Shown: one piece after another, positions 1-34,838 of the stretch | Layout of the letters: each line of letters opens with the position of its first letter | Position numbering within the stretch: position 1 is the stretch's first letter | IMG/VR virus record: IMGVR_UViG_3300042549_002343 | Coordinates: 1 to 34,838 of that record | Source: a virus | Reading direction: 5' to 3' (one strand) | Length of the DNA: 34,838 nt | Notes under the pieces: generated by a model | Database searches by the model: none | Told to the model about the DNA's origin: nothing | Seen by the model: the letters and a program-made list of their open reading frames with translations, nothing else | Position numbers and translations under genes: made by a program

Positions 1-89
1 TACAAAAAGAGCAATTATTTACAATTGAGGGAATAGTTTTTATAGCAGTTCAAGCACTAATTATGTTACCATTAATATTTACAAAATGA
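1..89 (+). CDS. C-terminal end of secreted/membrane lysis-region protein (split by the contig end)
   Basis: This is the 3' end of the gene seen whole at 34358-34669. The reading frame runs through a hydrophobic stretch ending LPLIFTK and stops at TGA 87-89, which overlaps the next start codon in an ATGA junction. See the full-length copy for the description. It is partial only because the circular genome is cut here. Confidence 0.85.
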   Translation, partial: QKEQLFTIEGIVFIAVQALIMLPLIFTK

Positions 90-258
90 AATTTTTAGAA
101 ATTATAAAAGACGAAAAAGGGCAATTTTCAAGCAAAAGAGTAGCAGGTATTCTATGCACAATTATGTTATGTGTTACTATGTATCACAATTCTTTTAGCC
201 CATTAGAATTAGCACCAAGTACAGCATTAGTTGATGCAGTAGCTTTATTAGCATTTGG
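1..258. repeat. Direct terminal repeat, left copy
   Basis: The first 258 bases recur at the right end (34581-34838) with a single difference, T127 here against C34707 there. The repeat begins inside one lysis-region gene and ends inside the next, so it is most simply the overlap of a circular or circularly permuted genome of about 34,580 bp, not a functional terminal repeat beside the terminase genes. The mismatch falls in the third base of Phe codon 14 of the holin-like gene and is silent. Confidence 0.95.
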
Positions 259-298
259 AGCTTTAGGTTTGAGCAGTGTAGAAAAATTTAAAAAGTAA
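86..298 (+). CDS. Holin-like small membrane protein
   Basis: The product has 70 residues, with a charged N-terminus (about 1-18, containing the phrase FSSKR), a first membrane segment at about 19-33, a short loop, and a second at about 45-64. It ends in a Lys-rich tail. Two short membrane segments, this size and a place 38 bp upstream of the endolysin gene fit a class II-type holin, which would form inner-membrane lesions and release the endolysin. The start overlaps the stop of the preceding gene (ATGA), so the two are probably translationally coupled. No catalytic motif is present. The holin role is inferred from topology and context; similar short proteins with an FSSKR-like N-terminus are common in Bacteroidetes phages. 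Confidence 0.6.
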   Translation: MKFLEIIKDEKGQFSSKRVAGILCTIMLCVTMYHNSFSPLELAPSTALVDAVALLAFGALGLSSVEKFKK

Positions 299-335
299 AC
301 TAATAACTTTACAAAGTTAACTTAAAAGTAAACTT

Positions 336-791
336 ATGAAAATAACGAAAGCAAGTAATAACCTAATTGAATTAATAAAAAAATTTGAAGGATTCAGCGC
401 AAAGCCATATTTATGTCCAGCGAAAGTAGCAACTATTGGATATGGAAATACATTTTATGCGAATGGCGAAAAAGTTAAATTAACTGATATTGCAATAAGC
501 GAATCACAAGCAGTAGATTTACTAAAACAAACTTTGTCACAGTACGAAAAAGCAGTAGATTCTTATTGTCGTGATGACATAAACCAAAACCAATTTGATG
601 CATTAGTTGACTTTGCTTATAACTGTGGTAATGGTAATTTAAAAAGCAGTACCTTGCTAAAAAAAGTAAATGCAAATCCAAATGATATTACAATAGGTTT
701 GGAGTTTGCGAAATGGAATAAAGGTGGTGGAAAAATACTCAATGGATTGGTCAAAAGAAGGGCAGCAGAAAGCGAATTATACTTTAGATAG
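336..791 (+). CDS. Endolysin, GH24 (T4-type) lysozyme
   Basis: A 151-residue muramidase that would cleave the N-acetylmuramic acid-N-acetylglucosamine bond of peptidoglycan at the end of infection. The GH24 active-site pattern is clear: E18 in KKFEG, C27 nine residues later, and T33 in ATIGYGNT, giving the E-8aa-(D/C)-5aa-T spacing with Cys in the Asp position. Further family features are FDALVDFAYNCG near 88-99 and the C-terminal GLVKRRAAE helix at about 136-144. Length is normal for a single-domain phage lysozyme. There is no signal peptide or SAR segment, so release should depend on the holin-like protein just upstream. The short upstream gap holds the 10-bp palindrome AAGTTAACTT (314-323). 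Confidence 0.92.
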   Translation: MKITKASNNLIELIKKFEGFSAKPYLCPAKVATIGYGNTFYANGEKVKLTDIAISESQAVDLLKQTLSQYEKAVDSYCRDDINQNQFDALVDFAYNCGNGNLKSSTLLKKVNANPNDITIGLEFAKWNKGGGKILNGLVKRRAAESELYFR

Positions 792-915
792 TGTAGATAT
801 AGAACGAGCAAAAATAGTGGCTATAATCGAAGATAAATACAAGCAGAAAGAAATAGACAAACACACAACACAAAGTAATAACAAAACACGCAAAGTTATA
901 ACAAAACGCAAATGA
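742..915 (+). CDS. Small hypothetical basic protein overlapping the endolysin end
   Basis: This 57-residue frame is very rich in Lys, Thr and Asn and ends TKRK. It begins inside the endolysin gene in another frame (ATG 742; an earlier ATG at 706 is possible) and continues 124 bp past the endolysin stop. Its TGA (913-915) overlaps the ATG of the next small gene. That junction (AAACGCAAATGA) is repeated exactly at the end of the next gene, which is the main reason to think it is translated. No domain is recognised. It could instead be unselected frame in the endolysin tail. Confidence 0.4.
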   Translation: MDWSKEGQQKANYTLDSVDIERAKIVAIIEDKYKQKEIDKHTTQSNNKTRKVITKRK

Positions 916-1022
916 ATATTGAATTAGCAAAGCAAATACTTATTTCAGAAATCAATCAATATAAACAATATTGGACATTAAAAATGAAAGTTTTATATAA
1001 GTTAAAAAACAAACGCAAATGA
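912..1022 (+). CDS. Very small hypothetical protein (36 aa)
   Basis: A 36-residue frame starts MNIELAKQIL and ends KLKNKRK. It is coupled by ATGA overlaps on both sides: its ATG (912-914) overlaps the previous stop, and its TGA (1020-1022) overlaps the start of the spanin-like gene at 1019. It looks like an amphipathic helix followed by a basic tail, with no clear membrane segment. It fills the space between two lysis genes exactly, which supports a real translated unit, but function is unknown. Confidence 0.5.
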   Translation: MNIELAKQILISEINQYKQYWTLKMKVLYKLKNKRK

Positions 1023-1438
1023 AAAATATATACGCAATCCTAATAGCCATTTTATACTGCTTAATTTGTAGCTGTTACACCAAGAACCAAGCAATAGAAA
1101 AGTTCTGTTCACAAGATACTGCCAGTGTAATACTAACGATTCACGATACTATAATAACCGAAACGATACGAACCGATACGATATTTAATGATACTGTGGA
1201 TTCGGTTTATATTACAAAAGATAAACTTGAAATAGTTTATATCAAGAAGTTTGGTAAAGTATACATAGAAGGCAAGTGCAAAGGTGACACGATTTACTAC
1301 GAGAAAAAAGTATTGATTGAAGTACCTATTGACTGTCCAAAACAATCTTGGTTTGACCAAATGATACTTGAAGCAAAGTGGTGGTTACTTGTAATTATAG
1401 CAATACTTATTTTGGTAATATTTAAACGAAATGGATAA
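1019..1438 (+). CDS. Unimolecular spanin-like lipoprotein
   Basis: A 139-residue protein with a hydrophobic leader (4-18) ending in a lipobox-like ICSC with the lipidated residue at C19, a central extracytoplasmic part rich in Thr, Ile and Asp (repeated HDTI/TDTI/NDTV), and a strong C-terminal membrane segment at about 120-135 followed by KRNG. An N-terminal lipid anchor plus a C-terminal transmembrane helix is the topology of unimolecular spanins such as T1 gp11, which link and disrupt the outer membrane after the endolysin acts. Position just after the endolysin supports this. The Cys at -2 of the lipobox is unusual. The spanin role is inferred; proteins of this shape in Bacteroidetes phages are usually left unannotated. 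Confidence 0.55.
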   Translation: MKNIYAILIAILYCLICSCYTKNQAIEKFCSQDTASVILTIHDTIITETIRTDTIFNDTVDSVYITKDKLEIVYIKKFGKVYIEGKCKGDTIYYEKKVLIEVPIDCPKQSWFDQMILEAKWWLLVIIAILILVIFKRNG

Positions 1439-1619
1439 AATAATATTAACTGTTGAAAACAGCTATTGTAAGCACACAATAGAATTAAGTGAGGATTCAG
1501 ATATTGAACAAATGTTTACTGCATTTAGGGCAATATTAGTAGGGTTAACTTATCCTGAAGTTGTTATAAATAACCATATTTTAGAGCTATCAGAAGAGAT
1601 TATACCTAATGAGGTATGA
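1431..1619 (+). CDS. Hypothetical small acidic protein
   Basis: The 62-residue product begins MDKIILTVENSY and is acidic, with alternating beta-like and helical segments. It overlaps the preceding spanin-like gene by 8 bp, which supports co-translation. The opening phrase (ITLTVENSY-like) recurs in small Bacteroidetes phage proteins of unknown role near lysis genes. No catalytic or metal-binding motif is visible. Confidence 0.65.
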   Translation: MDKIILTVENSYCKHTIELSEDSDIEQMFTAFRAILVGLTYPEVVINNHILELSEEIIPNEV

Positions 1620-1663
1620 TATAGCATACAAAAAGTTCATAAATGTATTAAATAACAATCACT

Positions 1664-1846
1664 ATGAAAGACTACAAAATTGCATACGAGTTCAATGGTC
1701 GTAAAATGTACACCATTGTACGCGCGAGAAACGTACAAGAAGCTAAACAGCAAATCAATGACAGGCTTAATTTTATAGAAGTTAAGGATATCACACCACC
1801 TGATGAAACATTAGACTATATCAAGAATTTATTTGGAATGAAATAA
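1664..1846 (+). CDS. Hypothetical small protein
   Basis: A 60-residue protein with a beta-rich start (YKIAYEFNGRKMYTIV), the phrase ARNVQEAKQQI at about 21-31, and an acidic then helical end (DETLDYIKNLFGMK). The arrangement resembles small phage modules in which 'ARN..EAK' precedes a helix. The last base of its stop codon is the first base of the next ATG (TAATG). It sits directly upstream of a metallophosphoesterase and may partner it, but function is unknown. Confidence 0.7.
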   Translation: MKDYKIAYEFNGRKMYTIVRARNVQEAKQQINDRLNFIEVKDITPPDETLDYIKNLFGMK

Positions 1847-2565
1847 TGGCTAAAATTAGACCAAGACTAACACCAGAAGAGTACGATTCTATCAAGAAAA
1901 TTAGAATTGAAAATAATCAAAAAAGAGTGTTGGTAATTGGTGACCTGCACGAGCCTTTTTGTCTTGATGGTTATTTTGAATTTTGTAAAGATATTTACAC
2001 TAAATATAAGTGTACGGATGTACTTTATATTGGCGATATAGTAGACAATCATTTTGCGTCTTATCACGAAACAATACCTGATTCAATTGGTGGTGGTGAT
2101 GAGTTAGAGTTTGCTATTAGTAAACTTAAGAAGTGGCACGATTACTTTCCAAATGCTACTGTTATTATAGGTAACCACGATAGGTTGATTATGCGTAAAG
2201 CACAAACTGGTGGCATAAGCAGTAAATGGATTAAAGATTACAAAGATGTTTTAGAAGTTCCAACTTGGAATTTTGTTGATAGGCACGTAATTGATAATGT
2301 TCAATACTTACACGGTGAGGGCGGCACGGCAAAGGTTAAATGCAAAGGTGATATGATGAGTACAGTTCAAGGACATTTGCATACACAAGCATACACTGAA
2401 TGGTTTGTAGGTGCTAACTTTAAAATTTTCGGAATGCAAATCGGTGCGGGGATAGACCATAAAAACCAAGCATTCTCATACGCAAAGTATGGTAAGAAAC
2501 CTGCAATAGGATGTGGTGTGGTTATAAACGGAACTACTGCAATAAATGAACTAATGGAGTTATAA
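1846..2565 (+). CDS. Calcineurin-like metallophosphoesterase
   Basis: A 239-residue two-metal phosphoesterase. All core motifs are visible in order: GDLH (32-35), GDIVD (63-67), GNHD followed by Arg (109-113), LHGEG (155-159) and GHLH (176-179). These supply the Asp, His and Asn ligands of a dinuclear metal site. The substrate is not evident; phage members of this superfamily act as phosphatases or nucleases, and the small size without extra domains fits a soluble enzyme. It lies in the lysis-side operon, joined by TAATG junctions to both neighbours, and may act late or on nucleotides or RNA. The superfamily is certain; the biological role is not. Confidence 0.88.
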   Translation: MAKIRPRLTPEEYDSIKKIRIENNQKRVLVIGDLHEPFCLDGYFEFCKDIYTKYKCTDVLYIGDIVDNHFASYHETIPDSIGGGDELEFAISKLKKWHDYFPNATVIIGNHDRLIMRKAQTGGISSKWIKDYKDVLEVPTWNFVDRHVIDNVQYLHGEGGTAKVKCKGDMMSTVQGHLHTQAYTEWFVGANFKIFGMQIGAGIDHKNQAFSYAKYGKKPAIGCGVVINGTTAINELMEL

Positions 2566-2879
2566 TGATAAGTAGCTTCCAAATATTAGGGCAAACAATT
2601 GAAGTGATAATAGACAATGAATATTGCCACAAAAATAAATGTTACGGTCAATTCATACCATTTGAGAACAAAATAATAATAGCGAATAAATTTAAATCTA
2701 AAAAAGTTTGGGTAGATTACAAACAAGAAATAATTGATAGCACTTTCTTTCACGAGCTGATTCATTGCCTGTTATTTTATGCTGATTCAAAGAGTTGGTT
2801 AGATGAGAAATTAGTTGACAAACTTGGAAACTTCTTGCACCAATATGAAATAAGTAAATGTGAAAAAATCACAATTTAA
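2565..2879 (+). CDS. Putative HExxH zinc metallopeptidase-like protein
   Basis: The 104-residue protein carries FFHELIHCLL at about 61-70, a clear HExxH zinc site (H63, E64, H67), with an acidic DEKLVDKLGNFLHQ segment at about 80-93 where a third ligand (E81) could sit. It is shorter than most characterised zincins and resembles compact HExxH proteins found in many phages, whose substrates are unknown. It is the last gene before the terminator at 3014-3043 and shares a TAATG junction with the metallophosphoesterase. Protease activity is inferred from the motif alone. Confidence 0.7.
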   Translation: MISSFQILGQTIEVIIDNEYCHKNKCYGQFIPFENKIIIANKFKSKKVWVDYKQEIIDSTFFHELIHCLLFYADSKSWLDEKLVDKLGNFLHQYEISKCEKITI

Positions 2880-2898
2880 GTACGTTATTTGCTTAATA

Positions 2899-2945
2899 TC
2901 ACACAAAAGTGACATTTAAAAGTAAGAATATCAGTTTTAAACTGA
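2899..2945. promoter_or_regulatory. Operator-like inverted repeats after the lysis operon
   Basis: Two inverted repeats lie in the intergenic gap: TCAC/GTGA (2899-2902 and 2909-2912, 6-nt spacer), and TCAGTTT/AAACTGA (2931-2937 and 2939-2945) around a single central base. The second is a compact 15-bp near-palindrome of the kind bound by dimeric regulators; it is too tight to be a good RNA hairpin. No repressor gene is recognised in the genome, so the binder, if any, is unknown. Confidence 0.35.
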
Positions 2946-2966
2946 CATATAAAATATAAAACATAA

Positions 2967-3004
2967 CTCGCCAAATCTATATAAAATTAGCTACATTTGG
3001 CGAG
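2967..3004. repeat. Perfect 10-bp inverted repeat with 18-nt loop
   Basis: CTCGCCAAAT (2967-2976) is the exact reverse complement of ATTTGGCGAG (2995-3004). It is the most GC-rich stretch in an otherwise very AT-rich gap and stands 9 bp before a separate terminator hairpin. It could be a cruciform or operator, part of an origin, or a second transcript-end structure. There is no T-run directly after it, so it is not itself a standard terminator. Confidence 0.6.
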
Positions 3005-3013
3005 GTATAATGA

Positions 3014-3043
3014 ACTCAAATATTCAATTATTTGGGTTTTTTT
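3014..3043 (+). terminator. Rho-independent terminator ending the lysis-side operon
   Basis: ACTCAAATA (3014-3022) pairs with TATTTGGGT (3029-3037), with one T-G wobble and a 6-nt loop, and runs straight into a T tract (3037-3043). It lies downstream of the HExxH gene stop and upstream of the early-region promoter, so it separates late lysis transcription from the early operon. Confidence 0.8.
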
Positions 3044-3111
3044 ATGTCCTTTAAAAAAATAAATACGTTAATTATCAAACACTTATAAAATTAATAAAAA
3101 AATTATTATGT

Positions 3112-3136
3112 TTTGTAATAAATAGTTGTACATTTG
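3112..3136 (+). promoter_or_regulatory. Candidate host-type promoter for the early small-gene operon
   Basis: TACATTTG (3129-3136) is a perfect match to the Bacteroidetes -7 box TAnnTTTG. The nearest upstream TTTG (3112-3115) is only 13 nt away, shorter than the usual spacing, so the -33 element is weak or absent. The start of transcription would fall about 20 bp before the ATG at 3163. Its place right after a terminator and before a long run of + strand genes supports it. Confidence 0.45.
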
Positions 3137-3162
3137 TCAAACAATTAACGGAAATAAAAATT

Positions 3163-3351
3163 ATGACAACTGCAACAACACAAGCAAATTATTACAATGT
3201 AATTGATAGTATGGGTAGACCAACAGAAATTTACTATTGTGCTTCTAACATTAAAGATGCTTTTCAAATGTTTAAAGCTGACAAACCTAATTTTCAAAAG
3301 CATTACTATGGTAAACTAAAAAGAGGTTACAATGGTGGTGTAAGAGGATAA
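3163..3351 (+). CDS. Hypothetical protein, first gene of the early operon
   Basis: A 62-residue product opening with a Thr/Ala-rich tail, then VIDSMGRPTEIYYCASNIKD at about 13-32, a predicted small beta-helix fold, and a basic Gly-rich end (KRGYNGGVRG). No domain is recognised. As the first gene after the candidate promoter it is expected to be transcribed early and abundantly, as is common for small phage takeover proteins, but nothing in the sequence shows a target. Confidence 0.7.
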   Translation: MTTATTQANYYNVIDSMGRPTEIYYCASNIKDAFQMFKADKPNFQKHYYGKLKRGYNGGVRG

Positions 3352-3387
3352 AGATAAAAAATCCCACAGTATTCGTACAGGGTTGAC

Positions 3388-3410
3388 AAGCTGGAAAGAC
3401 AGCTTTTATT
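3388..3410 (+). terminator. Hairpin between early genes (weak terminator or processing site)
   Basis: AAGCTG (3388-3393) pairs with CAGCTT (3400-3405) around the loop GAAAGA and is followed by TTATT. Just upstream, CCC and GGG flank a possible GTA-TTCG-TAC mini-hairpin (3363-3383). The structure sits between the first early gene and the rest of the operon and may attenuate or stabilise the transcript. Confidence 0.4.
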
Positions 3411-3430
3411 AACTTTTAAAAACTAAAACA

Positions 3431-3661
3431 ATGGAAAAAATCACATCACTAACATTTTACAACTCAATTACAAATGAGTTTATGGTAGAACTAACACTTT
3501 ACAAAAAAGGTATAGGCTACTGCGTATTGACTGATTCAGGTAACAACATAGGTGGAAAGAATATGCTTGACAATAGCTTTGCAGTTACCTATTTTAACGA
3601 TGCAATCAAAGAAGTAAAACAATACTATCAATCACAAGGAATAATTTATAACACAAAATAA
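3431..3661 (+). CDS. Hypothetical early protein
   Basis: The 76-residue product starts MEKITSLTFYNSITNEF. It has a beta-rich first half and a helical C-terminal part (FNDAIKEVKQYYQSQ). No known motif is visible. An A-rich leader without a Shine-Dalgarno sequence precedes the start, as for its neighbours. Confidence 0.65.
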   Translation: MEKITSLTFYNSITNEFMVELTLYKKGIGYCVLTDSGNNIGGKNMLDNSFAVTYFNDAIKEVKQYYQSQGIIYNTK

Positions 3662-3662
3662 T

Positions 3663-3758
3663 ATGAAAAATCAAATTTTAGAATTAATATTAGGAATAAT
3701 TTTAGTAGCAGCAACATTTGCAACGCTATATGTTTTACTTTTAATCACACACGAATAA
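3663..3758 (+). CDS. Single-span membrane micropeptide (31 aa)
   Basis: A 31-residue frame starting MKNQILELI is almost entirely a hydrophobic helix (about 7-28, rich in Leu, Ile, Val and Ala) followed by THE. It begins 1 bp after the previous stop, and its TAA shares its last base with the ATG at 3758 (TAATG). Exact packing between neighbours supports translation. It would sit in the host inner membrane; its role is unknown. Confidence 0.55.
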   Translation: MKNQILELILGIILVAATFATLYVLLLITHE

Positions 3759-4018
3759 TGAAAATCACAATCACAAAAACAGTAGAAGAAACGCACGAAT
3801 TAGAATTACCTGCGTATCGTAAGAACAGTTGCCACTACTTTAAAATAGTAAGTGAAACAGAAGCAGTGTTAGTTTGTACTTATTTAAATGGCGAATCAAT
3901 CGCAACAAGTTCAACCAGTAGTGCATTAAGTTTAGCACCATTAGAATCAAGTGCTGAAGAGTTTGATGCCAAGTTCAATCAAGTATTTACCTTAATCAGC
4001 GAGAAAGCATCATTATGA
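3758..4018 (+). CDS. Hypothetical early protein
   Basis: The 86-residue product starts MKITITKTVEETHELELPAY, a beta-hairpin-like opening common in small phage proteins, followed by a Ser/Thr/Ala-rich middle (SIATSSTSSALSLAPLESSA) and a helical, acidic end. No catalytic motif. It is linked by a TAATG junction to the micropeptide upstream and by a 4-bp overlap to the next gene. Confidence 0.65.
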   Translation: MKITITKTVEETHELELPAYRKNSCHYFKIVSETEAVLVCTYLNGESIATSSTSSALSLAPLESSAEEFDAKFNQVFTLISEKASL

Positions 4019-4215
4019 CACCATTAGAAAAAGCAAGAAAGTTAGTTGAAAAATATTATTGGATATTTGGCGATGGGTATTTAGGGCAACAACATATACA
4101 ATGTGCATTAATAGCAGTTGATGAAATTGAAAATTTAATGTACGAATCTGGTAACACACCTGAATTTACTAAAAAATATTGGCAAGAAGTTAAAAAAGAA
4201 ATAGAAAATTTATGA
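4015..4215 (+). CDS. Hypothetical helical protein
   Basis: A 66-residue, mostly helical protein starting MTPLEKARKLVEKYY, with GQQHIQCALIAVDEIENL in the middle and KKYWQEVKKEIENL at the end. Similar small helical proteins are common in Bacteroidetes phages and have no assigned role. Both ends overlap neighbouring genes by ATGA junctions. It shares the opening MTPLE with the next gene, which suggests a copied translation start or a distant paralog. Confidence 0.65.
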   Translation: MTPLEKARKLVEKYYWIFGDGYLGQQHIQCALIAVDEIENLMYESGNTPEFTKKYWQEVKKEIENL

Positions 4216-4436
4216 CACCATTAGAAAGATACGAATTAAACTTTGCACCTACGTTAATAGACATTTATACTGCAACTAAAGAACTAATTGCATCAAAGGT
4301 AAGTATGACTAAAGCAGGTAGAATATTATGCACTACAACAGGCTCTATAAGCGGTGCAATAAAACGAAGTGGAGTGTACACAAATCAAAAAACAAATAAA
4401 ACATATATTTTAAAATTATGCAAAAAGAACGTCTAA
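4212..4436 (+). CDS. Putative small DNA-binding (HTH-like) protein
   Basis: The 74-residue product has a helical N-terminus and, at about 32-55, SMTKAGRILCTTTGSISGAI followed by KRSGVY, which reads like a helix-turn-helix in which the recognition helix follows a 'TTTGSIS' turn. The C-terminus is basic. This resembles the HTH of NUMOD- or homing-endonuclease-associated modules, where 'A...LG....SI..A..' is typical. No nuclease domain is attached. It overlaps the next gene by 19 bp. DNA binding is an inference. Confidence 0.5.
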   Translation: MTPLERYELNFAPTLIDIYTATKELIASKVSMTKAGRILCTTTGSISGAIKRSGVYTNQKTNKTYILKLCKKNV

Positions 4437-4657
4437 AAAAAGAAGTAGTTTTATCACTACTGGAAAGCCAAGAAGCAATTGGCTACATAGCTGATAAAAT
4501 GGGAGTACAATTCCAAACAGTATTAAAGCAAATAATAAGTGAATCGCCAACACTATGCAAATTACCTTATACAATAGCTATTAAAAATGCTTTAGGGTTA
4601 CCATTGAAGGAAACAATAACCGAACTATACAATAACGATGGAGGGTATAAAGAATGA
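4418..4657 (+). CDS. Hypothetical HTH-like protein
   Basis: A 79-residue protein in which EAIGYIADKMGVQFQTVLKQI (about residues 19-39) looks like an XRE- or Lrp-like helix-turn-helix ('IAdkmGV....vlk.i'). The rest is helical, with an acidic end (ELYNNDGGYKE). It may be a small early regulator. It overlaps the genes on both sides (19 bp and 4 bp). DNA binding is not proven. Confidence 0.5.
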   Translation: MQKERLKKEVVLSLLESQEAIGYIADKMGVQFQTVLKQIISESPTLCKLPYTIAIKNALGLPLKETITELYNNDGGYKE

Positions 4658-4833
4658 GCATACAAGAAGAAGAAAACAAGTTAGCTATACTATGGCAATA
4701 CTACAAGAACTGTTTAGAAATAACCCACACTGGCGAATGTGATGACCAAGAATTTATAGAACTTGGCAAAGCAGCTAACAAATGGAGACTACAAAAGGAA
4801 TTAGTACACAAGTTAAAAAACGAAAACAAATGA
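4654..4833 (+). CDS. Hypothetical helical protein
   Basis: A 59-residue frame starting MSIQEEENKLAILWQYYKNC, acidic then basic at the end (HKLKNENK). It overlaps the previous gene by 4 bp (ATGA at 4654) and the next by 4 bp (ATGA at 4830), which gives good support for translation despite its size. It reads as two amphipathic helices. Function unknown. Confidence 0.6.
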   Translation: MSIQEEENKLAILWQYYKNCLEITHTGECDDQEFIELGKAANKWRLQKELVHKLKNENK

Positions 4834-5033
4834 GCAAACAAACAGCAGTAGAATGGTTAATTGATAAAATATATTTTAACCAAGTAGAGGTGAATAGAGA
4901 ATTACTTGACCAAGCACTTGAAATGGAAAAGAATCAAATTGAAAAAGCCTTTTGTAAAGGATTTATAACAGAAGGTGATTTAGTTATAATTTGTGAACAA
5001 TACATAGAAGAAATATACGGAGGTAAAAAATGA
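4830..5033 (+). CDS. MSKQTAVEW family small protein, copy 1
   Basis: This 67-residue protein begins MSKQTAVEWL and contains the helical core ALEMEKNQIEKAF. The start at 4830 is chosen over an in-frame ATG 48 bp upstream because it gives an ATGA overlap with the previous stop and matches the start of the paralog that follows. The family is widespread in Bacteroidetes phages, with pattern 'QTAVEWL ... A..MEK.QI..A' and usually ending 'YYNETY', and has no assigned function. Here the C-terminus is 'YIEEIYGGKK'. Confidence 0.75.
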   Translation: MSKQTAVEWLIDKIYFNQVEVNRELLDQALEMEKNQIEKAFCKGFITEGDLVIICEQYIEEIYGGKK

Positions 5034-5233
5034 GCAAACAAACAGCAGTTGAATGGTTAGAACAAGAATTTATTGCCCTGCAAAATTATAGCGTAAATGA
5101 ACTTGGATTATTTGCAAAAGCCAAAGAAATGGAAAAGGAGCAGATAAAAGATGCTTATTGGTCATCCTATAAAGAAGGTCAGTATAGCGGAGATAAAACG
5201 GCAGATGAATATTACAACGAAACATATAAATAA
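5030..5233 (+). CDS. MSKQTAVEW family small protein, copy 2
   Basis: A 67-residue tandem paralog of the gene at 4830, with the same length. It shares the N-terminal MSKQTAVEWL, AKEMEKEQI in the middle, and the typical family ending DEYYNETYK. The first 30 bases of the two genes differ at one position, so the duplication or a later gene conversion kept the 5' end alike while the rest diverged. The 4-bp ATGA overlap shows co-translation. Function unknown. Confidence 0.75.
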   Translation: MSKQTAVEWLEQEFIALQNYSVNELGLFAKAKEMEKEQIKDAYWSSYKEGQYSGDKTADEYYNETYK

Positions 5234-5240
5234 ATAAATT

Positions 5241-5405
5241 ATGAGCAGAATAGACACACTACGAAACCGATACGACAAAATAAACCGTTTACGCAACATT
5301 GCAATAAATGAACGCAATATTTTAAAAACAAAACAAGCGCAATGGTTACTTTACTCAATCACAACAACACTTAACTTAATTAGCCAACCACAGCAATGGA
5401 ATTAG
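5241..5405 (+). CDS. Hypothetical basic helical protein (54 aa)
   Basis: A 54-residue frame starts MSRIDTLRNRYDKINRLRN, Arg/Asn-rich and helical, and ends SQPQQWN. It begins 8 bp after the previous stop and overlaps the next gene by 10 bp, filling an otherwise empty 160-bp gap. The basic helix could bind nucleic acid. No family is recognised. Confidence 0.5.
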   Translation: MSRIDTLRNRYDKINRLRNIAINERNILKTKQAQWLLYSITTTLNLISQPQQWN

Positions 5406-5581
5406 ACAAAATAAGTAACATAGAATTAGGTGGAATAGACACCAGTGATTATCCTGACTTTTGCGATGCTTACATAGTATCAGCAGAAATAGATGGAGTT
5501 GAATTAACCGATGCAGAAATAGAAGAATTGAACTGCAATAGTGAGTTTGTATATGACTGTGTTTTAAAAGAATTATTCTAA
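5396..5581 (+). CDS. Hypothetical acidic protein
   Basis: The 61-residue product is very acidic and contains GGIDTSDYPDFCDAYI at about 12-27 and LTDAEIEELN at about 37-46. The 'DGIDT.DYPDFCDAYI.SA..DG.ELTD.ELE.LN' pattern recurs in small proteins of many phages. An acidic DNA-mimic role is possible but unproven. Its stop shares a base with the next ATG (TAATG). Confidence 0.7.
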   Translation: MELDKISNIELGGIDTSDYPDFCDAYIVSAEIDGVELTDAEIEELNCNSEFVYDCVLKELF

Positions 5582-5781
5582 TGAAATTATCAGATTTAGA
5601 ACATAACGAAAAATTTTTATTATCTCAAATTCAAGAACTTGAAGAAGAAATAATAATACTTTTGCAGAATATATTAACAAAAAAAGTTATATTGCAACAC
5701 GATAAGTATTCAGAACAAATCTGTATTTATAGAAATCAATTAGAACAAACAAGAAAACAAATTAAACAATGGAAAATTTAA
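5581..5781 (+). CDS. Coiled-coil hypothetical protein
   Basis: A 66-residue protein that is helical throughout, with heptad-like Leu/Ile spacing (LSQIQELEEEIIILLQNIL, then IYRNQLEQTRKQIKQW). It is probably a short antiparallel coiled coil. It overlaps the ERF gene by 13 bp and may be a partner or regulator of recombination, on context only. Confidence 0.6.
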   Translation: MKLSDLEHNEKFLLSQIQELEEEIIILLQNILTKKVILQHDKYSEQICIYRNQLEQTRKQIKQWKI

Positions 5782-6320
5782 AGTATCAATCAGAACAAAT
5801 TACACTAATTGCAAAAGCATTAGTAAAGTCTCAAACATCAATGAGCAATGCTGTAAAATCAGCAACAAACCCTTTCTTTAAAAGCAAGTATGCTGACATC
5901 AATGCAGTACGTGAGGCTTGTATTCCTGCACTAAATGAAAACGGAATATGTGCAATGCAACCAACAGTTGAAATAAATGGAAAACCATTTGTAAAAACAC
6001 TTTTAATTCACGAATCAGGCGAATGGATTGCAGGTTACACCGAGATTATTTGTGCTAAACAAAACGATGCACAATCGCACGGAAGTGGATTAAGCTATGC
6101 AAGAAGATATGGTTTACAATCAATGGTTAATTTAGGTAGCGAAGATGATGATGGGAATGCAGCAGTAAAACCAAAAGCAGATGCTAAACCTACACTGGCT
6201 AAAAACACACAAGGATTTAACGATGCTTTAGACTATGTAAAGAATGGCGGCGACATTAACAAGGTAAAAGCAAAGTATCACCTTACAAAAGAAGTGGAGG
6301 ATTTGTTAAATGTTAAGTAG
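5769..6320 (+). CDS. erf: ERF family single-strand annealing recombinase
   Basis: This 183-residue protein would anneal complementary single strands in phage recombination and genome circularisation. The ERF domain covers about 1-130: NPFFKSKYAD at 34-43, a middle beta-sheet region, and the signature SHGSGLSYARRYGLQSM at 103-119 followed by the acidic EDDDGN at 125-130. A linker leads to a C-terminal helical segment (about 145-183) that may contact other replication proteins. It is followed, with an 11-bp overlap, by a YqaJ-type exonuclease, giving the usual two-component exonuclease/annealing-protein pair. Confidence 0.9.
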   Translation: MENLKYQSEQITLIAKALVKSQTSMSNAVKSATNPFFKSKYADINAVREACIPALNENGICAMQPTVEINGKPFVKTLLIHESGEWIAGYTEIICAKQNDAQSHGSGLSYARRYGLQSMVNLGSEDDDGNAAVKPKADAKPTLAKNTQGFNDALDYVKNGGDINKVKAKYHLTKEVEDLLNVK

Positions 6321-6999
6321 CGATAGACTCGGTAAATTCACAGCATCCACCATCCACAATTTATTTGTGGGTGGCAAAGGTGCTACGAGAGATTCATACA
6401 TTATGGATAAAGCAATAGAGGCGGTTAAAGGCTATGCAAAAAGTTTTAGTAGTAAACATACCGAACACGGAAATATTAACGAATTAGAGGCTTTAGAATC
6501 GTTTATAGAGGTAACAGGATTAAACGCAATATATTTAGATTCGGTTTACTATCCAATTAACGAAAACTGTGGTTCGACTCCTGATGCAGCACTAATAGAT
6601 TTTGAAGGTGTAATGACTGCAAGTATTGATTTAAAATGCCCAACTGAAAAGTTCTTTGAACAAAAAATGATGATGATAAACGATAGTAAGCCTGAATTTC
6701 AAAACGTACCTAAAGCATACTTTTACCAAGCGCAAATGCAAATGATGTCGCTAACTAAACACAACGAAGCATTAGGGTATCCTGCAGTAACAAATCACTA
6801 TTTAGTAAGGTATTTAACATCAACTAACTATGATTTTGATGGCAACAAAATTGAAATAGATTTACCTTTAAACGTACGGATATTTTACAAAATAGTAAAA
6901 GCAGATTTAGAAGTTCAAGCAAAAATACTTCAAGAAGTAGCAGCAGCAAGTGAGCAAAGAGATGCATTAATAAACATTTTAAAACAACCAATAATATAG
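6310..6999 (+). CDS. YqaJ-like PD-(D/E)XK recombination exonuclease
   Basis: A 229-residue exonuclease of the lambda Exo/YqaJ group, expected to resect dsDNA 5' ends to feed the ERF annealing protein. Motifs are HGNINELEAL at 53-62 (helix with the acidic residue), GSTPDA at 88-93 with catalytic D92, and SIDLKCP at 105-111, in which D107 and K109 form the D-x-K core. Asp replaces the more common Glu of 'ExK'. The helical C-terminal part is rich in Ala and Gln. The 11-bp overlap with erf suggests coupled expression. Confidence 0.85.
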   Translation: MLSSDRLGKFTASTIHNLFVGGKGATRDSYIMDKAIEAVKGYAKSFSSKHTEHGNINELEALESFIEVTGLNAIYLDSVYYPINENCGSTPDAALIDFEGVMTASIDLKCPTEKFFEQKMMMINDSKPEFQNVPKAYFYQAQMQMMSLTKHNEALGYPAVTNHYLVRYLTSTNYDFDGNKIEIDLPLNVRIFYKIVKADLEVQAKILQEVAAASEQRDALINILKQPII

Positions 7000-7001
7000 T
7001 T

Positions 7002-7289
7002 ATGTACAAAGTAAAAGGAAAAATCACCCAAATCGGTGAAGTAGTATCAGGCTTATCAAAAGCAGGTAAAGAATGGAACAAGTCAGAGTTTGTAATTGAA
7101 ACACTTGACCCTAAATACCCTAAATTAATTTGTTTTACATTGATGAAACAAGACCAGTTGCAGAACCACAAAGTAGGTGGTGAAGTAGAAGTAGAATTTA
7201 GTGTGGATAGTAGAGAATTTAATGGCAAGTGGTATCATAACATCAATGCTATTAGTTTGAGCAAAGCATTTGAATCTTTACCATTTTAA
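7002..7289 (+). CDS. DUF3127-type ssDNA-binding-like protein
   Basis: A 95-residue OB-fold-like protein. The pattern is 'G.....KEW.K.EFVIET.DPKYP..ICF....D......VG.EVEV.F...SREFNGKWY.NI.A', typical of DUF3127 proteins of Bacteroidetes and their phages, which stand in for single-stranded DNA-binding proteins. It starts 3 bp after the exonuclease gene, completing an erf-exonuclease-SSB trio. It lacks the acidic C-terminal tail of cellular SSB and ends SLPF. The ssDNA-binding role is inferred from family and context. Confidence 0.8.
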   Translation: MYKVKGKITQIGEVVSGLSKAGKEWNKSEFVIETLDPKYPKLICFTLMKQDQLQNHKVGGEVEVEFSVDSREFNGKWYHNINAISLSKAFESLPF

Positions 7290-7296
7290 TTTAAAC

Positions 7297-7323
7297 AGCA
7301 GGGCAGTTAATCGCTGCCTTGCT
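7297..7323 (+). terminator. Strong intergenic hairpin, possible attenuator
   Basis: AGCAGGGCAG (7297-7306) pairs with CTGCCTTGCT (7314-7323) around a 7-nt loop, with one G-T wobble in ten pairs. It lies directly after the ssDNA-binding gene and 13 bp before the next ATG. No T tract follows, so it may be a processing, stability or pausing element instead of a full terminator. Confidence 0.55.
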
Positions 7324-7336
7324 TAACCAAAAAACT

Positions 7337-7531
7337 ATGACAGTATTAGACTTAATTGAAATTTTAGAAGATATGCAGCACGATTTACAAGTTATGTATA
7401 AAGTTACTGCAAACTCAAATGGAATGATAACTTTTGCAGCCATAGAAGATGTTAGCGAAGTTACAACACACGAAACTAACCAAACATTTGTATTACTTGA
7501 AACAAGGTTTAAGCATAATAATTTAAACTAA
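7337..7531 (+). CDS. Hypothetical protein
   Basis: A 64-residue product starting MTVLDLIEILEDMQHDLQVM; the ATG at 7337 is preferred over an in-frame TTG at 7319, which lies inside the hairpin. It has a helix-strand pattern with an acidic helix first and beta strands after (ITFAAIEDVSEV, TFVLLETRF). The layout resembles short phage proteins of the 'LTVGELIEELQ..D.DA.V' type, which have no known activity. It sits between the ssDNA-binding protein and ninG. Confidence 0.7.
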   Translation: MTVLDLIEILEDMQHDLQVMYKVTANSNGMITFAAIEDVSEVTTHETNQTFVLLETRFKHNNLN

Positions 7532-7532
7532 T

Positions 7533-8048
7533 ATGAAAGAAAAGAAGTGCAAAGTTTGTCAGGTAATGTTTACTCCTTATAAATCAACACAAGTAGTTTG
7601 TACTCCTAAATGTGCGATTGAATTAGCATTTAGTAAACCAGTAAAAAGTAATATTTTAAAACTTGAAAAGAAAGTAAAGCTACAAAAGTTAAAGACATAT
7701 ACTCAAAGAGTAAACGAGGTGAAGGTTATATTTCAAAGGTGGATACGAATGAGAGACAAAGATTCACCTTGTATCAGTTGTGGCATAAAAGAAACTAAAC
7801 TTTGGGATGGTGGTCACTACAAGAAAGCAGAGTTATATCGTGGTGTAATATTTCACGAATTAAACGTACATAAGCAGTGCAGGAAGTGTAACACATATTT
7901 AAACGGAAATGAAAGCAATTATAGGCAAGGATTAGTAAATAGAATAGGTGAGCAAAAAGTAAAAGACTTGGAACTATTAGCAGAAGAAACAAGAGTATAC
8001 AAGTGGACAGAATTAGAATTAGAATTTTTAAAAATAAAATACAAATAA
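7533..8048 (+). CDS. ninG: NinG/Rap-like recombination protein
   Basis: A 171-residue NinG (lambda Rap) homolog, a structure-specific nuclease that acts on D-loops and Holliday-type junctions. The N-terminal zinc finger has CKVC at 6-9 with C23 and C27. A basic helical linker follows, then a second zinc/HNH-like site: C80 and C83 (SPCISC), GGHY at 93-96, CRKC at 116-119 and NGNESNY at 124-130. Order and length match NinG. It belongs to the recombination cluster and is expected to support replication-coupled recombination. Confidence 0.88.
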   Translation: MKEKKCKVCQVMFTPYKSTQVVCTPKCAIELAFSKPVKSNILKLEKKVKLQKLKTYTQRVNEVKVIFQRWIRMRDKDSPCISCGIKETKLWDGGHYKKAELYRGVIFHELNVHKQCRKCNTYLNGNESNYRQGLVNRIGEQKVKDLELLAEETRVYKWTELELEFLKIKYK

Positions 8049-8051
8049 CAA

Positions 8052-8495
8052 ATGGAAAAACAAGAAATAATCAGCAAAATAATATTTGAAGCAGAAAGAA
8101 AAATAAAGCAGAACACTGGCATAGTAGTAAGTTTATTTTGCAAGAGCAAAGAAGTAAACAGCGACAATGAATTAGCACGAATAATAGTAAAGCTATGTGC
8201 AGATGAATACGGAATTCCAATTGAAACATTAATCGCTACAACACGACATAGGCTACAATGCGAGGCAAGGCAAGTATCAATGAAGATAGTTCGTGAAAAC
8301 ACCACGTTATCTTTAAAAGAAATAGGTGAGTTGTATATGGCTAAAAAAAAAGGCTGTGTACCTGAACTTGGCAAAGACCATACAACAGTAATACACGGAA
8401 TCAAAACAGTTGATAGTTTATTAAGCTATGACAAGTTGGTAATAAATAAGTACAACAAAATACTTACTGACTTTAATAAAATAATAAATTGTTAA
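8052..8495 (+). CDS. Stand-alone DnaA domain IV-like replication initiator
   Basis: The 147-residue protein has no ATPase domain but ends in a DnaA domain IV-like helix-turn-helix. ATTRHRLQCEARQVSMKIV (about 62-80), TTLSLKEIGELY (84-95) and the signature GKDHTTVIHGIKTV (107-120) line up with the DnaA box-reading motif 'GRDHTTVLHA'. It probably binds DnaA-like boxes, either to start phage replication or to redirect the host initiator. It is followed by a host-type promoter and structured RNA, and then by the two other replication genes. The initiator role is inferred; the domain assignment is strong. Confidence 0.8.
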   Translation: MEKQEIISKIIFEAERKIKQNTGIVVSLFCKSKEVNSDNELARIIVKLCADEYGIPIETLIATTRHRLQCEARQVSMKIVRENTTLSLKEIGELYMAKKKGCVPELGKDHTTVIHGIKTVDSLLSYDKLVINKYNKILTDFNKIINC

Positions 8496-8505
8496 CATCT
8501 TGTGT

Positions 8506-8534
8506 TTTGAAATGAAATAATATATTTATATTTG
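8506..8534 (+). promoter_or_regulatory. Strong Bacteroidetes-type promoter
   Basis: TTTG (8506-8509) and TATATTTG (8527-8534, perfect TAnnTTTG) are separated by 17 nt, the host vegetative promoter layout. Transcription should start near 8540, just ahead of the structured RNA at 8540-8645 and upstream of the genes from 8684. It is the best match to the host consensus noticed in the window. Confidence 0.75.
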
Positions 8535-8539
8535 CAAGA

Positions 8540-8645
8540 GTTGAATGAGGTTGTAGCCATTCACATTCCTAATTTTAATTTTCCAAAAGTTAAATATAAA
8601 GGAACAAGCCACAGTTAGCTACAACCTAATCTGTGGCTTTTCCAT
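8540..8645 (+). ncRNA. Structured leader or small RNA with pseudoknot potential
   Basis: This stretch has no frame longer than a few codons. It begins just after a strong promoter and contains two perfectly paired elements. AGGTTGTAGC (8548-8557) is complementary to GCTACAACCT (8618-8627), and AAGCCACAG (8606-8614) to CTGTGGCTT (8631-8639). The second arm of the first helix lies in the loop of the second hairpin, so the two helices form an H-type pseudoknot or exclude one another. The 3' hairpin leads into TTTT. It may be an independent small RNA or an attenuator controlling the replication genes from 8684. Confidence 0.6.
8606..8641 (+). terminator. Terminator-like hairpin ending the structured RNA
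   Basis: A 9-bp perfect stem (8606-8614 with 8631-8639), 16-nt loop and four Ts (8638-8641). The T run is short, but Bacteroidetes terminators often have weak U tracts. If the loop pairs with 8548-8557, formation or strength of this hairpin may change, which is how an attenuator would work. Confidence 0.5.
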
Positions 8646-8683
8646 TTTAATAGTTTACTGGTATCTAACAACCTTTACAAATT

Positions 8684-8920
8684 ATGGTAAAAAAAATATT
8701 TACTTCATCAAGTAATTATGAAGCAAATGGTGCTTTAAAAATTGGAAACCCATTAAACTCTATGGGTGGAAAAAGTAAAACTGAAATTTCAATAGCTTTT
8801 TTTAAAAGTGAAACTGAAAAATTTCCTGAATCATTTATTTTTTTAGACAAATCAACTGCAATTAGTTTTGTTAATGAACTAAAAAGAGAAATTGCTAAAC
8901 TATCTAACGACCCTTTTTAA
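8684..8920 (+). CDS. Hypothetical protein of the replication operon
   Basis: A 78-residue product starting MVKKIFTSSSNYEANGALKI, with Gly/Ser-rich NPLNSMGGKSKTEISIAFF at about 23-41 and a helical end (VNELKREIAKLSNDPF). The pattern suggests a small mixed fold with an acidic helix. It is the first gene after the structured RNA leader and is followed 3 bp later by the DUF6291-like gene, so it is likely in the same transcript. No function is recognised. Confidence 0.7.
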   Translation: MVKKIFTSSSNYEANGALKIGNPLNSMGGKSKTEISIAFFKSETEKFPESFIFLDKSTAISFVNELKREIAKLSNDPF

Positions 8921-8922
8921 TT

Positions 8923-9555
8923 ATGGCTGAAAATAAAAAAGGTTTTTTGCTATATGCAGATTATGAAGAATTATTTGATGAGTTAGAAGATGTAATAGCA
9001 GGTAAATTAATTAAGCATATACTTAAATATGTAAATGATAAACAACCTACTACTGAAAACCCTATTGTAAATGTTGCATTTATTCCTATCAAAAGACAAC
9101 TTAAAAGAGATTTAGAAAAGTATGAAGGTAAACGTGAACAATGGTCAGATGCAGGTAAAAAAAGTGCTGAAGCAAGAAGACTTAAAAAAGAACAAGAGTT
9201 AACGGAATTAACGAACGTTGAAATCGTTGCAACGGAATTAACTGTTAATGATAATGTAAATGTAAAAGATATACATAAGGATTTTAATTTTGATTTATTT
9301 TTAAATTGGTTTAATAAAACTACAAATAGAAATTTTAAATCAATACCTGAAGCTACTAAAAAAAGTTTTAAGGCACGAATAAAAGAAGGGTACACAAAAG
9401 AAGATATTTGCAAAGCAGTAATAAATTGCAGTAAAGATAAGTTTCATATTGAAAACCCTAAATACTTAACACCTGAATTTATATCACGTGCGGATAAATT
9501 AGCACTATACTTATCTGCACCAACTGAAACCAAGACTAAAATAATTATTTACTAA
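8923..9555 (+). CDS. DUF6291/Phg_2220_C-like replication protein
   Basis: A 210-residue protein with two parts. Residues 1-75 (GFLLYADYEELFDEL, then VAFIPIKRQLKRDLEKYE) match the DUF6291-type N-terminal module of Bacteroidetes phage replication proteins. A basic, helical linker at about 76-110 is low in complexity. The C-terminal part at about 120-200 (FNWFNKTTNRNFKS-like, ending YLTPEFISRADKLALYL) fits the Phg_2220_C/DnaD-like domain, which helps load a replicative helicase. The next gene overlaps by 1 bp and encodes a RecA/DnaB-type ATPase, which supports a helicase-loader role by context. Confidence 0.72.
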   Translation: MAENKKGFLLYADYEELFDELEDVIAGKLIKHILKYVNDKQPTTENPIVNVAFIPIKRQLKRDLEKYEGKREQWSDAGKKSAEARRLKKEQELTELTNVEIVATELTVNDNVNVKDIHKDFNFDLFLNWFNKTTNRNFKSIPEATKKSFKARIKEGYTKEDICKAVINCSKDKFHIENPKYLTPEFISRADKLALYLSAPTETKTKIIIY

Positions 9556-10526
9556 TGGCTACTATAAAAAGATTATTTGATGTAAATGATAAAATATTAC
9601 ATTTAAGAGAAAATAGTTCAGATGAATTATTAGATACTGGGTTTCAAACTTTAAATCCTTTATACCGAGTAAAACCTGTTGGCACAACAATTATTTATGG
9701 TTACCCTAAAATGGGTAAAACAGAGTTCTTATTTCAATTGCTAATATCATTAAGTGTTAAGTATGGCAGAAAACATTTAATATACAGCCCTGAAAGTGGT
9801 TCAAGTGAGGATATTTATGCTGCTATTATACACGGATTAACAGGTAAAACATTTGATAAGCGATACCATAACTACATAAGTGAAGCAGAATACTACCGAG
9901 TGCAACCATTCGTGCAGGAACATTTTATAGTTGCTGAAGATACTGATGAGAAAGGTTTAAATTTTGATGAGTACATAAAATTAGTAAAGGATTGCAAAAA
10001 AGATTATGGTATTCACACAAGCACAATAGATAATTGGAATGATATTGAACACGAAAATTATACTAATGTTTCAGATTATTTAAAAAGAAAACTACCAAAG
10101 TGGAATAAACTTGCAGCAAGTCAAAAAATACATTCATTCTTAATATGCCACGCAAAGAACCCAATAGGAATAAAGAACGGAGAACTACCAAAAGCACCTA
10201 CACCTTATGAAATTGATGGTGGTGCTGCTTGGATTCAGAAAGCATATAATATGATTTGTATAAATAGAGAGTACATAGAAACAAATGGCAAGATGCAATT
10301 AGGAAATGAAGTTGATATAATAATACAAAAAGTAAAACCAAGAATAGTTGGTAACACAGGAATTTGCAAACTTGATTATGATTGGATAAAAAAATGTTAT
10401 AGCGAAACAATTGATGGCAGAATAAATGTTATTGATACTGGCTTTAAAGAAAAATACAAAGCACCTGCAAAAGAAATACAATCAACAATAAATTTAGAAA
10501 ACCCTTTTGACACAGCACCTTTTTAA
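9555..10526 (+). CDS. RecA/DnaB-type ATPase, putative replicative helicase
   Basis: A 323-residue P-loop ATPase. Walker A is GYPKMGKT at 49-56; an acidic residue follows the next strand at SPES (78-81, E80); the Walker B strand ends in STIDNWND (D159); and a SFLICHAKNP strand near 195-204 carries the sensor-like His. This is the RecA/DnaB core without the DnaB N-terminal domain, common in small phages as a helicase or recombination ATPase. The C-terminal tail (ENPFDTAPF) resembles acidic tails that bind partner proteins. It follows the helicase-loader-like gene with a TAATG junction. Confidence 0.8.
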   Translation: MATIKRLFDVNDKILHLRENSSDELLDTGFQTLNPLYRVKPVGTTIIYGYPKMGKTEFLFQLLISLSVKYGRKHLIYSPESGSSEDIYAAIIHGLTGKTFDKRYHNYISEAEYYRVQPFVQEHFIVAEDTDEKGLNFDEYIKLVKDCKKDYGIHTSTIDNWNDIEHENYTNVSDYLKRKLPKWNKLAASQKIHSFLICHAKNPIGIKNGELPKAPTPYEIDGGAAWIQKAYNMICINREYIETNGKMQLGNEVDIIIQKVKPRIVGNTGICKLDYDWIKKCYSETIDGRINVIDTGFKEKYKAPAKEIQSTINLENPFDTAPF

Positions 10527-10640
10527 ATGGAATTAGCAATAAAATTTGGCAAATACATAATGAGCCTAACAAATGAACAAAGAGAATACTCAACAGTTGA
10601 ACAACTTTATAAAATATTTATGACCTATGAACGAACTTAA
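10527..10640 (+). CDS. Small hypothetical protein (37 aa)
   Basis: A 37-residue frame, MELAIKFGKYIMSLTNEQ at the start and YKIFMTYERT at the end. Its ATG directly follows the helicase stop, and its end overlaps the next gene by 14 bp. It would be a small helical protein of unknown role; packing is the main support. Confidence 0.45.
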   Translation: MELAIKFGKYIMSLTNEQREYSTVEQLYKIFMTYERT

Positions 10641-11025
10641 ACAATTCCAAGATGAGCAGCAAAAGTTAAACGAACTGCGCACAAACGACTATAAAAAGTT
10701 AAAAGAAATAATGAATGACTATTGTGGTTTTACAAATCTAATGACACAACGTGAGCCTAATTATATTAATCTATGGCATTTAACATCGTTTATAGAAGAC
10801 TTTGAGTTAAAGGTGATACAAAGTATAGGTGAAAGGAAAATAACCGCAGAAAAGCACCTTAAAACACTTTACTTAATCCAACAGCAATACGGCAAGTATT
10901 ATTTTGAGAGCATAATCTATCGCCAAAAGGTGCAAGAACTTGAAACAAACCAAATAATATTTAGTGAAAAAATCAGACAATTAGAAAGTGAAATAAAATT
11001 ATTAAACAACTTAAAAGAATTTTAG
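10627..11025 (+). CDS. Coiled-coil hypothetical protein
   Basis: A 132-residue, almost entirely helical protein with two coiled-coil-like regions (about 1-30 and 95-130) around a middle that contains WHLTSFIEDFELKV. It lacks any enzymatic motif. The position between the helicase and a PP-loop enzyme gives little guidance. It could be a structural adaptor or a nucleic-acid-binding helical bundle; unrecognised. Confidence 0.7.
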   Translation: MNELKQFQDEQQKLNELRTNDYKKLKEIMNDYCGFTNLMTQREPNYINLWHLTSFIEDFELKVIQSIGERKITAEKHLKTLYLIQQQYGKYYFESIIYRQKVQELETNQIIFSEKIRQLESEIKLLNNLKEF

Positions 11026-11027
11026 CT

Positions 11028-11780
11028 ATGAAAAATAAAACAATAGTAGTTTGGTTTAGTTGTGGTGCTGCCAGTGCAATAGCAGCAAAAATAACCATAG
11101 ATAAATATGGTAAAAACAATAAAGTTATGGTTGTAAATAATCCTGTATTAGAAGAACATCCTGATAACTTAAGGTTTTTAAAAGATATTGAAAAATGGAT
11201 AGGTCAAGAAATTATACACGCTAAAAGCAAAGAATACCCAAACCATTCAATAGTAGAAGTATTTAATAAAAGAAAATATATGAGTGGTGTAGCAGGCGCA
11301 CCTTGTACTAAATACCTTAAAAAACAAGCAAGGTATGAATTTGAATTAATACATGATATAGATTATCACGTTTTAGGCTTTACTTATGATGAAATAAGCA
11401 GGCATGAAAGGTTTACAACATTTGAAAGGGTAAATGTAATGCCTGTTTTAATTGAACAAAAGCTATTTAAAAATGATTGCTTTGATATTTTAAAACAAAA
11501 TAATATTAAGTTACCAGAAATTTATAATTTAGGATTCCCAAATGCTAATTGTATTGGTTGTGTAAAAAGCCAGTCACCAACTTATTGGAATTTAGTTAGA
11601 AAAAATTTTCCAGAAGTATTTGAACAAAGAGCAGAACAAAGCAGAACTATTGGATGCAAATTAGTAAAAAGTAAAAACAAAAGAATTTATTTAGATGAGT
11701 TATTACCAAGTGATAAAGGAGGTAAAATAAAAACTTATGAATGTGGAATATTTTGTGAATTACCTAAATATATTAAATAG
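11028..11780 (+). CDS. PAPS-reductase-like PP-loop protein
   Basis: A 250-residue adenine-nucleotide alpha-hydrolase fold protein. FSCGAASA (10-17) replaces the usual SGGxxS PP-loop with a Cys-containing variant. CTKYLK (93-98) matches the C-x-(x)-LK motif of PAPS reductases, and GFTYDEISRHERF (117-129) supplies the conserved basic/aromatic block. Extra Cys residues (C175-x-x-C178, C210, C239, C243) could bind zinc or an Fe-S cluster. Phage PAPS-reductase-like proteins are often linked to sulphur transfer, tRNA thiolation or DNA phosphorothioation-like chemistry. Placement at the start of an accessory island ending in a Mom-like gene suggests nucleic-acid modification, but the substrate is unknown. 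Confidence 0.75.
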   Translation: MKNKTIVVWFSCGAASAIAAKITIDKYGKNNKVMVVNNPVLEEHPDNLRFLKDIEKWIGQEIIHAKSKEYPNHSIVEVFNKRKYMSGVAGAPCTKYLKKQARYEFELIHDIDYHVLGFTYDEISRHERFTTFERVNVMPVLIEQKLFKNDCFDILKQNNIKLPEIYNLGFPNANCIGCVKSQSPTYWNLVRKNFPEVFEQRAEQSRTIGCKLVKSKNKRIYLDELLPSDKGGKIKTYECGIFCELPKYIK

Positions 11781-11791
11781 TTGATAACTTG

Positions 11792-11824
11792 TTGAATACT
11801 TAAAAAACAATAGGCTAAACTTTG
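11792..11824 (+). promoter_or_regulatory. Candidate promoter of the sigma-like gene
   Basis: TTG (11792-11794) and TAAACTTTG (11816-11824) are 21 nt apart. The second box is one base longer than the ideal TAnnTTTG. The start would fall 5-15 bp ahead of the TTG start codon at 11847, giving a very short leader. The 66-bp gap is one of few between genes in this region, which favours a regulatory site. Confidence 0.35.
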
Positions 11825-11846
11825 CATCGCCAATAATGGTAACAAT

Positions 11847-12338
11847 TTGGAACGTGATGATTTAATAAACGAAATAACTAAAAACCCTGCTTATCTTGAT
11901 ACTTGTAAAAAGTTAGATGCAGGATATAGTGATGACATATTTCAGGAGGTTATAATTGAAATATTAACTATTCCTGCTGAACGTTTACCCACATTAAATT
12001 ATTTACAGTTCTGGTATTATTGTGTAGCAAAAAATATTATATCACGTAATGGCAAGTTAGGAAAACTATTCTCAAAAGAAATTCCAATGGATGAATTTAT
12101 GGAAAGTGAATCCGAAAGAATAATTGATGACTGCGATTTAGACTTTAAGAAAATAGAAAACTTTATGTTGGGTTGCAGTGAGTTTGAAAATAGAATAGTG
12201 TTATTGTATGCCGAACATAAATCAATGCGAAAAATAAGTAAGATAACTGGCATTAGTTATTCAGCATTAAGGTCAGTAAAAGAAAAAATTAAAAAATTTG
12301 CAAATGAAAATCCTTGTAATCATACCGAGTTATCCTAA
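11847..12338 (+). CDS. Sigma-70-like RNA polymerase sigma factor
   Basis: A 163-residue protein with the two minimal sigma parts. A region 2-like segment at about 28-70 (SDDIFQEVIIEIL, then FWYYCVAKNIISRNGK) matches 'DL.QEV...' plus the -10-binding helix. A region 4-like helix-turn-helix at about 124-150 (HKSMRKISKITGISYSALRS) would read the -33 region. It is smaller than most ECF sigmas but of a type seen in Bacteroidetes phages. The start is TTG at 11847, since no in-frame ATG is near. It is the natural candidate to recognise the AGCAAA/TTATAT elements before 18236, 25310 and 28549; that link is inferred. Confidence 0.75.
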   Translation: MERDDLINEITKNPAYLDTCKKLDAGYSDDIFQEVIIEILTIPAERLPTLNYLQFWYYCVAKNIISRNGKLGKLFSKEIPMDEFMESESERIIDDCDLDFKKIENFMLGCSEFENRIVLLYAEHKSMRKISKITGISYSALRSVKEKIKKFANENPCNHTELS

Positions 12339-13371
12339 CATAAGTGGTGTAGACTATCACCGACTATTGCAACCACATAAACGATTAGCAGAAATGTTTG
12401 CTAATGATGTGGATATGTATCAAATTAATGAAATAGACAGTGCAACAATAGAGTTTCTGCAAGGCTTTGATTTAATTATAGCTAACCGATTTATATCACG
12501 AGTAAAAGGAAACGATGTAATAAGAAAGCTAAAGGATGCAAATGTGCCTTATGTATTAGACATTGATGATGATTACAGGTTACCTAATTGGCACATACTA
12601 CAACAAGCAGCAAAGCAAGAAAATCACGCAGCTAAAATACTTCAAGCACTACACTATGCCAAAGCAATAACAACTACACATGAATATTTATCAGGAACAT
12701 TAAAGTACGAAGCAAGCCAACCAAATACTTATGAAATACCAAACGCAATTAATCCTAAAGAAGACCAATATAAGTTTACTAAAAGAGAACTTGATGTAGT
12801 TAAATTTGGTTGGAGTGGTTCAATAACACACTTTGAAGACGTACTACTAATGCACGATGGTTTATATTCACTATATCACCAAGATAAATACAAAGGTAAA
12901 TTTCAAGTAGTTTATGGTGGTTTTAGTATTGATGATGATACAAGCAGAGCAATAGCAGGTGTAATGAGTTGTAAAGGTAAAGCAAGTGAATCACAGTTTG
13001 CAACCTACCCAAGTGTAAGTATAAACGAATATGCAAAGTTTTATGATGAAATAGATGTATCACTTATACCTTTAAGAGATAACCGATTCAACAGGCTTAA
13101 ATCAAACCTAAAACTAATTGAGAGTGGATTTAAAAAGAAGGCTTGTATAGTTTCAAATGTGCATCCATACGAACCAATGTTAAAGCATGGTAAGAATTGT
13201 TTAGTAGTAAAGCATAAAAACGATTGGTATAAGCACATGGTTAAGTTAATTGAAAACCCTGCAATGATTGAAGATTTAAGCGAACAATTATATTTAGATT
13301 GTCAAGTTCAACACATTGATAGAATAGCTGAAGCAAGGTACAAAGCATATAAACAAATTTTAAAGTTATGA
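12304..13371 (+). CDS. Glycosyltransferase, GT4-like (GT-B fold)
   Basis: A 355-residue GT-B type glycosyltransferase. The N-terminal Rossmann half opens with KILVIIPSYPNISGVDYHR. DIDDDY near residue 87 and EIPNAIN near 142 mark the hinge, and the C-terminal half has FGWSGSITHFED and SLIPLRDNRFNRLKSNLKL with an E-rich donor-site helix (IESGFKKKACIVSN). The ATG at 12304 is preferred over an in-frame TTG two codons earlier. It overlaps the sigma gene by 35 bp. The donor sugar and acceptor are unknown: host surface glycan, a virion protein or a modified DNA base are all possible. Confidence 0.75.
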   Translation: MKILVIIPSYPNISGVDYHRLLQPHKRLAEMFANDVDMYQINEIDSATIEFLQGFDLIIANRFISRVKGNDVIRKLKDANVPYVLDIDDDYRLPNWHILQQAAKQENHAAKILQALHYAKAITTTHEYLSGTLKYEASQPNTYEIPNAINPKEDQYKFTKRELDVVKFGWSGSITHFEDVLLMHDGLYSLYHQDKYKGKFQVVYGGFSIDDDTSRAIAGVMSCKGKASESQFATYPSVSINEYAKFYDEIDVSLIPLRDNRFNRLKSNLKLIESGFKKKACIVSNVHPYEPMLKHGKNCLVVKHKNDWYKHMVKLIENPAMIEDLSEQLYLDCQVQHIDRIAEARYKAYKQILKL

Positions 13372-13607
13372 TAGATTTAATATTTTACTGCATAGGAATA
13401 GCAATGTTGTTCACTGCCTTTTTTAGTTTAACACAACTACCAACGTGGTTAGATTTTAAGCCATTTAACTGCAACGTGTGCCTTTCTTTTTGGATTTGTG
13501 TAATAACTATTCAATTTGATTTAATTCACTACACACAAGCATTTGCAGTAGCAGGTTATGCTGCTTACTTTTCAATGATACTAAAAAGAATAATGTACAA
13601 GATATGA
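13368..13607 (+). CDS. Small membrane protein with CxxC motif
   Basis: The 79-residue protein has a membrane segment at about 3-22, a short loop with FKPFNCNVCLSFW at 31-43, and more hydrophobic segments to about 70. The 'PF.C..CLSFW' Cys pair recalls DUF1360-like membrane proteins. It starts with an ATGA overlap and is followed by another CxxC protein, a pairing common in Bacteroidetes phages. It might bring the neighbouring glycosyltransferases to the membrane; that is inference only. Confidence 0.6.
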   Translation: MIDLIFYCIGIAMLFTAFFSLTQLPTWLDFKPFNCNVCLSFWICVITIQFDLIHYTQAFAVAGYAAYFSMILKRIMYKI

Positions 13608-13861
13608 GAAACTTTGATGAAATTTATTTTGCAATGAAGAAGAAAGGCGATAACCGATTTAGCCTTTTGGAATTAGTAAAAATATTTGATAACGAAACAA
13701 GTTGGGTAGGTACAAGCCAACAACTATTAGAAATCAAATCATTGAGCCACGAGGTTACTGGCATACGTTCAGGCGATTGTTCTGCTTGTAATCTTGATGC
13801 AGTTAAAAATATGGTTAGGTGGGTGAAACAAAACGAACCTAATATAAAGATAAAAAAATAA
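13604..13861 (+). CDS. Hypothetical CxxC protein
   Basis: An 85-residue soluble protein ending in GDCSACNLDAVKNMVRWV, then KQNEPNIKIKK. The CxxC at about 57-60 could be a half metal site or redox pair. The first half is helical (FDEIYFAMKKKGDNRF). It is tied by ATGA/TAATG overlaps between the CxxC membrane protein and the GT2 gene, suggesting that these act together. Function unknown. Confidence 0.65.
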   Translation: MRNFDEIYFAMKKKGDNRFSLLELVKIFDNETSWVGTSQQLLEIKSLSHEVTGIRSGDCSACNLDAVKNMVRWVKQNEPNIKIKK

Positions 13862-14631
13862 TGGCATTAATCGCAATGGCTGTGTATGACACAGTAGAAA
13901 ACCAAAGAAGTAAATACACCAAAGAAACAATTAAAAGTTTATTTGATACAGTTGACTTTAATATACACAGGTTAATAATAATTGATAACAATTCATGTAA
14001 AGAAACTAAAAAAATAATTAGTGAACTTTTAAAATATGTATATAAAAATATTCATGTAATAACCAACACCGAGAATGTAGGAACTGCAAAAGCAATTAAC
14101 CAAGCATGGGCATTAAGACAGCCAAATGAAACAGTTATCAAAATGGATAACGATGTTGTAATAAATAACTATGGTTGGGTAGAAGAAATGGAGTTAGCAA
14201 TGAAACTCGGTGGCTATGGTATATTAGGTTTAAAACGTAAAGACTTGATGCAATCACCAAACGCAAGTAACCATTGGAAAACTGAACTTAAAATGCTTCC
14301 ACACGAGAAAGGCGACAACTGGGTAGTAGTAGAAGAAAGTGCAGACATAATGGGAACAGTTCAAATGTTTCACCCTGAACTAATAAATAAAATGGGTGGG
14401 TTAATGCAAGCAGGTGTATATGGATTTGATGACACATTAGCCTGCATAAGAGCAATACTATTAGGTTATAAATTAGCATTCTTACCACATATTGACATTG
14501 ACCATATTGATGTTGGTGGCGATGCTTACACCGAATGGAAACGCAAATATGCAGGTGAAAAAATGGAAGAGTTTTATAAAATCAAAGATGGTTTAATAAA
14601 TGGCACAATACCAATAAAAGTACAACTATGA
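13861..14631 (+). CDS. Glycosyltransferase, GT2-like (GT-A fold)
   Basis: A 256-residue GT-A glycosyltransferase. IDNNS (41-45) and NVGTAKAINQA (72-82) form the nucleotide-sugar site. KMDNDVV (94-100) carries the metal-binding D-x-D (96-98). GFDDTLA (188-194) fits the catalytic-base region, and HIDIDHIDVGG (210-220) supplies a late His ligand. It has no membrane segment and is shorter than processive GT2 synthases, so it should transfer a single sugar. The acceptor is unknown. Second of three glycosyltransferase genes in a row of overlapping genes. Confidence 0.78.
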   Translation: MALIAMAVYDTVENQRSKYTKETIKSLFDTVDFNIHRLIIIDNNSCKETKKIISELLKYVYKNIHVITNTENVGTAKAINQAWALRQPNETVIKMDNDVVINNYGWVEEMELAMKLGGYGILGLKRKDLMQSPNASNHWKTELKMLPHEKGDNWVVVEESADIMGTVQMFHPELINKMGGLMQAGVYGFDDTLACIRAILLGYKLAFLPHIDIDHIDVGGDAYTEWKRKYAGEKMEEFYKIKDGLINGTIPIKVQL

Positions 14632-15263
14632 TAGTATTAACAGTAGCAGATAACAGAAGTAAATGTTTTCAGTTAGAACGAAGTTTAAATCACTTTGGTT
14701 GGCAGTATCATATAATTGAAGTAAACCAATGGCAAGGATTTGGAATGAAGTTAAACCGAACCTATGAATACTTAAAAGCAAACCCAACTATTAAAGATTT
14801 TATATTTGTAGATGCATACGATACATTCTTTTTAGATACACCTGCAAACACTAAACGTAAAATATATTGGAACTGCTTGTTTAATTCAGAAGTAAACTGC
14901 TGGCCTGATGAAAACCAATTATCTAAATACGAAGAACGTGAGCAATACACAAAACCAAATACAAAATTCAGATTCTTAAATAGTGGTGCTTATTATATGC
15001 AGTCAGAAACCTTTATAAAACTAATGGAATCAAAACAAATACACGACAGCGAAGATGACCAACGAATAGCAACTAAATGGCTACTTGACAATCCAAGCAT
15101 AGGTATTGACCACGATTGCAGAGTATTTCAAACATTATGTGGAATATTGCCAACAGACTACAAAATAGAAAACAATCAATTTATAACAAAAGATAACTTT
15201 AAACCAACAATAATTCATGGCAATGGCAAAGCAGATATGAATTTTATATATGAACTAATATGA
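14628..15263 (+). CDS. PLOD-like glycosyltransferase (lysyl-hydroxylase/galactosyltransferase type)
   Basis: A 211-residue protein resembling the glycosyltransferase part of procollagen galactosyltransferase/lysyl hydroxylase (PLOD) proteins: FVDAYDTFFL at 60-69 with a DxxD metal site (62-65), FLNSGAYYM at 116-124, DDQ at 143-145, DHDCRVFQTL at 161-170, and the final HGNG at 197-200. These motifs line up well with the family. It is the third distinct glycosyltransferase in the cluster, overlapping GT2 by 4 bp and the ParB-like gene by 4 bp. Targets could be virion proteins, a hydroxylated base, or host glycans; undecided. Confidence 0.72.
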   Translation: MIVLTVADNRSKCFQLERSLNHFGWQYHIIEVNQWQGFGMKLNRTYEYLKANPTIKDFIFVDAYDTFFLDTPANTKRKIYWNCLFNSEVNCWPDENQLSKYEEREQYTKPNTKFRFLNSGAYYMQSETFIKLMESKQIHDSEDDQRIATKWLLDNPSIGIDHDCRVFQTLCGILPTDYKIENNQFITKDNFKPTIIHGNGKADMNFIYELI

Positions 15264-15859
15264 AAATAGAAACAGTAAAAATAAGCGCAGTAAAAAGCAA
15301 TCCAAACAATCCAAGAATTATTAAAGATGACAAATTTAAAAAACTTGTAACGTCTATAAAAGAATTTCCACAAATGTTGGATATAAGACCAATAGTTGTA
15401 AATGATGAAATGATAGTGCTTGGTGGCAATATGAGATTAAAGGCTTGTATTGAAGCAGGTTTAAAAGAAGTATCAATAATCAAAGCAAGTGAATTAACAC
15501 CAGAGCAGCAAAACGAATTTATAATCAAGGATAATGTAGGATTTGGCGAATGGAATTGGGATGACTTGGCTAACAGTTGGGATACAGAACAATTAGTTGA
15601 ATGGGGTTTGGATTTACCAGTATTTTTTAATGATAGTGATGAGTTAGGTACTGATTTTAGTTTAGCAGAAGGAGATAAAGCACCATTCCAACAAATGACA
15701 TTTACACTTGCAGATGAACAGGCAATACAAATACAAAACGCAATAGCAGATATAAAGCTAACAGATGAATATAAGTATGCTGAAACAATGGGCAATGAAA
15801 ATAGTAATGGTAATGCACTTTATTTAATAATTATGCAATGGGCAGAGCAAAAGAAATAA
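15260..15859 (+). CDS. ParB/Srx-domain protein (DNA-modification type)
   Basis: A 199-residue protein with an N-terminal ParB-like domain: NPNNPR at 14-19, then GGNMRLKA at 55-62 replacing the ParB 'GERRLRA' box, and the phrase FIIKDNVGFGEWNWDDLANSWD (about 87-108) that follows it in the phage type linked to DNA methylases. It lacks a methylase domain. It overlaps the next, Mom-like gene by 22 bp, so it is probably a partner that binds DNA or regulates modification. CTPase or nuclease activity is not shown by the motifs. Confidence 0.75.
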   Translation: MKIETVKISAVKSNPNNPRIIKDDKFKKLVTSIKEFPQMLDIRPIVVNDEMIVLGGNMRLKACIEAGLKEVSIIKASELTPEQQNEFIIKDNVGFGEWNWDDLANSWDTEQLVEWGLDLPVFFNDSDELGTDFSLAEGDKAPFQQMTFTLADEQAIQIQNAIADIKLTDEYKYAETMGNENSNGNALYLIIMQWAEQKK

Positions 15860-16545
15860 TCGTAAAGGTTATACCAAGTAAAATAGCTAATGAGTTTGTA
15901 AAGAAAAACCATTATAGCGGTAAGGTAGTGCCAAACTCAACTTTACACTTTGGTTGCTTTTTGGATAATCAATTACATGGTGTTATGCAATATGGAAGTC
16001 CGTTTATGAAAACAAAAGTTTTACCATTAGTTGAGCCACAAAATTGGAATGGAATGTTAGAACTAAACAGAATGGCATTTGATAATTATTTACCAAAATA
16101 TAGTGAAAGTAGATGTATAGCAATAAGCATTAAATTAATTAAAAAAAATGCTCCACATATAAAATGGATTTTATCTTTTGCAGATGGTACGCAATGTGGT
16201 GATGGAACTATCTACAGAGCAAGCGGATTTGTTTTAACTTCAGTAAAGGAAAATAATAGTATTATTAAACTTTCAAATGGAGATATTGTAGCTTCAATGA
16301 CTTATACAAAAGGTAAAAATATTTTAAATCAAGGTGGTAGAGCAGGAATACCAAAAGATGCAGAAAAATTAAATGGTAATATGTTTAGATATATTTACCT
16401 AATTGATAAAACTTGCAAAATAACAGTTCCAATATTACCATTCAGCAAAATAGATGAAATGGGTGCAGGAATGTATAAAGGGGAAAAGCTAACAATGTTA
16501 GAAAGAAAATTGAGCGATGTGGTAGATTCGAACTCCAACTCTTAA
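15838..16545 (+). CDS. Mom-like DNA modification enzyme
   Basis: A 235-residue protein of the phage Mu Mom type, a GNAT-like fold that makes N6-carbamoylmethyl-adenine in Mu and blocks restriction. Shared motifs are NHYSG (24-28), the ELNRMAF helix (75-81), SESRCI (89-94), and SFADGTQCGDGTIYRASGF (113-131). The product made here is not known, and other Mom-like enzymes may transfer different groups. It overlaps the ParB-like gene. Its last 11 codons lie antisense to the 3' part of a tRNA gene, and the stop TAA (16543-16545) sits in the anticodon stem of that tRNA, so the C-terminus may be a remodelled end. Confidence 0.75.
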   Translation: MGRAKEIIVKVIPSKIANEFVKKNHYSGKVVPNSTLHFGCFLDNQLHGVMQYGSPFMKTKVLPLVEPQNWNGMLELNRMAFDNYLPKYSESRCIAISIKLIKKNAPHIKWILSFADGTQCGDGTIYRASGFVLTSVKENNSIIKLSNGDIVASMTYTKGKNILNQGGRAGIPKDAEKLNGNMFRYIYLIDKTCKITVPILPFSKIDEMGAGMYKGEKLTMLERKLSDVVDSNSNS

Positions 16546-16583
16546 CTGGAATGTTAAGCATGTAACCATTACACTAACATCGC
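16513..16583 (-). tRNA. tRNA-Gly(UCC)-like, irregular, on the - strand
   Basis: Read on the - strand, 71 nt fold as a tRNA: acceptor GCGATGT/ACATCGC, D stem GTGT/ACAT with GG in the loop, anticodon stem CTTAA/TTAAG, T loop TTCGAAT and base 73 U. Invariant bases (T8, A14, G18, G19, U33, T54, T55, C56, A58, C61) are present. Oddities: the anticodon loop has 8 nt (CATTCCAG) instead of 7, the variable loop has only 3 nt, and the T stem TGGAG/CTACC has two mismatches (or one bulged A if the acceptor shifts by one). UCC would read GGA. It is the only - strand gene and overlaps the 3' end of the Mom-like gene by 33 bp. It may be functional, a suppressor, or decayed. Confidence 0.68.
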
Positions 16584-16594
16584 TTATGATTTGA

Positions 16595-16602
16595 CAAACA
16601 TA
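16595..16602 (-). promoter_or_regulatory. Candidate - strand promoter (-7 box) of the tRNA
   Basis: On the - strand, TATGTTTG (16602 down to 16595) is a perfect TAnnTTTG box placed so that transcription would start about 5 nt before the tRNA 5' end. TTG motifs upstream are 15 or 25 nt away, not the ideal 17-21, so the -33 element is weak. The position supports the tRNA as a real, separately transcribed gene. Confidence 0.45.
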
Positions 16603-16639
16603 TATAAACATAAATTACAATAATACACAATATATTAAC

Positions 16640-17032
16640 ATGGCATACGACAAGACTAAAATATTCGAACAAGCAAAAGAAGCAATAGTAAAACATAAAC
16701 TATTCTTTGTTGAAGACATAGTTGCATTCTTACCAATAGCAAAAAAAACATTTTATGAATACTACCCAATTGATAGTAACGAATGTAACGAGCTAAAAGG
16801 TTTATTAGAAATAAATCGCATAACATTAAAAGTATCAATGCGTTCTAAATGGTACACATCAAACGCACCTGCTTTGCAAATGGCATTAATGAAATTAATT
16901 GCAACCCCTGAGGAACTTAAAAAGCTATCAATGACATTTGTTGAAAGTGAAAACACAAACAGAAATGAAAACTTTGATATAAGTAAACTATATGATAGCA
17001 AGGCACAAACCGATTTGGAATCAACTGAATAA
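16640..17032 (+). CDS. terS: Terminase small subunit
   Basis: A 130-residue protein whose N-terminal helix-turn-helix (FVEDIVAFLPIAKKTFYEYY at about 23-42) and following core (ELKGLLEINRITLKVSMRSKW) match small terminases of Bacteroidetes phages, ending with an acidic tail. It would bind phage DNA, start packaging and load the large subunit. It overlaps terL by 41 bp, the usual small/large order. The 56-bp AT-rich gap upstream is shared with the divergent tRNA promoter. Confidence 0.82.
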   Translation: MAYDKTKIFEQAKEAIVKHKLFFVEDIVAFLPIAKKTFYEYYPIDSNECNELKGLLEINRITLKVSMRSKWYTSNAPALQMALMKLIATPEELKKLSMTFVESENTNRNENFDISKLYDSKAQTDLESTE

Positions 17033-18203
17033 TGATACACGTTACTTTATTGTAACAGGTGGTAGGGGTTCGGGTAAGTCTTTTGAGATAGGTAGGTTCG
17101 CATCACTTCTAAGTTATGAACGTGGGCATCGAATATTATTTACAAGGCAAACCATGACAAGTGCGCACCTATCTATTATTCCTGAATTTCAAGAAAAAAT
17201 TGAACTGCTAAATTTAGAACACGATTTTGAAATATTAAAAAGTGAAATAAAAAACAAACAGTCAGGTAGTGAAATATTATTCAAAGGTATAAAAACATCA
17301 AGCGGTGACCAAACAGCTAACTTAAAATCATTGCAAGGGGTTACAACATGGATATTAGATGAAGCAGAAGAATTAGTTGATGAGAAAACATTTGATAAAA
17401 TAAACCTATCAATACGACAAAAAGGTAAAAAGAACCGAATAATATTAATCTTAAACCCTGCAACAAAAGAACATTGGATATACAAGAAGTTTTTTGAAGA
17501 ACGAGGTGTTATAGAAGGATATACTGGCATACATCAAGATGCAACATATATTCATACTACCTACATAAATAACCTTGAAAACCTTGATGAATCATTTTTA
17601 AACGAGATTGAACGAATAAGAGAAAACAATCCTGCTAAATACAAACATATAGTATTAGGTGGGTGGGTAAACAAAGCAGAGGGTGTAGTATTTACTAATT
17701 GGACATTTGGAGAATTTAACCCACATGGATTGCAAACTTCATTCGGTTTGGATTTTGGTTTTAGTATTGACCCTGATGCATTGAGTGAAGTAGCTATTGA
17801 CAAAGTACGAAAGATAATATACGTTAAAGAACACTTATACAGTAATGGTTTAAAAACCCACGTATTAAGCGGTATATTGAAAGATAGAACACAAGGCAAG
17901 GTAATCATAGCAGATAGCGCAGAAGACCGTTTAATAGCAGATTTAAAGCATGCAGGTATAAATATACGAGCAGTAAAGAAAGGAACGATTGAAAGTGGTA
18001 TAATACGAATGCAGAACTATAATATCATAGTAGAGCCAAACAGCCACAATATAGCAAAGGAATTAAACAACTATGTGTATGCAGACAAAGCAAGCCATAT
18101 GTATATTGACAATTGGAATCACATGATTGATTCAATTAGGTATAATGTAATATTCCAACTTGACAACCCAAGTGCAGGTAGGTACGCAACAATGAAAATT
18201 TAG
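16992..18203 (+). CDS. terL: Terminase large subunit
   Basis: A 403-residue packaging motor. ATPase part: Walker A GGRGSGKS at 23-30, Walker B TWILDEAEE at 119-127 with catalytic Glu, and the coupling motif LILNPAT near 152-158. Nuclease part (RNase H-like): GLDFGFSIDPDA at 252-263 with D254, IADSAED at 306-312, and MIDSIRY at 378-384 with D380. Length and order are typical of PBSX/Terminase_6-type enzymes. The circularly permuted ends of this assembly fit headful packaging, though that is not proven. Its stop codon overlaps the AGCAAA box of the first late-promoter candidate. Confidence 0.92.
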   Translation: MIARHKPIWNQLNNDTRYFIVTGGRGSGKSFEIGRFASLLSYERGHRILFTRQTMTSAHLSIIPEFQEKIELLNLEHDFEILKSEIKNKQSGSEILFKGIKTSSGDQTANLKSLQGVTTWILDEAEELVDEKTFDKINLSIRQKGKKNRIILILNPATKEHWIYKKFFEERGVIEGYTGIHQDATYIHTTYINNLENLDESFLNEIERIRENNPAKYKHIVLGGWVNKAEGVVFTNWTFGEFNPHGLQTSFGLDFGFSIDPDALSEVAIDKVRKIIYVKEHLYSNGLKTHVLSGILKDRTQGKVIIADSAEDRLIADLKHAGINIRAVKKGTIESGIIRMQNYNIIVEPNSHNIAKELNNYVYADKASHMYIDNWNHMIDSIRYNVIFQLDNPSAGRYATMKI

Positions 18204-18235
18204 CAAAAAAGTAAAAAATTTATATATTAAATAGA
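18202..18235 (+). promoter_or_regulatory. Phage-specific promoter candidate 1
   Basis: AGCAAA (18202-18207) and TTATAT (18220-18225) are exactly 18 nt apart start to start, and the ATG lies 16 nt after the start of TTATAT. The same AGCAAA, spacing and TTATAT-box-to-start distance occur at 25276 and 28516. Between box and start codon the sequence ends in ATAGA. If the box is a -7 element, the mRNA would begin within a few bases of the ATG (near leaderless). It precedes the chaperone gene, the first tail gene after terminase. Confidence 0.65.
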
Positions 18236-18838
18236 ATGAAGTTTGAGAAAATAACCATTAGCCAGTTTATCAAATGCAAAACAATTGCAGAACTTGAAAC
18301 AGACCCATTGAACCGAAACATTAAATTGTTAGCTGAATTAACTAACAAAACTTTTGATGAAATTGAATCAATGCCAATTGAACAGTTAACGAAATCATTA
18401 AAAGCATTTAGTGAAATAGAGAACCTAAATCCAAATGCAAGAGTTAAAATGGATTTCAAAGTTAAGGGTAGAAGGTTTAAATGTATTTGGCAAACTCAAA
18501 AGTTAAAGGCAGCACAGTACATTGATGCAACTTCGTTCTGTAAAGACGAGGCGAATATCATAAACAATATTCATAATATACTTGCAGCGATTTGTGTTGA
18601 AAAGAATTGGTATGGTAAAGTAAAAAAATACGATGGTGCGAATCATAAAGAGGTTGCAGACTTGTTTTTAAACCACATGAAAATAGAGCAGGCTTATCCT
18701 ATCATGCTTTTTTTTTGCAGGTACTACAAGGAATTAGCCGACAATATCCTAATCTATTTGGAATCGGAAGCGGAGAAAGCACTGGCGAAAGTGAAGCCAA
18801 TATTGGACAAACATTCGAAACTAAATGGGGTTGGATAG
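18236..18838 (+). CDS. Tail assembly chaperone-like protein (G-like, zero-frame product)
   Basis: A 200-residue protein with a helical, acidic N-terminal half (AELTNKTFDEIESMPIEQL) and the middle part FKCIWQTQKLKAAQYIDA. It is not recognised by motif, but its position, length and overlapping -1 frame match phage tail chaperones (lambda gpG type). At codons 158-160 (Leu-Phe-Phe) the gene runs through nine Ts (18708-18716), a T-TTT-TTT slippery site. Beyond it, the zero frame adds 40 codons, ending KLNGVG. Expected to bind the tape measure protein. It is the first gene after promoter candidate 1. Confidence 0.65.
   Translation: MKFEKITISQFIKCKTIAELETDPLNRNIKLLAELTNKTFDEIESMPIEQLTKSLKAFSEIENLNPNARVKMDFKVKGRRFKCIWQTQKLKAAQYIDATSFCKDEANIINNIHNILAAICVEKNWYGKVKKYDGANHKEVADLFLNHMKIEQAYPIMLFFCRYYKELADNILIYLESEAEKALAKVKPILDKHSKLNGVG
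18709..18715 (+). promoter_or_regulatory. Programmed -1 frameshift slippery site (T7 within T9)
   Basis: Bases 18708-18716 are nine Ts. In the zero frame the codons are CTT TTT TTT TGC, so T-TTT-TTT is a perfect X-XXY-YYZ heptamer (18709-18715). A one-base slip back continues in the frame that encodes the WGW-containing C-terminal domain and stops at 18987. RNA polymerase slippage on the T tract could give the same product. Confidence 0.65.
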
Positions 18839-18987
18839 TAGCTATAAACAACCTTGCAAACAACGATAGGAGTAAGTGGGAATACTTTGAAGATATGAAC
18901 ATAATTGAGTTCTTAAACACATTAGTATTTTACAAAGATAAAAGTGAAGATGATAAAATAAAATGGCAAGCGCAGCAACGAACATAG
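18715..18987 (+). CDS. Chaperone C-terminal (T-like) domain, made by -1 frameshift
   Basis: This frame overlaps the chaperone gene and has no good start of its own (a TTG at 18715 on the slippery run). By a -1 shift it would add 90 residues to the first 160 of the upstream protein, giving a 250-residue fusion. It contains TKWGWIVAINNLANNDRSKW and MNIIEFLNTLVFYKDKSE, the conserved C-terminal part seen in Bacteroidetes phage proteins at this place. Its end overlaps the start of the next gene by 25 bp, as real genes do here. A homopolymer sequencing error is the alternative explanation for the break. Confidence 0.68.
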   Translation: MQVLQGISRQYPNLFGIGSGESTGESEANIGQTFETKWGWIVAINNLANNDRSKWEYFEDMNIIEFLNTLVFYKDKSEDDKIKWQAQQRT

Positions 18988-19556
18988 GCAATAAGTATGG
19001 CAGTTCATTAGATACCTTTACAAAGGATTTAAAGAGTGGTGTTGATGCTGTGTTCTTAAAGTGGGCTGAAGATTCTATTTTAATAATGTCAAATATTATA
19101 AAGAGTAAAGCAAGAACCAAGCAAGCGAGTACGTTAGCATCTGACTTATACCCTAATGTAATTGATAATGGAATACAAATAGTTACTACTCAAAATTATT
19201 GGGAGTTTGTCGATGAAGGTGTAAAGGGTGTATTTAACAAAGGTAAAGCACCAAATAGCAGGTTCAGTTTTAAAAACTTGGGAGTGCCAAAGGATATGCT
19301 AAATAGTTTTAAGCAATACATAGCACGAACAGGAAGCAAGGGGTTAAGGAAACAAAATTTAATCCGAAAGAATAAAAAGAAACAAGCAGACTTAATCACA
19401 AAGGAAGCAATGAGTATGGCAGTAGCAACCAAGATAGGTGGAATAAAACCAATGAACTATGTTGAGCCTGCAGTAGGTGCTAAAAGATTAAAGATGTTAA
19501 ACAAAGCGCTATCAAAAGAAATGGCAGTAAAAATAAAATTAGCAATTATAAAGTAA
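18963..19556 (+). CDS. Structural protein, tail/neck-like (HK97 gp10-like by feel)
   Basis: A 197-residue protein with a helical N-terminus, then VTTQNYWEFVDEGVKGVF at about 77-94, and a basic, Lys-rich C-terminal half (RKQNLIRKNKKKQADL). The 'Y..FVD.G..G' pattern with basic helices recalls phage neck/tail-completion proteins (HK97 gp10 type), but the match is loose. It overlaps the frameshift product and lies before the tail genes, so a virion role is likely. Exact place in the particle unknown. Confidence 0.55.
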   Translation: MASAATNIGNKYGSSLDTFTKDLKSGVDAVFLKWAEDSILIMSNIIKSKARTKQASTLASDLYPNVIDNGIQIVTTQNYWEFVDEGVKGVFNKGKAPNSRFSFKNLGVPKDMLNSFKQYIARTGSKGLRKQNLIRKNKKKQADLITKEAMSMAVATKIGGIKPMNYVEPAVGAKRLKMLNKALSKEMAVKIKLAIIK

Positions 19557-19566
19557 TTATAAAATA

Positions 19567-20739
19567 ATGGCAATAACAATTATCACAACACCAAACGCAT
19601 TCATGGCAGCATTTAATCAAGTGCCATACACAGTTAGTTCGAACAACACTGCACAACCTAACTTTAACTTTATAGTTGATGTAAACCAAACAAGCGGAAC
19701 AGCAAACCCATTAGCAAGGTTAAAATACCCAGTGCAACCAAGTTCAGCACAATTAACTTTTGACATCGGTAACGTACTTGAAAACTATGTTAGCTACGAT
19801 TTTAATAATGTAGTAGGTGATGTTGGAACTAATACTAATTCAAGATTAAAGTATTATGTTGAGTTCAGAGAGTTGTACGATGTAAGTGGCATACCAACTT
19901 TAACAGGTGTATTGGCAACTAACCCAACAGGGCAAAGCGCATCAATATTTAAATTTGCAGCAAACGGAATATTTGATTTTGAAGACTTTACACCAACAGC
20001 ATATAGAAATTTAGATGTAAGTGGGTTTGGCTATTTATCAAATTCAGGTACAACCGAAAGAATAAACACAAATGAGGAAAGATTTTTATATTGGTTTGAC
20101 CCTTTAAGGTTAGTAGTAACAATTAGGTACGTGGATTCAGATAATACAAATGAAGATGTATCAATAAGTTTAGCAGCGCAAGAACATTTGTTTAGCATTA
20201 AGGCAGGTAAATATGCACAAGATGTAATGATGGGCGCAGGATTAAACATAACAAATACTTACAAAGTTCAATTATTAGGTGTTACAAATAACGTATTAGC
20301 AACTAAAACATTCAGTTTAAACACCGAATGCAGCCAATACCCAACAGTTAGGCTACATTGGTTAAATAAATTAGGCGGTTTTGACTCGTTTAACTTCAAT
20401 AAGAACACTATAAACGCAATGGACATCGAAAGAAAACAATTCAAAGCACCATTGCCAATAGGTTACAGCAAACAAGATAGGTTAAAAACCAACTACAACA
20501 CTACTATAAACGATAAAATAAGTATTAATAGTGATTGGATAACAGAACAAGAAAGCACATTACTTGAAGAATTAGCGACAAGCCCTGTAATATATCTTGA
20601 AAGAAGCGCAACGGAATTTGTAGCAGTAAACATAACCAATACAAGTTATGAAATAAAAACATTCTTAACTGATAGAAAACTATTTAACGTAACATTTGAC
20701 ATAGAATATACTTACTCACGTTACAGACAATCGCTATAA
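19567..20739 (+). CDS. Putative tail/baseplate structural protein
   Basis: A 390-residue protein, beta-rich and Asn/Thr-rich, without a signal peptide. It opens MAITIITTPNAFMAAFNQVP and continues with an immunoglobulin- or carbohydrate-binding-like pattern. Proteins with this start occur before the large tail protein in Bacteroidetes phages. Its TAATG junction with the 935-residue neighbour suggests a fixed ratio in the same structure, probably the tail tip. No enzymatic motif is seen. Confidence 0.55.
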   Translation: MAITIITTPNAFMAAFNQVPYTVSSNNTAQPNFNFIVDVNQTSGTANPLARLKYPVQPSSAQLTFDIGNVLENYVSYDFNNVVGDVGTNTNSRLKYYVEFRELYDVSGIPTLTGVLATNPTGQSASIFKFAANGIFDFEDFTPTAYRNLDVSGFGYLSNSGTTERINTNEERFLYWFDPLRLVVTIRYVDSDNTNEDVSISLAAQEHLFSIKAGKYAQDVMMGAGLNITNTYKVQLLGVTNNVLATKTFSLNTECSQYPTVRLHWLNKLGGFDSFNFNKNTINAMDIERKQFKAPLPIGYSKQDRLKTNYNTTINDKISINSDWITEQESTLLEELATSPVIYLERSATEFVAVNITNTSYEIKTFLTDRKLFNVTFDIEYTYSRYRQSL

Positions 20740-23546
20740 TGAATCAAAACAGATTAGTAATAAACCAAGTAGCAGGAGCGAACATAGTTGAATACGAACT
20801 TGATTTGTATGATGATGTACCTTTGCCAATAAACAAAAGTATAATTGATATTCAGAACATAGCTGAACGCAAAAGTGATTTTACTAAAACAATTACTTTG
20901 CCCGGCACACATAACAACAACGACATATTTAGTAACATATTTAATTTAGCACGTTCAGTAAGTAATACCAATACGTACAACTTTGCACCTGACTTTAACC
21001 CTAACTTAAAAGCAGATGCAATACTTTATAAGAATGGAATTGTAATGATTCAAGGGTATTTGCAGTTGACGAATATCAATATAATAGATGAATATCAAAT
21101 AGAATACGAGGTAATAATAATTGGTAGAACAGCTAACTTGTTTCAAGATTTAGGAGAAAAGAAATTAAACGAACTTGATTTAAGTGCTTATGACCATGAA
21201 TGGAACTTTGCTAACATTCAAACAAGTTGGACACCAAGCGCAACACGTGGATATTACTATGGATTAATTGACAAAGGTTTTAGTAATGACCAAAAAGGAT
21301 TCTTAACAACTGACCAAAAGCCACAAATATTTGCACGAACAATAGTAGATGCAATATTTAAGGATGCAGGATATAGGTACGCATCACTATTTTTAACAAG
21401 TGGAATATTTAACAAATTAGTAGTTCCAACAACACAAGACAAATTATTAATATCAACGCAAGAAGTAAGCGATAGAACGTTTAAAGGCGATAGAATAGTA
21501 GATAGTGCTTTTATACCATTAACAACATTATACACAGATGTGCCTTTTAATAATACTGGCAAACAATCAACACCTGCAGGATATGACCCTACAACATATG
21601 AGTTTACAGTTCAAAAAAATGGACACTATCAGTTTGGTTTAAATATAAATATGAACCTTAAAAAAACAGGCACAAGTTCTTTTTTGGTTTTAAATTTTGA
21701 TGTTTATAGAACAAGAAGCGGTGTAAGAACTTTAATGGGTTCAACAAGCACTCTTACTACTTCAATGACAGCAGACTTTACAATAAATAAATACTATGAA
21801 ACTAAAACATCTAATGATTGGTGTGAAGTAGGAGATGTTATTGAAGTGCAAATGATGACAATTGTTACAGGTAGTTGGGAATATAAGCTATTAACTAATT
21901 CATCATTTTTTTCAATTCCAAACCCACAAATATTTGTAGGTGATACAATGCAACTTGAAAACTGTTTGCCAAGTGATATTAAACAAACAGACTTTTTAGC
22001 ATCAATAATTAAGATGTTTAATTTGTATGTTTCAGTTGATGAGTTAGACAGCAAGAAATTAAAGATAGAACCAAGAGATGATTATTTTACGAGTGATGTA
22101 GTAGACTTAACAAACGACATTGATGTAAGCAGAGGTGTTGAAGTAAAGCCATTAGGTGATTTAAAATACAAAGACTATACTTTTGCTATGGCAGAGGATA
22201 AGGATGAGTTAAATGATGCCTATCAAAAGCAATACACTTATCCATATGGAACAAAAAGATATACAGTGCCAAATGACTTTATAACCGAAAGCTACAAAAC
22301 AGATGTATTGTTTGCCCCTACACCATTAGCAGCAGCAAAAGAAAACGCAAACGTAGTATTTAGCCAAATAATATTTAAGAACTCAAATGGTGAATCAATA
22401 GATAGCACATCAAAATTAAGGTTATTAGTTGCAGGTGGATTAAGTCCAGTGATAGGTACTAACTACTTTCATTATCTTGATGATAATGGCACAAAACATT
22501 ATTTTGATTCTTATGCTTATGTAGGTCACTACGATAATGTTTTAGCACCCACTTTTGATGTAAACTTTACAACACCGATTCAGCTATATTATAAGACTGC
22601 AATTCAAACTACTCAAACAAGTAATAACATTTATAATGTTTACCATAAAAAAGGTATTGAAGAAATCACAAACAAAGATTCTAAATTAGTAACTTACTAT
22701 GTTAAATTAAGTGAAGTTGAAATAAACAAACTATCATTTAGAAACTCTTATTTTATAGACAAACAATACTATCGTTTATACGAAATTGATTTTGATAGTA
22801 ACAGCGAAGACCCTGCAAAATTAACATTCTTAAAGTTAGCGGTTGCACCTGCATTTGTACCTTACAATTTAGTAACTAATGGTGGCGGTGGTGGTGAAGG
22901 TTCTGCATACGCACAAATAGCAAATAGAAACGGAACACAATACCCAAAAGGAGTTGATGTAATCGGTCAAGGGAGTGAAAACACATTACAAGGCTACGAA
23001 CAAATAGTAAACTCAACAGGTAACTTTGTAAACGCAAACCAAGTAAACATATTAGGTGGCGAAAATAACACAGTTCTAAACAACAATGTAACATTAATCA
23101 ATACAAATGATTACACAAGTATTAGAGATGGCGAAGTAATAATAAATAACATACACCAACCATATTATGCAAGTCGTGTTTTAACAGTTGCAGAACTACA
23201 AGCATTACACTCAACACCGATTCAAATATTAGCAGCACAAAGTGGTTATTGGATTGAAGTATTTAGAGCATACATAACAGTATTTTTTGGCACTACAACA
23301 CCACCAACAGGATATACAAGAAGAGTATTATCACTTGAATTTGCAGGAGACGGAACACACCTTGCAGAGTTTGATAATAGCATAACAACTGTAACAACTG
23401 CAACTATGCAACGTGCAAGAAATATAAACGACACAGTGTTTAAAGATTTGGCAGTAAACATAAACGCATCAGGGAATTTAGGAGCAGCAGGAAACAGTCA
23501 AATGTTAATAGAATTAGAATACAGATTACACCCAATTATACAATAA
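20739..23546 (+). CDS. Large tail protein with C-terminal adhesin-like region
   Basis: The largest protein, 935 residues. The N-terminal part (about 1-150; DLYDDVPLPINKSI, then RKSDFTKTITLPGT) matches the conserved N-terminus of Bacteroidetes phage tail-hub-like proteins. A long beta-rich middle follows. At about 715-721 a GGGGGEG linker leads to a region at about 740-800 with short Gly/Asn turns (GQGSENTLQGY, LGGENNTVLNNN), suggesting a beta-solenoid like phage fibres, then a compact C-terminal domain ending EYRLHPIIQ. It probably joins the tail tip with receptor binding. It lies directly before the tape measure gene. Confidence 0.65.
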   Translation: MNQNRLVINQVAGANIVEYELDLYDDVPLPINKSIIDIQNIAERKSDFTKTITLPGTHNNNDIFSNIFNLARSVSNTNTYNFAPDFNPNLKADAILYKNGIVMIQGYLQLTNINIIDEYQIEYEVIIIGRTANLFQDLGEKKLNELDLSAYDHEWNFANIQTSWTPSATRGYYYGLIDKGFSNDQKGFLTTDQKPQIFARTIVDAIFKDAGYRYASLFLTSGIFNKLVVPTTQDKLLISTQEVSDRTFKGDRIVDSAFIPLTTLYTDVPFNNTGKQSTPAGYDPTTYEFTVQKNGHYQFGLNINMNLKKTGTSSFLVLNFDVYRTRSGVRTLMGSTSTLTTSMTADFTINKYYETKTSNDWCEVGDVIEVQMMTIVTGSWEYKLLTNSSFFSIPNPQIFVGDTMQLENCLPSDIKQTDFLASIIKMFNLYVSVDELDSKKLKIEPRDDYFTSDVVDLTNDIDVSRGVEVKPLGDLKYKDYTFAMAEDKDELNDAYQKQYTYPYGTKRYTVPNDFITESYKTDVLFAPTPLAAAKENANVVFSQIIFKNSNGESIDSTSKLRLLVAGGLSPVIGTNYFHYLDDNGTKHYFDSYAYVGHYDNVLAPTFDVNFTTPIQLYYKTAIQTTQTSNNIYNVYHKKGIEEITNKDSKLVTYYVKLSEVEINKLSFRNSYFIDKQYYRLYEIDFDSNSEDPAKLTFLKLAVAPAFVPYNLVTNGGGGGEGSAYAQIANRNGTQYPKGVDVIGQGSENTLQGYEQIVNSTGNFVNANQVNILGGENNTVLNNNVTLINTNDYTSIRDGEVIINNIHQPYYASRVLTVAELQALHSTPIQILAAQSGYWIEVFRAYITVFFGTTTPPTGYTRRVLSLEFAGDGTHLAEFDNSITTVTTATMQRARNINDTVFKDLAVNINASGNLGAAGNSQMLIELEYRLHPIIQ

Positions 23547-25267
23547 TGGCAAACGAAAAAATAATATTTGACACCGAAGTAAAAGTAGGCAGTTCGGTAG
23601 GTTCAGTAAAAAGTTTAAAAGCAGAATTACGAGCAGTAACAAATGAACTACAAAACCTTGAAGAAGGTAGCGAAGCATTTATTACAGCAGCTAAAAAAGC
23701 AGGTACATTAAAAGATAGAATTGGTGATACTAAAGCAACCATTGATGCATTTAACCCTGAAAAGAAATTTCAAGCATTAGCAGGCGCAGTAGGTATAGCA
23801 GCAAACGGATTCAGCGCATTACAAGGTGCAATGGCTTTAATGGGTACTGAAAACGAAGAACTAAATAAGACTATTGCCAAAACACAAGGTGCAATTGCAT
23901 TAGCTACTGGTTTAAATGGTTTGCTTGGAATGGGTGATGCATTTAAGAACTTAAAGAACGTAGCAGGCGATGCACTAAAAGGAATTAAAGCAGGTATTGG
24001 CGCAACAGGAATAGGTTTATTTGTACTTGCAGCAGGTTTAATACTTTCAAATTGGGAAGCAATATCAAAAGCAATTAAAACATCATTCCCTATATTTAAT
24101 GATATGGGTAAAATATTTGATAAACTTCGTGAAGTAGCTTATGGTGCAGGTGAAGTTATTAAGAGTGCTATACTTATGCCTTTTAAAGCATTTAGTAAAT
24201 TAATACAAGGAGATTTCAAAGGTGCATTAGAAGAAATAAAAAACGGTTACAACATAGTAGGCAATTATAAAAAGGGTGCAGAAGCAGGAATAAAAGCAAA
24301 TGAAGAAGCAGCAGCAGCAGAAAAGTTAGACCGATTAATTAAGCAAAGAGAAAAAGAATTAGAAGTTGATAAGGCATCAGGAAAAGATACATATAAGCAA
24401 GAACTTGCATTAAACAAATTAAAGCAAGAAGCAGCAAAAGAAAATAAAGATGAACTTGAAAAATTAAGGCAAGAAGAAAGGGTTTTAATTGCAGCACATA
24501 ATAAAGTTTTATCAGATAAGGCAAAGGCAAAAGCAAAAGAGGATAAAAAGATTGCTGATGATAAAAAGGCTTACGATTTATCATTCGCTGAATTAGTAGA
24601 AGCACAAAGATTAAAAAATGTTGATGAGGATAAAAAGATTGCAGACATAAAAACTTTTAATGATGAGTTAGATTTAAAAAATGCAGAGGAAGCAGCAAAG
24701 AAACAAATTGAAATTGAAAAATATTTAAATGATACGAAGTTAGCAATTAAAACTACGTACTTAAATTCTGCAAGTGAAACAGTAAATGCTTTAAAAACAT
24801 TAGCAGGTGGTAATGAAGAACTACAAGCAGCAGCCTTAATAGCAGAAAGTGCAATTAGTATAGCAAAAATGATTATAGCAAACAATGCAGCAAATGTGGC
24901 TATCGTAGCACAAGGAGCGTCACTTGCAATTGTATCAGGTGGCGCATCGGTAGCAGCAGCAGCATCATTAGTAACAGCAAATAATATTTCAACTGCAATA
25001 GGTGTAGCGGCAACAATAGCAGCAACAGGAGCAGGGTTAAGTGCAATTGGTAAAAGTGGCGCACCGAGTGGAGGTGGTGGTGGAAATGTAACAGCACCAA
25101 GCGCACCAAGAATCCCACAATCAATTACAGGCACAAGATTAGGTGGCAACAGTCAAGTAACAACAACAGGCGATAGCACAGTAGGGAAAGTAATAGTAGT
25201 TGAAACAGACATAACTAATACACAAGATAAAGTTAAGAATATAATACGCAAAGCGACAATCAAATAA
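23546..25267 (+). CDS. Tail tape measure protein
   Basis: A 573-residue protein with typical tape measure features: a long helical, Ala/Lys/Glu-rich composition, GLF/GLIL hydrophobic segment at about 150-172 (GIGLFVLAAGLILSNW), charged coiled coil at about 250-400, then an Ala/Gly-rich hydrophobic stretch at about 415-510 and a Gly-rich end. At roughly 0.15 nm per residue it would give a tail of about 85 nm, suggesting a siphovirus. It lies downstream of the large tail protein instead of directly after the chaperone pair, an unusual order. Confidence 0.8.
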   Translation: MANEKIIFDTEVKVGSSVGSVKSLKAELRAVTNELQNLEEGSEAFITAAKKAGTLKDRIGDTKATIDAFNPEKKFQALAGAVGIAANGFSALQGAMALMGTENEELNKTIAKTQGAIALATGLNGLLGMGDAFKNLKNVAGDALKGIKAGIGATGIGLFVLAAGLILSNWEAISKAIKTSFPIFNDMGKIFDKLREVAYGAGEVIKSAILMPFKAFSKLIQGDFKGALEEIKNGYNIVGNYKKGAEAGIKANEEAAAAEKLDRLIKQREKELEVDKASGKDTYKQELALNKLKQEAAKENKDELEKLRQEERVLIAAHNKVLSDKAKAKAKEDKKIADDKKAYDLSFAELVEAQRLKNVDEDKKIADIKTFNDELDLKNAEEAAKKQIEIEKYLNDTKLAIKTTYLNSASETVNALKTLAGGNEELQAAALIAESAISIAKMIIANNAANVAIVAQGASLAIVSGGASVAAAASLVTANNISTAIGVAATIAATGAGLSAIGKSGAPSGGGGGNVTAPSAPRIPQSITGTRLGGNSQVTTTGDSTVGKVIVVETDITNTQDKVKNIIRKATIK

Positions 25268-25275
25268 TTCTAAAA

Positions 25276-25309
25276 AGCAAATAGTAAAATAATTTATATT
25301 TATAATAGA
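25276..25309 (+). promoter_or_regulatory. Phage-specific promoter candidate 2
   Basis: AGCAAA (25276-25281) and TTATAT (25294-25299), 18 nt start to start, with the ATG 16 nt after the start of TTATAT, as in candidate 1. The box continues TTATAATAGA before the ATG. It fills the 42-bp gap between the tape measure and the capsid operon, so it should start transcription of the head genes. Confidence 0.68.
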
Positions 25310-26287
25310 ATGGACAAATTACCTATTTACAGATTCATAGTTCTTGAGGATGACGAAGCGCAATTAGAAGCAGTTGCGTTTGTTGATGCTCCTGCAATAG
25401 AAATGAACTGGCAAGCATTTAGTTCTAATCAATACAAGTTTAAAGCAAACACTGAAAAACGTATTATATCTGGACCTTTAATGGTGGCAGAATTGCCAAT
25501 CTATCGCAGAACGGAAGAGGGTGAATATTATGGTGTGTTTCAAAAAGAAGACATTTATAATTTAAGAAACAAATTCTTTAAGCAAGGTAAATCAAATCTT
25601 GTAAATGAGATGCACAACAGCAACAAAATGATTGATGGTGTGTATATGATTGAATCATTTTTGATTGATGAAGAACGTGGAATATTAGCACCAAAAGGTT
25701 ATACCTTAACAGATGGTTCTTGGTTCGGTTCTTATAAAATTGATAACGATGAAGTTTGGAATGATTTTATAAAGTCAGGCGAGTTCAAAGGTTTTAGTGT
25801 TGAAGGAATATTTAACACAGTTAAGATAGATGAGAAGCCACAAACGGTTATAGATGAAATAATATCATTGATACATGAAGTTTTTGGAGGTCCAGGTTCA
25901 GGTCCTCAAGGTGGTGAAGGCAGTAACGTAGAAGTTAATATTGAAAACACAGGAGACGGTCAATTTAAATATTATGTTCAAGATAAAGACGGAAATGAAG
26001 TAGGTAAATTAAGTGTTGATGTAGTTGATAGTAGTATTGTTATAGATAATATATTTGTTGATGAAAATTCTCAAAAACAGGGTATAGCTTCACAAATGAT
26101 AGATAATGTAATTAGCAGTTATAAAGGTGAACAATATACTTATTATGATTATAATGACAACTTAATAAATGAACCATATAAAATAGAAATGGGTATGAGG
26201 GTTTCCGATGCAGGTCAAGCCTTATATCTTAAAAATAAAAGTAAAATTGACGATTTTAATAATTCTCAATCAAAATTAAATAAATAA
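25310..26287 (+). CDS. Prohead protease (XkdF-like) fused to a GNAT-like domain
   Basis: A 325-residue, two-domain protein. Residues 1-175 match XkdF-type prohead proteases: SGPLMVAELPIYRR (54-67), MHNSNKMIDGVYMIESFLID with H102 (101-120), GSWFGSYKIDNDEVW, and SGEFKGFSVEG (156-166) with catalytic S163. The linker FGGPGSGPQGGEGS (192-205) leads to a second domain (about 206-310) whose VIDNIFVDENSQKQGIASQM (244-263) is the acetyl-CoA-binding motif A of GNAT acetyltransferases in weak form (QKQGIA), followed by a strand and helix. The first domain would cut the capsid and scaffold; the role of the second is unknown. It follows late-promoter candidate 2. Confidence 0.75.
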   Translation: MDKLPIYRFIVLEDDEAQLEAVAFVDAPAIEMNWQAFSSNQYKFKANTEKRIISGPLMVAELPIYRRTEEGEYYGVFQKEDIYNLRNKFFKQGKSNLVNEMHNSNKMIDGVYMIESFLIDEERGILAPKGYTLTDGSWFGSYKIDNDEVWNDFIKSGEFKGFSVEGIFNTVKIDEKPQTVIDEIISLIHEVFGGPGSGPQGGEGSNVEVNIENTGDGQFKYYVQDKDGNEVGKLSVDVVDSSIVIDNIFVDENSQKQGIASQMIDNVISSYKGEQYTYYDYNDNLINEPYKIEMGMRVSDAGQALYLKNKSKIDDFNNSQSKLNK

Positions 26288-26293
26288 AAAAAA

Positions 26294-26890
26294 ATGAATA
26301 AACCCAAAAAAACTGCCAAAGAAGCCTTAATGGAAATTGGCAAATTATTAAAAATGGATTTTGCAAAAGTTGAGAAATTCAATAGCGCAAAATTAGCAGA
26401 CGGCACAGAAGTAATGTGGGACGGTGAATTATCAGAAGGAACAGCTATCATGGTTGTTGCAGAAGACGGAAACCAAATGCCTGCACCTGATGCTAAACAC
26501 GAGTTAGAAGATGGCACAATAGTAACCACAGTAGGTGGATTAGTAACTGCAATCGAACCTAAAAAAGAAAAAGAAGTTGAAGTAGAAGTTGAATTAGCTG
26601 AAATGCCTGACATGAAAATGATGGAAGAAAGAATGGCATCATGCGAAAGCAAAATGAAAGAAATGGAAACTAAAATGAATGAAATGTTTGCATCATACGA
26701 AAGTAAGTTTGCAGCAATTACAGAAAGCAACACAGCTAAATTTGCAGCAATAAACGCAATCGTAGAAGAAATTGCAGCAGAGCCAATAGTAGTAGTAGCA
26801 AAACCAACTAACTCAACATTCAGTAAAAAAGAACGTACAATGTCAACTATTGAACGTATCGCAGAATTCAAAAAATTACAAAACAAATAA
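26294..26890 (+). CDS. Scaffolding/prohead assembly protein
   Basis: A 198-residue protein directly before the major capsid gene. The middle (about 35-85; KLADGTEVMWDGELSEGTAI, then HELEDGTIVTTVGGLV) matches the core seen before capsid genes in Bacteroidetes phages. A Met/Glu/Lys-rich coiled coil follows (about 105-160), and a helical C-terminal tail (ERIAEFKKLQNK) suited to binding capsid. No protease motif. It is expected to be removed by the protease upstream. Confidence 0.75.
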   Translation: MNKPKKTAKEALMEIGKLLKMDFAKVEKFNSAKLADGTEVMWDGELSEGTAIMVVAEDGNQMPAPDAKHELEDGTIVTTVGGLVTAIEPKKEKEVEVEVELAEMPDMKMMEERMASCESKMKEMETKMNEMFASYESKFAAITESNTAKFAAINAIVEEIAAEPIVVVAKPTNSTFSKKERTMSTIERIAEFKKLQNK

Positions 26891-26913
26891 ACTAAAAACA
26901 AAAACTAAAAAAA

Positions 26914-27855
26914 ATGGCATTTAACGTAACAGCCTTAGCGGCATACACTAAAACCAATGAAAATTTATTGGTAACTCGTTCGTTTTTCGAACCTAAAACT
27001 GCATCACGTATGCAAATCTTAACAGGTGTTAAGTCAACTATTCAAGTACCTGCTTTAACCGATGCTTTAATTTGGCAAAATGGTGATGCTTGTGGATTTA
27101 GTGCTTCAGGTGACACAACTATTTCTGCTCGTGTTTTAACAGTAGGTAGAATCAAAGTAAACAAAGAATGGTGTATTAATGATTTAGAAACTAAATACAC
27201 TCAATTATTGTTATCTCCAGGTTCTAACTATGATGCGTTGCCAGGTGGTATTGATGCAGCATTCGTAGAAACTATTTTAGGAACTACAAAAGAAGATGTA
27301 GAGAAAGCAATTTGGAGAGGTGACACAGCAAGTACAAGTTCACAATTGAAGCAATTTGATGGTTTGGTAAAAATCATTAATGCAGCAAGTGGAACAGTAC
27401 AAGCAAACGCAACAGCATTTATTGCAACTGCAGTAACTGCAATCACAGCAGCAAACATTATCTCGGTAGTACAAGCAGTTTATTCAGCAATACCAGTTGA
27501 GATTTTAGACAAGACTGACTTGACAGTTTACATGGGTGTAGACAATTTCAGAACTTACCAATTAGCTTTAACAAATGCTAACTTGTTTAACTTCATTGCA
27601 ACTGATAATGCATTAGGACAAATGAAGATTCACGGAACAAACGTAAACATCGTTTCAACTCCTGGTCTTACATCAACCAACGCAATCTATGCTTTAAGAG
27701 ATAGCAATATGTTCTTGGGTGTTGATTTAGAAAACGAACAAGAAGACTTCAAATTCTGGTATTCAGAAGACTTCGATTTAGTTAGATTTAAATACAGAAC
27801 TAAATTAGGTGTTCAAGTTTCTCAAGTAGCAGAAATCGTTAAATTCACAATTTAA
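26914..27855 (+). CDS. Major capsid protein
   Basis: A 313-residue protein (MAFNVTALAAYTKTNENLLV at the start) with TIQVPALTDALIWQNGDACG at about 42-61 and WCINDLETKYTQLLL at about 88-102, the recurrent pattern of HK97-fold major capsid proteins in this phage group. The C-terminal part (YSEDFDLVRFKYRTKLGVQV) is typical of the last strand and E-loop end. No N-terminal delta domain is seen, in line with a separate scaffold upstream. A strong terminator follows, so its message level is set separately. Confidence 0.85.
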   Translation: MAFNVTALAAYTKTNENLLVTRSFFEPKTASRMQILTGVKSTIQVPALTDALIWQNGDACGFSASGDTTISARVLTVGRIKVNKEWCINDLETKYTQLLLSPGSNYDALPGGIDAAFVETILGTTKEDVEKAIWRGDTASTSSQLKQFDGLVKIINAASGTVQANATAFIATAVTAITAANIISVVQAVYSAIPVEILDKTDLTVYMGVDNFRTYQLALTNANLFNFIATDNALGQMKIHGTNVNIVSTPGLTSTNAIYALRDSNMFLGVDLENEQEDFKFWYSEDFDLVRFKYRTKLGVQVSQVAEIVKFTI

Positions 27856-27860
27856 TTCAC

Positions 27861-27894
27861 AAAAGGGTAGTAGCTAATAGTTGCTACCCTTTTT
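27861..27894 (+). terminator. Rho-independent terminator after the capsid gene
   Basis: AAAAGGGTAGTAGC (27861-27874) pairs with GTTGCTACCCTTTT (27880-27893), 14 bp with two G-T wobbles around the 5-nt loop TAATA, and ends in a T run to 27894. It begins 6 bp after the capsid stop. Partial read-through would feed the next gene. Confidence 0.88.
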
Positions 27895-27912
27895 AAAACC
27901 CAATTTAAAATT

Positions 27913-28431
27913 ATGGCATGCGCAATAGTAGCAGGATACAGTCTCGATTGTAAAGATACAGTTGGTGGTATTAAAAATTTATACATAACCGAACAAGCAA
28001 ACATTACAGCAGTAACTGAAAATGCAAGTGGTTTTGTAACAGCAATAACAAAGTCAGCAGGTAAAAAATATTTTACTTATGCTTTAGAGCCAAGAGGCGC
28101 AAATAGTACAACTAATAACATCAATACTGACCCTAAAATTGGAACAGTAGGTTATGAACAAACTATCGCAGCTACGTTCTTAAAAATGGCTTATGAAACA
28201 CAATTCAAACTACAACAAATTATCAAGAACAGAACTTCTATAATTGTTGAAATGAAAAGCGGTCAATACTTCTTATTCGGTTCATCATTCGGTATGGAAT
28301 GTACAGGCGGAACAGGAACAAGTGGTGCAGCATTAAATGAGTTCAATGGTTACTCTTTAACATTTGCAGGAATGGAAAAAACATTCTCACAAGAAGTTGA
28401 TGCTACAATTATAGCAGCATTGTTAGTATAA
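27913..28431 (+). CDS. Putative major tail (tube) protein
   Basis: A 172-residue protein. The opening GYSLDCKDTVGGIKNLYI (about 8-25), a Gly/Ser/Thr-rich middle, and the end GYSLTFAGMEKTFSQEVD fit a family found after the capsid gene in Bacteroidetes siphophages and widely called a major tail protein. Bracketed by two terminators, it should be expressed as an abundant separate unit, as expected for a tube subunit. A capsid decoration protein is the alternative. Confidence 0.65.
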   Translation: MACAIVAGYSLDCKDTVGGIKNLYITEQANITAVTENASGFVTAITKSAGKKYFTYALEPRGANSTTNNINTDPKIGTVGYEQTIAATFLKMAYETQFKLQQIIKNRTSIIVEMKSGQYFLFGSSFGMECTGGTGTSGAALNEFNGYSLTFAGMEKTFSQEVDATIIAALLV

Positions 28432-28466
28432 CATGTTAGTTTAAAATTCTTCATTGTTTTCATAGC

Positions 28467-28501
28467 AAAAAGCCAATCGATTAAGTTCGGTTGGTTTTTT
28501 T
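28467..28501 (+). terminator. Rho-independent terminator after the tube-like gene
   Basis: AAAAAGCCAATCGA (28467-28480) pairs with TCGGTTGGTTTTTT (28487-28500), 14 bp with two G-T wobbles and a 6-nt loop, with the T run continuing to 28501. It lies 35 bp after the stop of the tube-like gene and just upstream of promoter candidate 3. Confidence 0.88.
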
Positions 28502-28515
28502 GTTTTAGTTTATTT

Positions 28516-28548
28516 AGCAAACTTTTTAATTATTTATATTTAAGTATA
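28516..28548 (+). promoter_or_regulatory. Phage-specific promoter candidate 3
   Basis: AGCAAA (28516-28521) and TTATAT (28534-28539), 18 nt apart as in candidates 1 and 2. The following TTAAGTATA leads to a GTG start 15 nt after the start of TTATAT. It comes right after a terminator (28467-28501), so a new transcript has to begin here to express portal and connector genes. This makes the promoter reading strongest at this site. Confidence 0.72.
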
Positions 28549-28968
28549 GTGATAAGATTCTTAAAAAATAGCACGAACAATGTAGTAGTAACATTAACTG
28601 AAAATTCAACAGTTACAAATCCTATTTATTTGTTTTTATTTACAAACCAAACATCAAATGTGCCTTATTATTTTATAGGTACTGATACAAGCGCATACAA
28701 AACACGATATAATAAGTTTAGTATAATTGAAAAGGTAAGTGCAAACACTTTAAATGGCGAAGTTACGTTAGGTTTTAAAGGCTATTATAACTATAAGGTA
28801 TATCAAACATCATTAGCGAATACAAGTGGGCTTACAACAGCAGCAGATGCAGTTCCTTATATAACAAAAACAGTTGAAGTTGGAGTTGTTGATGTGGTTT
28901 TGGATGCACAAACTACCACAGAATACGATGTACAAGATGAAACTAACATAATTTACCAACCACAATAA
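28549..28968 (+). CDS. Structural protein of the portal operon, unrecognised
   Basis: A 139-residue beta-rich protein that starts at GTG 28549; the frame has no nearby ATG, and the near-leaderless promoter fits this start. It contains FLKNSTNNVVVTLTENSTV at about 4-22 and YYNYKVYQTS near 84-93. This 'tail/head' type sits before portal genes in related phages and may be an adaptor or decoration protein. The final residues (ETNIIYQPQ) adjoin the portal start. Function unknown. Confidence 0.6.
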   Translation: MIRFLKNSTNNVVVTLTENSTVTNPIYLFLFTNQTSNVPYYFIGTDTSAYKTRYNKFSIIEKVSANTLNGEVTLGFKGYYNYKVYQTSLANTSGLTTAADAVPYITKTVEVGVVDVVLDAQTTTEYDVQDETNIIYQPQ

Positions 28969-30777
28969 ATGGCATATACAGATAAGACTATTAGAATCGG
29001 GTTTAGTAATGACAAAGTTCCAATGTTTGTGGAACAAAAGTCAAAAGTATGGGTTAAATATGGTGAAGAAAACAACTACCCTCAATACCTTGTACTATTA
29101 TTTAATAGAAGTGCAAAGCATAACGCAATAGTAACAAGCAAACAACTATATATTAGCGGTAAAGGTTGGCAATTTGACCAAACAGAAATGCAAGGTGAAG
29201 AAGTTATTGCACTACAATCATTTATTGATAACCCTAACCAGTACGAAACACTAAACGATTTAGCTAAAAAAACTATTTTAGACAATGAATTATTTGGTGG
29301 TTGCTATATTAAAGTAGTAGGTACAAAAGGAAAAAAAGGACAAGAACTTTACCACATTGATTATTGCACAGTTCGTAGTAATGAAGATAACACAGAGTTT
29401 TATATAAGCGATGAATGGATAGATGAAAGCGGTTATGAAAATACTGTGCCATTATTTACTACTTTACCTGCTTATGACCCAAATGTAAAACAAGCAGAAT
29501 CTATTTATTACTATAAGAGTTATAGACCTAATTTAAATACTTATACTTTACCTGATTACATTGGGGCAGTTCCTGCAATCATAACAGATGCAGAAGTAGC
29601 AAACTATCATAGAGCAGAAATACAAAATAGCTTTAAAGGTAGTAAGATGATTACTTTTGTTAATGGCATACCAAGCGATGATGAAATGAAAGCTACTGAA
29701 CGCAAGTTAAAGAGCAAATTTACATCAACAGACAGCGCAGGTTCGATAGTTGTAGACTTTGCAGATGATAAGGACAGAGTAGCAATTATAAATGATTTAA
29801 GCGCAGGTGATTTCGCAGATAAATACACAGCCTTAAACGATACAATACAACAAGAAATATTTGTAGGACATAAAGTAACTTCACCAATGATATTTGGTGT
29901 AAGAGTAGCAGGGCAATTAGGTGGCAGAGCAGAAATGATTGATGCTTTTAACTTATTTACAAATACTTATGTAGCACCAAGACAAGAAGTTCAAGAACAA
30001 ATTTTTAATATTTTCGCACCAGTAAAAGGCAAGTTAAAGATTAAACAACTTGAACCTATTATGCCAAGTTTCACCGAGCAAACACTAACACAAATTTTAA
30101 CCAAAGATGAGTTACGTGAAATAATTGGTAGAAAACCATTAGAGCCAACACAAGTAGTTCAAGCACCTGCTGCTTTTAAATTTAGTAAACAAACAAGAGA
30201 TTTAATAGATTACGAAACATTCTCAAAGTATGGCGAAAGTGTAGAAAACTTTCAACTTGTAAAAACTAAAAAAGTAATGTTCGGCAAAGAAGATTTTATT
30301 TCTAAAATTGAACAAGGAATACTTGACTTAATTAAAAAGACTCCAGACATAACTATTGAAAGTTTAATGGAAGTAATGAAGTTAGATAAAACCAAAGTTA
30401 GCGATGCAATAGAAACTTTAATCGGTGATGGTTTAATTGACAAAAACTTAAAAATAACTACCAAAGGCGAAAACAAAAACGTACCAACTTTTAGCGAATT
30501 GTTTATACGTTACAAATATGCTTTAAGAAGTGATGCACCTGCTTTAATTAGTGGTGGTGAAAGTAGAGATTTTTGCGCAGCAATGATGGCTAACCCACGT
30601 TACTTTAGCAGAGAAGATATAGAAAACATTGGTAAAGATTTAGGGCAAGTTTATGACATTCCAAACTACGATGCATTCAGGCGCAGGGGTGGTTGGTATC
30701 ATGACCCAATTCAAGATGTAAACTTACCATATTGCAGACATATTTGGGTTCAAGAATTAGTTAAAAAAGTTAAATAA
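28969..30777 (+). CDS. Portal protein with winged-helix and CRHxW C-terminal domains
   Basis: A 602-residue portal protein. The N-terminal about 400 residues carry the portal pattern (VWVKYGEENNYPQYLVLLFN; GKGWQFDQTEM; HRAEIQNSFKGS; LKIKQLEPIMPSFTEQT). About 433-500 is a winged-helix-like insertion (ILDLIKKTPDITIESLMEV, then TKVSDAIETLIGDGLIDK). Residues about 500-602 hold ISGGESRDFCAAMMANPRYF, RRGGWYHDP and PYCRHIW (587-593), a Cys/His site like that of phage minor head proteins (Mu gpF-like). Fusion of portal and minor-head-like domain is seen in this phage group. It would form the DNA channel and connect the head. Confidence 0.8.
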   Translation: MAYTDKTIRIGFSNDKVPMFVEQKSKVWVKYGEENNYPQYLVLLFNRSAKHNAIVTSKQLYISGKGWQFDQTEMQGEEVIALQSFIDNPNQYETLNDLAKKTILDNELFGGCYIKVVGTKGKKGQELYHIDYCTVRSNEDNTEFYISDEWIDESGYENTVPLFTTLPAYDPNVKQAESIYYYKSYRPNLNTYTLPDYIGAVPAIITDAEVANYHRAEIQNSFKGSKMITFVNGIPSDDEMKATERKLKSKFTSTDSAGSIVVDFADDKDRVAIINDLSAGDFADKYTALNDTIQQEIFVGHKVTSPMIFGVRVAGQLGGRAEMIDAFNLFTNTYVAPRQEVQEQIFNIFAPVKGKLKIKQLEPIMPSFTEQTLTQILTKDELREIIGRKPLEPTQVVQAPAAFKFSKQTRDLIDYETFSKYGESVENFQLVKTKKVMFGKEDFISKIEQGILDLIKKTPDITIESLMEVMKLDKTKVSDAIETLIGDGLIDKNLKITTKGENKNVPTFSELFIRYKYALRSDAPALISGGESRDFCAAMMANPRYFSREDIENIGKDLGQVYDIPNYDAFRRRGGWYHDPIQDVNLPYCRHIWVQELVKKVK

Positions 30778-30778
30778 T

Positions 30779-31378
30779 ATGGCAGCACAAGTTTTATTTT
30801 TAAGCGAACAAACATTAAAGCAGCGTTCTGTTTTACAGGATAATGTTGATATGAAGATTGTAACCCCTACTATTATTGAGGTGCAGGAGTTTTATATATT
30901 ACCGATATTAGGAACAAGTTTATACAACGAATTAAAAACACAAATTGCAGCGAGTACAACAACGAATGCAAATAAGAATTTAATTGATAACTATATAACA
31001 AATACTATGATTTGGTATATGCAAGTAGAATTACCATTAGCAATGAACTATAAGTATTTCAATAAAGCAGTAGGAGTTCAGAACGCGGATAATATGCAAC
31101 CTGCAAGCATGAACGAAATTCGTGATATAATGGATGAGGCAAGAAACAAAGCACAAGTATATGCCGAGAGATTAACTAAATTCTTATTAGCTAACACAAC
31201 TACTTACCCATTGTATTTAACTCAAACTGGTGTAGGCATAGACACTATATTCCCACAAAGAACGAATTATAATAGTGGAATGTTATTAGATGGTGATGAT
31301 TGTTGCAGTGGTAGATATAACTTTCAAGGAATAAAAATAGAACCGAGAGAATTAACCAAACCTTGTACATATTGTTAA
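30779..31378 (+). CDS. Head-tail connector (DUF6712-like)
   Basis: A 199-residue, mostly helical protein. EFYILPILGTSLYNELKTQI (about 37-56), a long helix with EIRDIMDEARNKAQVYAERL, and a Cys-rich C-terminus (DCCSGRY, PCTYC) match DUF6712-type proteins after portal genes, which are head completion/connector proteins. It sits 2 bp after the portal stop. The paired Cys residues at the end may form disulphides or bind metal in the virion. Confidence 0.72.
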   Translation: MAAQVLFLSEQTLKQRSVLQDNVDMKIVTPTIIEVQEFYILPILGTSLYNELKTQIAASTTTNANKNLIDNYITNTMIWYMQVELPLAMNYKYFNKAVGVQNADNMQPASMNEIRDIMDEARNKAQVYAERLTKFLLANTTTYPLYLTQTGVGIDTIFPQRTNYNSGMLLDGDDCCSGRYNFQGIKIEPRELTKPCTYC

Positions 31379-31509
31379 TGAAAACAAAAATTAAGAACGA
31401 ACAAAAGTTACAAAAATTTATAAAAGAAAATGCAATTTTACACACTCAATCAAATAATAAACCTGTTCGAAACAATAGCGACAAACCACGCACAGATAAA
31501 CGGATTTAA
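31378..31509 (+). CDS. Small hypothetical basic protein (43 aa)
   Basis: A 43-residue, Lys/Asn-rich frame (MKTKIKNEQKLQKFIKENAI at the start) that begins with a TAATG junction to the connector gene and overlaps the start of the next gene by 80 bp. The long overlap and plain composition make it less certain; the neat junction is the only positive sign. Confidence 0.3.
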   Translation: MKTKIKNEQKLQKFIKENAILHTQSNNKPVRNNSDKPRTDKRI

Positions 31510-31873
31510 CTTTGGTGAAACATCGGATATTTCAGCGAGTGAACAAGAGCAATATCCTTTACTTTGGATAGATGTAATTGATAGTAGTATTGATAGTAAT
31601 ACTTTAAGTTTAAATATGAACGTAAAAGTAATGGATATACAAAAGGATGACCAGACAAACGAACGTGATACTTTGAGTGATTGTTTAAGCATATCACAAG
31701 ATGTTTATTCTGCATTGACTAACCCAACATATCAAGATTACTTTTTGTTAAGTTTTGCAACGAATTTAGTACCTTTAAGAGAAGCATTAGCAGACAAGGT
31801 AAATGGTTGGGAGATGAACTTAACTTTTGAATTAGCACAAGAAAGAAACAGGTGTCAAATACCTTTAAAATAA
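31430..31873 (+). CDS. Putative tail completion/neck protein
   Basis: A 147-residue protein with an N-terminal helix (LNQIINLFETIATNHAQING), then a beta-sandwich-like stretch YPLLWIDVIDSSIDSNTLSLNMNVKVMDIQ, and final WEMNLTFEL. The 'HPQI..F..G...D......YPLLWV' pattern after connectors is typical of tail-completion proteins in Bacteroidetes phages. It should sit at the head-tail joint. The start is ATG 31430; an earlier one is not in frame. Confidence 0.62.
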   Translation: MQFYTLNQIINLFETIATNHAQINGFNFGETSDISASEQEQYPLLWIDVIDSSIDSNTLSLNMNVKVMDIQKDDQTNERDTLSDCLSISQDVYSALTNPTYQDYFLLSFATNLVPLREALADKVNGWEMNLTFELAQERNRCQIPLK

Positions 31874-31903
31874 ATAAAAATAATATATTAAACAAATAAA
31901 AAT

Positions 31904-32173
31904 ATGACAGATTTAGGCAAAATAATTGGTTCAGGTGGATGCGAATTCATTGCAGCAGCAAGTGCAAAAACAAGTAAGGCTTACACAGCAGTTGTAATAA
32001 ATACTGATGCAGTAATTAGTGTTTTAAGTATTGATGGTGTAAACGTACTAACTACAAAAGGTTTTAATGCAGTTACAGTTAGCGCAGGTATGTTTATACC
32101 AGCAGAAGCAGGAACTTATATTACTGCAATTACTTTAACTTCAGGAACTGCGATAGCTTATAACAATCAATAG
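31904..32173 (+). CDS. Small beta-rich structural protein
   Basis: An 89-residue protein rich in Ala, Thr and Ser with repeated beta strands (YTAVVINTDAVISVLSIDG, AEAGTYITAITLTSGTAIAY). It is probably a small decoration or fibre-associated protein, judged by composition and by its place 2 bp before the lectin-like fibre gene. The 30-bp gap upstream is AT-rich (TAATATATTA palindrome at 31881-31890), possibly regulatory. No family is recognised. Confidence 0.6.
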   Translation: MTDLGKIIGSGGCEFIAAASAKTSKAYTAVVINTDAVISVLSIDGVNVLTTKGFNAVTVSAGMFIPAEAGTYITAITLTSGTAIAYNNQ

Positions 32174-32175
32174 TT

Positions 32176-33594
32176 ATGTTAGGAATAACTACAACAAACG
32201 CAAGGGTTGGAGGTTTTCGTGGTGGAATTTCGGCAGAAGCTAAAACTATTTACAATCGTATAATAGCAGATGGTGGAGTTTCAAACTTAACAAGATTAAA
32301 CTTTTTTGTTAAAGGTTTAAAGGCTATTTATGGCGATTTAGCTAACGTGCCAGTGTGTTACGATGCTCATTGGATTGGGTATAAGTTAGGTTCAGGAACA
32401 GGAACAACAGCAGGTCAAGCAGCAGCGAAATTATATAGTTTAACAGTAGCAGGTGATGCAGTACAAACAACAGCAGCAAGCCAGCCATTGTTATTGGCTC
32501 ATAATGGAGCGAGTTCAGATAATTATTGGTGGGGAAGTGGGGTGACAGGAAACTATGTTCAATCAAACAGCCTTGCTCCAATAGGGTCAACACAACTTGA
32601 CGTTAAAATTAAAGTTTTAGCGGGTGCAGGAACTGTGGTAAGTAAGTGTATTGTATCTCAAGATAGTGCAGGTGTAACAAATAGAATATTCTCAGTTGAG
32701 TGGGCGGATACTACAACAGGAACAATAACTTTCTTTTTTAACAATTCGTTTGCAACAAGCGTTACTTCATCAGCAGGTATAGGATTTGTCGCAAATTATA
32801 GTGGTTGGATAAGAGCAACATACTCAACAAATGGAGTAACAGGAACTGTCACATTTTATAGTTCTACAGATGGTACAACTTGGACAGCATTAGGAACACC
32901 ACAAACAGCAGCAAGTACGGCTTTAGGTATTTCAAATGCTGTGGTAACAGTTGGTTCAAATGCAGGGGTTGGAAACTTTTATACGGGTAAGGTTCAGAGG
33001 GTCTTAATTTCAGGAACTATTGGAGGAACAGCAGTAGTTGACTTCAATCCTGCAACATACAACGCAAGTACAAGTCAAACTGCTTGGACAAGTGCAACAG
33101 GTGAAGTTTGGACAATTAACAAGTCAAGTGGTAATACTTTTGTAGGTGCTTTAGTTGATAGAACTATCATTCAAGGTAATAACACAACTACAAGTTTAAA
33201 ATGTGCAAGTATTGCCGCAAATCAAACATATACAGAATATTTAGTATCTACTAAAAATGGAATAGGAAATTTTATTTCAAGAGCCACATTAAATACTCGC
33301 TCACATAGTGGTAGTTATTTAGTCTTAGCAAATGGTGCTTCTTTAATTAGTTTAAATACAACAGCATCAACACAATCCGTTACTTTTTTAAGCAAAGACG
33401 CAAGTTCAAGCATTTCTGTAAATAACGGAACTGCAACAGTTGGAAATAGCGGAACAAATAACGGAACAGATTTAACAATTGCACAAGGTGCGCACAATTT
33501 TAATACGCTTATACAAAGCGTTAGCGATGACACAACACTTCAAAGAACAGCAACCTACAACCTAATTCGTTCACTTAATAACAACGCATTCTAA
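32176..33594 (+). CDS. Tail fibre/receptor-binding protein with LamG-like domain
   Basis: A 472-residue protein rich in Ser, Thr, Ala and Gly. The N-terminal about 80 residues form a helix-linker attachment part (RLNFFVKGLKAIYGDLANVP). About 125-300 has the jelly-roll/LamG concanavalin-like pattern (LDVKIKVLAGAGTVVSKCIV, TITFFFNNSF, ATYSTNGVTGTVTFY, FYTGKVQRVLISGTIGGTAV). A second, similarly beta-rich domain follows to the end. It is a strong candidate for host-glycan recognition. It is the last virion gene before the lysis region. Confidence 0.72.
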   Translation: MLGITTTNARVGGFRGGISAEAKTIYNRIIADGGVSNLTRLNFFVKGLKAIYGDLANVPVCYDAHWIGYKLGSGTGTTAGQAAAKLYSLTVAGDAVQTTAASQPLLLAHNGASSDNYWWGSGVTGNYVQSNSLAPIGSTQLDVKIKVLAGAGTVVSKCIVSQDSAGVTNRIFSVEWADTTTGTITFFFNNSFATSVTSSAGIGFVANYSGWIRATYSTNGVTGTVTFYSSTDGTTWTALGTPQTAASTALGISNAVVTVGSNAGVGNFYTGKVQRVLISGTIGGTAVVDFNPATYNASTSQTAWTSATGEVWTINKSSGNTFVGALVDRTIIQGNNTTTSLKCASIAANQTYTEYLVSTKNGIGNFISRATLNTRSHSGSYLVLANGASLISLNTTASTQSVTFLSKDASSSISVNNGTATVGNSGTNNGTDLTIAQGAHNFNTLIQSVSDDTTLQRTATYNLIRSLNNNAF

Positions 33595-33854
33595 TGGAAG
33601 AAACTTTAATTTACCCTCGATTCTATAAGTGCATTACACTTGCTAAATTCAAAGAATTAGACACAAAATGCTGCGAGTTATTAGGATTGCCTAATGATGA
33701 AGATACTAATGATTACGCAAATCCAATAGTAGACATAAACGGATTCAATTGGTTGGTTGTAAATACTGATGTAAGTAGCATATTTACTGAAGCGGAGATT
33801 TGGGCAATGGTGCAATACGATGAGATAGTTTTACCAATAAATCCAATTAAATAA
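33594..33854 (+). CDS. Hypothetical protein between fibre and lysis genes
   Basis: An 86-residue acidic protein (EETLIYPRFYKCITLAKFKEL at the start; DINGFNWLVVNTDVSSIFTE in the middle). It could be a fibre chaperone, given its place immediately after the fibre gene with a TAATG overlap on each side, but there is no recognisable motif. Confidence 0.65.
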   Translation: MEETLIYPRFYKCITLAKFKELDTKCCELLGLPNDEDTNDYANPIVDINGFNWLVVNTDVSSIFTEAEIWAMVQYDEIVLPINPIK

Positions 33855-34111
33855 TGGCATCACCTTTACCAATTTCGTTTTCGGATTTTCTAAAAGACCC
33901 GTTCAAAGCAACAATGTTTCTAATCATTATTTCAGTTGGTTATTTGTACGTAGATAATAAGCTAATGTATCAAGACCAAATTAGCAAAAGTGATGCAAAG
34001 ATAGAATTGATGGATTACAAAATAGACCAGTTAAGCATAGCTTTAAAGAGGTCTGATTCAGCATTGGCAGTTGCAGTAACAAAGTTGGACATTTTAACGC
34101 AAATGAAATGA
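33854..34111 (+). CDS. Membrane protein with coiled coil (holin/haemolysin-like)
   Basis: An 85-residue protein with a membrane helix at about 17-33 (ATMFLIIISVGYLYVD) followed by a coiled coil (about 45-83; KIELMDYKIDQLSIALKRSD). The topology resembles XhlA-type lysis accessory proteins except that the membrane helix comes first. It opens the lysis block that continues through the contig ends, and its stop overlaps the next gene start (ATGA). A lysis role is inferred from context. Confidence 0.6.
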   Translation: MASPLPISFSDFLKDPFKATMFLIIISVGYLYVDNKLMYQDQISKSDAKIELMDYKIDQLSIALKRSDSALAVAVTKLDILTQMK

Positions 34112-34425
34112 AAACAGTCTTATTTATAGTCACAACATTAGTCATTGCGGTATCAACTTTAAAAACTGATAACAAACAAAACGCAAATACTGATTCCATT
34201 GATTCACTTTTAGCCAAAAGTAAAAGTAATTTTATAAAGGCAAATTCGAGTATTAAGGTAGCTGAAAAAGTGCAAAAGGAAAGCTTTGAAACCATTAAGA
34301 CTAAGATTGCAGCACTTGAATTAGAAAACAAAACACTAATCTTAAAAATTGAACATTATGAGGATAGCATTATTCCTGCTGTTATTGACTCTATTGAGCC
34401 TTTCAGCCTCTTCCCAAGTAATTAG
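34108..34425 (+). CDS. Signal-anchored coiled-coil protein (spanin-like partner)
   Basis: A 105-residue protein with an N-terminal hydrophobic segment (MKTVLFIVTTLVIAVSTL; 1-18), followed by a Ser/Lys-rich periplasmic coiled coil at about 35-90 (KVAEKVQKESFETIKTKIAA, then LELENKTLILKIEHYED). This is the shape of an inner-membrane spanin (Rz type). The next gene begins inside it in another frame, as in nested Rz/Rz1 pairs. The match is topological; a separate unimolecular-spanin candidate exists at 1019. Confidence 0.55.
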   Translation: MKTVLFIVTTLVIAVSTLKTDNKQNANTDSIDSLLAKSKSNFIKANSSIKVAEKVQKESFETIKTKIAALELENKTLILKIEHYEDSIIPAVIDSIEPFSLFPSN

Positions 34426-34669
34426 GAAAGTTGATGGCGAGAAAGTAGTAGTGTTTACACTTGTTCAAGCTAAGGCAGTAAATGATACTTTCGTATATCA
34501 AAAGAAAGAAATTGAAAGGCTAAAAAATATAAAGCCAATTGTACGTATAGATACAGTACAAACAGTACAAATAGTTGAAGTACAAAAAGAGCAATTATTT
34601 ACAATTGAGGGAATAGTTTTTATAGCAGTTCAAGCACTAATTATGTTACCATTAATATTTACAAAATGA
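34358..34669 (+). CDS. Secreted protein with C-terminal membrane segment (lysis region)
   Basis: A 103-residue protein starting at ATG 34358 (MRIALFLLLLTLLSLSASSQ; a Sec signal sequence with a likely cut near SASS-Q), preferred over an in-frame TTG three codons earlier. A short, charged periplasmic part (QVIRKVDGEKVVVFTLVQAK) follows, then a helical stretch and a C-terminal hydrophobic segment (EGIVFIAVQALIMLPLIF). It overlaps the previous gene by 68 bp and the holin-like gene by 4 bp. A lysis role is likely from context. There is no lipobox Cys, so it is not a classical Rz1. Confidence 0.6.
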   Translation: MRIALFLLLLTLLSLSASSQVIRKVDGEKVVVFTLVQAKAVNDTFVYQKKEIERLKNIKPIVRIDTVQTVQIVEVQKEQLFTIEGIVFIAVQALIMLPLIFTK

Positions 34670-34838
34670 AATTTTTAGAAATTATAAAAGACGAAAAAGG
34701 GCAATTCTCAAGCAAAAGAGTAGCAGGTATTCTATGCACAATTATGTTATGTGTTACTATGTATCACAATTCTTTTAGCCCATTAGAATTAGCACCAAGT
34801 ACAGCATTAGTTGATGCAGTAGCTTTATTAGCATTTGG
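34581..34838. repeat. Direct terminal repeat, right copy
   Basis: This is the same sequence as 1-258, with C34707 in place of T127. It marks the closing overlap of the circular genome. The difference is silent for the holin-like gene. Confidence 0.95.
34666..34838 (+). CDS. Holin-like gene, 5' part in the right repeat (incomplete)
   Basis: This is the start of the 70-residue holin-like gene seen whole at 86-298. The frame is open to the contig end. The ATG (34666) overlaps the TGA (34667-34669) of the preceding gene. It is not a second gene, only the repeated end of the assembly. Confidence 0.85.
   Translation, partial: MKFLEIIKDEKGQFSSKRVAGILCTIMLCVTMYHNSFSPLELAPSTALVDAVALLAF

Follow-up and report, generated by a model that had tools for sequence, protein, structure and literature searches.

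The window, as the whole stretch of DNA analysed is called here (1–34,838), is a single IMG/VR virus record and carries phage recombination and replication genes, among them NinG, a gene with a DnaA C-terminal domain and DUF6291. The gap between the end of the DnaA-like gene (8495) and the start of a 78-aa ORF (8684) is occupied by a leader whose features are collected in Table 1; when the entire window was scanned on both strands for kissing hairpins this leader, at 8542–8639, was the single match. For the 78-aa ORF, neither Pfam nor PHROGs provided a family at a cut-off of E 0.001. A protein of 70–83 aa with an "LDKSTAIKF..ELKR"-like C-terminus, represented in the window by this ORF, is often found between the leader and DUF6291 (L009, L063, L067, L082, L110, L125 and L220).

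Table 1. Coordinates of the leader elements and neighbouring genes in the window
Feature	Position	Strand	Details and basis
Gene with DnaA C-terminal DNA-binding domain, upstream of the leader	8052–8495	+	PF08299, E 5e-14
Predicted promoter	8506–8534	+	TTTG 8506–8509, 17-nt spacer, -7 box TATATTTG 8527–8534; from sequence
Hairpin H1	8542–8563	+	stem 8542–8547/8558–8563 (TGAATG/CATTCA); 10-nt loop 8548–8557 holds the kissing sequence
Kissing contact	8548–8627	+	core of 7 bp, 8550–8556 with 8619–8625; up to 10 bp, 8548–8557 with 8618–8627; covariation in 18 relatives
Predicted middle hairpin, A+U-rich	8566–8604	+	8566–8570/8600–8604 and 8574–8582/8586–8594; minimum free energy fold, conservation
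Hairpin H2, terminator-like	8606–8639	+	lower stem 8606–8614/8631–8639; upper 4-bp stem 8615–8618/8626–8629; 7-nt loop 8619–8625
Interrupted U-tract following H2, where the short RNA is predicted to end	8640–8648	+	sequence; continuous T runs in distant relatives
78-aa ORF, first gene downstream of the leader	8684–8920	+	similar small protein 3' of the leader in several relatives
DUF6291 and Phg_2220_C replication protein	8923–9555	+	PF19808, E 6.8e-21; PF09524, E 4e-9

The promoter, described in an earlier note on this DNA as a near-perfect host promoter, is an exact match to the Bacteroidota type (TTG-N17-TATATTTG), one of two plus-strand matches to TTG, N16–22, TAnnTTTG in the window, and the TTTG end of its -7 box is preserved across 18 aligned relatives. 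A promoter of the sigma-70 type was rejected, the scan of 7000–11000 being unremarkable (14 sites vs 19.4 expected). Since the flavobacterial transcriptome described in PMC9723704 places TAnnTTTG at -12 to -5, the +1 of the leader is predicted to lie near 8539.

The segment 8540–8650 folds with -27.5 kcal/mol (z -4.13, none of 200 shuffles being as good) and 8539–8643 with z -3.61 (one of 200 shuffles at least as good). The 10-bp helix 8548–8557/8618–8627 and the 9-bp helix 8606–8614/8631–8639 reported in the earlier note are both perfectly complementary, and the 3' strand of the first does lie within the loop of the second. However, 8548–8557 is itself the loop of a hairpin that had been missed, H1, so that its contact with the loop of H2 is a loop–loop (kissing) contact and not the H-type pseudoknot envisaged there; the switch between two states of the two helices is likewise rejected, because the stem of H1, the 7-bp kiss core and the upper stem of H2 are mutually compatible, can coexist and have all undergone compensatory changes. 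The last hairpin, H2, is among the three terminator-like sites found in 4 kb (1.4 expected), and the T-tract behind it, TTTTCCATTTT, is interrupted. The region of the middle hairpin contains a conserved linker, TTAATTTTCCAAAAGTTAAATATA.

Compensatory changes in the kissing fold

Loci were collected through searches with the DUF6291 protein, the linker and the DnaA-like protein. The DnaA-like gene was matched 61 times in the loci examined and, after exclusion of two matches that stop short of the gene end and of one with too little sequence, the kissing pair was present in 58 of 58 assessable loci having this gene upstream, loci that overlap and amount to 25 distinct ones in one count. When 18 distinct RNAs of close relatives were aligned, 97.6% of the cells were paired, with 38 double-change cells as compared to a shuffled mean of 10.6 (none of 500 shuffles being as high) and a covariation score of 0.406 vs 0.077 or less for slid controls. 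Of the five measures, two stand out less: the pairs changed on both sides, 7 in number, were equalled or exceeded in 25 of 500 shuffles, and the 14 further pair types in 194 of 500. In all 18 sequences the kiss keeps its seven core pairs, two outer pairs failing in 2 and 5 of them, respectively, and the H1 stem is 100% paired with both-side changes in two of its six pairs. The 7-nt loop of H2 occurs in nine versions, each of which is matched by H1, and RNAalifold, run without a supplied structure, returned the kiss as its consensus. The compensating changes in homologues, which the earlier note had named as a check, are found decisively in the kiss and in the stems, and the two-hairpin kissing fold can be regarded as well supported by covariation.

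Over 231 pairs from 22 sequences, the kiss 7-mer diverges by 0.318 per site and the DnaA-like gene by 0.270 at its third codon positions, no clear excess although each change of the kiss takes two mutations; recombination is visible, and diversifying selection is not claimed.

Distant relatives and placement before operons

Upstream of DUF6291 in diverse phage contigs, 49 of 109 distinct regions score at least 20 with the kissing finder, as opposed to none of 327 dinucleotide shuffles (with a cruder finder used earlier, 23 of 52 regions vs 4 of 260 shuffles); the 60 regions lacking a match may perhaps be explained in part by the frequent presence of another gene ahead of DUF6291 in the operon. 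Because complementarity is built into the finder, a separate test was made without this requirement, in which the first 36 nt past the -7 box were compared with the loop of the terminator. Among the 107 regions considered, 32 lacked a -7 box at the expected distance, a further 19 had the box and no terminator and 56 had both; in the 50 distinct members of the last class the loops of the same leader displayed a complementarity of at least 6 bases in 43, of at least 7 in 35 and of at least 8 in 22, the corresponding figures for swapped pairs being 10.6%, 3.5% and 1.3%. In 18 distant leaders belonging to one subgroup, nearly all drawn from matches of the finder and hence preselected for complementarity, 92.7% of the cells are paired and 100 double-change cells (29.5 in shuffles) are distributed over the kiss and both stems of H2. 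Most distant members have continuous, strong T runs after H2.

The kissing leader is present in the cultured Cellulophaga phage phi13:2, Flavobacterium phage 11b, elemoC, tooticki, filifjonk and FCL-2 (Muminvirus, Elemovirus and Ficleduovirus being among the groups); it was not seen in Riemerella CRP19 (L127) or in the metagenome-assembled contig L121. The host genomes of one phylum contain DUF6291 in 3 of 296 cases and, considering these three loci together with Riemerella CRP19, a kissing leader was found only in L257. Direct DNA similarity of the window to named phages or plasmids yielded nothing useful. Bacteroides phage C3_41T2LP (L259:1480–1640) has, where its DnaA-like gene ends, 36 nt that are 89% like the promoter region of the window and are followed by no kissing leader. 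Distant phages (L008, L207, L213, L063, L038, L036, tooticki, elemoC and phi13:2) have similar kiss sequences around TCTCAC/GTGAGA, the strands in tooticki and elemoC being exchanged between the two hairpins. An internal loop of H2 beneath the kissing loop, with AGUA opposite GAA, which we take to resemble the loop-E/sarcin–ricin motif and which is a possible site of protein or tertiary contact, occurs in L018, L021, L044, L049, L050, L123, L128, L190, L197, L198, L210 and L213.

A scan of 1,644,582 bases on both strands gave 100 distinct matches scoring at least 22; 83 have a -7 box, one mismatch being allowed, no more than 26 nt away, and the 17 without it show the background of the finder. 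A promoter-requiring scan of six records (the first 50,000 bases in the case of two) gave further matches of 18.5–19.7 that were treated as background, shuffled copies yielding three in all. In the 83 leaders H1 starts at a median position of +2 (10–90% range, -2 to +4), and in the 79 followed by an ORF the end of H2 precedes the ATG by a median of 19 nt (12 to 44). Between H1 and the ATG, five of the 83 leaders have an exact -7 box and the other 78 have none, which leaves little room for a second promoter and makes the gene dependent on read-through; judged by consensus, the order promoter, terminator, gene without its own promoter, the general layout of an attenuator, recurs in these leaders, five of the 83 having the internal box. 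The first genes after the leaders include those for DUF6291, the small "LDKSTAIKF"-like protein, an endonuclease, RNase H-like, ParB-like and ERF proteins, names without a database match being based on a reading of the sequences. Seven loci have two leaders, in several cases at different operons of the same phage, and the longest cross-complement is 3–5 nt in 13 of 14 cross-comparisons. The remaining one has 8 nt, between the H1 loop of one leader and the H2 loop of the other (L058, 560–648 and 4044–4142), with possible cross-talk. The contig to which both L013 and L080 belong, from a close relative of the window, has a second and different kissing leader before another ORF (L080:3674–3766, minus strand), whereas the window has one. 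Comparison of these genomes thus establishes the kissing fold, its fixed site between promoter and first ATG and its recurrence at several operons.

A candidate attenuator and competing readings

The earlier note had proposed a small RNA, an attenuator or a ligand-sensing leader controlling the DUF6291-like and helicase genes. The best reading is indeed a leader or small RNA that is structured and in control of the replication genes; its fold is backed by the compensating changes, and we infer the control itself, together with transcription, termination, regulation and the direction of control (kiss = OFF). The kissing RNA is probably a switch for the replication genes, and we incline, by a modest degree, towards a promoter-proximal transcription attenuator, locked by the kiss, that would gate early DNA-metabolism operons and release an RNA of ~100 nt. 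RNA polymerase would start near 8539 and H1 would form at the extreme 5' end of the RNA; ~60 nt later H2 would emerge and its 7-nt loop would be captured by the loop of H1 to yield a compact, kissing-locked terminator hairpin. Most transcripts would end in the U-tract, with release of an RNA of about 105 nt, and only the polymerases passing H2 would transcribe the replication operon (the 78-aa gene, the DUF6291 initiator-like gene and the helicase-like gene). The kiss would either set or respond to the switch, and the lock might be opened by a phage factor or modulated in trans by copies of the RNA itself.

Compensation has preserved the core of the kiss along with the stems of both hairpins, which indicates that the locked fold is the selected state, and it is presumably termination that this fold favors. 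Evidence against an attenuator is that the U-tract is interrupted in the window's own group, that no alternative (antiterminator) pairing was identified for the leader and that 60 of the 109 DUF6291 regions lack a match. Since the kiss and the H2 stem can form together, the kiss may do no more than stabilise a small RNA. Such an RNA, ~100 nt long and acting in trans, would be closed and protected by the kiss between 5' hairpin and 3' terminator and would hit host or phage targets through its linker or freed loops, the neighboring gene being incidental. The possession of its own promoter, a terminator-like end and a 5' terminal hairpin is what such an RNA would have, and in the window's group the linker is conserved while the first downstream gene varies; on the other hand, linkers differ among groups, and both the location of H2 at a median of 19 nt before the ATG, with rarely a promoter between, and the recurrence at several operons of one phage fit cis control better. 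We regard a free trans-acting RNA as a rather unlikely, if serious, candidate, attenuation being preferred over it because the order promoter–H1–H2–ATG is fixed, another promoter is rare and the genes are read mainly past H2.

It is less probable still that the leader senses a factor, either a ligand or a protein of phage or host origin, which on binding to the folded core would open or close the terminator. Unpaired sequences recurrent within subgroups do flank the kiss, such as AGUA...GAA in the internal loop of H2 (e.g., L018, L123, L197 and L210), A(C)NNATA at the end of the H1 loop and AUGAAG...CGGAU, but the groups do not all share an invariant core, neither a ligand nor a protein emerged as a candidate and no Rfam riboswitch matches. 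An element like put of phage HK022, whose RNA, once bound to RNA polymerase, renders the enzyme resistant to downstream terminators, would agree with a promoter-proximal, two-hairpin RNA at several early operons of one phage; yet here the second hairpin is itself terminator-like and is located at the gene start, and the sequences are not conserved as would be expected of a polymerase-binding surface, so that this explanation appears very improbable. A type III toxin–antitoxin RNA was set aside, the genes that follow being replication, recombination or nuclease genes.

An extension of the attenuator, to which we give little credence, is that the kiss is a self-recognition code acting also between molecules, the loops of the terminated RNA made from every genome copy pairing with nascent leaders of the same phage in such a way that the terminated share would report copy number and gate replication. 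Were this so, the attenuation product would be its own antisense regulator, and an in-step change of the paired loops would make a phage, or its second operon, deaf to its relatives.

Relation to known regulatory RNAs

With the covariance models of Rfam 15, neither the window nor 13 relatives nor six further loci gave a match at the gathering score, one unrelated tRNA excepted, so that a known RNA family was discarded; the weak matches over the leader are at chance level (e.g., MicC, 15.4 bits, E 6.7). The 28 phage-linked candidate RNAs of PMC8040213 are placed in its supplement. Searches of the open-access literature found no text on DUF6291 or on such a kissing leader, and the layout in which a 5' terminal hairpin pairs, loop to loop, with a terminator-like hairpin of its own transcript was not found described there.

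Partial likenesses exist with several systems. HK022 put is a two-hairpin RNA located, like the leader, just past early phage promoters, but it has neither kissing loops nor a terminator of its own. RNA I and RNA II of ColE1 have fully complementary 7-nt loops that change rapidly by paired mutation, a trait shared with the leader; unlike the latter, they are two molecules transcribed from opposite strands and have no terminator. The c4 antisense RNA, also of phage origin, likewise shows covariation of its short pairing segments among relatives, but its targets are separate sites and what it controls is an antirepressor. It is named for phages P1/P7 (Rfam RF01695) in Table 1 of PMC2864571, and the leader has no Rfam match. 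An antisense countertranscript of the pT181/pIP501 type was discarded, since antisense -7 boxes show no enrichment (with about 0.21 expected per leader, they occur in 7 of 83 leaders) and 8542–8760 of the window contains no antisense promoter.

The element offers a concrete and testable RNA at the replication operons of Bacteroidota phages, whose gene control is poorly known, and it occurs in cultured phages (Muminvirus, Ficleduovirus and others). Its loop codes are freely changeable and mostly orthogonal and, if the loops set termination, would constitute a ready family of orthogonal attenuators. The gene attenuated in pT181 is the plasmid replication initiator, and, as in pT181 and pIP501, a terminator is here predicted in the leader of a replication initiator gene; as in kissing-loop RNAs, two hairpin loops are paired with compensatory changes. 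The account of the pT181-type attenuator in PMC4878617 includes a leader terminator, a 5' hairpin that engages in kissing through its loop and interior loops below the kissing loop, all features resembling those of our leader, for which the terminator is a prediction; there, however, the partner is a separate antisense RNA. By analogy, the kissing leader would work most like a pT181-type attenuator whose kissing partner, the loop of the terminator, resides in the same RNA.

Follow-up and report, generated by a model that had tools for sequence, protein, structure and literature searches.

A predicted class of late promoters and a putative ECF-like sigma factor in a relative of flavobacterial phages

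The late promoters of phage T4, TATAAATA, are read by the phage sigma factor gp55 together with the host core polymerase; they consist of a -10 box only, and gp33 and gp45 are needed as well. In the middle/late cascade of SPO1 the phage sigma factors gp28 and gp33-34 replace the host sigma factor; we know of no leaderless rule for this phage. Hosts among the Bacteroidota have unusual promoters and no Shine-Dalgarno sequence. The promoter logic of their phages is almost undescribed in the literature searched, and in an incomplete literature search neither late promoters nor sigma-promoter pairs turned up for any of these phages.

The window analyzed here, the whole stretch of 34,838 nt of the virus record IMGVR_UViG_3300042549_002343 (positions 1 to 34,838), contains three copies of a two-box element and encodes a small sigma-like protein, ORF 11847. 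Judged from the sequence, the elements are probably late promoters of one phage-specific class, which the host core polymerase together with ORF 11847 would read to give leaderless or nearly leaderless mRNAs. What is new is a variant of the known phage-sigma/late-promoter scheme. As in T4, a small phage sigma-like protein, a dedicated late promoter class and the host core polymerase appear to be combined, a combination that we infer here; unlike T4, the window phage has a -35 box besides the -10 box, encodes a protein that has both regions 2 and 4, and is kin of flavobacterial phages. The likeness to SPO1 lies in a temporal cascade with phage sigma factors, which for the window phage is only proposed; SPO1 is a Bacillus phage with a larger cascade, and the two are compared here by scheme. 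The sigmaE of E. coli and SigC, SigH and SigL of Mycobacterium share with ORF 11847 the two-domain sigma2-sigma4 architecture and a similar box spacing. Unlike these ECF (group 4) sigma factors, ORF 11847 is phage-encoded, has no anti-sigma factor identified, scores below the curated cut-off and is paired with different boxes. The features of the locus are as follows.

11847–12338, + strand: ECF-like sigma factor with regions 2 and 4 only, proposed promoter reader; TTG start, N-terminus uncertain
18202–18236, + strand: predicted late promoter 1; -35 box AGCAA(A) at 18202–18207, -10 region TTATATATT at 18220–18228
18223–18228, + strand: probable -10 hexamer of late promoter 1, TATATT; start codon at 18236
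18235 or within 2 nt, + strand: predicted RNA start of late promoter 1, next to the start codon at 18236
18236–18838, + strand: opening gene of late operon 1, encoding 200 aa without a family match; lies after the terminase large subunit gene (16992–18203)
25276–25310, + strand: predicted late promoter 2; AGCAA(A) at 25276–25281, TTATATTTA at 25294–25302
25297–25302, + strand: probable -10 hexamer of late promoter 2, TATTTA; predicted RNA start near 25309, start codon at 25310
25310–26287, + strand: opening gene of late operon 2, encoding a head protease of the Peptidase_S78_2 type that carries a C-terminal GNAT domain; leads the capsid operon
28467–28500, + strand: terminator-like hairpin of 14 pairs, then a T run; divides the capsid operon from late promoter 3
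28516–28549, + strand: predicted late promoter 3; AGCAA(A) at 28516–28521, TTATATTTA at 28534–28542
28537–28542, + strand: probable -10 hexamer of late promoter 3, TATTTA; predicted RNA start near 28549, the position of the GTG start codon
28549–28968, + strand: opening gene of late operon 3, encoding 139 aa without a family match; immediately followed by the portal gene (28969–30777)

The preliminary description had named three identical copies of AGCAAA-N12-TTATAT, and an exact pattern scan of the whole window finds exactly three, at 18202, 25276 and 28516, all on the + (coding) strand; the - strand holds none, and the pattern read backwards also gives none. About 0.04 matches are expected by chance (12 fixed bases, base composition, both strands). 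A weighted matrix scan of the window gives three sites of at least 16 bits versus about 0.13 per strand in dinucleotide shuffles, and the whole-window scan found no equally good match inside genes. With two mismatches allowed there are 21 matches versus 18.5 by chance, and since this form is no commoner than chance, only the strong form of the element is meaningful. The downstream half, as first described, requires a shift: on comparison, the conserved part consists of AGCAA and a box with an invariant T-A core at offset 21–22, and this box, TATATT at site 1 and TATTTA at sites 2 and 3, sits three bases to the right of the TTATAT start. The two-mismatch site at 31400, before the gene at 31430, was rejected as a fourth promoter, its AGCAA-like box not being kept in relatives. 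Degenerate matches such as AGCAATCAAGAGAA...TTATATTGG, which several relatives have at one position that looks coding and is not followed by a start codon, were left out of the count.

Each of the three sites heads a structural operon, with the start codon 33–34 nt past the start of AGCAAA and 16, 16 and 15 nt past the start of TTATAT (ATG 18236, ATG 25310 and GTG 28549, respectively). The GTG of late promoter 3 is an ATG in the relatives L051 and L072. A -10 box about 10–12 nt before the start codon is the geometry expected of leaderless genes. The three genes had been taken to begin chaperone/tail, capsid and portal operons; the gene at 25310 does lead the capsid operon and that at 28549 adjoins the portal gene, while for the products of 18236 and 28549 no family was found. 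The structural gene content of the operons suggests late expression. The terminator reported ahead of the third element corresponds to the terminator-like hairpin at 28467–28500, which is also found in relatives.

Dozens of contigs from related viruses retain the element ahead of homologous genes, even those in which a different upstream gene or different flanking DNA has come in (late promoter 1 is kept in L081 and L082 though the DNA upstream is unrelated), and it is conserved across lineages with downstream proteins only 53–70% identical. On both counts, matches inside genes and conservation among relatives, the refuting outcomes named in the preliminary description did not occur. In 12 genomes scanned by matrix, every match above 15 bits stands before a start codon. 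Among 56 distinct sites, the start codon follows the beginning of the element by 33–34 nt in 51, which equals 12–13 nt from the start of the -10 hexamer and bears out the nearly leaderless geometry proposed earlier. Such a nearly fixed distance would also suit an element working in translation, as an mRNA signal ahead of the start codon comparable to the A-rich, Kozak-like context in Bacteroidota, and upstream context does matter in Flavobacterium (PMC6847099). This explanation is nevertheless very unlikely, as a second conserved box at -33, rigid spacing and a free spacer are promoter geometry, the element is confined to operon-head genes and is absent from the internal genes of the same operons, and a terminator stands before site 3. 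Moreover, another gene in G004 and G005 has an extra copy about 44–46 nt ahead of its start codon, so that the leader differs although both boxes are preserved.

The reading as promoters is in line with the way in which the element varies. Five lineages show a concerted change of the -10 half, with a single variant common to all copies in a genome: all are TTATATTTA in G004, TTATACTAAT in G005, TTATATTATA in G011 and (A/T)TCTATTTG in G006. Identity in the -10 half is 0.95 within genomes versus 0.71 for the same operon head between lineages, a difference reached in 2 of 20,000 permutations, and identity in AGCAA is 1.00 everywhere. The spacer between the boxes, in the same comparison, has no concerted within-genome pattern. 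Concerted variation of the -10 half within genomes therefore points to one shared trans-acting reader.

The elements form a shared promoter-like class at structural operons which is distinct from the host consensus, as had been claimed. In place of TTTG at -33, AGCAA is found in all copies, and the -7 box TAnnTTTG is not matched by TATATATT, TATATTTA and TATATTTA at the three window sites, where the terminal G is absent. It could still be argued that these are variant host sigmaA promoters (TTTG/TAnnTTTG), with TATATTTA serving as a weak -7 box and another phage factor binding AGCAA as an activator to make them late. Indeed, TATATTTA is off by a single base, the last, the G006 box TCTATTTG retains the terminal G, and host -33 boxes are weakly defined (PMC6847099). 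However, Flavobacterium promoters almost always have this G (PMC6847099), and the -10 boxes of other lineages are far from TAnnTTTG yet uniform in each genome, which a fixed host sigma factor would not drive. Some of them carry CGT, a -10 box taken as a mark of ECF sigma factors (PMC9723704), and reading by the host sigmaA seems improbable. With 57 matches in the window versus 68.6 expected, TAnnTTTG shows no enrichment, and for this reason no claim is made on mapped early promoters; a scan of the window for E. coli-type promoters was uninformative (81 versus 80.1 expected).

Conserved spaced boxes can also be operators, and boxes alone are no proof of promoter activity; a repressor from phage or host, or some other DNA-binding protein, might bind them, with the boxes overlapping promoters other than the predicted ones. 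The boxes lack dyad symmetry, always have one orientation to the gene and keep a fixed promoter distance, and a sigma-like protein co-occurs with them, which makes the operator explanation highly improbable.

ORF 11847, the sigma-like factor of the preliminary description, is a conserved protein of 163 aa with four N-terminal helices, a linker and four C-terminal helices. This is the layout of ECF (group 4) sigma factors, which have regions 2 and 4 only and about 150–200 aa, and its ECF matches cover both parts. It scores 30.1 bits against the curated cut-off of 42.9 of the ECF sigma profile TIGR02937 and is called ECF-like only, because this cut-off is missed; the Pfam sigma cut-offs are not reached either. 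Members of its group match TIGR02937 down to 1.9e-10. The structural model is moderate (pLDDT 75, pTM 0.45); its fold matches are almost all sigma factors, with none passing 0.001 in the Foldseek search. Both profiles and fold thus mark ORF 11847 and its homologs as sigma-like. Homologs with 40–98% identity occur in every element-bearing relative long enough to hold the gene, and element-free relatives have none except for one 27% match. This co-occurrence follows phylogeny and is thus not independent evidence in every genome. The -35-reading region 4 helix, ISYSALR-VK-K, is invariant among the homologs and region 2 varies, seemingly paralleling the invariant AGCAA and the variable -10 box.

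We infer ORF 11847 as the reader, the late expression and the exact 5′ ends. In the proposed mechanism, the host core polymerase would carry the phage ECF-like sigma factor to the three elements, region 4 would recognize AGCAA at about -33 and region 2 the TATTTA-type box at about -12 to -7. The -7 box of Flavobacterium extends from -12 to -5, and RNA starts 4–5 nt after the box (PMC6847099, PMC9723704), a geometry that would place +1 within 0–4 nt of the three start codons in either register. Transcription would thus begin at the start codon or a few nucleotides away, and the first gene of each structural operon would have no leader or almost none. The earlier genes, including that of the sigma factor, would be read by the host sigma factor, making a two-step cascade.

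More distant relatives have diverged ECF-like proteins, and in them the same operon heads carry other pairs of boxes, often with three forward sites and no reverse or control sites; the box definitions for these lineages were chosen after the sequences had been seen. Lineage-specific -10 boxes (TATACTAA, TATTAT, CGTTTA, CGTTA) are uniform within a genome; in most other lineages the -10 box lies 11–14 nt before the start codon. Concertedness is weak or absent for some of the distant lineages (G017, G023). The ECF-type motif SM6 of Flavobacterium psychrophilum shares a CGT -10 with several distant phage lineages; SM6 is a host regulon, and the window phage's own class lacks CGT (PMC9723704). Against bacterial genomes, the terminase profile matches 9 loci, mostly MAG contigs; the four of them that were searched (L305–L308) show no clear concerted element, and the portal profile finds nothing. 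We somewhat favor the view that a whole group of small phages akin to flavobacterial phages controls late transcription by pairs of an ECF-like sigma factor and leaderless promoters, which diversify together at the same three operon heads, with at least eight sigma/promoter specificities evolved in place. Leaderless mRNAs would then stand at the head of its late structural operons, although they are a small minority in such hosts: only about 4–13% of host messages have very short leaders (PMC7366714, PMC9723704, PMC6847099).

If true, a widespread aquatic phage group with flavobacteria-like hosts would have a defined switch for its late genes, and leaderless initiation would be built into phage structural genes. 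The group would also provide a natural series of matched sigma/promoter pairs with a fixed -35 specificity and a changing -10, useful for understanding how sigma region 2 chooses its box and as orthogonal expression tools for Bacteroidota.

Searches of INPHARED gave no match to the late half of the window at the nucleotide level and none to the ORF 11847 protein even at 0.01. The cultured flavobacterial phage P12024S (Nonlabens/Persicivirga), on whose promoters no description was found in the literature searched, makes the prediction directly testable. It resembles the window phage in a 68% identical terminase, a sigma-like gene shortly before it and repeated box pairs close before start codons; it differs in having AAACAA/CGTTA boxes at about seven sites, compared with AGCAA/TATTTA at three. 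Its gp33, picked up through annotation only and not by sequence search, is annotated as containing Sigma-70 region 2. Six AAACAA-CGTTA sites have the -10 start 11–12 nt before an annotated start codon.

The preliminary description placed AGCAAA-N12-TTATAT elements at 18202, 25276 and 28516, in front of the first genes (heads) of three structural operons, and read them as a phage-specific late promoter class. The window is an IMG/VR virus record of 34,838 bases. All three elements are confirmed on the coding strand, and no further exact copy occurs on either strand of the window or in a backwards control, the count expected by chance from the base composition being about 0.04. A matrix scan finds three sites of at least 16 bits, versus about 0.13 per strand in shuffled sequences. 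The features concerned are the following.

16992-18203: terminase large subunit gene
18236: first head, ATG 16 nt after the start of TTATAT
25310-26287: second head, ATG 16 nt after the start of TTATAT, opening the capsid block and encoding a Peptidase_S78_2-type protease that carries a GNAT domain
28467-28500: terminator-like hairpin of 14 pairs, between the capsid block and the third element
28549: third head, GTG 15 nt after the start of TTATAT, directly upstream of the portal gene 28969

The GTG start is credible because related contigs L051 and L072 have ATG at the same place. The hairpin is conserved in relatives. The GNAT acetyltransferase domain forms the C-terminus of the head protease and appears to be an insertion or fusion of variable occurrence, since the protease ORF is just 193 aa long in several related genomes (G001, G002, G007).

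Relatives were collected by portal, terminase and sigma searches (~180 viral contigs) and compared with the start codons of the homologs of the three head genes as sole anchors. Almost every record with a downstream protein above ~52% identity retains the box pair, whereas the spacer and the upstream DNA vary; in contigs L081 and L082 the element is intact and all DNA upstream of the box is unrelated. The close relatives G002, G003, G007 and G009 carry a terminase large subunit of a distant type (28% identity), yet the element right after it is unchanged. Matrix matches above 15 bits in 12 genomes all precede a start codon, generally one per late operon. For 56 distinct sites a start codon lies within range, and in 51 of them it stands 33-34 nt from the start of AGCAA. 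The oriented genomes G004 (25444) and G005 (~21370) have an additional copy of their lineage's own box pair within the capsid operon, before the 26294-type gene, where the start codon lies ~44-46 nt from the box start (predicted leader of 10-13 nt); this shows the box pair to be the unit, and the pair does not itself dictate how far away the codon lies. G005 also contains a partial tRNA-gene-like sequence with a CAT anticodon in an intergenic gap of its capsid operon, just 5' of the 27913-type gene.

The -10 half of the element, the TTATAT region, varies between lineages, yet is the same across all copies of one genome.

Window group and G004: TTATATTTA
First site of the window group: TTATATATT
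G005: TTATACTAAT
G011: TTATATTATA
G006: (A/T)TCTATTTG

Across five lineages and three heads (15 copies), -10 identity is 0.95 within genomes versus 0.71 when one and the same head is compared between lineages, a result reached by 2 of 20,000 permutations of the lineage labels. In the same set the -35 box, AGCAA, is identical in 15/15 copies and the spacer shows no within-genome concerted pattern. When heads are assigned purely by homology, the similarity of one head to another ranks 2, 3 and 4 among the window's 1,577 gene pairs. Copies at separate loci change together, which implies a common trans-acting reader. The elements could instead be read by the host sigma factor sigmaA with an activator, or serve as a translational signal or an operator, but none of these easily explains genome-matched, lineage-specific -10 boxes at a fixed promoter geometry. 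The reading as a phage-specific late promoter class holds up.

The proposed reader is the ECF-like product of ORF 11847 (163 aa, TTG start). Its homologs (40-98% identity, 37 viral contigs) are found in the element-bearing records long enough to hold the gene, a co-occurrence that is in part due to common descent. Two shorter fragments, G008 and G010, bear elements and give no ORF 11847 match. The best family member matches the ECF sigma profile TIGR02937 at 1.9e-10 and the window protein at 3.3e-7, below the curated cut-off, and members also match PHROG sigma families. An AlphaFold2 model (pLDDT 75, pTM 0.45) consists of two helical parts with a low-confidence linker between them; nearly all its fold matches are sigma factors, none passing the Foldseek threshold of 0.001, and region 2 of this predicted model aligns to SigC with 3.0 A over 65 residues. 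All aligned family members share the C-terminal helix ISYSALR-VK-K unchanged, and the helix of region 2 differs between those lineages with different -10 boxes. The TTG start is provisional; no upstream ATG is present in close relatives, whereas the 60% lineage begins with ATG some four residues further on. A block of glycosyltransferase-like ORFs (12298-15263) overlaps and follows the gene and is kept adjacent in relatives.

Host sigmaA would read the early genes and the sigma gene, and the phage sigma would then guide core polymerase to the three proposed late promoters. The window shows no enrichment of the sigmaA box TAnnTTTG. The -7 box of sigmaA promoters in Flavobacterium covers -12 to -5, with the RNA start 4-5 nt past it (PMC6847099, PMC9723704). 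When TATATTTA is read in this register, the predicted +1 lies 0-4 nt before the codon; when the invariant T-A (offset 21-22) is aligned with the CGT of other lineages, it falls at offset 33, on or beside the codon. Both registers predict a leader of 0-4 nt. In related bacteria few messages are leaderless or have very short leaders: 3.7% have leaders below 10 nt in B. thetaiotaomicron (PMC7366714), 5.5% are leaderless in F. psychrophilum (PMC9723704) and ~13% have at most 10 nt in F. johnsoniae (PMC6847099).

The nearest cultured phages are the Nonlabens (Persicivirga) phages P12024S and P12024L (terminase 68% identical). According to its annotation P12024S gp33, shortly upstream of the terminase, contains a Sigma-70 region 2. 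Six AAACAA...CGTTA pairs with a spacing of 19-20 nt lie on its coding strand, with CGTTA 11-12 nt before the annotated starts of gp05, gp08, gp35, gp41, gp44 and gp45, and a variant pair precedes gp01; the other strand gives one match and the reversed control two. This independent annotation supports the predicted leaderless geometry and suggests Bacteroidota as probable hosts of the window's group.

Close ORF 11847 homologs are absent from the relatives that have chiefly the terminase in common with the window (62-76%); other ECF-like stretches occur in 16 of the 23 genomes searched besides the window, weak in several. Their head box pairs are as follows.

G018, G024: AACAA/TCGTTTA
G019-G021: AAACAA/ATTGTTAT
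G025: AACAA/TTTGTTT
G015: ACAA/TCAGTTAT
G014: AACAA/TACGTTTAT
G026-G029: AAATAA/TCTATT

Most of these genomes have three forward copies at genes, and G014-G024 give zero matches on the opposite strand and in the reversed control, counts that describe rather than test, as the patterns were defined after seeing the sequences. In most cases the box named -10 begins 13-14 nt before ATG, with a range of 11-18. The homology-based rank test gives ranks 1-4 in G022, G025, G026 and G027 and intermediate ranks in most others; there is no signal in G023, nor in G019-G021, in which the element-bearing gene is not the one used as first head. No clear concertedness is seen in G017.

A phage sigma with dedicated late promoters is an already known scheme, and in the incomplete body of literature covered none has been described for phages of Bacteroidota. 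Unusual here are the predicted near-leaderless late operons and the visible co-diversification of the site, and probably of its reader, across a phage group.

G019-G021 (L281-L284, L301-L302) carry a second near-identical upstream block, AAATATGTTATTTT.TATTTGGATTTAT.CTATATTTG/ACATT-ATG, twice per genome before other genes; the TTTG/TAnATTTG-like pair in it makes it a possible early promoter of host type, likewise near the start codon. The most diverged portal relatives (L067-L070, 36%) lack AGCAA at the 25310- and 28549-type genes, and both of these heads share a CTGCCACA..AT..G-ATG block, possibly yet another late promoter class.
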